Shown here: positions 1-64,000 of the stretch, one piece after another
Layout: each line of letters opens with the position of its first letter
Numbering within the stretch: the first letter of the stretch is position 1
Source of the DNA: Burkholderiales bacterium
GTDB taxonomy: Bacteria > Pseudomonadota > Gammaproteobacteria > Burkholderiales > Burkholderiaceae_C
NCBI GenBank assembly: GCA_030604135.1
Contig: JAUVWL010000001.1
Coordinates: 124,001 to 188,000, forward strand
Reading direction: 5' to 3'
DNA length: 64,000 bases
The notes under the pieces: model-generated
The model's input: only the letters and a program-made list of their open reading frames with translations
Told to the model about the DNA's origin: nothing
The model's database searches: none
Program-made: the position numbers and the translations under genes

Positions 1-1
1 C

Positions 2-1135
2 GAGCTGCGTGCGCACACCGCCGATCCGGCTCGAATCGGTGAACCTTTTCTGGGCCGTTACCTGGTATGGGAAAGCTCCGGCACCAGTGGTTCGCCCGGG
101 TTGTTCCTCCAGGACGCGCGCTGCATGGCGGTCTACGATGCCCTGGAGTCTCAGCGACTGGACCGCCTGCAAGCGATGCGGCGATGGCTGGATCCTTTGT
201 GCCTGTCCGAGCGCATCGCCTTTGTGGGCGCCACGGGTGGGCACTTTGCCAGCTATGTGAGTGTGGAGCGCCTGCGTCGGCTGCAGCCCTGGCTGGCACA
301 GTCGGTGCGAAGCTTTTCCATCCTTCAGCCACTGGACGAACTGGTCGATCAGCTCAATGCGTTCGCACCCACCGTGCTGGCGTCCTATCCCACCGCAGCG
401 GACCTGCTCGGGCAAGTATCGAGGGAAGGGCGCCTGCACCTGCCCGTTCGCGAGATATGGACCGGTGGCGAGACCCTGTCTGCGGCTGTGCGCCTTCGCC
501 TTCAGTCGAACTTTTCCGGCTGCCGTGTGCGCAACAGCTACGGCGCCTCCGAGTTCCTGGCCATGGCCTGGGAATGTGGGCATGGGCACCTTCATCTCAA
601 CAGCGACTGGGTGCTGCTGGAGCCGGTGGACGAGCACCACCGACCGGTACCGCCTGGCCATGCCTCTGCGACGGTGTTGCTCACCCATCTGGCCAACACC
701 GTACAACCGCTCATCCGCTATGACCTCGGTGATCACCTGCGCGTCCTGCAAGAGCCCTGCGCCTGCGGGTCACCTTTGCCGGTGGTCGAAGTGCAGGGGC
801 GTCGCGATGACACGCTCTGGCTGGCGGGGCAGCATGGGCATCCGGTGGCCCTGCTGCCTCTGGCAGTTTCCACCGTGCTCGAGGAGACAGCTGGCCTGTT
901 CGATTTCCAGGTCTGCCAGAAAGACGCTCGTACCTTGTTGCTGCGCCTGCCTCAGCAGGGAGGCGACGGCGCGGAGGCCCTCGCCCGAGGACGCAAGGCT
1001 TTGCAGGCCTACGCGCGTTTGCAGGGCGCGCAAGCCATCAAGGTGCAAGGTGAACTGGGTTGCGAGGTGCCCAGAGGACGCAGTGGAAAGTCTTGCAGGA
1101 TCCTGCCAGGCCCGCACGGGAAGCGGACCGCCTGA
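2..1135 (+). CDS. Phenylacetate-CoA ligase/CapK-like adenylate-forming protein, 5' partial
   Basis: Frame is open to the window edge; reads ...YLVWESSGTSGSPGLFLQDA (P-loop-like SSGTSG), later NSYGASEF and IRYDLGD motifs. Confidence 0.7.
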   Translation, partial: ELRAHTADPARIGEPFLGRYLVWESSGTSGSPGLFLQDARCMAVYDALESQRLDRLQAMRRWLDPLCLSERIAFVGATGGHFASYVSVERLRRLQPWLAQSVRSFSILQPLDELVDQLNAFAPTVLASYPTAADLLGQVSREGRLHLPVREIWTGGETLSAAVRLRLQSNFSGCRVRNSYGASEFLAMAWECGHGHLHLNSDWVLLEPVDEHHRPVPPGHASATVLLTHLANTVQPLIRYDLGDHLRVLQEPCACGSPLPVVEVQGRRDDTLWLAGQHGHPVALLPLAVSTVLEETAGLFDFQVCQKDARTLLLRLPQQGGDGAEALARGRKALQAYARLQGAQAIKVQGELGCEVPRGRSGKSCRILPGPHGKRTA

Positions 1136-1147
1136 CACCAACTGCTG

Positions 1148-2431
1148 TCAGATCACTCCGTCGAACATCATCACATCCACTTCGTCGCCCGGGGCCACGT
1201 TGCCCTGGCCGTGGTGCAGCACGATCAGGCCGTTGGCCTCGACCATGGAGCGCAGCACACCCGAACCCTGGTTGCCGGTGGTGCGCACCTTCAGTGACCC
1301 GTCGGCTTCGGTCGTGACGATGCCACGCTGGTATTCGGTGCGACCGGGCTTCTTGCGCAAGGCTTCGGCACTGCGCGCCTTGAGCAGGACCGGCGGTGCC
1401 GCACGGGCGCCCATCATGCGTTGCAGCGCCGGGCGCACAAAGGCAAGAAAGGTCACCATCACCGCCACCGGATTGCCGGGCAAGCCGAACAGGACCGAAG
1501 ACTTGCCGTGGGGGTGAACAGCGATCCGGCCAACCGCCATCGGGCGCCCAGGGCGCATGGCGATGCGCCAGAAGACGACGTCACCCAGCTGCTTCATCAT
1601 GGCCTTGGTGTGGTCGGCTTCACCCATGCTGACACCGCCGCTGGTGATGATGGCATCGGCCTGTTCGGCTGCCTGGCGGAAGGTGGCTTCGAGTGCCTCC
1701 GGTTCGTCACGGACCACCCCCATGTCCAGCACCTCGACGCCCAGGCGGGTCAACAGACCGAACACGGTGTAGCGGTTGCTGTCGTAAACAGCGCCTTCGC
1801 GCGGCGTTTCGCCCAGGCTCAGGATTTCGTCGCCGGTCGAAAAGTAGGCGACCTTCAGCCGGCGGTACACCTTCAGCTCGGGCAGTCCCAGGCTGGCCAC
1901 AAGGCCTAGGGCAGCCGGCCCCAGCGTTGTGCCACGCGCGAGAGCAGGGCGCCCGGCCATGAGGTCCTCGCCCAGCAGGCGCCGGTTGTCGCCCGCCTGC
2001 AGCACGTCGGGCGGAATGACAATGGCATCGCCGTCGGTCTTGACGAACTCCAGTGGCACCACGGTGTCCAGTCCGGCGGGCATGATGGCGCCGGTCATGA
2101 TCTTGAGGCACTCACCTTGCCCGACGTCGCCTGCCCAGGCTTTGCCGGCCATGGCCGTGCCTTTCACCTTCAGCTTCAGAGCTTCACCACGAACGAGCTG
2201 GCCCCCGTCAAACGCGAATCCGTCCATGGCCGAGTTGTCGTGTGGTGGCACGCTGATGGGCGAGACCACATCTTCTGACAGCACGCGCCCAAGTGAGTTG
2301 AACACAGGCACGGATTCCACCTCGGTGACAGGTTCGACCAGGCGGGCCAGAAACTCGTTGACCTGGGCTGCGCTCAGGGCCTGCGGGTCATAGCCTTGCA
2401 GCTCGGCCGTGATCTGCTCGATGGTTTTCAT
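1148..2431 (-). CDS. moeA: Molybdopterin molybdotransferase MoeA
   Basis: PPHDNSAMDGFA, SGGVSMGEADHTK and FGLPGNPVAVMVTF motifs. Confidence 0.95.
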   Translation of the reverse strand: MKTIEQITAELQGYDPQALSAAQVNEFLARLVEPVTEVESVPVFNSLGRVLSEDVVSPISVPPHDNSAMDGFAFDGGQLVRGEALKLKVKGTAMAGKAWAGDVGQGECLKIMTGAIMPAGLDTVVPLEFVKTDGDAIVIPPDVLQAGDNRRLLGEDLMAGRPALARGTTLGPAALGLVASLGLPELKVYRRLKVAYFSTGDEILSLGETPREGAVYDSNRYTVFGLLTRLGVEVLDMGVVRDEPEALEATFRQAAEQADAIITSGGVSMGEADHTKAMMKQLGDVVFWRIAMRPGRPMAVGRIAVHPHGKSSVLFGLPGNPVAVMVTFLAFVRPALQRMMGARAAPPVLLKARSAEALRKKPGRTEYQRGIVTTEADGSLKVRTTGNQGSGVLRSMVEANGLIVLHHGQGNVAPGDEVDVMMFDGVI

Positions 2432-2446
2432 GCGATCGGTGTCGGT

Positions 2447-3073
2447 TCAGCGGTCTTCCAGCGCGTGCAGTTCGGCCAGAGTGTTGGCGTTGTAGAAGGC
2501 CTGCGGGTGGTCATCGGCGTGGTCGAAAGGAACGATGACCGTGCGGTGCTGGGCGGTCCAGCGGTCGATCTTGCGGCCACCCCCTTGGGTGAAGGCAGCC
2601 AGGCTTTCCAGCAACTGAACCCCCAGCAGGCAGAACACCGGCTGTGGCCTGAGCTGACCATCTTCTTCACGGGCGGCGGCCATCGCGATCTCGGTGGAAG
2701 GGTCGTCGAAGGCCGCCGCCATGCGCTGGGCCAGATCCAGTGGGAACAGGGGGGTGTCACAGGGGACGGTCAACAGGTAGGGCGTTTCGCAACGCTCCAG
2801 ACCCGTCAGAAAGCCAGCCAGAGGGCCGGCATAGTCGTCCAGGGAGTCAGGCCACACGGGCACACCAAAGGCCTCGTAGGCGGCCAGATTGCGATTGGCG
2901 TTGACCATGAGGTCGCCAATGAATCGACCTTGCTGCATCTGCAGTCGCAACACCGTGTGAAGTGCCAGCGGCGTGCCGTTGAACTTCTGCAACCCCTTGT
3001 CGACGCCGCCCATGCGCGAGCCCCGGCCGCCGGCCAGCACCAGCGCGGTGATGTCATTTGCCTGGATGGCCAT
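2447..3073 (-). CDS. mobA: Molybdenum cofactor guanylyltransferase MobA
   Basis: N-terminal [18 protein letters not shown] nucleotidyltransferase motif; next to moeA/moaA. Confidence 0.93.
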
Positions 3074-3077
3074 CCGT

Positions 3078-4193
3078 TCACCCTCCGATGTAGCTCATTT
3101 CCACGCGCCTGGTGCCCTGCGTGGCATCGGGCGGCAGGCTGGCCCTGAGCTCGGAGTAGCGGTCGTCGCGCCCCTGCCAGATGGCCCCGATGGCGCTGGT
3201 GATGTCTTCATCGCTTGCCCCGCCGCGCACCAGGGCCCGCAGGTCATGCCCCTGACTGGCGAACAGGCAGAGGTACAGCTTGCCTTCGGTGGAGAGTCGG
3301 GCTCGGTTGCAGTCGCGACAGAAAGCCTGGGTGACACTGCTGATGACACCGATCTCGCCGGTGCCATCCGCATAGCCCCAGCGCTCGGCGGTCTCGCCGG
3401 GAGCGGATGGGTCCAGTTGCACCAGCGGCAAGGCGCTGTGAATCAGCTTGACGACCTCGGCACTGGGCATCACCTCGTCCATGCGCCAGCCGTTGGTGGC
3501 ACCCACATCCATGTACTCGATGAAGCGCAGCACAACGCCGGTACCCTTGAAGTGGCGCGCCATGGGGATGATCTCGTGCTCGTTGGTGCCGCGCTTGACC
3601 ACCATGTTCACCTTGATCGGGCCCAGACCGGCTTCGCGGGCTGCCTCAATGCCTTCGAGCACATCGGCGACCGGAAAATCCACGTCGTTCATGCGCCGGA
3701 ACACGGCATCGTCGAGCCCGTCGAGACTGACGGTCACCCGGTCGAGTCCGGCGGCCTTGAGCGCTTTGGCTTTGCGCGCCAGCAAGGATCCGTTGGTGGT
3801 GAGCGTCAGGTCCAGCGGTTCGCCATCGACGGTTCTCAGTCCCGACAACTGGTCGATCAGGATCTCGATGTTCTTGCGCAACAGTGGCTCCCCTCCGGTC
3901 AGGCGGATCTTGCGCACGCCATGGGCAGCGAACAGCCTGGCCACCCGGGTGATTTCTTCGAAGGTCAGCAGCGCGCTGTGTGGCAGGTAGGGGTAGTCCT
4001 TGTCGAAGACATCCTTGGGCATGCAGTAGCTGCAGCGGAAGTTGCAGCGGTCGGTGACACTGATGCGCAGATCGCGCAAAGGACGGCCCAGGGCGTCCCC
4101 CAGCAAACCGGTGGCCGGAATCGGCTGGGCCGGCACCCGTGCAGGCAGCGAGGTGATGCGCTGGTCGACCAGAGGAATGACGCGTTCGGACAT
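3078..4193 (-). CDS. moaA: GTP 3',8-cyclase MoaA (radical SAM)
   Basis: [12 protein letters not shown] CxxxCxxC motif; start trimmed to MSERVIPL (372 codons). Confidence 0.95.
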
Positions 4194-4279
4194 GGTGGCA
4201 TTATGGTCGAGAGCGCCCGACCCAATGTCGATCAGGCCCAATGGGCTCGGGGATACGGCAGCACGCCGTACCCGCCTTC

Positions 4280-5101
4280 TCAAGCCGAGCCGACCTGGGT
4301 GTACAGCCCGGCGTTGTCGCGCAGCCAGTCGGCTGAGCGAGGACTCTCCTGTTGTGAGGGGTGGAAGTCGTGTCGGAAGTAGGCCTTCCAGGGTTGCCAG
4401 CTGCAGCGCAACAGGCCGTCTCGACCGAGCAGGTGCTTCCAGCCGCTGCGCCAGGTTGACCAGCGCCACAGGGTGCCGTCGCGTCGCAAGTTGTCGGCCG
4501 TCTGCCTCAGTGTGTCGGTCAGGAAGATCAGGGTGACGCGGCGCATCCACTTCACCCGCCACACATGGCTGCCACCGAGCGCCTGGTAGAGATCGAAAGC
4601 GGTGCACTTGTGTTCGGCCTCTTCGGCACTGTGCCATAGCCACAGTGAGCGCAGGCGACGTTCCGCTCCGTCCAGCACCTGCGGGTGCGACAGCAGCCAC
4701 TCGGCAAACAGGGCGGTGAAGTGCTCGTTGGCTGCGGTCACACCCAGGCCATGACGGGGATCTGCCCCTTCGAGCAGCTGCAGGCGTGCCCTGGCACGCG
4801 GCTCCCACGCATTCACCAGTCCGTGTTTCTCGATCTGGGCGTTGAACAGAGCATGGATGCGCCGGTGGGTCGCTTCCTGGCCAATGAAGCCCTGGACTTC
4901 CGTGCGGAAGGCTTCCTGTTGTTCTGACGGCAGCGCCTTGAGGCCGGCGCGCACCGAATCGATGAAGAACTGCTCCCCCAGCGGAAAGCTCATGGACAGG
5001 GCATTGAACCAGGCGGTCAGGAAAGCGTCACCGCCACACCAGTGACGTTGAACGGGTTGCTCCAGGTCGATGAGAAGGCGGCGGACAACAAGCTCGGTCA
5101 T
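4280..5101 (-). CDS. Predicted metal-dependent hydrolase (PF10118-like)
   Basis: [27 protein letters not shown] and [15 protein letters not shown] motifs. Confidence 0.8.
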
Positions 5102-5121
5102 GTCTTTGTGGGTGTTTGTCT

Positions 5122-5139
5122 TGGTACGGTCTGGTACCA
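5122..5139. promoter_or_regulatory. Candidate TetR operator
   Basis: Perfect inverted repeat TGGTAC-N6-GTACCA in the divergent intergenic gap between the PF10118 gene and the TetR gene. Confidence 0.5.
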
Positions 5140-5204
5140 GTGCCCATGATGCACCTGCGGCAGGGTGATGTCAACCGGGGATGCTCAGGCACTAAGATGA
5201 GCGG

Positions 5205-5828
5205 ATGCAATCCGTGGCAACCGCATCTGCACCCGACGCTCACACGCCGACCCATCGCAGTCGCCTGCTGTCGGCCATGGCCCAGGCGCTGACCGAACAG
5301 GGTTACCCGGCCATCACCATCGCGGACGTGGTTCGCCTGGCCGGTGTATCGCGCCGCACTTTCTACGAGCATTTCGAAGGGAAACAGGCTTGCTTTGAAG
5401 CCCTCTATCGAGCTGCCAGTGCCTCGGCCTTGCGCACCTTGCAGGAGGCCATCGATCCGGCGCAGCCGTGGCACACGCAACTTGAGCGTGCCTTGGGTAG
5501 CTACCTGGGCCACCTGGCAGCGGGTCCGGCGTTGTTGCGAAGCCTGTTCGTGGACATTCACCACCTGGGAGGCGACGGTGCAGCGCTGCGTCGCGAGACC
5601 ATGAGCCATCTGGCCGAATTCATGTGCAAAACCATCAACGGCCCGGGGGGTATTTCGCCTGCCGCGAGGCGGCCACTGACGGCGGAATTGTCCATGGCCG
5701 CGGTCGGTGCCATCAATGAGCTCGTGCTTGTGGCCATCGAAAGAGGCGAGGCCGAGCGGTTGGCGTCTCTGACCCCGGTGGCGGTGCAGATCGTCCGGGC
5801 GCTGGCGGATGGAGCTGCCAAGACCTGA
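5205..5828 (+). CDS. TetR/AcrR family transcriptional regulator
   Basis: N-terminal HTH ITIADVVRLAGVSRRTFYEHFEGKQACFEALY. Confidence 0.9.
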   Translation: MQSVATASAPDAHTPTHRSRLLSAMAQALTEQGYPAITIADVVRLAGVSRRTFYEHFEGKQACFEALYRAASASALRTLQEAIDPAQPWHTQLERALGSYLGHLAAGPALLRSLFVDIHHLGGDGAALRRETMSHLAEFMCKTINGPGGISPAARRPLTAELSMAAVGAINELVLVAIERGEAERLASLTPVAVQIVRALADGAAKT

Positions 5829-5852
5829 AAAAGGGCCCGCTGTTGCGGGCCC
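5829..5852 (-). terminator. Rho-independent terminator of hppA (convergent with tetR)
   Basis: gggcccgc-tgtt-gcgggccc stem followed by T-run on the minus strand. Confidence 0.75.
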
Positions 5853-5878
5853 ATGTCATGGATGCCGGTGGGTTCCGG

Positions 5879-7939
<2,061 letters not shown>

Positions 7940-8247
7940 GTGCTTCTCCTGCTCGTTGCATCTTCGACTTGGAGGGGGCAACGCTGTGAGGATCACCCCC
8001 GCTGCGTTGCTTCCTCGCGTCCGACGCGGCGCACAGGGCGCAGGGCAGGGCGATTGGCCAACAGCGGCAATGTAGCGGGAAACACTGTGCCTGTGGCATG
8101 ACCTGGATCAGGAAGTAAGCCAGGAATCAGTAAAATCAGGGTTAATCCTGACCGCAAGCGCGGGTGTCCAAGTGGCCCCTGTCCGGTCGGTGACAGTTCC
8201 TGTTGCGGTCCGATCGCGATCCCTTTTCTTCAACCTCCAGCAATCCC

Positions 8248-8787
8248 ATGTCCCTCGACAACGTCACCCCCGGCAGCAAGGTCCCTGAAGCGTTCAACGT
8301 CATCATCGAGATCCCCATGAACGGCGATCCGATCAAATACGAGGTGGACAAGGAAACCGGCGCGATCTTCGTCGACCGCTTCATGAACACGGCCATGCAC
8401 TATCCGACCAACTACGGTTACGTGCCCAAGACCATCGCCGGTGACGGCGACCCGGTGGACGTGCTGGTGGTCACCCCCGTACCCCTGATGCCTGGAGTGG
8501 TGGTGCCTTGCCGCGCCATCGGCATCCTGAAGATGACCGACGAGGCCGGTGAAGACGGCAAGGTGCTGGCTGTGCCCACCACCAAGCTGCTGTCGCTGTA
8601 CAGCCGCTGGAACAAGCCCGAAGACCTCAATCCGATGCGCCTGAAGGCCATCGAGCATTTCTTCGAGCACTACAAAGACCTCGAAGAAGGCAAGTGGGTC
8701 AAGGTGTCGGGCTGGGACGGCCCTGAAGCCGCGCACAAGGAAATCATGGACGGCATCGCTGCCTACGAGAAGTCGCTGGCAGGCTGA
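8248..8787 (+). CDS. ppa: Soluble inorganic pyrophosphatase
   Basis: [19 protein letters not shown] and [13 protein letters not shown] motifs; start trimmed to MSLDNV. Confidence 0.96.
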
Positions 8788-8840
8788 TCGCACACCTTTC
8801 GTGGCCGGTGTCCTGATCTGGGCGCGCGGGACGCAGAACA

Positions 8841-8870
8841 AAAGCCACCTTGTGAACAGGGTGGCTTTTT
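8841..8870. terminator. Bidirectional rho-independent terminator
   Basis: aaagccacc-N10-ggtggcttttt. Confidence 0.75.
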
Positions 8871-8882
8871 GCTGTCAGCCTT

Positions 8883-9290
8883 TCAGTAGCTGGGCTCTGC
8901 GTCGATGTCGCCGCGGTACTCGATCTTGCCGCGCACGCGGGCGCGAGGGTGCATGTCGATCAGTTCGTCATAGCTGGCGTCACCGATCAGTGTCGCCGAG
9001 CCCGTGATTTCCAGTGCCTTGCGGGCAATCACGGTGCCGATCACCTTGCCTTCAATGAAGACGTAGTCGGCCTCCATGCGGGTGTTTTCGATCACGCCGC
9101 TGGCGCCCACGTGCAGTGTTCCACCTGTTTCAAAGGTGACATTGCCTTTGAGGTGGCCGTCCACCTTGATGCCCTGATCGCGGGTCGTGTGGAAGTTGCC
9201 GTCGAAGACGGCTCCCTCGGCGATCAGACTGGTGATGGCGCTGAGCCGATCGGCCGGGACAAGGCGGGTGGAGGCGGGGTTCTGACTCAT
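8883..9290 (-). CDS. Bactofilin-family polymer-forming protein
   Basis: GAVFDGNFHTTRDQGIKVDGHLKGNVTFE... short-period beta-helix repeats. Confidence 0.88.
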   Translation of the reverse strand: MSQNPASTRLVPADRLSAITSLIAEGAVFDGNFHTTRDQGIKVDGHLKGNVTFETGGTLHVGASGVIENTRMEADYVFIEGKVIGTVIARKALEITGSATLIGDASYDELIDMHPRARVRGKIEYRGDIDAEPSY

Positions 9291-9293
9291 GGT

Positions 9294-9842
9294 TCAGGGC
9301 TCCTTGCTGTGTAACCAGTTTTCGGAAATGAGATGGGGTGCAATCGGTGTGGCCGTCCACACGTGCGGGGCAGGCTTTCCCGTGGAAACGGCTTGGGGCT
9401 GTGGCTGCAGGCTGGCAGAAAGCCGCAGCCGAATGCCTTCCCGGTCCGGGATGGGCAAGCCCTCGTAGGTTGTGGCAGGTATCAAAGTGGAGGCGGGCAG
9501 GGCCACCGGGTCCGATGGTGGGACCTGATATCCCATTGCCGGCATGGGGTCCTGCCTGGGCGTGGTGTCGATGAAAGAGGCGTCGGCCTCCCTGGGAGCC
9601 AAAGCCGCCGGGTCGCGCAACAGCCAAAGCGCCAGCAATGCCAGCAGCCCCATGCAGGCCACCAGGTACCATCGGTAGCGCTGGACATACCAAAGCGCCC
9701 ATCGCCACGCCAGGCGGCGTTGTGCCACCCGCCGGTCGCGCTGCCAGCTCGCCAAAAGCGCCGCGCGCCGCACAGCTTCGGCATCGGGTACCGGTAACGG
9801 TGAAGTCGGGGGCTGCGTTCGTTGTGAGCGTCGCCACGGCAT
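9294..9842 (-). CDS. Hypothetical single-pass membrane protein in bactofilin cluster
   Basis: One hydrophobic segment (WYLVACMGLLALLALWLL), Pro-rich C-terminal region. Confidence 0.65.
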   Translation of the reverse strand: MPWRRSQRTQPPTSPLPVPDAEAVRRAALLASWQRDRRVAQRRLAWRWALWYVQRYRWYLVACMGLLALLALWLLRDPAALAPREADASFIDTTPRQDPMPAMGYQVPPSDPVALPASTLIPATTYEGLPIPDREGIRLRLSASLQPQPQAVSTGKPAPHVWTATPIAPHLISENWLHSKEP

Positions 9843-9863
9843 GATGGCCTGTCAGGCGTTCGT

Positions 9864-10397
9864 TTACTTCGAGGGTGCCACGCGTTCCAGGGTGGCGTTG
9901 AGATCCGCCCCGTTGACCTGGATGCGTCCGTAGCGGACCAGTCCATGCACACTGGCGGTGTCGTGCAATGAGACTTCGCCCTGACCCGAATCGAGCATGC
10001 CATCGGTGTGGCCCATGACGGAGATCTTGTGGGCCGTGATGTCGCCCTTGACGCGTCCTGTTTCGGTGACGACCACCGAGACTTGAACACCACCGGCCTG
10101 AGACAGGTTGCCATCAACCTGACCGGACACGCTGAACGGCCCGCGCAGGATGGCGTTGCCAACGAAGTGCATGCCTTCGGCCAGCATGCTGCGGGCGTGG
10201 GCCGCTTCGGTGGCGTCGATGGTCTCTCCCGTCGGCAAAGGTGTGGCCAACGTCGGCAGGTTCTGAACCTGGGCCGGCGGCATCGCATTGCCCACTGGGA
10301 TCTCGATGGACTGTGGCATTGCCTGGCCGTCGTCAAACGATCCGGTGTCCTGGCCGGTTTGCGGGTCCTGTCCCTCTTCGGGCAATGGTTCAGTCAT
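9864..10397 (-). CDS. Bactofilin-like protein
   Basis: FVGNAILRGPFSVSGQVDGNLSQAGGVQVSVVVTETGRVKGDITAHKISVMGHTDG repeats; start trimmed to MTEPLPEEG. Confidence 0.75.
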   Translation of the reverse strand: MTEPLPEEGQDPQTGQDTGSFDDGQAMPQSIEIPVGNAMPPAQVQNLPTLATPLPTGETIDATEAAHARSMLAEGMHFVGNAILRGPFSVSGQVDGNLSQAGGVQVSVVVTETGRVKGDITAHKISVMGHTDGMLDSGQGEVSLHDTASVHGLVRYGRIQVNGADLNATLERVAPSK

Positions 10398-10456
10398 GTC
10401 GTGTGCTCCTTGGTCCTGTGGATTCGGTCGATCGGGACGGAAGTGTCTTCGTGCTT

Positions 10457-10915
10457 TCAATTGGCGCTCCCTTTGGCTGGTGATGGACGGCCAGACTGCA
10501 GCTGCTGCAACACAGGGAGGTTGTCTCCCCGCTTGAGCGTCCGGAAAGGACCCTGCAGATCGGCTCCATCGTACAGCTGCAGACGACGCGCCATCAATGT
10601 GCCTGTGGAGATGCCGGTGTGAGCCACGTAGGCCATTCCCTGGCATTCAAGAATGGTGTCTTCCTGACCACCGCCAGCTGCGCCCAGGCGCCCGAACAGG
10701 TAGAGGTCGCCGGAAACGCTGACGCGGCCGCGTACCACGCCACCGGACCAGATCACCAGCCTTCCCTCAATCTGCACGTCGCCTTCCAGCTCGCCTTGCA
10801 CCAGGAGTCCACCCTCGAAGCGAAGCTGGCCCTTGAGCCAGCAGCCGCGTGCCACCCGATTGACCAGGTTCATGGCAACCGGGTCCAGGGTCAGCGTGTC
10901 TTTGTTGGTTTTCAT
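10457..10915 (-). CDS. Bactofilin-like protein
   Basis: LKGQLRFEGGLLVQGELEGDVQIEGRLVIWSGGVVRGRVSVSGDLYLFGRL. Confidence 0.75.
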   Translation of the reverse strand: MKTNKDTLTLDPVAMNLVNRVARGCWLKGQLRFEGGLLVQGELEGDVQIEGRLVIWSGGVVRGRVSVSGDLYLFGRLGAAGGGQEDTILECQGMAYVAHTGISTGTLMARRLQLYDGADLQGPFRTLKRGDNLPVLQQLQSGRPSPAKGSAN

Positions 10916-11229
10916 GGCCACAGCTGCGACATCCAGAAGAGGCCGGAACCCAGGCTGAGCAGCAGTCCGAGCAGCGCCAGCCAGAGGGCATGGCGTTCCA
11001 TCCAGAGGCGCAGTCTGCCGGGGCGGGGTCGGGGTCGTCCGGGGAAGTCGCCGGCATGCGAGAGCACCCACCACTCGTGCCAGCTGTCGCTCAGGCGGTG
11101 AGTGCCTGCCGCGAGGTCGACATCCAGCCCCTGCCGGGCGAAGTCGGAAGCGTTCAGGCGTCGACCCATGAGCACGGAGAAAGGAGCACCGACGATCGTG
11201 TGTGTGAAGAAGGCGTCGGTCTCATCCAT
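10912..11229 (-). CDS. Hypothetical protein with C-terminal TM anchor
   Basis: MDETDAFFTHT...WMERHALWLALLGLLLSLGSGLFWMSQLWP; 4-nt overlap with the downstream bactofilin gene. Confidence 0.65.
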   Translation of the reverse strand: MDETDAFFTHTIVGAPFSVLMGRRLNASDFARQGLDVDLAAGTHRLSDSWHEWWVLSHAGDFPGRPRPRPGRLRLWMERHALWLALLGLLLSLGSGLFWMSQLWP

Positions 11230-11314
11230 GATCCGCAAGTGTAACGAGCTTGTAAACACCACCTGACTGGGGGTGTCCCGGTCTGCGCAATGACCTGGCC
11301 AACTGCGCCATACG

Positions 11315-12488
11315 TCACGGATGGCGACGACGCGGGTCTCTGTCGGCCAGGTGCTCCAGGTAATTCGCCACACCTTGTCGCTCCCGGTCGAGAAAGCGGT
11401 CCACGGCATCGGCAAATGCCGGGTGTGCCAACCAGTGCGCGCTGCGTGTGCGCACCGGCAGCAGGGCGCGTGCCATCTTGTGTTCGCCCTGTGCACCGCC
11501 TTCGAAGCGTTGGTAGCCATGTTCGATGCACCATTGCAGCGGCTGGTAGTAGCACGCTTCGAAGTGCAGGCAGTCGACCCTTTCCAGGGCACCCCAGTAG
11601 CGTCCATAGGCGATGCGCCGGCGCGGGTCGAGTGCAATCAGGCTGCTGGCCATGGGTTGGCCATCGCGTTCGGCGATGAACATCAGCCAATGATCGGTCA
11701 GGTGGCGGGCCGCCAGCTCGAAGAAGGTCGGCGTCAAGTAGGGCGGGTTCCCGTGCTCCAGATAGGTTCTCTCGTAACAGCGCCAGAAAAAGGCCCAGTC
11801 GGCCGGTCCAATGCTGGCCCCGCTTGACCACCGGAAACGGACACCGGCGTCAGACACCTTGCGTCTTTCCTGCCGGATCTTCTTGCGCTTGTCCTGTTGC
11901 AGGCTCGACAGGAAGTGCTCAAAGTTCCGGAAAGAGGCGACTTGCTGGCCGTCCGGGCTGCCCTGTGTCCAGTGAAACTGGACGGTCTCACGTGTCAGCC
12001 AGCCGTGTTCGGATGTGACCGTCAGGTCGTCTTCGCGCGCAAACAACAGGTGCAGTGACGACAGCTGCCATGCACGCGCCAGTTGTTCCAGGGCCTCGAC
12101 CAGCGCCTGCCTGGCTGGCCGGGTTTCTGCCAGCAGGCGGGTGCCTGGCACCGGTGTGAAGGGAATGGCCACCAGTCCTTTGGGGTAGTAGGGCAAACCG
12201 TGCTGCTCGTGGGCCTGTGCCCAGGCCCAGTCGAACACATACTCACCGTAGGAATGGTTCTTCAGGTACAGCGGACAGGCCGCCACCAGGCGCGTCTGCT
12301 GCCAGACCGTGACGAAACGGGGCATCCAGCCGGTTTCCGCGGTGGCGGCGCCGCCCTCATGCAGGGCCAGCAGGTAGGCGTGGCGAACAAAGGGACTCGG
12401 GTCGGGGTCAAGATCGACCAGACGGTCCCAGGCCGCCGCATCGATTTCGGCCGGAGATTCGACGACCCGAATGACATAATCGTTTTCC

Positions 12489-12490
<2 letters not shown>
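11315..12490 (-). CDS. GNAT/FemAB-like N-acyltransferase (PF04339-like)
   Basis: Length and FLSSLQQDKRKKIRQERRKV, CYERTYLEHGNPPYLTPTFFELAA, YWGALERVDCLHFEACYYQ. Confidence 0.85.
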
Positions 12491-14186
<1,696 letters not shown>

Positions 14187-14198
14187 GGTTCATCCCGC

Positions 14199-15224
14199 TC
14201 AACGGGGCACGCTGAGCTGCCACGCGGCCCGCATTTCACCCACCTCCAGCCCGGCCGCGTTGCGCATGGGTGGCGGCAACAGGCCGGTCAGCACAGCGCT
14301 GGAGGTTTCGTCGGTCCAGCCCAGCTGATCGAGCGCAGACACCAGCGCCACCATCAGCGGCGCCAGTTGCCCGTCGCTGCACTTGGCTGCCACGCCCACA
14401 CCGCGGCTGAAACTGCCCAGGGCCTGCACGCCATCGGCGCCCACCTTGCTGAACCAGTCACCCCGTCCGGCCTGCATCAGGGTCAGGTCGTTGCGGCCCT
14501 CACCACTGACCAGATCCGGGTGCCGGCTCATGGCCTTCGCGACCCGGTGTGGGGTGTCGCCATAGAGCGGGTCGGGCTGTTCCACGCTCAGCCGCGCAAA
14601 CGCCCATGCCAGCGACCGCAGTGGAACCGCGTAATTCGGTGCACTGCAGCCATCGATGCCCTTGACCAGGGCGTCGCGCTCGATGCCACAGAAGTGGCTG
14701 ACGCTGGAGGCGATCGCCTCCTGCACCGGTGAGTCTGCTTGCAGGTAGGCATCCAGCGGCTGGCCGAGTACGTGGGCCAGCAGCAGCATGCCGCTGTGTT
14801 TGCCCGAGCAGTTGTGCTGCAGACGCGAGTACCGACCATCCGGAGGTGGGGTTCGGCCGGTCGCTGCGTAGAAATAGGGCACATGCACACCGCAGGCCAG
14901 GGCCGATTCGTCAGCCCCGATGAGCGCCAGCAGGTCGCGTACACGCTCCGTGTGTATGGGTTCGCCGCTGTGGCTGGCGCACAGCAGGGCGATGTCGCTC
15001 TCATCCAGCGCCAGCACGCGTGAGGCCTTGTGCACCAGGGGCATGGCCTGCAGCGGCTTGAGGGCGGAACGGGTGAATACCGGGGTTTCCACATCGCCTG
15101 CCTGGGCCAACAGCCGGCCATCGGCATCGACCACCGCGATCGAGCCGTGGTACACGTTTTCGGGGTGACCGCCGCGCAGGCTGACGGTCATGGGCGTGTG
15201 GCGTGGGATCGTCGACAAGATCAT
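14199..15224 (-). CDS. L-asparaginase II family protein (PF06089-like)
   Basis: RSALKPLQAMPLV, ALLCASHSGEPIH, HNCSGKHSGML. Confidence 0.9.
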   Translation of the reverse strand: MILSTIPRHTPMTVSLRGGHPENVYHGSIAVVDADGRLLAQAGDVETPVFTRSALKPLQAMPLVHKASRVLALDESDIALLCASHSGEPIHTERVRDLLALIGADESALACGVHVPYFYAATGRTPPPDGRYSRLQHNCSGKHSGMLLLAHVLGQPLDAYLQADSPVQEAIASSVSHFCGIERDALVKGIDGCSAPNYAVPLRSLAWAFARLSVEQPDPLYGDTPHRVAKAMSRHPDLVSGEGRNDLTLMQAGRGDWFSKVGADGVQALGSFSRGVGVAAKCSDGQLAPLMVALVSALDQLGWTDETSSAVLTGLLPPPMRNAAGLEVGEMRAAWQLSVPR

Positions 15225-15267
15225 GGGTGAGCCCGCTTGGAAAGTCAGGTATGGGCAAGTGGCTTGA

Positions 15268-15675
<408 letters not shown>

Positions 15676-15705
15676 GCCGTTGCTGACCCGAAGGGGCGTG
15701 GCGAT

Positions 15706-16296
15706 TCAGACAGCGTCCAGCCGGTCGGCGGCGGTGACGCCGCCGGCCTGTACGAGGTCCGGCAAGAGCTCTGAAGCCGCATCGCCACTCACGATGAGGT
15801 CCATCTGCCAGGGACCCATGAACTGCCGATCGACGCTCTGCGCCAGGAACTGAAGCAGTCCGTCGTAGTACCCGTTCACGTTCAGCAGGCCCACTGGCTT
15901 ATCGTGGTAGCCCAGCTGACGCCAGGTCCAGACCTCGAAAAACTCTTCGAAGGTACCGATTCCCCCCGGCAGGGCCAGAAAGGCGTCCGCGCGCTCGGCC
16001 ATCTCCCGCTTGCGTTCATGCATGGTGTCCACGACCAGCAGCTCTGTGCAGTCCTGATTGGCCCATTCCCGTTCGACCAGCGCCTTTGGAATCACGCCCA
16101 CCACGCGGCCGCCCGCGCTGAGCGTGGCGCTGGCCACCAGACCCATGAGGCCATTGCGGCCGCCGCCATAGACCAACTGCCCGCCGTGGCGGCCGATCCA
16201 GTCGCCCACCTGCCTGGCAGCGTCGGCAAAGGCGGGATCGGTGCCCGGGCGAGATCCGCAGTAGACACACAAAGAAAAGCTCGGAACTGGTTTCAT
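15706..16296 (-). CDS. LOG-family TIGR00730 Rossmann protein (cytokinin phosphoribohydrolase-like)
   Basis: LPGGIGTFEEFFEVWTWRQLG and VYGGGRNGLMG motifs. Confidence 0.92.
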   Translation of the reverse strand: MKPVPSFSLCVYCGSRPGTDPAFADAARQVGDWIGRHGGQLVYGGGRNGLMGLVASATLSAGGRVVGVIPKALVEREWANQDCTELLVVDTMHERKREMAERADAFLALPGGIGTFEEFFEVWTWRQLGYHDKPVGLLNVNGYYDGLLQFLAQSVDRQFMGPWQMDLIVSGDAASELLPDLVQAGGVTAADRLDAV

Positions 16297-16307
16297 TCGA
16301 GATCCGT

Positions 16308-16916
16308 TCACATCCACCAACGTCGCTTGCCCGCTGGCAAGGGTGGCTTGAAGTGCACCAGGCGGGTGCCCGCCATGGCATCGTGCAGGAACTGCTTCTG
16401 GGGATGGAAGCGCGCCAGGATCGCCCAGACCAGCACCCAGCCGACGAACAGCACGGACACCTCGGCACCAGGCAGTCTATACAGCCCACCGGCCGCCAAC
16501 GGCGGCAGCACCCAGACCCACGACAGCCCGAAGCGCAGCAGGGCCCGGGCCGGTGTCAACGGGCGACCCTGCCGATCGACCACCCGAATGTGCCAGGTCT
16601 TCATCGCCAGCGTCTGGCCTTTCGCCCAGAACCAGGTGAAGTAAAAGGCGAGCACCAGGAAGACATAGGCCTGCAGCGAGTACCGGTTGTTGAACGCATC
16701 CCGCATGGGAAGAAGCGCGGGCACAAGGTGCGCAGTGACAAACAGCAGGCCGAAGAAAAACAGCCCAGTGCCAAACACCACCCCGAACAGCAGCGTGCCT
16801 TCATACAACCAGCAGGCCATGCGTCTGGGCAAGGGTGGCGCCACCAGGCTGGACGTTGGTGTGATGCTGGACGGCTCAGGAACTTGGGGTTCGGGATCGC
16901 TGGGGGAATGGGTCAT
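16308..16916 (-). CDS. RDD family membrane protein
   Basis: MACWLYEGTLLFGV..., TLAMKTWHIRVVDRQGRPLT. Confidence 0.85.
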   Translation of the reverse strand: MTHSPSDPEPQVPEPSSITPTSSLVAPPLPRRMACWLYEGTLLFGVVFGTGLFFFGLLFVTAHLVPALLPMRDAFNNRYSLQAYVFLVLAFYFTWFWAKGQTLAMKTWHIRVVDRQGRPLTPARALLRFGLSWVWVLPPLAAGGLYRLPGAEVSVLFVGWVLVWAILARFHPQKQFLHDAMAGTRLVHFKPPLPAGKRRWWM

Positions 16917-17212
16917 GAATGGCCAGAAACAGACGGTGTCGAGGGGGGGATGCATCGACGGCGGACAGGGACGGAATTGTCGCATTGCCGCCATTGCGCC
17001 GTCTTTTTTGGGTTTGTCGTAACCAGAGCTGGCCATATCCCATGCTGCAGTGCGATAATGGTGTTTGCGTTTCAATCAAGGCAAACGGGTCAAAGTCCGG
17101 CGGGGTATGTGTCCGCTCATGGCTTTTGGCCTCAAGTCCTGAAGCCGCCTCACAAGGGTCGGCCAAGGGGCACCCAAGGTTTTTCGTCAGAGAAATTCTC
17201 GAAAGGTTCATC

Positions 17213-18988
17213 ATGGAAATCAGCAAGGCCGAACTGGCCTCTGCCGCCGCTGCTGCCGGCCAAAATCCCCCTGAGCTCCGCGGAGCCGAAATTCTTGTCA
17301 AGGCCCTGCAGGCCGAGGGCGTTCAATACGTCTGGGGCTATCCCGGCGGCGCTGTCCTGCACATCTACGACGCGTTCTACAAGCAGGAAACCATCCAGCA
17401 CGTGCTGGTGCGCCACGAGCAGGCGGCCGTCCATGCCGCCGACGGTTATGCCCGCGCCACCGGCGAGGTCGGTGTGGCCCTGGTGACCTCCGGTCCCGGC
17501 GTGACCAATGCGGTCACCGGCATTGCCACCGCCTACATGGACAGCATCCCCATGGTGATCATCACCGGGCAGGTGCCCACGGCCGCCATCGGGCTGGACG
17601 CCTTCCAGGAGTGCGACACCGTCGGTATCACCCGCCCCATCGTCAAGCACAACTTCCTGGTCAAGGATGCGCGCGACATGGCCATGGTGATGAAGAAGGC
17701 CTTCCACATCGCCCGCAGCGGCCGGCCCGGCCCTGTGGTGGTCGACATCCCCAAGGATGTGTCCTTCAACAAGGTGCCTTACGCCGGCTACCCGGAGAGC
17801 GTCGAAATGCGCTCCTACAACCCGGTGCGCAAGGGGCATGGCGGCCAGATCCGCAAGGCGCTGGCGCTGCTGCTCAATGCCAAGCGCCCCTACATCTACA
17901 CCGGTGGCGGCGTGTTGTTGGGCAACGCGGTTCAGGAGTTGCGCACCCTGGTCGACATGCTCGGTTATCCGGTGACCAACACCCTGATGGGCTTGGGCGC
18001 CTACCCGGCATCAGACCGCAAGTTTCTGGGCATGCTGGGCATGCACGGCACCATCGAAGCCAACAACGCCATGCAGAACTGCGATGTGCTGCTGGCCGTG
18101 GGCGCGCGCTTCGATGACCGCGTGATCGGCAACCCCAAGCACTTCGCGCAGAACGAGCGCAAGATCATCCACATCGACATCGATCCGTCGAGCATCTCCA
18201 AGCGCGTCAAGGTCGATGTGCCCATCGTGGGTGACGTCAAGGACGTGCTGACCGAGCTGATCAACATGATCCGCGAGACGCCGAGCCGGGCCGACCCCCA
18301 GGCCCTGGCTGGCTGGTGGGAGACCATCGAGGGCTGGCGCTCGCGCGACTGCCTCAAGTACGACCGGGCCAACCAGGACGTCATCAAGCCGCAGATGGTC
18401 ATCGAGACCCTGTGGAACATGACCCGAGACGCCGATGCCTACGTCACCTCCGACGTGGGCCAGCACCAGATGTGGGCCGCGCAGTACTACCGCTTCGATG
18501 AACCACGTCGCTGGATCAATTCCGGTGGCCTGGGCACCATGGGCGTGGGCATTCCCTATGCCATGGGCATCAAGCTGGCCAAACCCGAGAGCGAGGTTTA
18601 CTGTGTCACAGGTGAAGGCTCGGTGCAGATGTGCATCCAGGAGCTCTCCACCTGCCTGCAGTACAACACGCCGATCAAGGTGCTGTCGCTGAACAACCGC
18701 TACCTCGGTATGGTGCGCCAGTGGCAGGAGATCGAGTACTCCGGCCGCTACAGCCACAGCTACATGGATGCGCTGCCCAACTTCGTGAAGCTGGCGGAAG
18801 CCTACGGCCACGTCGGCATGCTGATCGAGCGCCCACAAGACGTCGAGCCGGCGCTGCGCGAAGCCCGCAAGCTCAAGGACCGCACCGTGTTCATGGACTT
18901 CCGCACCGACCCCACCGAGAACGTGTTCCCGATGGTGCAGGCCGGCAAGGGCATCACCGAGATGCTGCTGGGCTCGGAGGACCTCTGA
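17213..18988 (+). CDS. ilvB: Acetolactate synthase large subunit
   Basis: Full-length TPP enzyme; YPGGAVLHIYDA, VTSGPGVTNAVTG; start trimmed to MEISKAEL. Confidence 0.96.
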   Translation: MEISKAELASAAAAAGQNPPELRGAEILVKALQAEGVQYVWGYPGGAVLHIYDAFYKQETIQHVLVRHEQAAVHAADGYARATGEVGVALVTSGPGVTNAVTGIATAYMDSIPMVIITGQVPTAAIGLDAFQECDTVGITRPIVKHNFLVKDARDMAMVMKKAFHIARSGRPGPVVVDIPKDVSFNKVPYAGYPESVEMRSYNPVRKGHGGQIRKALALLLNAKRPYIYTGGGVLLGNAVQELRTLVDMLGYPVTNTLMGLGAYPASDRKFLGMLGMHGTIEANNAMQNCDVLLAVGARFDDRVIGNPKHFAQNERKIIHIDIDPSSISKRVKVDVPIVGDVKDVLTELINMIRETPSRADPQALAGWWETIEGWRSRDCLKYDRANQDVIKPQMVIETLWNMTRDADAYVTSDVGQHQMWAAQYYRFDEPRRWINSGGLGTMGVGIPYAMGIKLAKPESEVYCVTGEGSVQMCIQELSTCLQYNTPIKVLSLNNRYLGMVRQWQEIEYSGRYSHSYMDALPNFVKLAEAYGHVGMLIERPQDVEPALREARKLKDRTVFMDFRTDPTENVFPMVQAGKGITEMLLGSEDL

Positions 18989-19032
18989 AACCTGTGTCCG
19001 GTATTCGCGAAGGCGAGGGCGCAGGTTGTTGT

Positions 19033-19057
19033 GGATTCCCGCTTTCGTGGGAATGAC
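19033..19057. repeat. Short palindromic intergenic repeat (GTCATTCCC...GGGAATCCA type)
   Basis: ggattcccgctttcgtgggaatgac; related to 27311..27338. Confidence 0.5.
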
Positions 19058-19143
19058 GAAGCACCTTTTCTGAAGAATCTATCGGCCGCCGAGCCCGCTG
19101 TTTACCGGCAGCGGGGGAGGGCGGTCGAAATGAGGAATCGCAC

Positions 19144-19635
19144 ATGAAACACATCATCGCTGTCCTGCTCGAGAACGAAGCAGGCGCACTCTCCCGGGTC
19201 GTCGGCCTGTTTTCGGCCCGTGGCTACAACATCGAATCGCTGACTGTGGCGCCGACCGAGGACCCGAGCCTCTCGCGCATGACCATCCAGACCACCGGCT
19301 CGGACGATGTGATCGAACAGATCACCAAGCACCTCAACCGCCTCATCGAGGTGGTCAAGGTGGTCGACCTGACCGAAGGCGCCTACACCGAGCGTGAGCT
19401 CATGCTGGTGAAGGTGCGTGCCGTGGGCAAGGAGCGCGAAGAGATGAAGCGCATGGCCGACATCTTCCGCGGTCGCATCATCGACGTCACCGAAAAAAGC
19501 TACACCATCGAGCTCACGGGCGACCAGGCCAAGAACGATGCCTTCCTGGAAGCCATCGATCGCGGCGCGATCCTGGAGACCGTGCGCTCGGGGGCCAGCG
19601 GCATCGGCCGGGGCGAGCGCATCCTGCGGGTCTGA
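19144..19635 (+). CDS. ilvN: Acetolactate synthase small subunit
   Basis: MKHIIAVLLENEAGALSRVVGLFSARGYNIESLTVAPTED. Confidence 0.96.
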   Translation: MKHIIAVLLENEAGALSRVVGLFSARGYNIESLTVAPTEDPSLSRMTIQTTGSDDVIEQITKHLNRLIEVVKVVDLTEGAYTERELMLVKVRAVGKEREEMKRMADIFRGRIIDVTEKSYTIELTGDQAKNDAFLEAIDRGAILETVRSGASGIGRGERILRV

Positions 19636-19640
19636 GACCC

Positions 19641-19715
19641 ACCCCTGCGCCGTTGCGCGCCTTCCCTCCCAGGGGGCGGAGCCAGTGGCCCGGCGAAGCC
19701 GGTTCCACGGCGTCC
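19641..19715 (+). repeat. Dispersed palindromic intergenic repeat, copy A
   Basis: acccctgcgccgttgcgcgccttccctcccagggggcggagccagtggcccggcgaagccggttccacgg. Confidence 0.7.
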
Positions 19716-19726
19716 GCTGGAAATGA

Positions 19727-20800
<1,074 letters not shown>

Positions 20801-20834
20801 TCGTCACGGGTGGCATGCAGCCACCCGGGTGATG

Positions 20835-20868
20835 GCAAAAGGCCACCGTTGGTGGCCTTTTCCTTTTT
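20835..20868 (+). terminator. Rho-independent terminator after ilvC
   Basis: ggccacc-gtt-ggtggcc followed by T-rich tract. Confidence 0.75.
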
Positions 20869-20950
20869 GCTGCGCCTGCTTGGTCATCCCTTACACTGCA
20901 GGGCTGACAAGCGTCCTGTCCCGGTCGGACCGGGCGCAAACGAGATTTTC

Positions 20951-21760
20951 ATGCACGACGGAACCGATCCCATCAACCAGGCTGAACCGGAGTTGCCGCG
21001 GCGCCGCAAGGGCATCTACATGCTGCCCAACATGATCACGCTGGGCGCCTTGTTCGGCGGTTTCTACGCGGTGGTGATGGCCATGAACAACCGCTACGAC
21101 CTGGCCACGGTGGGCATCTTTGCCGCGATGTTCCTCGACGCCATGGACGGCCGGGTGGCCCGCATGACCAACACCCAGAGCGCATTCGGCGAGCAGATGG
21201 ACTCGCTCTCGGACATGGTGTCCTTTGGTGCGGCGCCGGCCCTGATCGCCTACGAATGGACGCTCAGGGACCTGGGGCGCTGGGGCTGGATTGCGGCCTT
21301 CGTGTACTGCGCCTGCGCCGCCTTGCGCCTGGCCCGCTTCAACGTCAACACAGGGGTGGTGGACAAGCGCTATTTTCAGGGGCTGCCATCGCCGGCGGCT
21401 GCAGCCCTGGTGGCCGGCTTCATCTGGCTGATGACCGAGCACGGCATCGAGCCCCGCGATCTGGCCTGGCCCATGTTCGCTCTGACCCTGTACGCCGGGC
21501 TGACCATGGTCACCAACGTGCCGTTCTACAGCTTCAAGGACCTGAGTCTGAAGAAGAGTGTGCCGTTCGCATCCATCGTGCTGGTGGCCCTGGGTATTGC
21601 GGTCATCAACATCCATCCGCCCACGGTGCTGTTCTGCCTGTTCGTGCTCTATGGCCTCTCGGGTTATGCGGTCTACATTTGGCGCAAGTCCAAGGGTCGA
21701 CACACGAGTGTCATCAGCACCTCGACCGACGAGCCGGACGAGCGTGGTCTGCACGACTGA
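20951..21760 (+). CDS. pssA: CDP-diacylglycerol-serine O-phosphatidyltransferase
   Basis: CDP-alcohol transferase motif DAMDGRVARMTNTQSAFGEQMDSLSDMVSFG. Confidence 0.93.
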   Translation: MHDGTDPINQAEPELPRRRKGIYMLPNMITLGALFGGFYAVVMAMNNRYDLATVGIFAAMFLDAMDGRVARMTNTQSAFGEQMDSLSDMVSFGAAPALIAYEWTLRDLGRWGWIAAFVYCACAALRLARFNVNTGVVDKRYFQGLPSPAAAALVAGFIWLMTEHGIEPRDLAWPMFALTLYAGLTMVTNVPFYSFKDLSLKKSVPFASIVLVALGIAVINIHPPTVLFCLFVLYGLSGYAVYIWRKSKGRHTSVISTSTDEPDERGLHD

Positions 21761-21833
21761 TGCCTGTCCGGCGGACATTGTGCTCATGAACATCCTCTAT
21801 CGACCTGGCCGCAGTTTGTGATACATTGAAGCA

Positions 21834-21890
21834 ATGAACCGCGCCGCTCGTCTGCTACTACTGGGTCCCTTCCACGGGCCAGCAGGATAG
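21834..21890 (+). CDS. leuL: Leucine leader peptide MNRAARLLLLGPFHGPAG
   Basis: Unlisted 18-aa ORF with CTG CTA CTA CTG run, followed by terminator hairpin, upstream of leuA. Confidence 0.8.
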   Translation: MNRAARLLLLGPFHGPAG

Positions 21891-21911
21891 CGCGCGCGTT
21901 TTCCAGGCACA

Positions 21912-21947
21912 ACGGCCCGTTTGCACCCGCAGCGGGCCGTTTGTTTT
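21912..21947 (+). terminator. Attenuator terminator upstream of leuA
   Basis: acggcccg-N13-cgggccgt followed by TTGTTTT. Confidence 0.82.
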
Positions 21948-22001
21948 GGAACTGCGGGTATTTTCAAGAGCCCACCACGAGAGGGCACACCGGAGAGAAC
22001 C

Positions 22002-23543
22002 ATGAGCGACCAACTGATCATTTTCGACACCACCTTGCGCGACGGCGAACAATCGCCCGGCGCCTCCATGACCAAGGACGAGAAGTTGCGCATTGCGCGT
22101 CAACTCGAGCGCCTGAAGGTCGATGTGATCGAGGCGGGCTTTGCGGCCAGCTCCAATGGCGATTTCGATTGTGTGCAGGCCATTGCCAACACCATCAAGG
22201 ACTCGACGGTTTGCTCGCTGGCCCGTGCCAACGATCGGGACATTGCCCGTGCGGCTGAGGCCCTCAAGGGAGCCAACCGCGCGCGCATCCACACCTTCAT
22301 TGCGACCAGCCCGTTGCACATGGAGAAGAAGCTGCGCATGACACCTGATCAGGTGTTCGAGCAGGCCAGGCAATCGGTGCGCTTTGCCCGCAACCTGGTG
22401 GACGATATCGAGTTCAGTCCGGAAGACGGCTACCGCAGTGACGTGGATTTCCTTTGTCGCGTGCTTGAAGCGGTGATCAACGAAGGCGCCACCACGCTGA
22501 ACATCCCGGATACCGTGGGCTATGCGATTCCCGAGCTGTACGGTGATTTCATCAAGACCTTGCGCGAGCGCATTCCCAACTCCGACAAGGCCATCTGGTC
22601 GGTGCATTGCCACAACGACCTGGGCATGGCGGTGGCCAACTCGCTCGCCGGCGTGAAGATCGGTGGGGCGCGTCAGGTGGAGTGCACGATCAATGGCCTG
22701 GGTGAGCGCGCCGGCAACTGCTCGCTGGAGGAGATCGTGATGGCGGTCAAGACCCGCCGCGATTACTTCAATCTCGACGTGGGCATCGATACCTCGCAGA
22801 TCGTGCCGGCCAGCCGCATGGTCAGTCAGACCACCGGTTTTGTGGTGCAACCCAACAAGGCCGTGGTGGGGGCCAACGCTTTCGCGCACGCCTCGGGCAT
22901 CCACCAGGACGGCGTTCTCAAGGCGCGCGACACCTACGAGATCATGCGTGCCGAAGATGTGGGCTGGAGTGCCAACAAGATCGTTTTGGGCAAGCTCTCG
23001 GGCCGCAACGCGTTCAAGCAGCGTTTGCAGGAGCTGGGCATCGAGATGGAGTCGGAAAGCGAGATCAACACCGCGTTTGCCGCCTTCAAGGAACTGGCCG
23101 ATCGCAAGAGCGAAATTTTCGACGAAGACATTCTGGCCCTGTGCAGCGATGAGAGCGTCACGGCCGAGAAAGAGCAGTACGGTCTGGTCTCGCTGTCTCA
23201 GCGCAGCGAGACCGGCGAGCGGCCGCATGCCGAGGTGGTGTTCACCATGGATGGCAAGGAGTACCAGGCTGCAGCCGATGGCAATGGTCCCGTCGACGCC
23301 TCGCTCAAGGCCATCGAAAGCCACGTCAAGAGCGGCGCGGAACTGGTGCTTTACTCGGTCAATGCGATCACCAGTGGTTCGACCGAAAGTCAGGGCGAGG
23401 TGACTGTGCGGCTGCAGCACAGTGGGCGCGTTGTCAATGGGGTGGGTGCCGATCCGGACATTGTTGTGGCTTCGGCCAAGGCGTACCTGAGTGCCTTGAA
23501 CAAGCTGCATGCCAAAGGCGATCGTGTCGCGGCGCAGGGATAA
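22002..23543 (+). CDS. leuA: 2-isopropylmalate synthase
   Basis: [34 protein letters not shown]; start trimmed to MSDQLIIF. Confidence 0.97.
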
Positions 23544-23720
23544 AATTCAATAAAATCAATAACTTATTCTGAAAACTCAAGATAAGCTGGGAAAAGCAGC
23601 ACTTTATGAACCTTAATTCGGGTATCTTCGAGGAGTCGTTTACAAGTTTTTGATATTGCGAGTTTTTTTGTCTGAACCTATACTCCACTCCTGTGTGAAG
23701 GTCCATGCCGGAGTGGAGAA

Positions 23721-24818
23721 ATGATCGCTAGCTGCTCGCGTCCCAGCAAAATCGTGCAAGTCTTGTCAGGGATTGTTCTCGGCTTGTCGTTGGCGCTTCC
23801 AGCTGGCCATGCCCTGGCCTCCAGTGCCAAGCAAAGCAGCTCCGCCAAGCGACCGGTCGCCAACACCCCGCCTGCGCGCAACACACAGGCACGTCCTGCC
23901 CAGCCGCAGCGCGCGCGTGCTGCGCCGCAGCAGCAACGGGCCTCGAAAGCGCCAGTGCAGCGCTCCGCCCAGGCTCAGCGACAGAACATTCAGCGCACAG
24001 CGGCCGCACCCCGTCTGTCGGTTGGCCAGCAACTGGGCCTGCGCAACAGCGATGACCCCCTGGATCTGAATTCCAGCGTGGCCCTGGTGGTCGACCAGGA
24101 AACGGGTGAGGTGCTGTTCAGCAAGAACGACTCGGCGGTGCTGCCCATCGCGTCCCTGACCAAGCTGATGACGGGACTGGTGGTTGCCGAAGCCAATCTG
24201 CCGATGCAGGAGATGATCACCATCACGCGTGACGACGTGGACACCTACAAGGGCACTTCCTCACGCCTGGCCGTGGGTGCTCGACTGAGTCGGGGCGAAT
24301 TGATGCACCTGTCACTGATGTCCAGCGAAAACCGCGCGGCCCACGCGCTGGGCCGGACGTTTCCCGGTGGCATGAACCGTTTTGTTCAGCTCATGAACCT
24401 CAAGGCGCGCGAGCTTGGCATGACAGACACCCACTATGTCGAACCCACGGGTCTGCACAGCCGCAATCGCTCCAGCGCCCGTGACCTGGCCACGTTGGTC
24501 AACGTGGCCTATGAGCATCCGATGCTGAGGGATCTGTCGACTTCGCCCAGCCGCTCAGTGCATGTCGGCAGCCGAACCCTGACCTTCAACAATTCCAATC
24601 GCCTGGTGCGCAACTCTGACTGGGACATTGGCCTGCAAAAGACCGGCTTCATCTCGGAAGCGGGGCGTTGCCTGGTGATGCAGGCCAACGTGGCCGGACG
24701 CCAGCTGATCATGGTGTTCCTTGACGCAGCGGGTTCAATCAGCCGCGCTCAGGATGCCGAGCGGGTGCGCCGCTGGGTTGAGATGCAGGCTTCAGGAGGC
24801 GTACGCCCCCAGGGCTGA
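23721..24818 (+). CDS. D-alanyl-D-alanine endopeptidase (peptidase S11)
   Basis: Signal peptide; PIASLTKLMTGLVVAEA (SxxK), SSENRAA (SxN), QKTGFISEAGRC (KTG). Confidence 0.92.
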   Translation: MIASCSRPSKIVQVLSGIVLGLSLALPAGHALASSAKQSSSAKRPVANTPPARNTQARPAQPQRARAAPQQQRASKAPVQRSAQAQRQNIQRTAAAPRLSVGQQLGLRNSDDPLDLNSSVALVVDQETGEVLFSKNDSAVLPIASLTKLMTGLVVAEANLPMQEMITITRDDVDTYKGTSSRLAVGARLSRGELMHLSLMSSENRAAHALGRTFPGGMNRFVQLMNLKARELGMTDTHYVEPTGLHSRNRSSARDLATLVNVAYEHPMLRDLSTSPSRSVHVGSRTLTFNNSNRLVRNSDWDIGLQKTGFISEAGRCLVMQANVAGRQLIMVFLDAAGSISRAQDAERVRRWVEMQASGGVRPQG

Positions 24819-24871
24819 AGCCCTGACCTGGGAGCGCCGATCTTGCAGGCACCACCGGGTCGGGTGGGGCT

Positions 24872-25660
24872 TCAGCTCTTTTGTGCCAGCGGGCAACCCA
24901 GCGCCGAAGAGATCTCTGACGCGGTTGCCCGCAAGCGGGGCAGCCAGCCTTCGTCAATGCGGTCGGCTGGTGCCGAAATCGACAGCCCGGCCACCAGCTT
25001 GTTCTGGTCGTCGTAGATGCCGGCTGCCATACAGCGGACCCCGAGTTCCAGTTCTTCGTTGTCGCGCGCCACGCCGGCCTGGCGGCATTGGGCCAGTTCG
25101 CGTTCCAGCGCGGCCAGCTGGGTCAGGCTGTTGCGTGTGTTGCCGGCCAGGCCGGTGCGCGTGGCATAGGCACGGACCCGCTGGGGATCGTCTGCCGCCA
25201 GAAACAGCTTGCCCACCGATGTCAGATGCAATGGGGCGCGCCCGCCGATGGCTCGGACCACCTGCATGCCCGATCGTTCGCTGTAGGCACGTTCGACATA
25301 GACGATTTCGTCACCCTGGCGCACGCTGAGGTTCACGGGTTGCTGGATCTGCTTGTGCAGTTCACGCATCGGCTGCAGCGCGGCATCGCGCACGTTCAGG
25401 CGTGCCTTGACCAGGTTGCCCAGTTCCAGCAGGCGCATGCCCAGCCTGTAGCTGCCGGCCTCCGGTCGGTCGACGAAGCGACCAATGGTCAGGTCATTGA
25501 GAATGCGGTGGGCGGTCGAGGGGTGCAAGCCCGTCTTTTCGCTAATCTCCTTGAGGGAAACGGGTTCTTCACGAGAAGCCAGAACCTCCAGCAGATTGAA
25601 CATGCGTTCAATGACCTGGACGGTGGGGGTGGAGGGTAGGGTATCGGTGCGTTTGCTCAT
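24872..25660 (-). CDS. IclR family transcriptional regulator
   Basis: SLKEISEKTGLHPSTAHRILNDL HTH; IclR effector domain; start trimmed to MSKRTDTL. Confidence 0.92.
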   Translation of the reverse strand: MSKRTDTLPSTPTVQVIERMFNLLEVLASREEPVSLKEISEKTGLHPSTAHRILNDLTIGRFVDRPEAGSYRLGMRLLELGNLVKARLNVRDAALQPMRELHKQIQQPVNLSVRQGDEIVYVERAYSERSGMQVVRAIGGRAPLHLTSVGKLFLAADDPQRVRAYATRTGLAGNTRNSLTQLAALERELAQCRQAGVARDNEELELGVRCMAAGIYDDQNKLVAGLSISAPADRIDEGWLPRLRATASEISSALGCPLAQKS

Positions 25661-25730
25661 GGGCCGTATCGGTTTCATCTTCATTTTACAAGATGAAAAC
25701 GGCGTTCGCCTGCCAGGGATTGATCGGGTG

Positions 25731-26477
25731 TCAAGCCGGTATCTCGGGGGTCGACCAGATGCCGTCGCGCAGCAGTTCGAACGGGCGAAAGCCGGACTTG
25801 TAGCGCATCTTGCTGCTTTCCTCGATCCAGTAGCCCAGATAGACGTAGGGCAAATCCAGGGCACGGGCCTGCTCGACCTGCCACAGGACGCTGTAGGTTC
25901 CGTAGCTGGCCTCGTCATCGGGCTCGTAGAACGTGTACACCGCGGACAGGCCATCGTTGAGGACGTCCACAATGGACACCATTTTCAAGCGGGCCGGGTG
26001 GCATTCGCTGGCAGGTTCGACGAACTCGACCAGACGCGAGTTGACGCGGCTTTGCAGCAGAAACTGGGTGTACTGGTCGATGCTGTCGTGATCCATGCCG
26101 CCGCCAGCGTGGCGACGGCTTTGGTAGCGCAGGTAGAGCTGGTAGTGCTCTGGCAGAAAGCAGAGCTTGAGCACCCGGGTTTGAAGGTTCGCGTGACGCG
26201 CCTGACAGCGTCGCTGAGCCCGGCTCGGGCTGAACTCGTGCGCCCGGATGCGCAAGGGCACACAGGCCTGGCAGCCATCGCAGTAGGGACGGTAGGTGAA
26301 CATGCCACTGCGTCTGAACCCGAGAGCCACCAGGTCGGAATAGGCGTCGTTGTGGATCAAGTGGCTGGGCGTGGCCACCTGTGAGCGCGCCTGCCTGTGG
26401 GGCAGGTAGCTGCAGGGGTAAGGCGCTGTAGCGTAGAACTGCAGCGCCTGCAGGGGCAGTTCCTTGGGGTGTGTCAC
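25731..26477 (-). CDS. bpt: Aspartate/glutamate leucyltransferase (arginyltransferase family, Bpt)
   Basis: [44 protein letters not shown] start inferred. Confidence 0.93.
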
Positions 26478-27244
26478 TGGCTCGATGACGGCTTGTTGAG
26501 CAGGTGATTCCAGTATACGGGGTCGAAATCCCAGGCGGGCGTCGGCTTGCGCAAGGCCTGCTCCAGGTGCTGACAAAAGCCGCGCCTGGGCATGGTTTCG
26601 GCGCCCAGAGAGCGCAAGTGCCGCGTATCCTGCTGACAGTCGATCAGTTCGATGCGGTGGTGGAGGCAGAAGCTAGCCAGCGCGGCCAGTGCCAGTTTGG
26701 AAGCGTCTGGCTGGCGACTGAACATGGATTCTCCGAACACCATCTGACCGAGGTTGATGCAATAGAGCCCTCCGACCAGGTCGCCGTCGATCCAGGTTTC
26801 GACACTGTGCGCGGCACCGGCGCGGTGCAGCCGAATGTAGGCCTGGAGCATGGCTGGCAATATCCAGGTGCCGTCCTGTCCGTCACGCGGTGTTTCGGCG
26901 CAGGCGCGGATGACATGCTCGAAGCTGTGGTTGAAACGTATTTCCAGGCGCCGAGCGGCCAGCAGGCCCTTGAGCGTTTTGCGCAGCGACCGGTGGAGCC
27001 GAAACGCGCCGGGTCGCAGCACCATGCGCGGGTCTGTGCTCCACCAGAGCACGGGTTGTCCTGCACTGAACCACGGGAAAATGCCTTTGGCGTAAGCCGA
27101 CAGCAGTGTCGGCACGTCAAGCACCCCGCCCGCCGCCAGAAGTCCGGGGGCCGGATCGTGTTCACCCCAGGCGGACGCCACCGGCGGAAACGGGTCGCCG
27201 GGTTCCAGCCAGGGCAGAGCATGGGAGGCGCGCGTGGATGCCAT
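26474..27244 (-). CDS. aat: Leucyl/phenylalanyl-tRNA-protein transferase
   Basis: [23 protein letters not shown]; overlaps bpt start by 4 nt. Confidence 0.95.
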
Positions 27245-27310
27245 ATGGCGATTGTGCCTTGGGCCGTGCCAGGCCGCCCGGGCCGATTTCGCTCAACCTG
27301 CAACTACTGC

Positions 27311-27338
27311 CGTCACACCCGCGAACGCGGGTGTCCAG
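27311..27338. repeat. Short palindromic intergenic repeat
   Basis: cgtcacacccgcgaacgcgggtgtccag; related to 19033..19057. Confidence 0.5.
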
Positions 27339-27372
27339 GAACAGAAGTGGCAGTCAGGGTCGGTGGCGGCGC

Positions 27373-27714
27373 TCAGGTTCTGGTCGTCTGAGTGGCTCGC
27401 TGCCAGGCCAGCCAGGCTGTCGTGGCAGCGATGGCGCCGACCGCGTCGGCGACCCAGTCCTGCCAGTCGCCATGTCGCCAGGGCGTGAGGGCCTGAGCCA
27501 GTTCGATGGCGACGCCGGCCAGCAGCACCCCGATCAGCACACGCAGCGTGTGAGCGGGGTAGGCCAGGTGTCCACACAGACCCAGCCAAAGAAATCCGAT
27601 CGCATGTTGCGCCTTGTCCCAGATCTGGCTGGCCTGGGGCGGGAGCTGCTCGCCGGGCAACAGCGAAAGGTTGAAGATGCCCAGCAGACTCAGCCAGAAG
27701 ACGATCTTGAACAT
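27373..27714 (-). CDS. VanZ-like membrane protein
   Basis: IWDKAQHAIGFLWLGL, IELAQALTPWRHGDWQDWVADAVGA. Confidence 0.8.
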   Translation of the reverse strand: MFKIVFWLSLLGIFNLSLLPGEQLPPQASQIWDKAQHAIGFLWLGLCGHLAYPAHTLRVLIGVLLAGVAIELAQALTPWRHGDWQDWVADAVGAIAATTAWLAWQRATQTTRT

Positions 27715-27784
27715 GGGGGCGTGGCGAGACACCTCGCCTGAAGCGAAAACGGCCTTCAGGAGAAGGCCGTTGCGCTGTGTTTCT

Positions 27785-27860
27785 TGGCTCCCCGACCTGG
27801 ACTCGAACCAGGGACCTGCGGATTAACAGTCCGTCGCTCTACCGACTGAGCTATCAGGGA
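27785..27860 (-). tRNA. tRNA-Asn (GTT)
   Basis: Reverse complement TCCCTGATAGCTCAGTCGGTAGAGCGACGGACTGTTAATCCGCAGGTCCCTGGTTCGAGTCCAGGTCGGGGAGCCA; acceptor stem and TTCGAGTCC loop intact, anticodon GTT. Confidence 0.97.
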
Positions 27861-27871
27861 ACAGACTCAAA

Positions 27872-29011
27872 TTATAGCGTCATTTTTCCGGTTTTTTCAA
27901 GGTCGCCATTGGATTGTGCGGGCGCGGGTGCCGCTGCCTGCGCGGCCACACCCAGCAGTTGGTGCAAGCGGCTGCTGGAGGTGGTGTACTCCAGCCGTAC
28001 CGGTTGATCCGGATGGACCAGGGGGGCTGCGGCATAGGCCGCCATCACACACTCGTGGAAGCCGCAGACGATGAGCTTTTTTTTGCCCGGGTAGTGGTTG
28101 ACATCGCCGACGGCGAAGATGCCTGGGGTGCTGGTCGAGCAGGTCTCGGCGTCGACCACGAGCTGCTTGCGTTCCAGTTGCAGCCCCCAGCGGATCAAAG
28201 GCCCCAGTTTGGGTGATAGGCCTTGCAAGACCAGGAGGTGGTCGAGCGACAGGCTCTGCAGCTCGCCTTCGGGGTTGGTGATGCTGATGTGTTGGAGTCG
28301 CCCGCCTGCAATCTCGAAGCCGGTCATCTGCCCGATCACCAGGCGGAGGTTGCCCGCATGGTGTAGCTCGCGCAGCCTGTCGATGCCTTCGACCTCGGAC
28401 TTGAGCAGGTCGCGGCGGTGCACCAGGGTCACGCTGGCGGCGCGGTGGGGTCCGGCTTGCGCCGACTCGATGGCCCGACGCACAGCGGCCTCGTCGCCCC
28501 CCACGATGACCAGGTGTTGGCCGGCATGGTCAGCGGGGTTGCGCACATGGTAGAACAGCTGGCGGTTCTCGAAGGTCTCGATGCCCGGCAGCTTCAGGCG
28601 CTTCGGTTCAAAGGCTCCGACGCCGGCCGCAATGAAGACCGAGCGGCACAGTAAGCGTGTCTGCCGGTCGGTGACCAGCAGAAAGCGGCCGTCTGGCTGG
28701 CGTTCGAGCACGGAAACCGTCTGCCCGAGATGGAACTGCGCGCCGAACGGTGCAATCTGCTGAAGCAGGGCGTCGGTCAGTTCCTGGCCGGTGCAGACCG
28801 GGATGGCCGGGATATCGTAGATGGGCTTGTCGGGGTAGAGCTCGACCGGCTGGCCGCCGGGGTAGGGCAGCGCGTCGACGACATGGGCCTTGATGCCCTG
28901 CAGGCCGAGCTGAAAAACCTGGAACAGACCGACCGGCCCGGCCCCGATGACCACCGCATCGGTCTCGATCGGGCTTGTGCTGCTATTCACCGGCTCCGAC
29001 GGTTCGGCCAT
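27872..29011 (-). CDS. TrxR-like ferredoxin-NADP+ reductase / FAD oxidoreductase
   Basis: VVIGAGPVGLFQVFQLGLQGIKAHVVDALPYPGGQPVELYPDKPIYDIPA; adjacent to fdxA. Confidence 0.88.
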   Translation of the reverse strand: MAEPSEPVNSSTSPIETDAVVIGAGPVGLFQVFQLGLQGIKAHVVDALPYPGGQPVELYPDKPIYDIPAIPVCTGQELTDALLQQIAPFGAQFHLGQTVSVLERQPDGRFLLVTDRQTRLLCRSVFIAAGVGAFEPKRLKLPGIETFENRQLFYHVRNPADHAGQHLVIVGGDEAAVRRAIESAQAGPHRAASVTLVHRRDLLKSEVEGIDRLRELHHAGNLRLVIGQMTGFEIAGGRLQHISITNPEGELQSLSLDHLLVLQGLSPKLGPLIRWGLQLERKQLVVDAETCSTSTPGIFAVGDVNHYPGKKKLIVCGFHECVMAAYAAAPLVHPDQPVRLEYTTSSSRLHQLLGVAAQAAAPAPAQSNGDLEKTGKMTL

Positions 29012-29019
29012 GCGCCTCG

Positions 29020-29349
29020 TCAGCGCACCAACTCGGACAGTTTGCCGGTTCGGTCTTTCCAGTCGTCGGCATCGGGCAGCGGCTCTTTGCGCTTGGTGAT
29101 GCTCTTCCAGTTGGGCAGCCGCGCCAGTTCGGCGTTGATGGCCGTCATGTGGACCTGGTCCTTGGGCAGGTCTTCTTCCGCGTAAATGGCGCTGACCGGG
29201 CACTCAGGAATGCAGACCGCGCAGTCGATGCACTCATCGGGGTCGATGGTCAGGAAGTTGGGGCCTTCGCGGAAGCAGTCCACGGGGCAGACATCGACGC
29301 AATCGGTGTACTTGCAACGGATGCAGGCTTCGGTGACAACGTGGGTCAT
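29020..29349 (-). CDS. fdxA: 7Fe ferredoxin FdxA
   Basis: [26 protein letters not shown]...[16 protein letters not shown]. Confidence 0.96.
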
Positions 29350-29434
29350 GGTGTTGAGTGGCGGATGCGGGAAAACCCCGGATTTTAGGCTGACGGCAGG
29401 ATAGCGCCCGAAGAAGGCCCTTGCGTTGGCAAAA

Positions 29435-29461
29435 GTAAAGCCCTCGCGCGGGCGAGGGCCG
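29435..29461 (-). terminator. Rho-independent terminator after cysN
   Basis: gccctcgc-gcg-ggcgagggc stem with T-rich tract on the minus strand. Confidence 0.65.
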
Positions 29462-29477
29462 TGTGCAGAGTGAAGGT

Positions 29478-30767
29478 TCAGAGCACCATCAGCGCGCCGG
29501 AGGTGCGGTGGCTGGCGGTGTCCACCAGCACCAGGGCGCCCAGGGTGCGCGACTGGGTGTACGGCAGGGTCAGCAGCGGCTCTTGCAAGGCCAGCTCGAT
29601 GTGACCGATGGCGTTGGACTCCAGCTGGGTGGCGTCCTGTTCTTCCAGCGTGTGGATGTCCAGCCGGTGGACGATGCGCTGCACCTTGGCCTTGACCCAG
29701 CGGTGGCCGTGCAAGGCCCAGTAGATACGCCCGGGCTGCAGGGCCTCGTCGTCGAGCCAGGCCACGGTGGCGCGCAGCGTGCGCTGACCCTGGATCTGGT
29801 TGGCGGCATCGTCGGCGTACAGCCAGTCGCCACGGGAGACGTCGACTTCGCGGTCGAGGACGATGCCGGCACCGTGGTTGGCGCTGACATCACCCGCTTG
29901 CCGTACGTGACTGAGCACCTGCGCGATGACGGCGGTTTGTCCGCTTGGCAGGATGCGCAGCGTCTGCCCGGGTCTGGCCTGCCCGGTGGCCACGCGACCC
30001 CAGAAGATGCGCCGGCCCTGACGGGTGTCGGACGACGCACTCTGCTTTTCGACCCATTGCACCGGAAAGCTCAGGGGCATGTCGACGTCGGCCTGGGTGA
30101 CCGGCAGGTGCTCCAGAATCTCCAGCAGCGTCGGCCCCTGGTAGCCGCACCAGTCGGTTTCGGCTGCCGCGTCGACGACGTTCCAGCCCTTGAGGGCCGA
30201 GACCGGCACGGTGGCGGTGACGCTCAGGCCGGCGTCCTGGGCAAAACGTTCCAGCGCAGCAGCGATGTGGCGGAAGGCCAGGGCACTGTCGGCCACGGCG
30301 TCGAGCTTGTTGACGGCAAAAATGACCGAGGGCACGCGCAGCAGCTTCAGCAACAGGCTGTGCCGGCGTGTCTGGGGCAGCAGCGCCAGCTCGGCGTCCT
30401 GCCAGGGCAGCTTGGTCGCGTCGACCAGCACCACGGCGGCATCGGCGCCCGAGGCGGCGGTCACCATGTTGCGGGTGTACTGCTCGTGGCCGGGGGCGTC
30501 GCCGATGATGAATTTGCGGTCCTCGGTGCTGAAGTAGCGGTAGGCCACGTCGATGGTGATGCCTTGTTCGCGCTCGGACGACAGACCGTCGGTCAGCAGG
30601 GCAAGGTCGGTCTCGCCCTGGCGCTGCACGCCGGCCAGGTGGTCCTGCAGCACGGCCTTGCTGTCGACCAGCAGGCGGCCGATCAGGGTGCTCTTGCCGT
30701 CGTCAACCGAGCCGCAGGTGATGAATTTCAGCGCTGGGCGGGTGTCCTGGGTGGTGGCGGTGCTCAT
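29478..30767 (-). CDS. cysN: Sulfate adenylyltransferase subunit 1
   Basis: [27 protein letters not shown]. Confidence 0.96.
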
Positions 30768-31726
30768 CAGAAATAGCCCTCTTTCTTGCGGCGCTCCATG
30801 GAAGCGTCGCTGGTCTTGTCGTCCATGCGGGTGGCCCCGCGCTCGCTCAGGTCGGCCTTGAGCGTTTCGATCACGATATCGTCGGGCGTGGCCGCCGTGC
30901 TGGCCACCGGGCAGGTGCAGGTGATGTCGCCCACGGTGCGGAAACGCACGTCGCGGACCACCACCTCTTCACCGTCGCGCGGTGGCGTGAGCTCGGTCAC
31001 GGGCACCAGCAGCCCGCGGCGTTCGACCACCTGGCGTTGGTGGCGGTAGTAGAGGGAGGGCAGGGCCACGTTTTCGCGGGCGATGTACTGCCAGACATCC
31101 AGCTCGGTCCAGTTGCTGATCGGGAAGACGCGGAAATGTTCGCCCGGGTGCAGGCGGGTGTTGAACAGGGTCCAGAGTTCGGGGCGCTGGGCCTTGGGTT
31201 GCCACTGACCGAAACTGTCGCGGTGGCTGAAGATGCGCTCTTTGGCGCGGGCCTTCTCCTCGTCGCGCCGGGCGCCACCGATCAGGGCGTCGAAGCGGAA
31301 CTCTTCGATGGCTTCGAGCAGGGTGACCGACTGGTGGGCATTGCGGCTCTCGCCCGGGTGGGCCAGGCGCACGGTGCCGCGCTTCATGGAGTCCTCGACG
31401 CTGCGCACGATCAGCTCGGCACCCAGTTCACGGGCGCGCTGGTCGCGGAAGTCGGTCACCTCCGGGAAGTTGTGACCGGTGTCGATCATCAGCAGCGGGT
31501 AGGGGATGTGGCCGGCGCCAAAGGCCTTCTCGGCGCACTTGAGCATGACCAGCGAGTCCTTGCCGCCCGAGAACAGCAGGGCAGGACGCTCGAAGGCGCC
31601 GGCCACCTCGCGCAGGATGAAGATGGTTTCCTCTTCGAGCGCGTCGAGGTGGCGGTTGCTCAGGTGGTGGCTGGCGGCCTGGTCAAGGGCGGTCTGGATC
31701 ACGTCGGGTTCGGTGCGTGCGTTCAT
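30767..31726 (-). CDS. cysD: Sulfate adenylyltransferase subunit 2
   Basis: LLFSGGKDSLVMLKCAEKAF; start trimmed to MNARTEPD. Confidence 0.95.
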   Translation of the reverse strand: MNARTEPDVIQTALDQAASHHLSNRHLDALEEETIFILREVAGAFERPALLFSGGKDSLVMLKCAEKAFGAGHIPYPLLMIDTGHNFPEVTDFRDQRARELGAELIVRSVEDSMKRGTVRLAHPGESRNAHQSVTLLEAIEEFRFDALIGGARRDEEKARAKERIFSHRDSFGQWQPKAQRPELWTLFNTRLHPGEHFRVFPISNWTELDVWQYIARENVALPSLYYRHQRQVVERRGLLVPVTELTPPRDGEEVVVRDVRFRTVGDITCTCPVASTAATPDDIVIETLKADLSERGATRMDDKTSDASMERRKKEGYF

Positions 31727-32472
31727 GGTGCGGTGCTTTCGGCCACTGGAGGTGGCAGGGTCGAGACGGGCTGTACGTGCAGGCCGCACTCTTTGGCGCT
31801 TTCCTGTTCCCACCACCAGCGCCCGGCGCGGAAGTCCTCGCCGACCGCGATGGCGCGGGTGCAGGGTGCGCAACCGATGCTGGGGTAGAACTGGTCGTGC
31901 AGGGCGTTATAGGGCAGCTGGTGCTGGGCAATGAAGTGCCAGACATCGCCCCAGCTCCACTCGACGATGGGGCTGATCTTCACCCGTTCTGGCTCTTGTA
32001 CGACGGCCGCCACATCGGCCCGGGCCTGGGACTGTTCGCGGCGCAGCCCCGTGACCCAGCCGTCCTTGCCGGCGAGGGCACGCGAGAGCGGCTCCATTTT
32101 CCTGATGTCGCAGCACCGCTTGCGCAGATCGATGCTGCGGTACATGGCGTCTTCACCCTGATCGCGCACGAAGCGGACCACGGCTTCGGTGCGTGGCCTG
32201 AACACCTCGACGCTGGTGCCATAGCGCTGTTCGATCTGGCCGATCAGGGCCAGGGTTTCAGCATGCAGCTTGCCGGTGTCCAGTACAAACACGCCACAGT
32301 CGACGCCGGCAAGGTGGACCAGGTGGGTGACCACCATGTCTTCGGCTCCCAGGCTGGATGCCTGAATGAGACGAGGGTATTTCGCCGCCTGCTCGCGCAA
32401 CAGGGAAAGTGCCTGGGACACCTTGTCGGCGTGGTCCGGCGACGGACGGTTGTAGAGATCGATGGCACTCAT
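31723..32472 (-). CDS. cysH: Adenylyl-sulfate (APS) reductase, 4Fe-4S type CysH
   Basis: SLGAEDMVVTHL; CC...CxxC cluster motif (KRCCDIRK ... GCAPCTRAI). Confidence 0.9.
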   Translation of the reverse strand: MSAIDLYNRPSPDHADKVSQALSLLREQAAKYPRLIQASSLGAEDMVVTHLVHLAGVDCGVFVLDTGKLHAETLALIGQIEQRYGTSVEVFRPRTEAVVRFVRDQGEDAMYRSIDLRKRCCDIRKMEPLSRALAGKDGWVTGLRREQSQARADVAAVVQEPERVKISPIVEWSWGDVWHFIAQHQLPYNALHDQFYPSIGCAPCTRAIAVGEDFRAGRWWWEQESAKECGLHVQPVSTLPPPVAESTAP

Positions 32473-32475
32473 GGT

Positions 32476-32892
32476 TCAGTGGGCTTCGGCCAGGAATCGG
32501 GGGGTGGGTTGGACGGCATCGCCCTGGTAGAACGCGGGGTAGTGCCTCAGCAGCTGGAGGCCGTGATCGACCGACTGGTCGGCACGCAGCACGGCCTGGG
32601 TGAAGCCGCTGCGCTGCATCTGCTGCAACTGGTCGACCAGAACATCGCCTGTGGCCCGGATTTCGCCAGTGAAACCCAGGCGGCGCCTGAGCAGAAATGC
32701 CTGGCTGAAGGCACGGCCGTCGGCAAAGCGCGGGAATTGCAGTTCCACCACGCGAATGCCTTCCAGGGCCACGGAGCGCGGGTCGGCGTCGTTGCCAAGT
32801 TGAAGGCGTTCGTGTTCGGCCTCGGGGGGCGTGAAACGGTCGGCGCGGAAAAGATCTATTGTGCGGGATGTGGTGTTCATGCTGGGCTCCAT
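32476..32892 (-). CDS. DUF934 family protein in the cys operon
   Basis: Position between cysH and cysI-like gene; VELQFPRFADGRAFSQAFLLRRRLGFTGEIRATGDVLVDQL. Confidence 0.85.
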   Translation of the reverse strand: MEPSMNTTSRTIDLFRADRFTPPEAEHERLQLGNDADPRSVALEGIRVVELQFPRFADGRAFSQAFLLRRRLGFTGEIRATGDVLVDQLQQMQRSGFTQAVLRADQSVDHGLQLLRHYPAFYQGDAVQPTPRFLAEAH

Positions 32893-32899
32893 GCAATCT

Positions 32900-34690
32900 T
32901 CAGGCGCTGACCACGGACCGGTTGCCCGGCGCGGTGTGGGTGCGAACCACCTGGGTGGCCGCCTTGAAGGGGTCGAGCCCGATGCGCTGCAGGGTGCTGA
33001 CGAAGCGTTCGCCGGGCTGGCGCTGTTGGCGGTAGGTGTCCAGGATGGCTTCCACTACGTCGCCCATTTCATTGGCGGCAAAGGACGGGCCGATGACGCG
33101 GCCCGGGGTCGCCGCGCCCGACAGACGCGAACCATCGGAGCCGCCCAGGGTGACCTGGTACCACTCCTGCCCATCCTTGTCGACGCCGAGGATGCCGATG
33201 TGGCCGCTGTGGTGGTGGCCGCAGGAGTTGATGCAGCCACTGATGTGCAGATCGATCTCGCCCAGGTCGTGCAGCTCGTCGAGGTCGCGGTAGCGCTCCA
33301 GCAGGGTTTGCGCGATGGGCAGTGACCGGGCATTGGCCAGATCGCAGAAGTCGCCTCCCGGGCAGGCGATCATGTCGGTCAGCAGGCCGATGTTGGGTCG
33401 TGCCAGACCCAGGCGGCGCGCCTCGCGCCAGAGTTCGGGCAAGTGGTCGCAGCGCACCCAGGGCAGCACCAGGTTCTGTTCGTGGGTGACCCGGGCTTCA
33501 CCGGCCGAGAAACGGTCGGCCAGCTCGGCCGCCCGTTCGAGTTGCTCTGCACTGGCGTCGCCGGGTGCCTGGCCGAGGCGTTTGAACGACAGGGTGACGG
33601 CGCGCAGGTCGGGGTTCTGGTGGGCGCGCACATTGCGCTGCAGCCAGCGGCTGAACTCCAGGTCGTCTTCGGCCGCGGCCTTGAGGATGTGCGCGATCTT
33701 GTCGTCGGCGCTCTTGCGGTCGCAGCTCAGATCGGGCTGCACAAAGTGGGCGCTGACCCGGTCCAGCTCGGCCTGGGTCAGGGTGTGCGGGGCGCCGTCC
33801 TTGTCCAGGATGTCGGCGTACTCGGCCTCGACTTCGTCGATGAAGCGCTGGCCCTCGGCTTTGACCAGGATCTTGATGCGGGCCTTGTAGGCGTTGTCGC
33901 GCCGGCCGAAGCGGTTGTAGACGCGGACGATGGCTTCCAGGTAGTTGAGGATCTGCGCCCAGGGCAGGAACTCACGGATGACCGTGCCGATGATGGGCGT
34001 GCGGCCCATGCCGCCCCCCACGCGGACCTGGAAACCCAGGTCGCCATCCACATTGCGTACCAAGCGTAGCCCGACGTCGTGCCAGGGGGTGGCGGCGCGG
34101 TCTTCGGTGGCCCCGGTGATGGCGACCTTGAACTTGCGGGGCAGGAACGCGAACTCGGGGTGCAGCGTGCTCCACTGACGCAGGATTTCGGCGAAGGGGC
34201 GAGGGTCGGCCACCTCGTCGACGGCGATGCCGGCGAAGGCGTCGGTGGTGATGTTGCGGATGCAATTTCCGCTGGTCTGGATGCCGTGCATGTTCACGCT
34301 GGCCAGCAGGTCCATGACGTCGGCTGCGCGTGCCAGGGGAATCCAGTTGAACTGCACGTTCTGGCGTGTGGTGAAGTGGGCGCAGCGGTCGGGCAGACTG
34401 GGCACGTCGGCCAGGGCGGCATTGGCCTGGCTCAGGTCGTGGACTTCCTTGTGGTCGAAATCGCGGGCTATGCGGGCCAGCACACGCAACTGAGCACTGG
34501 AGATCTCACCATAGGGCACCGCCACCCGCAGCATGGGCGCAAAGCGCTGCACGTACCAGCCGTTCTGAAGGCGCAGGGGTTTGAACTCGTCCTCGGCCAG
34601 TGTGCCGGCCAGCCTGCGGTTGAGCTGGTCGCGGAACTGGCTGGCACGCAACTGGACAAACTGGCGGTCGAAATCGGAGTACTGGTACAT
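32900..34690 (-). CDS. Nitrite/sulfite reductase hemoprotein (assimilatory sulfite reductase)
   Basis: CPGGDFCDLANARS and SGCINSCGHHHSGHIG siroheme/4Fe-4S motifs; start trimmed to MYQYSDFD. Confidence 0.92.
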   Translation of the reverse strand: MYQYSDFDRQFVQLRASQFRDQLNRRLAGTLAEDEFKPLRLQNGWYVQRFAPMLRVAVPYGEISSAQLRVLARIARDFDHKEVHDLSQANAALADVPSLPDRCAHFTTRQNVQFNWIPLARAADVMDLLASVNMHGIQTSGNCIRNITTDAFAGIAVDEVADPRPFAEILRQWSTLHPEFAFLPRKFKVAITGATEDRAATPWHDVGLRLVRNVDGDLGFQVRVGGGMGRTPIIGTVIREFLPWAQILNYLEAIVRVYNRFGRRDNAYKARIKILVKAEGQRFIDEVEAEYADILDKDGAPHTLTQAELDRVSAHFVQPDLSCDRKSADDKIAHILKAAAEDDLEFSRWLQRNVRAHQNPDLRAVTLSFKRLGQAPGDASAEQLERAAELADRFSAGEARVTHEQNLVLPWVRCDHLPELWREARRLGLARPNIGLLTDMIACPGGDFCDLANARSLPIAQTLLERYRDLDELHDLGEIDLHISGCINSCGHHHSGHIGILGVDKDGQEWYQVTLGGSDGSRLSGAATPGRVIGPSFAANEMGDVVEAILDTYRQQRQPGERFVSTLQRIGLDPFKAATQVVRTHTAPGNRSVVSA

Positions 34691-34956
34691 CGGGGCGGGT
34701 TTCGTGCAGGTGGTTCCGGTGGGGGTATCGGCCGGGTGGCAGCAGGGACGATCGGGCTCCAGGGGGCGAACTGTGTTGCCGAGACGAACCCGGACTGTAG
34801 GGGGCACTTGTTATTCCTCAAACTAAAAAATCGTCATTGAAATATGAATAATGGTTATTAAGCTGCTCGTGCAGCGCCATCGGCGGTTGTTGGGGATGAG
34901 GGGACCCAGGTGGCCTGAGCACGGGATCGGCTGGAGTCGGCGTAACATGCTGTTCC

Positions 34957-35754
34957 ATGGAGATCACGCGCATTTTTGTCAGCGTCATCGGGTTCAGCGA
35001 TGTCGAACGCCATGCGCTGAACACGGTGTTTCGCTTGTCGGAAGAGCGCGATCTGGCGTACACCCTTTGGTCCCCGCTCACGGCGCCCGGCGTGGTCGCG
35101 CCGCCCGCTCCCGCTCAGGTGGTTCTGGTGGACGGCGAGTGCGCCGAAGCTGTGCTCTACCACGCCAAGGCTTTGCCGCCCGGGCAGCGGCTGATCTGGG
35201 TGGGGAGCGACCCGCCGGCCCACGCATGGCGTGTGTTGCACAGGCCACTGGCATGGGGTGAGTTGCTGCACGATCTGGATTCGGTTTACGCCCAGGTGCA
35301 GGCCGACTCCGGCTTGCTGGATCTGGATGTGACCACCCCGGCCGATCTGGACGGTGGCACAGACGCGTCGGCGCCGGTTCGCCGGGCGCTGCTCGCAGGG
35401 CTGGGCGCTGGCGAGCGCATGCTGGTGATGCGGGAGCTGGCCAACGTTGGCATCACCGAGGTGGACGAGGTGGGCAACAACGAGGGTGCTGTGGAACGGC
35501 TGAGCCGGCAGGTCTACCTCTGTGGCATCTTCAATCTGGACGAGCACCACATTGATGCCTGGAGCCTGCTGCAGCTGTTTGTGCAACGCAATCCGCATGG
35601 CATGGTGATGGCGATGAGCGACCATGCGGGGCCCCTGGCTGGCTGGTGGCGCCGACGGCGGATGCACAGCCACGCCCGCCGCGCCGGTGTGTCAGCCCTG
35701 GTGGGCCGTCCTCCCACAACTCAGGAGCTGTCCCACTGGTTCGGCTTTCTCTGA
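34957..35754 (+). CDS. Conserved hypothetical protein (possible degenerate receiver-like N-terminus)
   Basis: Long ORF with its own strand, upstream promoter-like AT-rich DNA; no family recognised. Confidence 0.6.
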   Translation: MEITRIFVSVIGFSDVERHALNTVFRLSEERDLAYTLWSPLTAPGVVAPPAPAQVVLVDGECAEAVLYHAKALPPGQRLIWVGSDPPAHAWRVLHRPLAWGELLHDLDSVYAQVQADSGLLDLDVTTPADLDGGTDASAPVRRALLAGLGAGERMLVMRELANVGITEVDEVGNNEGAVERLSRQVYLCGIFNLDEHHIDAWSLLQLFVQRNPHGMVMAMSDHAGPLAGWWRRRRMHSHARRAGVSALVGRPPTTQELSHWFGFL

Positions 35755-36992
35755 GCAGGGCCGTCTGACGAACCTCGACGGCGGCGCGCCTGACGCCAGG
35801 CAAAGCGCGCCGGGTCCATTGCATCGCGAAGCTCTGCTGGCAGTTCATCGGGCTCGCCTTCGATTTGCCGGGCCAGTATCTGACCGCAAAGGCTGGCCAG
35901 GCTCAGACCGCGTGAGCCCAGAGCACAGAGGGTGAACAAGCCCTTGAGCCTGGGAACCGATGCCAGCGATGGGGGCCTGGCTTTCGAGGGTGCCGTGGCG
36001 GCCAGCCGCTGCCAGGCCTGCAGATCCGGCAGGGCGCCGACCAGGGGCAGGCGGTCCAGCGAGGCACAGCGCACTTCGGCCCAGCCGAGCAGGCGGCCTT
36101 GGGCTTGAGCCGATTGAAACTCGCGGGCCGCCGACGGGCTGAGCATCGACAGACTGGCCGCATTGCGTGAGTGAGCGGTGCTGGTGAGCACCCTGTCGTC
36201 TGTGCCACGCTCATATGTGGAACCCATGGCCCAGATACGGGATGGCCAATGGGGTGCCAGCCCGGTGTCTTCATAGCAGGGCACGAACACGCCCTGGTTG
36301 CGCTGGGGGCGTGGCGAGAGTGGCTCTGCATCAAGCGCGGCCAGGCTGAGCTGGCCCTTGACCGGGCGCAGCGGAAAATGGGTCGCGCCATCACCTTCCT
36401 GGGCACCTGCCAGCAGATCCAGGCTTCCCAGCGCGGCTGCGACCACGATCACGGGTGCACGGTCGATCGTTTTTCCATGCGGGTCCAGCACCTCCCAGGT
36501 CGTCGAGCCCGACTCCTTGTCTGCCTTTCTGATGGCGCCGACCTTACAGTTCCAATGGCACACCATCGCGGTTTGTTCGGCGGCTTCCCTCAGCCAGGCC
36601 TCGACCAGCGCAGCCGGTCTGACCAGGGTCGCAGGCCAGCGTCCAGCATCGGCACCCAGATTGTCCACTTCGCAGGCCGTCCACCCATTCCCGGCGGGCA
36701 CACCTGCTTCGAGTTCGTGGCGTGCAAGGGGAACCCCAAGGGTGGTCAGGCGTGAGAGGGGGGTGGGGGAGCGGGTGACGTGCGGACTGAGCATGCCCAC
36801 GGGAAGCGCAGAAGCGGACTGCGCGGGGCCCGCATGGGCATCGATGAGGACCATGTGCCAGCCCAGTCGCGACAGGTGGACCGCTGCCGATGCACCGGCC
36901 AATCCTGCGCCGATGACAATGGCGCGGCGCGCAGGTCGTGGCCGGAGGGTGGATCCGGCTTCCTTTGCGTCTAGAGAGTGGAGGCTCAACAA
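35721..36992 (-). CDS. MnmC-C-like FAD-dependent oxidoreductase
   Basis: AIVIGAGLAGASAAVHLSRLGWHMVLIDAH; G-A-LGSRGLSLASLCGQILA C-terminus; start uncertain (TTG) because the longer ORF runs into yggX. Confidence 0.75.
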   Translation of the reverse strand: MLSLHSLDAKEAGSTLRPRPARRAIVIGAGLAGASAAVHLSRLGWHMVLIDAHAGPAQSASALPVGMLSPHVTRSPTPLSRLTTLGVPLARHELEAGVPAGNGWTACEVDNLGADAGRWPATLVRPAALVEAWLREAAEQTAMVCHWNCKVGAIRKADKESGSTTWEVLDPHGKTIDRAPVIVVAAALGSLDLLAGAQEGDGATHFPLRPVKGQLSLAALDAEPLSPRPQRNQGVFVPCYEDTGLAPHWPSRIWAMGSTYERGTDDRVLTSTAHSRNAASLSMLSPSAAREFQSAQAQGRLLGWAEVRCASLDRLPLVGALPDLQAWQRLAATAPSKARPPSLASVPRLKGLFTLCALGSRGLSLASLCGQILARQIEGEPDELPAELRDAMDPARFAWRQARRRRGSSDGPAQRKPNQWDSS

Positions 36993-36997
36993 GCGGC

Positions 36998-37276
36998 TCA
37001 ACTGGCCTGGGGTGGTGGCACGTAGCCGGCAGCCTCGTCGGCACCCTCGCCAAAAAAGTGCTTCTCCATCTGCCGTGCCAGGTATTGCCGGGCCCGCGCA
37101 TCTGCCAGGTTCAGGCGATTCTCGTTGAGCAACATCGTCTGATGGCGCAGCCACGCGGCCCAGGCTTCCTTGCTCACGTTCTCGAAAATGCGTTTGCCCA
37201 GTTCACCGGGATAGGGTGGGAAATCCAGCCCTTCAGCCTCCTTGCCCAGCTTGATGCATTGAACCGTTCTTGCCAT
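36998..37276 (-). CDS. yggX: Probable Fe(2+)-trafficking protein
   Basis: [56 protein letters not shown]. Confidence 0.96.
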
Positions 37277-37556
37277 GGTGACTCCTTCTAATTCCAGAAA
37301 GTTATGTATAAATGAGAATAAATTTGTTTTGGTAAGGAGCATTGGGCGGCATCATCATGCCCCTGCGCCGGGCTGCCCCATACTGTAGCAAGAGCGGTGT
37401 TCTTGCTGGTGGTGTAGGCCACGGTGCATGACATAGCGCAAGGTCAACGCCTTGTGTGACCCGTAAAATTTCAGTTTGCCCGGTAACCGAGCCGGTTCTG
37501 GCAACGTCAACACCCCTGGATCCCGTCAAGCCAGGGGACACCCCACAGGATAGACC

Positions 37557-38330
37557 ATGAGTGCATTTCTGGAAGAGCGCGTTCTGACCGTTCACCACTG
37601 GACCGACCGCCTCTTCAGCTTCACCACCACGCGCGATACCGCGCTGCGGTTTTCCAATGGTCATTTCACCATGATCGGGCTCAAGGTGGACGGCAAGCCC
37701 CTGTTGCGGGCCTACAGCATTGCCAGCCCCAATTACGCCGAGCACCTGGAGTTTCTGAGCATCAAGGTGCAGGATGGTCCGCTGACCTCTCGACTGCAGC
37801 ACATCCAGCCGGGTGATACGGTGATTGTGGGCAAGAAGCCGACCGGCACGCTGCTGATCGATTATCTGCTGCCGGCCAAGCGCCTGTACCTGCTGGCCAC
37901 GGGGACCGGTCTGGCCCCGTTCCTGAGCGTGATCCGAGACCCCGAAACCTATGAGAAGTTCGAACAGGTGGTGCTGGTGCACGGCGTGCGCGAGGTCAAG
38001 GAACTGGCCTATCGCGAGTTGCTGGAGCACCAGCTCAAGCAGGACGAGTTCCTGGGCGAGATGGTGCAGCAGCAGTTCCAGTACTACCCCACGGTGACGC
38101 GCGAAGCCTTTGTGCACCAGGGGCGCATTCCCCACGTGATCGACAACGGTCAGCTGGCCAAGGACCTCGGCTTGCCGGACCTGAATCCGGCAGAAGACCG
38201 GGTCATGATCTGTGGCAGCCCGGAGATGCTGCGTGACCTCAAGGCCTTGTGCGAAAAGCGTGGTTTTGCCGAAGGCAGCACGACCCGCCCCGGCCAGTTC
38301 GTGATCGAACGGGCCTTCGCCGACAGCTGA
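37557..38330 (+). CDS. fpr: Ferredoxin-NADP+ reductase
   Basis: RAYSIASPNYAEHLEFLSIKV, ATGTGLAPFLSVIRD, FVIERAF. Confidence 0.92.
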   Translation: MSAFLEERVLTVHHWTDRLFSFTTTRDTALRFSNGHFTMIGLKVDGKPLLRAYSIASPNYAEHLEFLSIKVQDGPLTSRLQHIQPGDTVIVGKKPTGTLLIDYLLPAKRLYLLATGTGLAPFLSVIRDPETYEKFEQVVLVHGVREVKELAYRELLEHQLKQDEFLGEMVQQQFQYYPTVTREAFVHQGRIPHVIDNGQLAKDLGLPDLNPAEDRVMICGSPEMLRDLKALCEKRGFAEGSTTRPGQFVIERAFADS

Positions 38331-38399
38331 TCCCGTCGACGGAACTCCGAGGCGCTGGTCGGGTCCACCGGGCGCCTCGTTTCTTTTTCTGGAGAGATC

Positions 38400-38918
38400 T
38401 TGTCTGCAGCCCTGTCCCTGTCCACCTGGCTGGATCAAAACCCGCGTCGCGTTCTTGGCATGGTGGCGCTGGCCTGCCTGGGCTTGCTGCTGTTTGGCAT
38501 GTATCTGCAGCATGTCGAGGACCTCGAACCTTGCCCGATGTGCATCGTGCAACGCTACGCGCTCATTCTGGTCGGTCTGGTGGCCGCGCTCGGCGCCGCG
38601 TTCAAGGGCACGGCAGCGCGCAACACGGCGGTGGCATTGACCGGCCTGGCCGCCGCTTTCGGCGCCTTTGTGGCGGCGCGTCAGAGCTGGTTGCAGTGGT
38701 ACCCCCCCGAGGTGCTGTCCTGCGGCAGGGACTTCTTTGGCATGATCGAATCGTTTCCGCTCAGGCGCGCGATTCCCATGATTTTTCGTGGCAGCGGCGA
38801 TTGCTCGGCCGTGGACTGGACCTTCCTGGGGCTGACGATCGCCAATTGGTCGTTTCTCTGGTTCATGGCGTTTGCCGCGCTGGCCCTGGTTCTGCTGCTG
38901 CGCCGGCGAGGTGCTTGA
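38400..38918 (+). CDS. dsbB: Disulfide bond formation protein DsbB
   Basis: EPCPMCIVQRYALI CxxC plus second Cys pair; four TM segments; TTG start. Confidence 0.9.
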   Translation: MSAALSLSTWLDQNPRRVLGMVALACLGLLLFGMYLQHVEDLEPCPMCIVQRYALILVGLVAALGAAFKGTAARNTAVALTGLAAAFGAFVAARQSWLQWYPPEVLSCGRDFFGMIESFPLRRAIPMIFRGSGDCSAVDWTFLGLTIANWSFLWFMAFAALALVLLLRRRGA

Positions 38919-38927
38919 GTCGACGGG

Positions 38928-40058
38928 TCACTCGCGCGGCCACCAGGTCAGCAGGCGTTTCATGGCCGCCACGTCACCGCAGTGGTCGGCTGCATAGCCC
39001 GGCATCGAGTTCAACGTGGACTGCCACGCCGGTTCCCTCAGAGCGCGGATCAATGCCTGAACCGCAGGCGACGTGAGGGCGGTTTTGAGGCAGACGATCA
39101 GATAGCGTTCGTCGGTCAGCGGAACAAAGCCCAGCCCGAGCTGCTGAGCCGCGTAGGCCGTGCCCAGGCCGGCATCGGCGGCACCGGCCGCAACGGCCTG
39201 GGCGACCGCCGCATGGGATGCTTCGATGTGTTCGTAGCCGTTGATGTCGATCGGGTCGAGCCCTTGTTGTGTCAGCAACTCATCGATCAAAAGGCGCGTT
39301 CCGGTGCCGCGGGCGCGGTTGACGTAGCGCGCCTGCAGGCGGGCGACGTCGTCCAGGCCTCGCAAACGCAGCGGGTTGCCCGGTGCCACGATCAGCCCCT
39401 GTGTGCGGCGTGCGAACCCGATGATCTTGTGCGTGCCCAGGCGCAGAAGGGGTCGGTAGGTGCGGGCGCTGTGGCTGAGGGCGCCGGCGAAGGGCTGGGT
39501 GTGGAACCCTGCCACGGTGCAGCGCCCCTCGTTGAGCGCCCGGATGGCGTCGACACTGCCGCAGAAGCGCAGATCGAGGTGCAGCCTTGACGCGCGAGGC
39601 CGTTCGGGTTGGCCCAGTCCGGCAGCGAAGTCCTGCAAAGCGGTCAGGGCGTGGTCGTGGCTGGCATACATCACCAGTTCATGGCCGGTGGCTGCGCCAT
39701 CGCTGTCGAGCACCTGAGAAAAAACGCGCTCCAGATCGGCCTTGAGCGAGGCCAGCTGAGGACCCAGCCGGGCCTGGGCCAGGCGTTCGGCCATGAGCAG
39801 ACGTTGCCCTACCGGGCTCAACACAGCGGCCTGGCCGCGCTCCCAGACCAGCAGCTCGCGCCCGAGTTCGGACTCCCATTGACGCAGCAGGCCCCAGACG
39901 TGCCGGTAGGACAGACCCAGCGCGCGAGCGGCGGCCGAGATGGAGCCGCGTTCGTGCACCGCATGCAACACATCCATCATGGGGTTGCGCAAGGGTGCGG
40001 CCGGAGCGGGCACAGCCGCATCGGGTCGCAGGGTGTAGGTGAGCTCGACGTGTCGCAT
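38928..40058 (-). CDS. ModE-type HTH regulator fused to a PBP-like domain (tungstate/molybdate regulator)
   Basis: LHAVHERGSISAAARALGLSYRHVWGLLRQWE HTH, C-terminal PBP-like domain; divergent from tup operon. Confidence 0.82.
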   Translation of the reverse strand: MRHVELTYTLRPDAAVPAPAAPLRNPMMDVLHAVHERGSISAAARALGLSYRHVWGLLRQWESELGRELLVWERGQAAVLSPVGQRLLMAERLAQARLGPQLASLKADLERVFSQVLDSDGAATGHELVMYASHDHALTALQDFAAGLGQPERPRASRLHLDLRFCGSVDAIRALNEGRCTVAGFHTQPFAGALSHSARTYRPLLRLGTHKIIGFARRTQGLIVAPGNPLRLRGLDDVARLQARYVNRARGTGTRLLIDELLTQQGLDPIDINGYEHIEASHAAVAQAVAAGAADAGLGTAYAAQQLGLGFVPLTDERYLIVCLKTALTSPAVQALIRALREPAWQSTLNSMPGYAADHCGDVAAMKRLLTWWPRE

Positions 40059-40171
40059 GGCGCAAGTGTGCCCGACGCCCCTGGATATGAAATAGACCAC
40101 CTATGTGCGTGGGTTCATACCGCGTCTTCACGTAGCCGCAATGGGCCCCGTACTGGTTATGCTGCGGCGCA

Positions 40172-40900
40172 ATGAACACCTTCTCGGACAGCTTTTCGAC
40201 CGCCTTGCAGTTGCTCCTGTCTGCAGACCCGGGCCTATGGACCATTGTCATGCGGTCGCTGGCCGTCAGTGCCACGGCCTGCCTGATCGGGTGTGTCATC
40301 GGTTTGCCCCTGGGTGCCTGGCTCGGCGTGCTGCGGTTTCCCGGTCGAGGCGCGGTGCTGGTGGTGCTCAACACCTTGCTGGCCCTGCCGGCGGTGTTGG
40401 TGGGCTTGGTCATCTACCTGTTGCTCTCGCGTTCGGGGCCGTTGGGCTTTCTGGGCTGGCTGTTCAGCTTTCAGGCCATGGTGCTGGCCCAGGTGGTGCT
40501 GGTGGTGCCAGTGGTCACGGCGCTGACGCGCCAGGTGGTGGAGGATGCTGACCGGGCCAATGGCGAACAGCTGGCTTCACTGGGCGCCAGGCCCTGGTTG
40601 CGCAGCCTGATCCTGGCATGGGATGAGCGCTTTGCACTGTTGACCGTGGTGATCACGGCCTTTGGTCGCGCAATTTCAGAGGTCGGGGCGGTGATGATCG
40701 TGGGCGGCAACATCGATGGCTTCACGCGGGTCATGACCACGGCCATCGCACTGGAGACGAGCAAGGGCGACCTGCCACTGGCGTTGGGGCTCGGTCTGGT
40801 TTTGCTGGCGGTGGTGCTGCTGCTCAATGCGTTGGTTGGCTTGCTGCGCCGATGGCGTGAGCGCGCCGACACCTTGCCGTCCGGCCTGATAGCGACATGA
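40172..40900 (+). CDS. tupB: Tungstate-type ABC transporter permease (TupB-like)
   Basis: AISEVGAVMIVGGNIDGFTRVMTTAIALETSKGD EAA-loop region. Confidence 0.85.
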   Translation: MNTFSDSFSTALQLLLSADPGLWTIVMRSLAVSATACLIGCVIGLPLGAWLGVLRFPGRGAVLVVLNTLLALPAVLVGLVIYLLLSRSGPLGFLGWLFSFQAMVLAQVVLVVPVVTALTRQVVEDADRANGEQLASLGARPWLRSLILAWDERFALLTVVITAFGRAISEVGAVMIVGGNIDGFTRVMTTAIALETSKGDLPLALGLGLVLLAVVLLLNALVGLLRRWRERADTLPSGLIAT

Positions 40901-41646
40901 CCGGCATGCCCACGACCGATGTGGTGGTGTCGCTGGACGGTGTGTCCGTCCGTCTGGGTTCTGCGGCGCAGGTGCCAGCACTGTCCGGCGTGAGTCTGAA
41001 GCTGCATGCCGGCGAGCGCGTGGCTCTGGTGGGCGCCAATGGCAGCGGCAAGAGCACCCTCTTGCGCAGCCTGCATGGGCTGCTGCCGCTCAGTGCAGGC
41101 CGGCTGCAATCGCTGCCGGGCGTGCGCATGGCCATGCTGTTCCAGCGGCCGCATCTGCTGCGGCTGAGCGTGCGACGCAACGTGGCGCTGGGGCTGTGGT
41201 TGTCGGGCCTGCCCTGGAAGGAGGCGGGTGTGCGTGCCGAGCAGGCGCTGGCGCGGGTGGGGCTGGACCACCTGGCTTCCCGCAATGGGCGGGCCTTGTC
41301 CGGGGGGCAACAACAACGGGTAGCGCTGGCTCGTGCCTGGGCGCTTCGCCCCGACGTCTGGTTGCTCGACGAGCCCACGGCCAGCCTGGACCCGCATGCC
41401 AAGCGCGAGGTCGAGACGCTCATTGCAGAGTTCGGGCGGGAACCTGCGGTGCCGGGCGGGCGCCCTCCGACGTTTGTCTTTGCCAGTCACAACCTGGGTC
41501 AGGTCAAGCGTCTGGCCAGTCGCGTCATCTACCTGGAGCAAGGGCGGGTGCGGGCTGATCTGCCCGTAGCCGAGTTCTTCGATCAGGGACGCCTGGCAGC
41601 GTGTTCGCCGCAGGCCAGCGAGTTTGTCAAGGGAGAATCCACGTGA
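40897..41646 (+). CDS. tupC: ABC transporter ATPase (TupC-like)
   Basis: GANGSGKSTLLRSL Walker A, LSGGQQQRVALARA, WLLDEPTASLD. Confidence 0.88.
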   Translation: MTGMPTTDVVVSLDGVSVRLGSAAQVPALSGVSLKLHAGERVALVGANGSGKSTLLRSLHGLLPLSAGRLQSLPGVRMAMLFQRPHLLRLSVRRNVALGLWLSGLPWKEAGVRAEQALARVGLDHLASRNGRALSGGQQQRVALARAWALRPDVWLLDEPTASLDPHAKREVETLIAEFGREPAVPGGRPPTFVFASHNLGQVKRLASRVIYLEQGRVRADLPVAEFFDQGRLAACSPQASEFVKGEST

Positions 41647-42485
41647 CTGCCTTCGCTTCTTTTGGTCGTGGGCTTGTACCACGGCTGCTCGCGGCTGCTC
41701 TGGTAACCACGGGCTTGCTCAGTGGCACCGCAGCACTGGCGCAGGGCAGCATTGTTGTGGCTTCGACAACGTCCACCGAGCAGTCGGGCCTGTTCGGTCA
41801 TATCCTGCCTCGGTTCAAGCAGGCCACCGGCATCGATGTCAAGGTGGTGGCACTGGGCACGGGCCAGGCGATCGACATGGCGCGCCGCGGTGACGCCGAC
41901 GTGCTGTTCGTGCACGACAAGGTGGCCGAGGAGAAGTTCGTGGCCGATGGCTTTGGTGTCAAGCGGCTGGAGGTGATGTACAACGACTTCCTGCTGGTGG
42001 GGCCCAGGGCCGATCCGGTTGGCACCAAAGGCTCGGATGTGGTGGCGGCGCTCAAGAAGGTGGCTGCGGCCAACGCGCCCTTCATTTCCCGAGGTGACAA
42101 GAGCGGTACCCACGCTGCCGAACTTCGCTTCTGGAAGATGACGGAAACCGATGCCAACAAGGGACGTGGCTACAGGGAGTGTGGTTGCGGCATGGGACCG
42201 GCGCTGAACATGGCGGCGTCCAGTGGAGCCTATGTGCTGACCGATCGCGGTACCTGGCTCAACTTCAGGAACCGGGCGGATCTGGACGTTCTGGTCCAGG
42301 GCGACCAGCGCCTGTTCAACCAGTACGGCGTGATGCTGGTCAGCAGCGCCAGGCATCCGCATGTCAGGACCAGTGCTGGCCAGAAATTCATCGACTGGGT
42401 GACGGGCCCGGCCGGACAGGCAGTGATCGCCAGCTACAAGATCGGTGGCGAGCAGCTGTTCTTTCCCAACGCGCAGAAGCCTTGA
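41643..42485 (+). CDS. tupA: Tungstate-type substrate-binding protein (TupA-like)
   Basis: VVASTTSTEQSGLFGHILPRFKQATGIDVKVVALGTGQAIDMARRGDADVLFVHD; GTG start overlapping tupC stop. Confidence 0.88.
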   Translation: MTAFASFGRGLVPRLLAAALVTTGLLSGTAALAQGSIVVASTTSTEQSGLFGHILPRFKQATGIDVKVVALGTGQAIDMARRGDADVLFVHDKVAEEKFVADGFGVKRLEVMYNDFLLVGPRADPVGTKGSDVVAALKKVAAANAPFISRGDKSGTHAAELRFWKMTETDANKGRGYRECGCGMGPALNMAASSGAYVLTDRGTWLNFRNRADLDVLVQGDQRLFNQYGVMLVSSARHPHVRTSAGQKFIDWVTGPAGQAVIASYKIGGEQLFFPNAQKP

Positions 42486-42644
42486 CGGCGATGAAGCCCA
42501 TGATGGACATAACCCTGTTCCATTTCTGAACACAGGTCAGCCGATGTTGGCATGGCATGCTTCTTGTTGCAGGATCGGGGATGAGACAGCGTGCGATCGC
42601 CTGCGGGGGATCGTTTGCCACAGCGACATGTTGCGGAGACAACC

Positions 42645-44738
42645 ATGAATCCACGAGCCATCTTCGTTCCTACTGCTTTACAAGCAGCCATCTGGCTGGC
42701 CCTCACCGGTACCGCACAGGCACAGGTGGTCTTGCAGGAGGTGGTGGTCACCGCCAACCGCCAGGAGCAGCAGAGCTTTGACGCTCCCGCAGCCATTCAG
42801 GCGGTGGGGCGCGATGTGATCGAGGCGGCTGGACCGCAGGTCAACCTGTCGGAGTCGCTCAACCGGGTGCCGGGCATCACGGTGCTGAATCGCCAGAACT
42901 ACGCCCAGGATTTGCAGCTGTCGATTCGCGGATCCGGATCACGTTCGCCTTTCGGCATTCGTGGCTCGCGGCTGATCGTGGACGGCATTCCGGCCACCAT
43001 GCCCGACGGGCAGGGCCAGGCCTCGACGATCAGCCTGCCGTCTGCGGGTCGCATCGAGGTACTGCGGGGGCCGCTGGCCCAGCTGTATGGCAACTCGTCG
43101 GCGGGCGTGGTGCAGGTGTTCACGGCCGACGGGCCCGAAAAGCCGGAATTGCGGGGCAGCCTCGACGCCGGGTCGAACGGCCTTCGCCGCTGGGGTCTGC
43201 AGACGGCTGGACAGCAGGGGGCGGTCAACTACGTGCTTGATCTAAGTGACTTTCGCACCGACGGCTGGCGCCAGAACAGCGCGGCTGAGCGGCAGCATCT
43301 CAACGCCCGCCTGCGCACGCCACTGGGCGAGCGGACCCGCCTGACCTTGGTGGCCAACGTGTTTGACCAGCCGGTCTCGGGCGACCCCCTGGGTCTGACC
43401 CGGGCACAGCTGGCCGAGAACCCTCGCCAGGCGGACATCCGGTCGACCGAGTACCAGGCGGGCAAGGATGTGTCGCAGCGGCAGCTCGGGCTGGTGCTGG
43501 ACCAGAAGCTGGACGACCGCAGTGAGCTGATGGCCCGGGTGTACGCCGGGCAGCGCGACCTGGACAACCGGTTGTCGATTCCGCTGGTGGCGCAGCAGGC
43601 CCCCACAGCGGCTGGCGGCATCGTCGACCTGGATCGGCAATACAGCGGGGCCGGCCTACGTTACAGCCGGAGCACGCCGCTCGGACAGGGGCAACTGAGT
43701 TACAGCGTCGGGCTGGACGTGGAGCGCATGAGCGAGCGCCGGCGGGGCTTCATCAACAACTTCGGGTCCCGGGGTGAGCTCAAGCGGGACGAGGACGATA
43801 CCGTGCAGAGCACCGGTGTCTACGCCCAGGCCGACTGGGCCATCAACGAGGACTGGAGTGCCGTGGCCGGTCTGAGGGCCAACCGGGTGCGCTTCGAGGT
43901 GGAGGACTTCTTCGTTCGGCCGGGCAACCCGGACGACAGCGGTCAGGCCCGGTTCTCGGCCACCAACCCGGTGATCGGTTTCACACGGCATCTGGGTCCG
44001 GACAGCAACCTGTATGTCAACATGGGCCGTGGCTTTGAAACACCGACCTTCACCGAACTGGCCTACAGAACCGGTGGCAGTGGACCCAACCTCGACCTGA
44101 AAGCGGCCCGAAGCACCCATGTCGAGCTGGGCTACAAGACCCGCCTGACGGCGCAGCAGCGGCTGGATGTGGCCTTGTTCCACATCGGGACCACGAACGA
44201 GATCGTGGTGGCTTCCAGCAGTGGCGGTCGCACCATCTACACCAACGCGGGCAAGACGCGGCGCTCGGGCATCGAGGTGGCGCACAGCGCACAGTGGACA
44301 CCCGAGTGGCAGACCCACCTGGCCTTCTCGACCTTGAATGCCCGCTTTGCCGACGCCTTTGCCAGCAGCAGCGGTGCGCAGGTGCCCAAGGGAAACCGCA
44401 TACCCGGCACGCTGGACCGTCAGCTGTTTGCCGAGCTGGCTTGGAAGCCGCAGGCCTTGCCAGGTCTGACCAGCGCGCTGGAGGTGGTGCACCTGGGTCG
44501 CATGGCGGTGGATGACCTCAATTCCGACCGCACAGATGCGGCCACGGTGTTCAACCTGCGTCTGGGTTGGGAGCAGCCGGTGGGCAACTGGCGCTTCAGG
44601 TCCTACCTGCGCCTGGACAACCTGGCCGACAAGGCCTATGTGGGTTCGGTCATTGCGAATGAAGGCAACCGCCGCTTCTTTGAGCCGGCCCCCGGGCGGC
44701 AGTGGGGTGTGGGTGCGAGTCTGAGCTACGCCTTCTGA
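42645..44738 (+). CDS. pqqU: TonB-dependent receptor, PqqU/YncD-like
   Basis: NRQNYAQDLQLSIRGSGSRSPFGIRGSRLIVDGIPATMPDGQGQ, RGFETPTFTELAYR, NEIVVASSSGGRTIYTNAGKTRRSG, C-terminal Phe; blocks match E. coli YncD as recalled. Confidence 0.8.
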   Translation: MNPRAIFVPTALQAAIWLALTGTAQAQVVLQEVVVTANRQEQQSFDAPAAIQAVGRDVIEAAGPQVNLSESLNRVPGITVLNRQNYAQDLQLSIRGSGSRSPFGIRGSRLIVDGIPATMPDGQGQASTISLPSAGRIEVLRGPLAQLYGNSSAGVVQVFTADGPEKPELRGSLDAGSNGLRRWGLQTAGQQGAVNYVLDLSDFRTDGWRQNSAAERQHLNARLRTPLGERTRLTLVANVFDQPVSGDPLGLTRAQLAENPRQADIRSTEYQAGKDVSQRQLGLVLDQKLDDRSELMARVYAGQRDLDNRLSIPLVAQQAPTAAGGIVDLDRQYSGAGLRYSRSTPLGQGQLSYSVGLDVERMSERRRGFINNFGSRGELKRDEDDTVQSTGVYAQADWAINEDWSAVAGLRANRVRFEVEDFFVRPGNPDDSGQARFSATNPVIGFTRHLGPDSNLYVNMGRGFETPTFTELAYRTGGSGPNLDLKAARSTHVELGYKTRLTAQQRLDVALFHIGTTNEIVVASSSGGRTIYTNAGKTRRSGIEVAHSAQWTPEWQTHLAFSTLNARFADAFASSSGAQVPKGNRIPGTLDRQLFAELAWKPQALPGLTSALEVVHLGRMAVDDLNSDRTDAATVFNLRLGWEQPVGNWRFRSYLRLDNLADKAYVGSVIANEGNRRFFEPAPGRQWGVGASLSYAF

Positions 44739-44749
44739 GCGCGCCGGGA

Positions 44750-45499
44750 TCAGGCAAGCGCCTGACCCGGCGCGAGCTGGCGCAGTACCTCGGCATGAAA
44801 GTCGGGTTCGGTGGCGCCGGCCATGAAGGTGTCGATCGGACCGTCGAAGCGCATCTGGCCCTGGTGTAGCAGCAGCAGCCGGTCGGCCCCGCGCGCTTCT
44901 TCAATCAGGTGGGTGGCCCAGAGCACGGCCATGCCCCGGTTGCGGCACAGGGTCTGCATGGTGGTCAGCAGCTGCTGGCGCGAGGCCGGGTCTAGCCCGA
45001 CGGTGGCTTCGTCCATCAGCAGCACGCGCGGCTCGTGCAGCAGAGCCCGCACCAGTTCCACCTTGCGTCGGTTGCCGCCCGACAGCGCCCGCACCACAGC
45101 GCCGGCCTGCGTACCCAGCCCCAGGGTTTGCAGGTGGTGTTCAATGCGCTGCCTGGCCAGGCGGCGCGGGATGCCGTGCAGGTCGGTGTGGAACAGCAGG
45201 TTGGCCCGCACCGTCAGGTCCAGGTCAAGCGCCATCTGCTGGAACACCACACCCAGACCCGCCAGCGCACGCGCCGGTTCCCTTCGCATGTCATGCCCGA
45301 GCACCTGCACCTCGCCCTTGTCCGGGCTGAACAGACCGGTGAGCAACTGCAGCAGGGTGGACTTGCCAGCCCCGTTGGGGCCCAGCAGGGCCACCATCTC
45401 ACCCGACTGGAGCGTGAGGCTCACATCTTTCAGGGCCGGCTTGCCGCCATAGGACTTGTGCAGGCCGGTGGCACTCAGCAGGGTTTGCGGCCCGGTCAT
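44750..45499 (-). CDS. ABC ATPase of PQQ-alcohol dehydrogenase-associated system
   Basis: GPNGAGKSTLLQLLTGLFSPDKGEVQVLGHDM, LSGGNRRKVELVRALLHEPRVLLMDEATVGLD. Confidence 0.88.
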   Translation of the reverse strand: MTGPQTLLSATGLHKSYGGKPALKDVSLTLQSGEMVALLGPNGAGKSTLLQLLTGLFSPDKGEVQVLGHDMRREPARALAGLGVVFQQMALDLDLTVRANLLFHTDLHGIPRRLARQRIEHHLQTLGLGTQAGAVVRALSGGNRRKVELVRALLHEPRVLLMDEATVGLDPASRQQLLTTMQTLCRNRGMAVLWATHLIEEARGADRLLLLHQGQMRFDGPIDTFMAGATEPDFHAEVLRQLAPGQALA

Positions 45500-46476
45500 C
45501 GGTCGGTCTCGCTTCGGTGGAGCAGGTTCATGCGGGCAAGAAGGCTGCGTTCGCGGGCCACGGTGGCCAGCAGGGCGCGCCGGTAGTCCTGGGTATTCAG
45601 GTAATCGAGTTGCTGATCGTAGCGCGCCAGGGCCTGGCGGTGCCGTTCGGTGTGCATGGCCGCGCGAAAGGCGTCGTGCAGACGCTGGATGACGAGCTCG
45701 GGTGTGCCGGCTGGTGCGGCCAGGCCCCACGGCGAGGTGTACACCGCTTGCGGGTAGCCCATTTCGACCAGTGTCGGCACGTCGGGCCAGCGGGGGCTGC
45801 GTTGGGCACTGAAGATGCCCAGCAGGCGCAGCTTGCCCTGGTCCACCCACGGGGCGAAGCCGGTCGAGTTGACGCCGGCCATCAGTTGCCCGCCAGCCAC
45901 CGCCAGCATCTGGTCGGCCGTGCCCTTGTAGGGCACATGAACGTAGCGCACGCCTTGACCGAGCAGGATCTCCTCCATGGCCAGATGGGCGGTGGTACCG
46001 ATGCCGGTGGAGCCCAGCAGCAGTTCGCCCGGGTGCCGCAAGGCCCAGTCGATCATGTCCTGCAGGCTGCGCCAGGCGCTGGCCGCTGGCACCAGGATGC
46101 CGAAGGTGGTGCCCGAGACCTGAACGATGGGGCTGAAATCCTCCAGCGGGTTCCAGGGGACCGCGTGCATCAGGGCGTGGCGGTAGACGGTGATGGGCAC
46201 CTGGCCGATGGTGTAGCCGTCGGACTCGGCCATTTTCAGCGCTGGTGCGACCTGTGTGCCGGCCGCGCCCGGCCGGTTGATCACGATGAGGCGCTGGCCG
46301 AGCAGGGGCTCGGCTTCCTCGCACAGGATGCGCAGGGTCAGGTCGGTGGCGCCACCGGCGGGCCAGGGAACGATCAGCTGGATGGGACGGTCCGGCCAGC
46401 CGGAGGGGGCTGCCTGTGTGCCGGGGACCATGCAGGCCGAGGCCAGCAGGCCGCCCAGCAGACGTCGCCGAGACAT
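45496..46476 (-). CDS. Bug/TctC-family periplasmic substrate-binding protein
   Basis: WPDRPIQLIVPWPAGGATDLTLRILCEEAEPLLGQRLIVINRPGAAGTQVAPALKMAESDGYTIGQV; overlaps ATPase start by 4 nt. Confidence 0.9.
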   Translation of the reverse strand: MSRRRLLGGLLASACMVPGTQAAPSGWPDRPIQLIVPWPAGGATDLTLRILCEEAEPLLGQRLIVINRPGAAGTQVAPALKMAESDGYTIGQVPITVYRHALMHAVPWNPLEDFSPIVQVSGTTFGILVPAASAWRSLQDMIDWALRHPGELLLGSTGIGTTAHLAMEEILLGQGVRYVHVPYKGTADQMLAVAGGQLMAGVNSTGFAPWVDQGKLRLLGIFSAQRSPRWPDVPTLVEMGYPQAVYTSPWGLAAPAGTPELVIQRLHDAFRAAMHTERHRQALARYDQQLDYLNTQDYRRALLATVARERSLLARMNLLHRSETDR

Positions 46477-46673
46477 GCGGGTTTCCCCTGTGTCATTTCG
46501 GAGCGTTGCAGGAGGCGTTCGGTGTGGCATATTGGTTCGGCAAGTGAGGGCCCGGTATCTGGTGTGCCCCGGGGGCGTGGATAAGCAGTCATTCCTGCCG
46601 TGCGGCAGGCATGGGGTCCGCCTGTGCCGATCAGTGGGTGCGCGCCTGCCCGCAAGAACCGTTCCCGTGCGGG

Positions 46674-46689
46674 TGGCACCGAATTTGCT
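46674..46689 (+). promoter_or_regulatory. Sigma-54 (-24/-12) promoter upstream of YVTN propeller operon
   Basis: TGGCACCGAATTTGCT, GG-N10-GC spacing, 62 nt before the start codon. Confidence 0.8.
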
Positions 46690-46750
46690 GAAAGACCCTG
46701 CCAGGCCAGGAGAAGGCCAGGGCGAACCGAAAACCCAAGGAGACACACCG

Positions 46751-47752
46751 ATGAGCCTTTCTCGCCGATCCTTTCATTCACTCAGCCGCCTGGGGCTGTG
46801 CCTGCTGCTGGCGGGCATCGGCCTGGGGGCACAGGCCCAGCCGGGCAGCACGGTCTATGTGTCCAGCGAGAAGGACAAGAAGATCTACATGTTCAATGCC
46901 AAGGGCGACCGCATCGGCGCCATCGACACCTGCGAGCGTCCGCGCCACATGGTGTTCAGCCTGGACAGGAAGACCATGTACGTGTGCTGCGGCAACAGCA
47001 ACGAGCTGGGCATCATCGACGTGGCCACGAACAAGATGGTCCGCACCATGGAGCTGGGCGAAAGCCCGGAAATCTTCGATTTCAACAGCGACCAGAGCAT
47101 CATTTACGTGTCGATCGAGGACGACAACGTGATGGCCGCCTATGACATGGCCACCGGCAAGGAGCTGTTCACGGTCGCCACCGGGGGTGAGCCCGAGGGC
47201 ATTTACGTCACCAAGGACAACAAGTTTGCCTACGTCACCTCCGAGGTGGCCAACGTGGTCCATGTGATCGACCTGAACAGCCGCAAGGTGGTCAAGGACA
47301 TCAAGGTGGGCAAGCGACCGCGTCGCTTCATGCCTGCGGCCAATGGCGCCGAGCTGTGGGTGAGTGACGAGCTGAGCAACTCGGTCAGCATCATCGACAT
47401 GGCCAGCCAGGCGGTCAAACACACGGTGGTGTTCAAGGTGCAGGGCTTCCGTGATTCGGATGTGATGCCGGTGGGCATGGTGCCCAGCCTGGATGGCAAG
47501 AGCATGTGGGTGGGGCTGGGTCGCGCCAACCACGTGGCCGAGGTGGATGTGGCCACGCGACAGGTCAAGCAGCTGGTGCTGGCTGGCCAGCGTGCCTGGG
47601 GTGTCGACCTCAGCCCGGATGGCAAGACGCTGTACGTGGCCAACGGCCTGTCGGACGACATGACCATCATCGATGTTTCGTCGGCCAGGGCCAGGCCGGT
47701 GCGAACGGTGTCGGTCGGCCGGGTGCCGCACTCGGTGCTGGTGAGCCGATGA
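46751..47752 (+). CDS. PQQ-dependent catabolism-associated YVTN beta-propeller protein
   Basis: Signal peptide and repeated blades (VYVSSEKDKKIYMFNAKGDRIGAIDT..., LSPDGKTLYVANGLSDDMTIIDV). Confidence 0.9.
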   Translation: MSLSRRSFHSLSRLGLCLLLAGIGLGAQAQPGSTVYVSSEKDKKIYMFNAKGDRIGAIDTCERPRHMVFSLDRKTMYVCCGNSNELGIIDVATNKMVRTMELGESPEIFDFNSDQSIIYVSIEDDNVMAAYDMATGKELFTVATGGEPEGIYVTKDNKFAYVTSEVANVVHVIDLNSRKVVKDIKVGKRPRRFMPAANGAELWVSDELSNSVSIIDMASQAVKHTVVFKVQGFRDSDVMPVGMVPSLDGKSMWVGLGRANHVAEVDVATRQVKQLVLAGQRAWGVDLSPDGKTLYVANGLSDDMTIIDVSSARARPVRTVSVGRVPHSVLVSR

Positions 47753-48948
47753 GGGCAGGGCGCTGCTGGTGGCTGGCCGGCTGTCTGGCACTGGCCAGCG
47801 CCTGGCCTGCGCTGCAGGCCTGGGCCGCCACGCAGGTGCCGGTGGCGGTGGTGTCGCTGGAGCGCGACCCCCGCTACGCACCCCGCCGCGCGGAGCGTGC
47901 CTACCCGGGTCACCCCACCACGCCCGCCATCGAAGGCGTTCGACTGGCAGCGTCTGACTCGGCCTATGAGCTGGGCACGCAGGACCTGGCACTGGACATC
48001 AAAGCTTTCCCCCTGGCCGGTGCCGACGATCTGGGACCGTTGTTGCAGCGGCTCAAGGCAGCCAGGGTCCAGCATGTGGTGGCCGACCTGCCGGTGCCCA
48101 TGCTGCGCGAACTCGCGCGTCAGGCGCCACAGGTTCTCGGGCCGACGCTGTTGTTCAACGTGTCGCAGGACGCTGACGCCTTGCGCGGTGCGGACTGCCA
48201 GCCCCACCTGTTGCACACCTACCCGAGCCGCGCCATGACGGGCGACGCCCTGACGCAGTACCTGGCCTCGCGCCGCTGGACCAAGGTGCTGGTGTTGCAC
48301 GGCCCACTGGAAGACGATGCGGTGCAGCTGGAGGCCTTCAGGCGCTCGGCCAAACGCTTTGGCATCCAGATCGTGCAGGAGCGGCCGTTCAAGATCAGCG
48401 GTGATCCCCGGGAAAGAGACCTCGGCAATCTGCGCCTGCTCACCGGCGACAGGCAACACGAGGTGGTGGTGGTGATCGACAGCGATGGCGAGTTTGCGCG
48501 CACCGTGCCCTACGCCACCCAGTGGCCGAGACCGGTGGCGGGCGCGGCCGGCCTGGTGCCCCTGGCCTGGCACCCGCAGTGGGAACGGCATGGCGCGCCC
48601 CAGCTGACGCGGCGTTTCCTGCGCCAGACCCAGCGGGCCATGCAGGGGCATGACTGGGCGGCCTGGATGGCCGGTCGCGCCATTGCCGCGGCGGTGCTGG
48701 CCCAGCCCAAGGCCGGCGCAGCGGCGCAGCTGCAGGCCTTGCGCAGCGGTGCGGTCACGCTGGACGGTTTCAAGGGCAAGGCGCTCACCTTCAGACCGTG
48801 GGACGGGCAGTTGCGCCAGCCGGTGTTCCTGACGCACGGTGATGGCGTCATTGGCATGGCGCCCCTGGACGGCGTGTTGCACCCGACCGAAACCATGGAC
48901 ACCCTGGGTGTCGACCGCGCGGAGAGTGCATGCAAGGCCCGCCCATAG
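47749..48948 (+). CDS. ABC substrate-binding protein, PQQ-alcohol dehydrogenase system
   Basis: Signal peptide; type I PBP-like fold; between propeller and ABC permease genes; 4-nt overlap with the propeller gene. Confidence 0.82.
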   Translation: MRAGRCWWLAGCLALASAWPALQAWAATQVPVAVVSLERDPRYAPRRAERAYPGHPTTPAIEGVRLAASDSAYELGTQDLALDIKAFPLAGADDLGPLLQRLKAARVQHVVADLPVPMLRELARQAPQVLGPTLLFNVSQDADALRGADCQPHLLHTYPSRAMTGDALTQYLASRRWTKVLVLHGPLEDDAVQLEAFRRSAKRFGIQIVQERPFKISGDPRERDLGNLRLLTGDRQHEVVVVIDSDGEFARTVPYATQWPRPVAGAAGLVPLAWHPQWERHGAPQLTRRFLRQTQRAMQGHDWAAWMAGRAIAAAVLAQPKAGAAAQLQALRSGAVTLDGFKGKALTFRPWDGQLRQPVFLTHGDGVIGMAPLDGVLHPTETMDTLGVDRAESACKARP

Positions 48949-49748
48949 GGCTCCATCTGCTGCGGGCCCTTCGCGCCGTGGTCGGGCGCGAAGTGTCCCG
49001 CTTTTTGCGCCAGCCTTCGCGCCTGGGCTCGGCCCTGGTGCGACCGCTGTTGTGGTTCGTGGTGTTTGCGGCCGGCTTTCACAACGTGTTCGGGGTGGCG
49101 GTGCAGCCACCCTACGAGACCTACATCGAATACAAGGAATACATGTTGCCCGGCCTGCTGGGCATGATCGCGCTGTTCAATGGCATGCAGAGCTCGCTGT
49201 CCATGGTCTACGACCGGGAAATGGGGGTGATGCGCCTGCTGCTGACGGCGCCGCTGCCCCGCGGCTGGCTGCTGGCCTTCAAGCTGCTGGCCGGTACCTG
49301 CCTGTCGCTGCTGCAGATGGTGGTTTTTCTCTTGGTCGCGTGGCTGTTCGGCGTGGCCGTGCTGCCGTGGAACCTGCCGCTGGTGCTGCTGACCATGGCC
49401 AGTTGTGCCGTCATGCTGGCCGCGCTGGGCCTGGTGCTGTCGGTCTATGTGCGACAGCTGGAAAACTTTGCCGGCACCATGAACTTCGTGATCTTCCCGA
49501 TGTTCTTCATCAGCCCGGCCCTTTATCCTTTGTGGAAGTTGGAGGAGTCGGGTGCCTGGTGGCTGCACCAGGCGGCGCAGCTCAACCCGTTCAGCCACGG
49601 CGTCGAGGCGATACGCTTTGCCCTGCATGGGCAGGTGAACCTCGTGGCCTGGGCTGTGCTGCTGGGCTGCTCGGCCGTTTTTTTTGTGCTGGCCCTCTGG
49701 GGCTATGACCCGCAACGTGGCTGGATACGCCAACGCGGAGCCGCCTGA
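48930..49748 (+). CDS. ABC-2 type permease (alcohol/PQQ-system, PedC-like)
   Basis: Six hydrophobic segments; FPMFFISPALYPLW; MQSSLSMVYDREMGVMRLLLTAPLPR. Confidence 0.87.
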   Translation: MQGPPIGLHLLRALRAVVGREVSRFLRQPSRLGSALVRPLLWFVVFAAGFHNVFGVAVQPPYETYIEYKEYMLPGLLGMIALFNGMQSSLSMVYDREMGVMRLLLTAPLPRGWLLAFKLLAGTCLSLLQMVVFLLVAWLFGVAVLPWNLPLVLLTMASCAVMLAALGLVLSVYVRQLENFAGTMNFVIFPMFFISPALYPLWKLEESGAWWLHQAAQLNPFSHGVEAIRFALHGQVNLVAWAVLLGCSAVFFVLALWGYDPQRGWIRQRGAA

Positions 49749-50578
49749 TGGAACGCGGCAGGAGAGACAAGATGAACTGTCCAATGCGACGTCGTGCTTT
49801 TGTCGGCTGGGGCGTGGCCACCAGCCTCTTGTCTGCCGGCCCGCTGCGCGCGGCCGAAGACCACACCGGAGGTGACCCACTGGGGTCCATGCAATGGCCA
49901 GGCTTGCGCCGCCAGTTCATTGGTCAGGCGCCCATGCGCTTTTCGGATCAGGTGGTGGTCAAGGGCCCGGCCTTTGCCGACGATGCGATGAACGTCCCCA
50001 TCCTGTTCGATGCCCGGGCACTGGCCGGCGAGGGTGGGGGCATTCGGCGCATTCGCGTGGTGGCCGACCGCAACCCGGTGCGCGAGGTGCTCGACTTTGA
50101 ACCGATGCGCTCGCTGCCGGTGCTGGCTTTTCGACTGCGGCTGGAGCAGGCCTCGCCGGTGCGTGCCTTGGTCGAGACGGCGGACGGTCACTGGCATGTC
50201 GGCAGCACCTGGGTCCAGGCCGCCGGGGGCGGCTGCACGGTGCCCGGTGCCACCCGCGCCGACGGCAGCTGGAGCCAGACGCTCAACCAGGTGCAGGCGC
50301 GATTCTTCAGCAATGTGCTGGAGGGCAGCCGCCGCCTGCGCCTGCGTGTGATGCACCCCATGGACACCGGTCTGGTGGCCGGCATCCCGGCCTTCTACCT
50401 GGAGCAGCTGGAACTGCTGGATGCGACCGGCCAACCCTGGTGGAAGCTGGGCTTGCACGAGCCGGTTTCCGAGAACCCCATCATCACGTTCGAAATGCCG
50501 ACCGCTGCTCAGGGCAGTTTCAGGTTGACAGGGCGGGACAACAACGGCAACCGAATCGACATGGAGCTGCTGTCATGA
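49748..50578 (+). CDS. Quinoprotein dehydrogenase-associated SoxYZ-like carrier protein
   Basis: SoxY-like GGGCT cysteine motif (VQAAGGGCTVPG) followed by a SoxZ-like half; twin start, M at 49748 or 49772 before the signal peptide. Confidence 0.82.
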   Translation: MERGRRDKMNCPMRRRAFVGWGVATSLLSAGPLRAAEDHTGGDPLGSMQWPGLRRQFIGQAPMRFSDQVVVKGPAFADDAMNVPILFDARALAGEGGGIRRIRVVADRNPVREVLDFEPMRSLPVLAFRLRLEQASPVRALVETADGHWHVGSTWVQAAGGGCTVPGATRADGSWSQTLNQVQARFFSNVLEGSRRLRLRVMHPMDTGLVAGIPAFYLEQLELLDATGQPWWKLGLHEPVSENPIITFEMPTAAQGSFRLTGRDNNGNRIDMELLS

Positions 50579-51567
50579 GGCGCGTGTTTGCCAGTGCGCT
50601 GCTGGCCGCCATCGTTTGGGGCCAGCCGCCGGCACACAGCCAGCCGGCCATCATGGGGCAGGCGCAGGTGCCACGCCCCGACATGTCGCGCCTGGACTAC
50701 GACCTGAAGGCGCGTCAGATTGCGCCGCGCACCTGGGTGATCGAGGGCGCGGTGGAGGACTTCAGCCGGCAAAACGGCTGCAACATCATCAACACCGCCT
50801 TCATTGCCACCGGAGAAGGGGTGGTGGTGGTCAACACCGGCCCCTCTCGCCTGTATGGCGAGCAGCAGCGGCGCCTGATTGCCCAGACCACGTCCGAACC
50901 GGTGGTGCAGGTGCTCAACCTGAATCTGCACCCCGACTATTTCTTCGGCAACCAGGCCTGGGCCGACCGGCCGGTGCAGGCGCTGGCGGGCACCATGGCC
51001 GGCATGCAGGCCCAGGGTGCGGTGTATGCCGACAACCTTTACCGCCTCTGCGGCGACTGGATGAAGGGCACCGAGTCGACGCCGGCCGCCCAGCCGGTTG
51101 CACCCGGAACCCGTCGGATGGGTCAGCACCAGCTGGAGCTGCGGCGCCTCGAAGGCCACACGCCCGATGACCTCGTGCTGCTGGACCACAGCACCGGCGT
51201 CGTGTTTGCAGGGGGGCTGGTTTTTTCGAACCGCGTGCCAACCACACCCAATGCCGACTTTACCCGCTGGAAAGCCAGCCTGGAGCAGCTGGATCGTTTG
51301 TTGTCTTCGGGCAGCTTCCGCGTGGTGGTGCCCAGCCACGGACCGGTTCACACCGGGCGGGACGGTGTGGCACAGACCCGTGACTGGCTGGACTGGTTGA
51401 CGGGTCACATGGACAAGCAGGCGGAAGCCGGGCTGGACCTGGCCGAGGTCCTGGCGCTGCCGGTGCCGGACCGTTTTGGCACCTGGGCGGCGCAGCCGGT
51501 GGAACTGCACCGCACCCTGACGCAGTGGTACCCCGCATTCGAGCAGCGCGCCCTGGGAGGACGCTGA
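50575..51567 (+). CDS. Quinoprotein relay-type MBL-fold metallohydrolase 1 (SoxH-related)
   Basis: Signal peptide; NLHPDYFFGN, GHTPDDLVLLD, FAGGLVF, PSHGPV. Confidence 0.85.
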   Translation: MRRVFASALLAAIVWGQPPAHSQPAIMGQAQVPRPDMSRLDYDLKARQIAPRTWVIEGAVEDFSRQNGCNIINTAFIATGEGVVVVNTGPSRLYGEQQRRLIAQTTSEPVVQVLNLNLHPDYFFGNQAWADRPVQALAGTMAGMQAQGAVYADNLYRLCGDWMKGTESTPAAQPVAPGTRRMGQHQLELRRLEGHTPDDLVLLDHSTGVVFAGGLVFSNRVPTTPNADFTRWKASLEQLDRLLSSGSFRVVVPSHGPVHTGRDGVAQTRDWLDWLTGHMDKQAEAGLDLAEVLALPVPDRFGTWAAQPVELHRTLTQWYPAFEQRALGGR

Positions 51568-51760
51568 GCCTTGCAGTGTCCCCCCGTGTGATACGCCCTT
51601 GTCTGTCCAAGTCAGGTGTCACACAGGCAACACGGGGGGTGCGCCATTTTTGAGCAGTGTCACGTCGCTTCATGCTCAGGCAGCAGCCCGGAATGCTCGG
51701 ACACGCCCCGCGATGGGCCTGGACGACCTGCAAGGCGGCTGGAAGTGTCACGCAAAGGGC

Positions 51761-51776
51761 TGGCACAGATGTTGCG
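51761..51776 (+). promoter_or_regulatory. Sigma-54 (-24/-12) promoter upstream of PQQ-ADH
   Basis: TGGCACAGATGTTGCG, GG-N10-GC spacing, 108 nt before the start codon. Confidence 0.8.
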
Positions 51777-51883
51777 CCGTATGGCTGTGCTACCCGGGAA
51801 CTGGAGGCTTGGGAAGCTCGCCACCGGCCGGGCAATGCGCACCGATGCCGTCATCAACCTCTTGAACGAGCAGGAGACAAACT

Positions 51884-53602
51884 GTGAAACGTACGCTACT
51901 GAGCCTTTTGGTCATGGCCGCCACCGCACACGTCAGTGCGCAGGTGACCGACACCATGATTGCCAACGACGCCAAGACCACCGACAGCGTGCTGACCAAT
52001 GGTCTGGGCACCCAGCTGCAGCGCCATTCGCCGCTGACCGGCATCAACGCCCGCAACATCAACCGGCTGGTACCCACGTGGTCGATGTCCTTTGGCGGCG
52101 AAAAGCAGCGGGGCCAGCAGTCACAACCCTTGGTCCACAACGGCAAGATGTTCGTGACAGCGTCCTACTCGCGCATTTTTGCGGTGGACGCCAAGACCGG
52201 CCGCAAGCTCTGGAAGTACGAGCACCGCCTGCCTGAAGGCATCATGCCCTGCTGCGACGTGATCAACCGCGGCGCTGCCCTGTACGACAACCTGGTGATT
52301 TTCGGCACACTCGACGCCCAGCTGGTGGCGCTGGACCAGGAAACCGGCCGTGTGGTCTGGCGTGAGCGCATCGACGACTACAGCGCGGGCTACAGCTACA
52401 CGGCGGCGCCGCTGATCGCCGAAGGTCTGCTCATGACCGGTGTCTCGGGGGGTGAGTTTGGTGTCATCGGTCGCGTCGAGGCGCGTGACCCCAAGACCGG
52501 CAAGATGGTCTGGGTGCGTCCGGTTGTCGAAGGCCACATGGGCTTCAAGGACGGCAAAGAGAATGGCATCAGTGGCACCACCAACGCCACCTGGCCGGGC
52601 GAGATGTGGAAGACCGGCGGCGCGGCCACCTGGATGGGTGGCAGCTACGACCCCAAGACCGGCCTCGCCTATTTCGGCACCGGCAACCCGGGCCCCTGGA
52701 ACAGCCACCTGCGCAAGGGCGACAACCTGTTCTCTTCTTCGACGGTGGCAATCGACCCCAAGACCGGGCAGATCGTTTGGCACTACCAGAACACGCCCAA
52801 CGACGGCTGGGACTTCGACGGCACCAACGAGTTCGTGACCTTCGACATGGACGGCAAGCGCATGGGAGCCAAAGCCGACCGCAATGGCTTCTTCTACGTG
52901 AACGATGCCGCTACCGGCAAGCTGGTCAATGCTTTCCCCTTCGTGACCAAGACCACCTGGGCCACAGGCATCGACCTCAAGACCGGTCGGCCGAACTTCG
53001 TGCCGGATAACCGCCCGGGCGATCCGACCGGTGAAGGCGGCGACGGCAACAAGGGCAAGGCGGTGTTTGCGGCCCCGGCCTTCCTCGGTGGCAAGAACCA
53101 GATGCCAATGGCCTACAGTCCCAAGACCGGTCTGTTCTACGTGCCGGCCAACGAGTGGGGCATGGAGATCTGGAACGAGCCCGTCACCTACAAGAAGGGC
53201 GCAGCCTACCTGGGCGCTGGCTTCACCATCAAGCCGCTGTACGACGAATACATCGGTTCGTTGCGGGCCATCAACCCCAAGACCGGCAAGATCGAGTGGG
53301 AAGTGAAGAACGAGGCGCCGCTGTGGGGTGGCGTGCTCAGCGTCGGCGATCTGGTGTTCTGGGGCACGCCCGAAGGCTACCTGAAGGCAGCCGACGCCAA
53401 GACCGGCAAGATCGTCTGGCAGTTCCAGACCGGCTCGGGCATCGTGGCGCCGCCGGTGACCTGGATGCAGGACGGCGAGCAGTACATCAGCGTGGTCTCT
53501 GGCTGGGGTGGTGCGGTTCCGCTTTGGGGCGGCGAAGTGGCCAAGAAGGTCAACTTCCTCGAGCAGGGCGGTTCCGTCTGGACCTTCAAGTTGCTGAAGT
53601 AA
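51884..53602 (+). CDS. PQQ-dependent alcohol dehydrogenase, methanol/ethanol family
   Basis: Signal peptide, W-motif propeller repeats, vicinal CC (MPCCDV), [16 protein letters not shown]. Confidence 0.95.
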
Positions 53603-53603
53603 G

Positions 53604-53679
53604 CCCCCTGCGCTGCTGAGCGGTTTCCCCCCCTGCAAGGGGGAACCGCCGGTGAGGTCCGGCGAAACCGGATCCTTGG
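53604..53679 (+). repeat. Dispersed palindromic intergenic repeat, copy B
   Basis: ccccctgcgctgctgagcggtttccccccctgcaagggggaaccgccggtgaggtccggcgaaaccggatccttgg. Confidence 0.65.
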
Positions 53680-53764
53680 TAAGTGCTGGATGGGGCTCCT
53701 GGCGTACTTTGCCGCGCTTGGGTCCCCATCCCTTTTTTTGTCTGTCGTTTTCTGGTGACCCATC

Positions 53765-54097
53765 ATGCGCGCGTTCGTTTCAAGCTCTCTGCTGGTGTTT
53801 CCCTTCATGGGTCTGGCCTCGCTGGCTCAGGCGGCCGATGTGGACAAGACCGTCGAACTGGCCAAGTCGGCCGGCTGTTACACCTGCCACGCCAACGCCG
53901 AGAAGGTGGTGGGTCCATCGTTTGCCGACATTGCGGCCAAGTACGCCGGTGAGAAAGATGCCGCTATGTCCTTGGCCCAGTCGATTCAGAACGGCTCGCG
54001 CGGCAAATGGGGGCGGGTGCCGATGCCGGCCAACCCGAGCCTGAGCGCACCCGATCTCAAGGCGCTGTCCGAATGGGTGCTGACGGTCAAGCCCTGA
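53765..54097 (+). CDS. Small periplasmic c-type cytochrome (c551-like)
   Basis: Signal peptide, CYTCH heme motif, distal Met region RVPMPANP. Confidence 0.93.
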   Translation: MRAFVSSSLLVFPFMGLASLAQAADVDKTVELAKSAGCYTCHANAEKVVGPSFADIAAKYAGEKDAAMSLAQSIQNGSRGKWGRVPMPANPSLSAPDLKALSEWVLTVKP

Positions 54098-54107
54098 GCA
54101 CCAACCG

Positions 54108-54926
54108 ATGGTGCGCGTCCTCTGCCTCGTCGGCCTGTGTCTGACAGGGCTGTTGCCCCTGCTGGTCACAGCGCAGGACAGCGAGCGCAGCGACTGGCTG
54201 CGCAACCCCGCGATGGGCAACTACAAGGCCTACGCCGAGTTCAAGATGGCCAACTATGCCCAGGCCCGCCTGGTCTGGCAGACCTTGGCCGAGGTGGGCA
54301 ACGGGGACGCCCTGTTCAACCTGGCCATCCTGGCCGAAGACGGGCTCGGTGAACCCCGTGACATGGCCAAGGCGGAGGCCCTGTACACCAGCGCAGCCCG
54401 GGCCGGCAATTTCAAGGCCCAGTACCGGCTGGGCATGCTGTACAGCGCCGGCGAGTTGCTGCCACGCGATCCGATGAAGGCGCGCACCTATCTCACGCTG
54501 GCGGCCCAAGGGGGCGATCGTGATGCAAAGCAGGCACTGGCCGCGCTGGACCAGCCGGCTGCCCCGCGCACCCCCTTCCAGGAGGCCGAGTGGCAGGCTG
54601 CATTGGGGCGACACGACGTTGCCGCCACGCTTTACCGTCGCCTGGCCGACGACGGTGATGTGGTGGCCAGAACCCGCCTGGCCTGGATGCACGAAGCGGG
54701 ACGCGGGGTCGAAAGAAGCCTGACTGAAGCCGCGCGCCTGTTTGCGCTGTCGGCCGAGGCGGGCGACGCCGAGGCCCAATATGCGCTGGCGGTGATGTAC
54801 CGAACGGGGCGCGGACGGCCAGCAGACCGCGAACGGAGTCTGCACTGGCTCGAGCGCGCCGCTGCCCAGTCGCATCCGGCTGCGCGAGAGGCTTTGTCAT
54901 CCCTGCAGTTGAGCACCACACGCTGA
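54108..54926 (+). CDS. Sel1-like repeat protein, exported
   Basis: Signal peptide; A-x-YxLGMLYSxGE..., ARTRLAWMHEAGRGVERSLTEAARLF, AEAQYALAVMYRTGRG. Confidence 0.88.
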   Translation: MVRVLCLVGLCLTGLLPLLVTAQDSERSDWLRNPAMGNYKAYAEFKMANYAQARLVWQTLAEVGNGDALFNLAILAEDGLGEPRDMAKAEALYTSAARAGNFKAQYRLGMLYSAGELLPRDPMKARTYLTLAAQGGDRDAKQALAALDQPAAPRTPFQEAEWQAALGRHDVAATLYRRLADDGDVVARTRLAWMHEAGRGVERSLTEAARLFALSAEAGDAEAQYALAVMYRTGRGRPADRERSLHWLERAAAQSHPAAREALSSLQLSTTR

Positions 54927-54962
54927 TCGGTGGCGGGCAAGGCCCTGCCGCCGACCGAAGGG

Positions 54963-55769
54963 TCAGCGCACCCGTTCGGCCGTGAGCAGACCGCCAGTCA
55001 GGAAGCCCCGTGGCACCCGCTCTTCGCGCTCGAACCGAACCAGGCCCATTCCGCGGCAATACCATTCCCGGCTGATCAGGGGCACGACGGTGAAGCCGTT
55101 GACCGCATCGGTGTACAGGGTGATCTGTGCTTCACCAACCACCCGCAGGCAAGGTGTGTGCTTGCCCATTGGTGTCTCGACCACGTCGTCGGTGGCCTCG
55201 ATCCGCCAGTTCATCTGCGCCTTGTGGGTGTATTTGAGTTCGCGCGGATGTTCATTGCGGCGCATGATCAGGTAAGGCACGGTGGTTCCCGACCATTCTG
55301 TTCCGACAGCCAGCGGTGTCCTGATCACCCACAGGGGCTCCGGGTCTGCACTGGGCGCCTCGTCGATGTCGGCCTGGGTGGCCACGCGCCGCACACCCGC
55401 CTCATCGACTTGCAACCAGTAACTGACTCCGGCCGAATGGTGCCGTCGCATGAGGCTCTGGCCATTCCACTGGGCCGGACCCCGGGTGGTCAGGGTCCAG
55501 CGCTCGATCACCGGAGGCTGGTCGGTGTGGTCGGTCTGCGTGTTGACTTCGTAAACCTGCCGTTCACCATCGCGCAGCGGGAACCACTCGTTGCCCATGT
55601 CCGGCTTTCCACATCCGGCCAACAACCCGGCAACACAGGTTGCGGTGGCGCTGGCGAGCAGCACAGGCCAGGCGCACCGTGGAACCGGCTTTGCCGGGCC
55701 ACAGGTGCGGTCCCCCTCCCCGCAGGAGGGGGGGGAAGACGCGAAGCGGCGCAGGGGGGGGAACATCAT
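54963..55769 (-). CDS. Hypothetical lipoprotein at end of pqq operon (start uncertain)
   Basis: LLAGCGK lipobox; ORF start lies in repeat copy C. Confidence 0.65.
   Translation of the reverse strand: MMFPPLRRFASSPPSCGEGDRTCGPAKPVPRCAWPVLLASATATCVAGLLAGCGKPDMGNEWFPLRDGERQVYEVNTQTDHTDQPPVIERWTLTTRGPAQWNGQSLMRRHHSAGVSYWLQVDEAGVRRVATQADIDEAPSADPEPLWVIRTPLAVGTEWSGTTVPYLIMRRNEHPRELKYTHKAQMNWRIEATDDVVETPMGKHTPCLRVVGEAQITLYTDAVNGFTVVPLISREWYCRGMGLVRFEREERVPRGFLTGGLLTAERVR
55677..55761 (-). repeat. Dispersed palindromic intergenic repeat, copy C
   Basis: Minus strand: cccccctgcgccgcttcgcgtcttcccccc...ctgtggcccggcaaagccggttccacgg; same layout as copies A and B. Confidence 0.65.
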
Positions 55770-56290
55770 TTCCCCGGCAGCTGTGCGCGTGGCACGTCGC
55801 TGAGCTTGATTCGGACCTGGTCGTTGCCGGCTGGGCGCAGCCAGGGCAGCCCCCCTGCACCACGCACCGGCTCCACCGTGCCCATCTGGCTGTTGCCGTC
55901 GCGCGCTTTTTTCAGGCCATCAGTCAGAATGCCCTGCAAGTCCTTCTGGTAGGGCAGTTGAAAGGCACGCGGCATTTCCACCGGCTGGTTGTCCTTCATC
56001 GGGTGCACCCAGAGGTGAATGGCGCCCGGGTGGTTGCGCGCCGGGCTGGGTTCGTCGAACACCGCAGACAGCAACAGAAAGCGCTCGGGCAGGCGATCTT
56101 CTGACGGCCAGCCGGACACCGCCAGCAGAGTCTGGTGGCTGAGCAGGTAAAAGCCACTGACCGTGAGCACCAGTGCGGTCTTGAGCAGCCAGTGCCAGCG
56201 GGTGGCCAGGCACAGCACCAGCAGCAGCGCGGCCAGCAGGGCGTAGATCAGCGCCAGCCAAAGCAGCTCGGAAGACACGGCAGGGATCAT
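55766..56290 (-). CDS. Hypothetical membrane protein, two N-terminal TM segments plus soluble domain
   Basis: LLWLALIYALLAALLLVLCLA...LLKTALVLTVSGFYLLS; tightly spaced in operon. Confidence 0.72.
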   Translation of the reverse strand: MIPAVSSELLWLALIYALLAALLLVLCLATRWHWLLKTALVLTVSGFYLLSHQTLLAVSGWPSEDRLPERFLLLSAVFDEPSPARNHPGAIHLWVHPMKDNQPVEMPRAFQLPYQKDLQGILTDGLKKARDGNSQMGTVEPVRGAGGLPWLRPAGNDQVRIKLSDVPRAQLPGK

Positions 56291-56302
56291 GGGACGTCTG
56301 CT

Positions 56303-56914
56303 TCAGAGTCCGGCGCGCTGCACGATGGCACGCGGCCGGGTGTTGAGGTCGGAGACACGACCGATGTCGTCGAGCGAGAAACGCACCAGGGTGCGTTCAT
56401 CACCCGGGCTGGGCAGTTGCTGGGTGCCGGTGAAGACGATCTCGGCCTGCGGGTTGACTTTGATGACCGTCACCGAGACGTCCACCGGCTGCTGGTCGTT
56501 GCTTTCGTAGTAGTGGGCGTTGACGATGTACTCACCCGGGACGATGCCACGCAGCGTGACGATCTCCTGCCGCACCGTGCTTTCGATGATGCGCCCGTCG
56601 ACCAGCACCGTGTTGTTCTTGGCGCCCCGGTCATCCCGGTCCAGGTGCAGCATGCCGGCGTCGCGCTGGCGGAACCACAGCAGTTTGCCTGCCGGGTCCA
56701 GCACCCAGGCGTCGATGTCGTTGGGGTTGCCGTCCGGCCACGCAATGGTGATCATGAACTCGGCCTTGGCCGGCACGTCGCCCGCCTTGCGGGCCTGCGG
56801 ATTGAAAGCGATCAGGGCCACCACAAAACACAGCACGAAGGCAATCAACATGTTGAACAACATGTCGTAGAACGGGTCGGTTTCGGTGTCACGAACCGTC
56901 CGGCCGATCGCCAT
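56303..56914 (-). CDS. ExbD/MotB-like single-pass protein with C-terminal domain resembling DUF2135/YfaP
   Basis: DPFYDMLFNMLIAFVLCFVVALIAF with putative proton-carrying Asp at TM start; DIDAWVLDPAGKLLWF...DRDDRG. Confidence 0.7.
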   Translation of the reverse strand: MAIGRTVRDTETDPFYDMLFNMLIAFVLCFVVALIAFNPQARKAGDVPAKAEFMITIAWPDGNPNDIDAWVLDPAGKLLWFRQRDAGMLHLDRDDRGAKNNTVLVDGRIIESTVRQEIVTLRGIVPGEYIVNAHYYESNDQQPVDVSVTVIKVNPQAEIVFTGTQQLPSPGDERTLVRFSLDDIGRVSDLNTRPRAIVQRAGL

Positions 56915-57662
56915 CCGGATACTCCGTATCTGAAGGTGCGGGCATCAGGCCTACAGCCAGTGCATCGGCCACCAGCGCGTCGGCAAAACGGTCCAGCCGC
57001 ATCAGCTGCAGGCCCAGCAGGATGTTGCCGGTCAGGCCCGTGACCGTGGTCAGCAGGGCGATGCCCAGACCCCCGGTGAGGTCGCGCAGCAGTCGGCTCG
57101 ACTGGCTGGGGTCGAAGCTCTCGACCTGACCCAGCTGCAGGGCCAGGATGGAAAAGCCGATCACCTTGCCCAGCAGTCCGAGCTTGAGCTGGATGCCGTT
57201 GAGCCACCAGGCCATCTCGTGGGGTCCATGGGCGCGTTCACCCAGCAGCTGCACCGCGATGCTGGTGGGTTGTCCGGGGCGGCTGGCGTGTCGCAGGTAT
57301 TCGCCGACCCAGCCCTCGCCAGAGCGCAGGCCGGTCCCGCGCAGCCGATCCAGTTGCTGACGCTGCTGGCCCAGCACCCAGGCGCGCCGGCCGGCCCACA
57401 GGGAGCAGCCCACGAACAGCGCCACGATGACCAGGGTCAGGCGGGTCGGATCGGCCTGGACCAGGCGGTGCCATGCGCCGGCCACCCACAGCAGGTAGGC
57501 GCCGAACAGCAGCAGGCCCATGTAGGCCAGCCAGAGCAGGAAAAGCCCTCGATCGGCCTGCTCCAGTGACGAGGGCCCTCGCCGAACGCCGGGCAGGTGC
57601 CTGACGACGGCAGCGCCCATCATCTGCCGGTGCGACTGTGCCGGCGGGTTGCTGGTGCTCAC
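56889..57662 (-). CDS. MotA/TolQ/ExbB-family proton channel protein
   Basis: LKLGLLGKVIGFSILALQLGQ and LTGGLGIALLTTVTGLTGNILLGLQLMRLDR. Confidence 0.8.
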   Translation of the reverse strand: MSTSNPPAQSHRQMMGAAVVRHLPGVRRGPSSLEQADRGLFLLWLAYMGLLLFGAYLLWVAGAWHRLVQADPTRLTLVIVALFVGCSLWAGRRAWVLGQQRQQLDRLRGTGLRSGEGWVGEYLRHASRPGQPTSIAVQLLGERAHGPHEMAWWLNGIQLKLGLLGKVIGFSILALQLGQVESFDPSQSSRLLRDLTGGLGIALLTTVTGLTGNILLGLQLMRLDRFADALVADALAVGLMPAPSDTEYPDGDRPDGS

Positions 57663-58798
57663 GGCGTCGCCTGGGGGTGCAGCAGGCGGGATTCATCGTC
57701 GCTGCGGAACACGATGGGCACGACCCGACCCAGGGGTGCCTGCTGCACCAGCCTGACCACCTGCTCATGGTGCGGCGATCTGCTGCAGACCGGGTCGGCC
57801 TGGGTCGGGTCGCCGGTGATCAGGAAGGCCTGGCAGCGGCATCCGCCGAAGTCCTTGTGGCGCTCGTCACAGTCGCGGCAAGGAGGCTTCATCCAGGCGT
57901 CACCCCGAAAGGTGTTGAAGGCCTGACTGCGCCGCCATATGTCGGCCACCGGCGAGGTGGTGACGTTGGGCAATGACAGGCCCGGCAGGTCGCGGGCGTT
58001 GTGGCAGGGCATGGCCATGCCGTCCGGGGCCACCGACAGGAACACCGATCCCCAGCCGTTCATGCAGGCCTTGGGCCGCTCTTCGAAATAGTCGGGCACC
58101 ACGAACAGCACACGGCAGCGGTGCCCGCCGGCCTGGGCCTCCTGCTCGGTGCGGAAGGCCTTGACTTCGGCCTCGGCCCGCTCCAGTTCTTCGCGCGTGG
58201 GCATCAGGTGGTCGCGGTTGACCCAGGCCCAGCCGTAGTACTGGGTGTTGGCCAGTTCCAGGTACTCGGCCTCAAGGGCCACGGCCATGTCGATGATCTT
58301 GCGCACATGGGGCAAGTTGTGCCGGTGCAGCACGCAGTTCATGACCATCGGCCAGTCGTGCGCCTTGATCAGTCGGGCCACCTTCTGTTTCAGGTCGAAG
58401 GTGCGTGTGTGGCTGAGAAAGTCATTGAGTTCGCGGGTCGAATCCTGGAAGGACAGCTGCACATGGTCCAGGCCGGCGTCCTTGAGCCTCTGGGCGCGGG
58501 CCGGTGTCAGACCGACACCCGAAGTGATCAGATTGGTGTAGTAGCCCAGCCGGTGCGCTTCCTGCACGAGTTCTTCCAGGTCGTCCCGCAGCAGGGGTTC
58601 CCCACCGGAAAAGCCCAGTTGCGCCGCGCCGAGCGCTCGGGCCTGGCGCATCACATCCACCCACTGTGCCGTGGTCAGCTCATCGCGCAGCCGCGCATGC
58701 TGCGTGGGGTTGTAGCAGAACACGCAATGCAGCGGGCAGCGGTAGGTCAGCTCCGCCAGCAGCCACAGCGGCGGGCCCGGCTCAGTCGATCCAGCCAC
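57659..58798 (-). CDS. pqqE: PqqA peptide cyclase PqqE (radical SAM)
   Basis: YRCPLHCVFCYNP CxxxCxxC; SPASM Cys-rich C-terminus. Confidence 0.96.
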   Translation of the reverse strand: MAGSTEPGPPLWLLAELTYRCPLHCVFCYNPTQHARLRDELTTAQWVDVMRQARALGAAQLGFSGGEPLLRDDLEELVQEAHRLGYYTNLITSGVGLTPARAQRLKDAGLDHVQLSFQDSTRELNDFLSHTRTFDLKQKVARLIKAHDWPMVMNCVLHRHNLPHVRKIIDMAVALEAEYLELANTQYYGWAWVNRDHLMPTREELERAEAEVKAFRTEQEAQAGGHRCRVLFVVPDYFEERPKACMNGWGSVFLSVAPDGMAMPCHNARDLPGLSLPNVTTSPVADIWRRSQAFNTFRGDAWMKPPCRDCDERHKDFGGCRCQAFLITGDPTQADPVCSRSPHHEQVVRLVQQAPLGRVVPIVFRSDDESRLLHPQATP

Positions 58799-59045
58799 GG
58801 CGCTGGCCCTCCTCGAGCAGGGCGCGCACCTCGGGCGCGATCCCCGTCACACCAAAGGCGCCTTCAAGCTCTGCCACAATGGTGTCCAGCGTTCGCTCCC
58901 CATTGCACCGCTGCAGAATCTCGGCAGCGCTCTGGTTGAGCTGGACCATGCCTTCGGGGTAGAGCAGCACCCATTTTTGCTGGGCCTCCTCGTACTGCAG
59001 CCGGAAGCGGCGCGAGAGCCGGGGTTGTGCGGGCAGTGTGTTCAT
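58782..59045 (-). CDS. pqqD: PQQ biosynthesis peptide chaperone PqqD
   Basis: RLSRRFRLQYEEAQQKWVLLYPEGMVQLNQSAAEILQRCNGERTLD. Confidence 0.95.
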   Translation of the reverse strand: MNTLPAQPRLSRRFRLQYEEAQQKWVLLYPEGMVQLNQSAAEILQRCNGERTLDTIVAELEGAFGVTGIAPEVRALLEEGQRRGWID

Positions 59046-59061
59046 GCTCAAAGGCCCGGGC

Positions 59062-59793
59062 TCATTGCGCGGCCCGTTCGATGGCGTCCAGCATGGTCCA
59101 CAGGATGTCCAGCTTGAACTGCAGGATGTCCAGGGCGCGGTGCTGGCCGGCACGGGTGGTGAAGTGTTCCAGTGTGACCTGCAGGCCGTGCTCGACGTCG
59201 CGGCTGGCCAGCGGGATGCGGCTGCGAAAATAGGCCAGCCCGTCGGCCTCGATCCAGGGGTAGTGGGTGGGCCAGGTCGCCAGCCGGTCCTTGTGGATCT
59301 GCGGCGCGAACATCTCGGTCAGCGACGAGCAGACGGCCTCCTGCCAGGGTGCGCGGGCGGCGAAGTTCACGTAGGCATCGCAGGCAAAACGCACGCCTGG
59401 CACCACGCCTTGCAGGGACCAGAGCTCGTCGCGAGGAATACCCACCGCCTCGCCCAGGCGAGTCCAGGCCTCGATGCCGCCGGCGGCCGAACCCTGGTGG
59501 TCGCCATGGCCGTCGTGGTCGAGGATGCGGTCGATCCATTTGCGCCGGTGCTCGCGGTCCGGCATGTTGGCCAGAATGGCCGCGTCCTTGCGCGGAATGC
59601 AGATCTGGTAGTAGAAGCGGTTGGCCACCCAGCAGCGGATCTCGTCCGGTGTGCAGCCACCGGCGTTCATGCGCACATTGAACGGGTGGTGGATGTGGTA
59701 CGCGCGCCCCTTGTTGCGCAGCTGGTCCTCGAACTCGGCGGGTGTCCAGGCGGGCAGGTGGTCGTCGGTGCGCAGGGTACGGGCGATGTCCAC
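59062..59793 (-). CDS. pqqC: Pyrroloquinoline-quinone synthase PqqC
   Basis: [56 protein letters not shown]. Confidence 0.97.
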
Positions 59794-59795
59794 GG

Positions 59796-60713
59796 TCAGA
59801 TCTCCAGTTCCATGCCATCAAAGGCGACCTCGATGCCGTGCGCCTCCAGAACGCGTCGTTCGGGCGCGTCTTCCACCAGCATCGGGTTGGTGTTGTTGAT
59901 GTGTATGAGGATTTTTCGGGTGCCAGCCGGCAGGCGATCGAGCTGTTCGATCATCCCGCCAGGGCCACTTTGCGGCAGGTGTCCCATGTCCAGCGCGGTC
60001 TTGCCCGACAGGCCCAGGCGCTGCATCTCGTCGTTGGTCCAGAAGGTGCCATCAACCAGCACCACGGCACAGCCCGACATGAGTTCCAGCAGTTCCGGAC
60101 CGACGGCGGCCAGCCCAGGGGCGTAGAAGAGCTGGGCTGCGCTGGCCGGATTGCGCGCCAGAAGGCCGATGTTGTCCCCCGGGCGGGGGCGGCCCCGGAA
60201 GGGGGAGTAGGGGGGCGGCTGTGAACTGAGCGAGACGGTGCGGATGTCCAGCCCGGACAGTTCCGGCAAATGCACCGGACGACCATCAACCGGCAGCTCG
60301 CGAATCTGCGTGCCACAGTAATGGGACAGGATGCGGGTGAGCGGAAACCCGTCCGAGATGTCCGAGACCACCTCGGGCGTGGCCAGCAGGGGCAATGGTG
60401 TGCGGCGCTCGCGCAGCATCAGCAGGCCGGTGACATGGTCGATCTGGGCGTCCATCAGCAGCACGGCGGCGATGCCGCTGTCGCGGATCTGGCGGGCGGG
60501 CTGCAGAACCGGGTTTTCCCGGATCTGCTGCAGGATGTCGGGCGATGCGTTGACCAGCAGCCAGTCGGTGCCGTCCTGGCTGATCGCAATCGAAGACTGG
60601 GTGCGGGCACGCGCCCGCAGTTGGCCGCGACGCAGGCCGTCGCAGTTCGGACAGTTGCAGTTCCACTGCGGAAAGCCACCGCCGGCCGAAGAACCGAGCA
60701 CGCGGATGCGCAT
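59796..60713 (-). CDS. pqqB: PQQ biosynthesis protein PqqB
   Basis: [44 protein letters not shown]. Confidence 0.96.
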
Positions 60714-60741
60714 GAGTGTCAGACGTCTGGATGCGGGAAAC

Positions 60742-60775
60742 AAAAAGGGCGCACGGGTTCTTGGTCCGTGCGCCC
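60742..60775 (-). terminator. Rho-independent terminator/attenuator between pqqA and pqqB
   Basis: gggcgcacgg-N9-ccgtgcgccc; T-run on the minus strand. Confidence 0.75.
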
Positions 60776-60794
60776 CAGGTCCTTTCGCTGTGGA

Positions 60795-60869
60795 TCAGCG
60801 ATTGGCGATGTACATCGTGATTTCAAACCCGAAGCGGAGGTCGGTGAAGGCGGGGGTGGTCCACTGCAT
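60795..60869 (-). CDS. pqqA: PQQ precursor peptide Pqq[25 protein letters not shown]
   Basis: Short ORF absent from the supplied track; conserved E-x3-Y (EITMY). Confidence 0.96.
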
Positions 60870-60947
60870 GAAAGGTCTCCAGATGTTGGCATGAATCGTG
60901 ACTGACAGCCGCTGACCCCAGGGTCCTGTTCGGCTGCCAGCCACTTA

Positions 60948-60963
60948 TGCAAAATCGATGCCA
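60948..60963 (-). promoter_or_regulatory. Sigma-54 (-24/-12) promoter upstream of pqqA
   Basis: Minus strand TGGCATCGATTTTGCA, GG-N10-GC spacing, about 79 nt before pqqA ATG. Confidence 0.72.
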
Positions 60964-62060
60964 TGAATTCCCTGTCACACCGGGCTGCGTGCCATTCTGC
61001 TTCAAGCCGGTCGGGCAGTGCCTGGCCCCCGCCGCAGCATCTGGTGGTGTCGGGCCACCGGCGGGTGGCATGGCGGGCGCTGGGCGACGCCGTCGACCCG
61101 GCGTGGCTGGTTCTTCACGGTGGGCCTGGCAGTGGGGGACAGCCCGGTCAGGTGGCTCCCTTCCCTGGCAAGGGTAGGCGGCTTGTGGTGCCCGATCAGC
61201 GGGGCAGCGGCGCGGGCCGCCCCAGAGCTGGCCTGCATGGAAACCACACGGCGGCCCTGGTGGAAGACCTGGAGCTTCTGCGACGCGCCCTCGGTATCGA
61301 GCGCTGGTCCATCCTGGCCGGCTCATGGGGCACGGTCCTCGCGCTGGCCTACGCCGAGCGCCATCCAGGGCGAGTGGAGCGGCTGGTCTTACGGGGTGCT
61401 TTTGCGGTGAGCCGGCGCGAACTGAGGGGGGTGCTGGCACCCGTTGAACGGGTCAGGCAGCGCGCCGGGCGAGAGCCGCTCTGGAGCGCGCCAGGTGCCA
61501 ACACCGACACGGTCATGCTCAGGCGGCTGCAACAGGTGCTGCAAAGTGGAACACCCGGTGTCACAGCCCGACGCCTGTTGAGACACTGGAGTCGGGTGGA
61601 GCAGGTGCTGGCCTTGCGCGGCATGGAGCGAAGTCTTCTGTATGCCATGGGTACGGCGCAGACGGGTCTTGCCCGGCAGGTCCGGCGGCAGATCGCGTCG
61701 CTGCGCCGGGGCTTGCGACGTGATCGGGCCCAGGCCGCATCCCGCGGATTCAGCCGGAAAGACCGGGGCCTCTGGCAGAAATTCCGCATACAGGCCCACT
61801 ACCTGCGCAGGCGCTGCTTCACCCGCCCAGGCCAGCTGGATGGGGCCATCCGGCAGCTGGCGCAGGCGGGTGTGCCGATGGACTGGGTCCACGGTCGATT
61901 CGATGTGGTCTGCCCAACGGGCAACAGTCTTCGCTGGCACCGGCTGGCACAGACGGTTGCGCCGGGATGCTCGCGGCTGCACCAGCCCATCTGCGGGCAC
62001 CTGGGCGTCGAGCCTGCCATGTTGGCCGCCTTGCGGGCACTGGTGGACCCATGTCGGTGA
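60963..62060 (+). CDS. Alpha/beta-hydrolase, proline iminopeptidase-like (S33)
   Basis: LHGGPGSGG oxyanion motif, VPDQRGSGAG, LAGSWGTVLALAYAERHP nucleophile elbow; start uncertain. Confidence 0.82.
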   Translation: MNSLSHRAACHSASSRSGSAWPPPQHLVVSGHRRVAWRALGDAVDPAWLVLHGGPGSGGQPGQVAPFPGKGRRLVVPDQRGSGAGRPRAGLHGNHTAALVEDLELLRRALGIERWSILAGSWGTVLALAYAERHPGRVERLVLRGAFAVSRRELRGVLAPVERVRQRAGREPLWSAPGANTDTVMLRRLQQVLQSGTPGVTARRLLRHWSRVEQVLALRGMERSLLYAMGTAQTGLARQVRRQIASLRRGLRRDRAQAASRGFSRKDRGLWQKFRIQAHYLRRRCFTRPGQLDGAIRQLAQAGVPMDWVHGRFDVVCPTGNSLRWHRLAQTVAPGCSRLHQPICGHLGVEPAMLAALRALVDPCR

Positions 62061-63112
62061 TGAAGCTGCCTGGGGCTGCCCTGCTGGCCTTGTGCCTCTG
62101 GCTGAGCGCTTGCGCAAGTCAGGTCGTCACCGGCGTCTCGGCCATCGCTGACGCCGACTGCGCCGGGCACGAAGCCATCGTATGGCAGCCAGCGGCGCCG
62201 TCGATCTGGGTCTGGTTGCCGGCGGCCGAGGTCGAGTTGGCCGAGGCCAATGGCGGCCACGTGGCCCCCACCGCGGTGGTGGTCGACGGGGAGCAGGCCC
62301 TGGTGGTCGACCCAGGGCCCAGCCACCGCCACGGGCTGCGTGTGCGCGAGTCCTTGCGCTGCCAGTTCGGTGCCCGGGTCACCTGGGTGGTCAACACACA
62401 CGCGCATGCCGAGAACGTGCTGGCCAACTCGGCCTTTGCCGACCTTCAATCGGCCGGCCAGCTTCGCATAGGGGCCAGCCAGGCCACCCGCGATGGCATG
62501 ACCCGTCGATGCCCGGATTGCCTGGCCAGCCTGATCCGGCGCGTGGGCGAAGCGGCCATGGAAGACACCCGCATCGTGCTGCCTGACGTGACCCTGGAGA
62601 CCGGCACCGTGCTGCGCGTGGGCCAGCGCGAACTGACCGTCTGGGCGGTGGAGCAGGGGCACACCGAAGGTGACCTGGTGCTTTGGGATGCGAGCCATGG
62701 CGTGCTGTTTGCAGGTGGGCTGGTCTACGGCCAGCGCATTCCCGAACTGGCGCAGGGACAGGTGGATGCGTGGCTGGCCGCTCTGGAGCGGATGGCGGCT
62801 TTACCGGTTCGCGAAGTGATCGGGTCCACCTGGTCCAGCGGCAGCGCCGGTCAACTCCCCCCCGCCATGGAATCGACGCGTGGCTACCTGAGCGCCTTGC
62901 GCTCGGGCGTCTTGCGCGCCATGGACGAGGGGGCCATGGCACAAGACACCAGCGCCGTGCCTTTGCCCGCCTACAGCCACTGGGCGGGCTACAGTGAGCG
63001 CCACGGCTTCAACGTGTTGCGGGCCTGGCGCGAGCTGGAGCCGGTCTGGATGGAGCAGGATGCCGCGCCACCCGTCAGCATGCCAGGCTCAGTCGAGCAG
63101 CCCCGGCGGTAA
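62051..63112 (+). CDS. Quinoprotein relay-type MBL-fold protein 2, predicted lipoprotein
   Basis: LSAC lipobox; [33 protein letters not shown]; overlaps the S33 gene by 10 nt. Confidence 0.82.
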
Positions 63113-64000
63113 CAGGTGCTTCTTGCGGTAGATGGTGTTGCGTGACACGCCCAGCGCCTTGGCGGCGGCCGACACATTGCCGCCGTGCTGACGCAGGGCC
63201 TGGGCCATGGCGGTCACCGCCACGTCCTGCAGGCGCTGGCCTTCCGGAGCCTCGGCAGCGACCTGAACGACCTCTGCCGGGGTCGCTTGAAACGGGGTGG
63301 CTGCGGAAGCTGCCACCGACTCGGTGGGGGCGGGGGGCTGAGGCGTGCGCTGCGCTGCATCGGGTTGCTCGATCTCTTCGAGGAAGTCGTCGGGCAGGTG
63401 CATTTTCGTGATGCTGCCTTCACAGCCGACCATCACCACCGCCGTTCGGAGCAGGTTGTGCAATTGACGGAAGTTGCCCGGCCAGTGGTAGGCCTTGAAC
63501 AAGGCCATGACCTCGTCCGAAATGCCGACGTTCTGACCGTTTTCGCACAGACTCTTGAGGATCTTGCGCACCACAAACTCGAAGTCGGTGCGTTCGCGCA
63601 AGGCGGGCAGGCGCACCACCAGGCCGTTGAGCCGGTAGTACAGGTCTTCCCGGAAGCTGCCATCGGCGATCATGGCCTTGGGGTTCTTGTGGGTGGCACT
63701 GATGACGGCCACGTCCACTTCAACCTCCTTGCCGGCACCCAGGGGGCTCACCTTGCGTTCCTGCAACACCCGAAGCAGGCGGGCCTGCAGGTGCTTGGGC
63801 ATGTCGCCGATCTCGTCCAGGAACAGCGTGCCGCCATTGGCCTGCAGGATCTTGCCCATCGACCCCTTCTTGCGGGCCCCGGTGAACGCCCCTTCTTCGT
63901 ATCCGAACAGCTCCGACTCGATCAATGTGTCTGGAATGGAGGCGCAATTGACCGACACGAACGGGCCCCCGCTGCGTTGCGAGTCACCGTGAATCGCCTG
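63089..64000 (-). CDS. Sigma-54-dependent Fis-family transcriptional activator, 5' truncated by window edge
   Basis: [17 protein letters not shown] (GAFTGA loop), Walker B-like [14 protein letters not shown]-terminal Fis [25 protein letters not shown]. Confidence 0.95.

Follow-up and report, generated by a model that had tools for sequence, protein, structure and literature searches.

The window analysed here, a stretch of 64,000 nucleotides from a 4-Mb Burkholderiales genome, contains an intact open reading frame that runs from ATG to stop without an internal stop and encodes a TonB-dependent receptor of 697 amino acids (Table 1). By eye, the N terminus comprises a signal peptide ending in TAQA followed by the TonB-box-like sequence QEVVVTA, and a Pfam scan detected the plug and the TonB-dependent beta-barrel above the Pfam cut-offs. 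On the 5' side and on the same strand, the three genes directly upstream of the receptor gene encode a TupBCA-type tungstate transporter, which was absent from an earlier note on this DNA. On the 3' side, as that note had stated, the receptor gene adjoins the genes for an ABC transporter of the PQQ-ADH type and a PQQ-dependent alcohol dehydrogenase (PQQ-ADH). PQQ, or pyrroloquinoline quinone, is a vitamin-like cofactor.

Table 1. Features of the window around the receptor gene and the basis of each assignment
Feature	Position	Strand	Basis
ModE-type HTH and PBP-domain regulator, divergent to tup	38928..40100	-	Family scans including Pfam
tupB-like tungstate ABC permease	40172..40900	+	NF041773 188 bits, below cut-off 320; NF038017 above cut-off
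tupC-like ABC ATPase	40897..41646	+	Family scans; place in operon
tupA-like tungstate-binding protein	41601..42485 (ORF bounds)	+	NF041772 213 bits, below cut-off 400, best by far
Palindrome TGTTCCATTTCTGAACA, candidate operator	42516..42532	+	112 nt before pqqU start
pqqU-like TonB-dependent receptor	42645..44738	+	ORF, Pfam, PDB match, signature residues, tree, fold search
ABC ATPase of PQQ-ADH systems, PedB-like	44750..45499	-	TIGR03864 312 bits, cut-off 302
Probable Bug/TctC-type substrate-binding protein	45496..46476	-	Read from ORF
PQQ-catabolism-associated beta-propeller, PedA2-like	46817..47752, start codon not fixed	+	TIGR03866 269 bits, just below cut-off 287
ABC substrate-binding protein of PQQ-ADH system, PedA1-like	47746..48948, start codon not fixed	+	TIGR03863 420 bits, cut-off 414
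ABC permease PedC	48930..49748	+	TIGR03861 340 bits, cut-off 241
Quinoprotein-associated SoxYZ-like carrier	49748..50578	+	TIGR04557 223 bits, cut-off 140
Quinoprotein relay zinc metallohydrolase 1	50440..51567 (ORF bounds, true start probably later)	+	TIGR04558 404 bits, cut-off 300
PQQ-dependent alcohol dehydrogenase, PedH-like	51884..53602	+	TIGR03075 744 bits, cut-off 480
pqqE	57659..58798	-	Above NCBIfam cut-off
pqqD	58782..59045	-	Above NCBIfam cut-off
pqqC	59062..59793	-	Above NCBIfam cut-off
pqqB	59796..60743	-	Above NCBIfam cut-off
pqqA, 24-aa precursor	60795..60869	-	Above NCBIfam cut-off

The locus had also been described as a complete PQQ biosynthesis locus next to the receptor gene. 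The completeness stands, with pqqA, pqqB, pqqC, pqqD and pqqE all scoring above the curated NCBIfam cut-offs, in support of the claim that the bacterium makes PQQ; "next to" is too loose, because 14 kb separate these genes, which are on the other strand, from the receptor gene. PQQ genes are present at the locus and iron genes are not, in agreement with the statement that the receptor gene is not part of an iron locus. The genome encodes TonB and quinoproteins, including a second PQQ-ADH outside the window (contig C26). The Bug/TctC-type gene overlaps the gene for the PedB-like ATPase, and Bug/TctC-like genes are found near pqqU in about a dozen further loci (cluster 2). A second metallohydrolase gene of the quinoprotein relay type adjoins pqqA (61967-63112, + strand); its scores reach the cut-off of neither relay family.

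In a phmmer search against the PDB, the top matches of the receptor were the structures of E. coli YncD/PqqU (6v81 and 9c4o), aligning with residues 31-697, while the next receptor, CirA, was matched with an E value of only 7e-12. The match to YncD is far beyond chance (E about 1e-149), and all three blocks from which the earlier note had recognised YncD (NRQNYAQDLQLSIRGSGSRSPFGIRGSRLIVDGIPATMPDGQGQ, EIVVASSSGGRTIYTNAGKTRR and YVGSVIANE) are present. Identity to E. coli PqqU is 43% over 658 aligned positions, end to end. Among the NCBIfam models, the PqqU model NF041535 was covered over its whole length with 625 bits, and the models for siderophore, haem and B12 receptors gave at most 128 bits; TIGR01783 (TonB-dependent siderophore receptor) reached 128 bits, below its cut-off of 223.5. 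The score of 625 bits is also below the curated cut-off of NF041535, which is 1200 bits, and thus NCBI's narrow naming rule would withhold the name PqqU from the receptor. On its sequence, the protein is filed here as a putative PqqU in the wider published sense, outside the narrow equivalog NF041535.

The structure of PqqU with PQQ has been solved, its site mutated, and a signature of Y/F/W99, R304 and R365 defined (Munder et al. 2025, PMC12124388). In the PDB alignment, with residue numbering confirmed against the E. coli K-12 pqqU gene, the receptor has F103, R304 and R366 at positions 99, 304 and 365 of this signature, and the other PQQ-contacting residues K274, R536, Q84, Q121 and Y481 are kept. 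Three PQQ-contacting positions are changed (Q308N, Q310L and N477T); according to reported mutants, Q308, Q310 and N477 are non-critical in E. coli (PMC12124388). The comparison of PQQ-binding residues proposed in the earlier note thus finds those kept that are important by mutation. Across 80 aligned homologues from genome contigs, K274, R304, R365 and R536 are present in 80 of 80, and Phe is at position 99 in all except L009, which has a gap in the plug. This homologue (L009:9965-11908, 60% identical) has an in-frame loss of the part of the plug with Q84, Y99 and Q121, is flanked by tupA and the gene for a Fis regulator followed by that for a tungsten-type aldehyde:ferredoxin oxidoreductase (AOR), and may be a decaying gene or an assembly error.

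In a maximum-likelihood tree, the receptor grouped with receptors of Hydrogenophaga and other Burkholderiales and with E. coli PqqU. A 100/100 branch separated this PqqU side from CirA, FepA, BtuB and FhuA and from three further receptors encoded in the same genome; siderophore receptors, the comparison proposed in the earlier note, and B12 receptors thus lie outside. Using an AlphaFold model of the receptor (pLDDT 82, pTM 0.83), a fold search returned the PqqU-PQQ complex 9c4o first (TM 0.89/0.94, E 1.7e-80) and 6v81 thereafter, and the next non-PqqU structure was FecA (4.5e-44).

We surveyed 151 genomes of the family, counting the receptor at E values up to 1e-60, and found the receptor in 81, pqqC in 33 and a TIGR03075 quinoprotein in 57. 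Receptor and quinoprotein occurred together in 51 of the 151 genomes (odds ratio 18, p about 1e-12), and the receptor was present in 26 of the 33 pqqC carriers versus 55 of the 118 other genomes (p 0.0014), both p-values being too small because shared ancestry of the genomes inflates significance. Moreover, of the 51 genomes with both pqqU and a TIGR03075 gene, 25 have the two no more than 15 kb apart, with 0.8 expected under random placement, and this linkage is spread across many genera; within the same distance of pqqC, the receptor gene was found in only 3 of 26 genomes. Neither pqqC nor a TIGR03075 quinoprotein was detected in 28 of the 81 receptor-bearing genomes, which may carry GSDH-type or other quinoproteins.

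In several more distant homologues (clusters 3 and 19), a gene of the GSDH family (glucose/sorbosone dehydrogenase) directly adjoins pqqU. This arrangement, sometimes with a cytochrome c gene in addition, was seen in L032, L057, L036, L024, L059, L062, L043, L051 and others. The GSDH neighbour is possibly a soluble quinoprotein sugar dehydrogenase, and such adjacency could predict partner enzymes.

The earlier note had read the protein as a PqqU/YncD-like PQQ receptor, and homology, tree, PQQ-site residues, nearest fold and locus support this reading. From the homology, the kept binding residues, the predicted fold, the neighbourhood, the co-occurrence with quinoproteins and PQQ synthesis, and a palindrome upstream of the gene that is described below, we conclude that the protein is very probably a PqqU-type TonB-dependent outer-membrane receptor that recovers free PQQ for periplasmic quinoproteins in a PQQ-making bacterium. 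We infer that it binds and transports PQQ, that it has a role in recycling, and that it is co-regulated with alcohol oxidation. PQQ would be made in the cytoplasm by the products of pqqABCDE, would be used in periplasmic alcohol dehydrogenases and, being small enough, could leak out across the outer membrane. The receptor would then bind free extracellular PQQ, either the cell's own or that of its neighbours, TonB would supply the energy for bringing PQQ back into the periplasm, and the returned PQQ would go to quinoproteins, for instance to the neighbouring PedH-like dehydrogenase.

The PedH-like dehydrogenase contains the motif DGWDFDG with the lanthanide-type Asp. Its best PDB match was to 6zcv/6zcw (1e-240, WDFDG aligned), which we take to be the lanthanide-dependent PedH, while 1flg, the calcium-type ExaA, has WDFSG; to judge from this residue, the dehydrogenase of the window may use a lanthanide. 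Together with the match of the neighbouring ABC genes to PedA1A2BC-type models, the alignment with PedH raises the alternative, in our view very unlikely, that lanthanides, or PQQ in complex with a lanthanide, enter through the receptor to serve the PedH-like enzyme, the receptor being the outer-membrane partner that the neighbouring PedA1A2BC-type lanthanide ABC transporter lacks. A PedA1A2BC-type system is needed for lanthanide-dependent growth of P. putida, and the outer-membrane route is unresolved there (PMC12997753, PMC6839425). However, position 274 of the receptor is Lys, as in all aligned homologues; K274 fills the PQQ metal site in E. coli PqqU, a proposed variant for metal co-transport has Glu at this position, and PQQ was seen without metal in the PqqU structure (all PMC12124388). 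The Lys at position 274 disfavours co-transport of PQQ with a metal. Equally improbable is that the receptor imports PQQ and a lanthanide together, or provides the PedH-like dehydrogenase with both of its cofactors. If true, this would account for the outer-membrane step, so far unresolved, by which bacteria with PedA1A2BC but no LutH take up lanthanides.

The genes 5' of the receptor gene suggest another alternative, namely that the receptor is the outer-membrane part of the TupBCA tungstate transporter, with tungstate or molybdate as its substrate, possibly together with a chelator. It is encoded on the tup strand at 159 bp from tupA, and in the relative L009 tup lies immediately before the receptor gene and the tungsten AOR gene after it. 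However, the adjacency of tup and pqqU is not conserved. In L001, the receptor of which is 94% identical, positions 40000-42472 and 42678-45500 of the window align as two blocks about 3.7 kb apart, and the interval between tupA and pqqU contains genes for a molybdate-type binding protein and a sulfite-oxidase-like protein, both recognised from sequence, as well as for an aldehyde dehydrogenase and a DUF779 protein, both recognised via homologues and directly preceding pqqU. Similarly, several kb separate tup from pqqU in L004 and L006, while in L002, L003 and L005 the receptor gene lies beside PQQ genes with no close tup operon within the fetched stretch; an aldehyde dehydrogenase gene upstream of pqqU is also found in L002, L003, L005 and L006. 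Because the relatives carry other genes in between, the adjacency looks secondary, and the window most likely lost the intervening genes by a deletion that brought tupA and pqqU together. Moreover, a tungsten-type AOR gene lies 6 kb past the window in the same genome, so that tup is accounted for by this enzyme and has its own job, and the PQQ-binding residues are kept in the receptor. With the adjacency unconserved and apparently the product of a deletion, we rejected the notion of a tungstate receptor as extremely unlikely. A search for a sigma-70 promoter or a terminator between tupA and pqqU found none, an uninformative result. We interpret the whole stretch as a region for alcohol-to-aldehyde-to-acid oxidation, plus systems that supply the two unusual cofactors.

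Finally, the chance that the protein is an ordinary receptor for siderophores or other metallophores, merely resembling PqqU, is next to negligible: it belongs to the same TonB-dependent receptor superfamily and has weak matches to siderophore-receptor models, but these scores are far below that of the PqqU model, tree and fold both place it with PqqU, there are no iron genes nearby, and the gene is linked to quinoproteins across the family.

Discussions of PqqU usually centre on scavenging by bacteria unable to make PQQ. The presence of the receptor in 26 of the 33 PQQ makers of the family, often beside PQQ-using enzymes, would fit PQQ that is leaked and shared in the community being regained by its makers, and PQQ recovery by makers would then belong to the alcohol-oxidation programme. 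That one bacterium can both make and import PQQ is already published: PQQ production and PqqU occur in one genome in 23% of the set of Munder et al. 2025, and pqqU showed little synteny with PQQ biosynthesis genes except in four Burkholderiales genomes, in which it is syntenic with the pqq operon (PMC12124388). The genome studied here is like those producers in having PQQ synthesis and the receptor together; it differs in that pqqU is tightly linked to quinoprotein genes and not to pqq biosynthesis, a linkage that was not found in the consulted sections of that paper (PMC12124388). Thus, what is added here is the linkage to quinoprotein genes, the high frequency of the receptor among the PQQ makers of the family, the account of the tungstate neighbours and the candidate operator.

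Besides the end-to-end identity, the signature, the predicted fold and K274/R304/R365/R536/Q84/Q121/Y481, the receptor shares with E. coli PqqU (6v81, 9c4o) a genomic trait, in that E. coli pqqU adjoins a YncE-type propeller gene and a related propeller gene lies a few genes away in the window. Differences are Phe for Tyr99 together with Q308N, Q310L and N477T, the ability of the host to make PQQ, which E. coli lacks, and the position of pqqU in an alcohol-oxidation locus. The ped/exa alcohol-oxidation clusters of Pseudomonas (PMC12997753) likewise combine a PedH-like lanthanide-type ADH with PedA1A2BC-type ABC genes; in contrast to these, a gene for a PqqU-type receptor is built into the locus of the window, and PqqU is unmentioned in that review (PMC12997753). 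LutH-type lanthanide receptors are also TonB-dependent receptors associated with lanthanide-type PQQ dehydrogenases; compared to LutH by its description only, the receptor of the window keeps the PQQ site without a metal-binding Glu.

The receptor gene sits with alcohol-oxidation genes and may be switched on together with them. The palindrome TGTTCCATTTCTGAACA is the sole perfect TGTTC-N7-GAACA within the window, can be made out at the corresponding position in the Hydrogenophaga relatives L001-L007, and is also present before pqqU in G127 and, in perfect form, in G017. The copy before pqqU differs at one position from TGTTCC-N5-GGAACA, which occurs in perfect form only twice in the whole 4-Mb genome (G000). 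One copy (G000:C20:192392-192408, equal to L082:9393-9409) lies 62 nt before the gene for a Fis-type regulator and also upstream of the divergent ferredoxin-AOR operon; the other (G000:C26:6988-7004) lies about 145 nt before the second PQQ-ADH gene. The remaining three sites with one mismatch fall within or next to long open frames that have no relation to the pathway. Allowing one mismatch, the genome contains 6 distinct sites versus 5 in the reversed-pattern control, hardly above it, and therefore the argument rests on the positions of the sites. From these positions, the palindrome may be an operator for pqqU, the second PQQ-ADH gene and the AOR operon, and their co-regulation, which the common palindrome suggests, is directly testable. 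An operator common to the family was rejected: with up to two mismatches, the palindrome precedes only 3 of 40 pqqU genes of the family (0.4 expected), and thus it is lineage-specific.

In a search for a sigma-54 promoter, TGGCAYG-N4-TTGT with an imperfect -12 element was found in the Hydrogenophaga relatives, some 20 nt beyond the palindrome; within the window, matches to the sigma-54 consensus numbered 17 versus 18.8 expected, no more than chance. Between pqqA and the AOR genes lies a gene for a 734-aa sigma-54-type activator with the GAFTGA motif (window 63089-64000, - strand, continuing to L082:6294). The regulator of the region might be this activator or the smaller Fis protein of 370 aa (L082:8218-9330).
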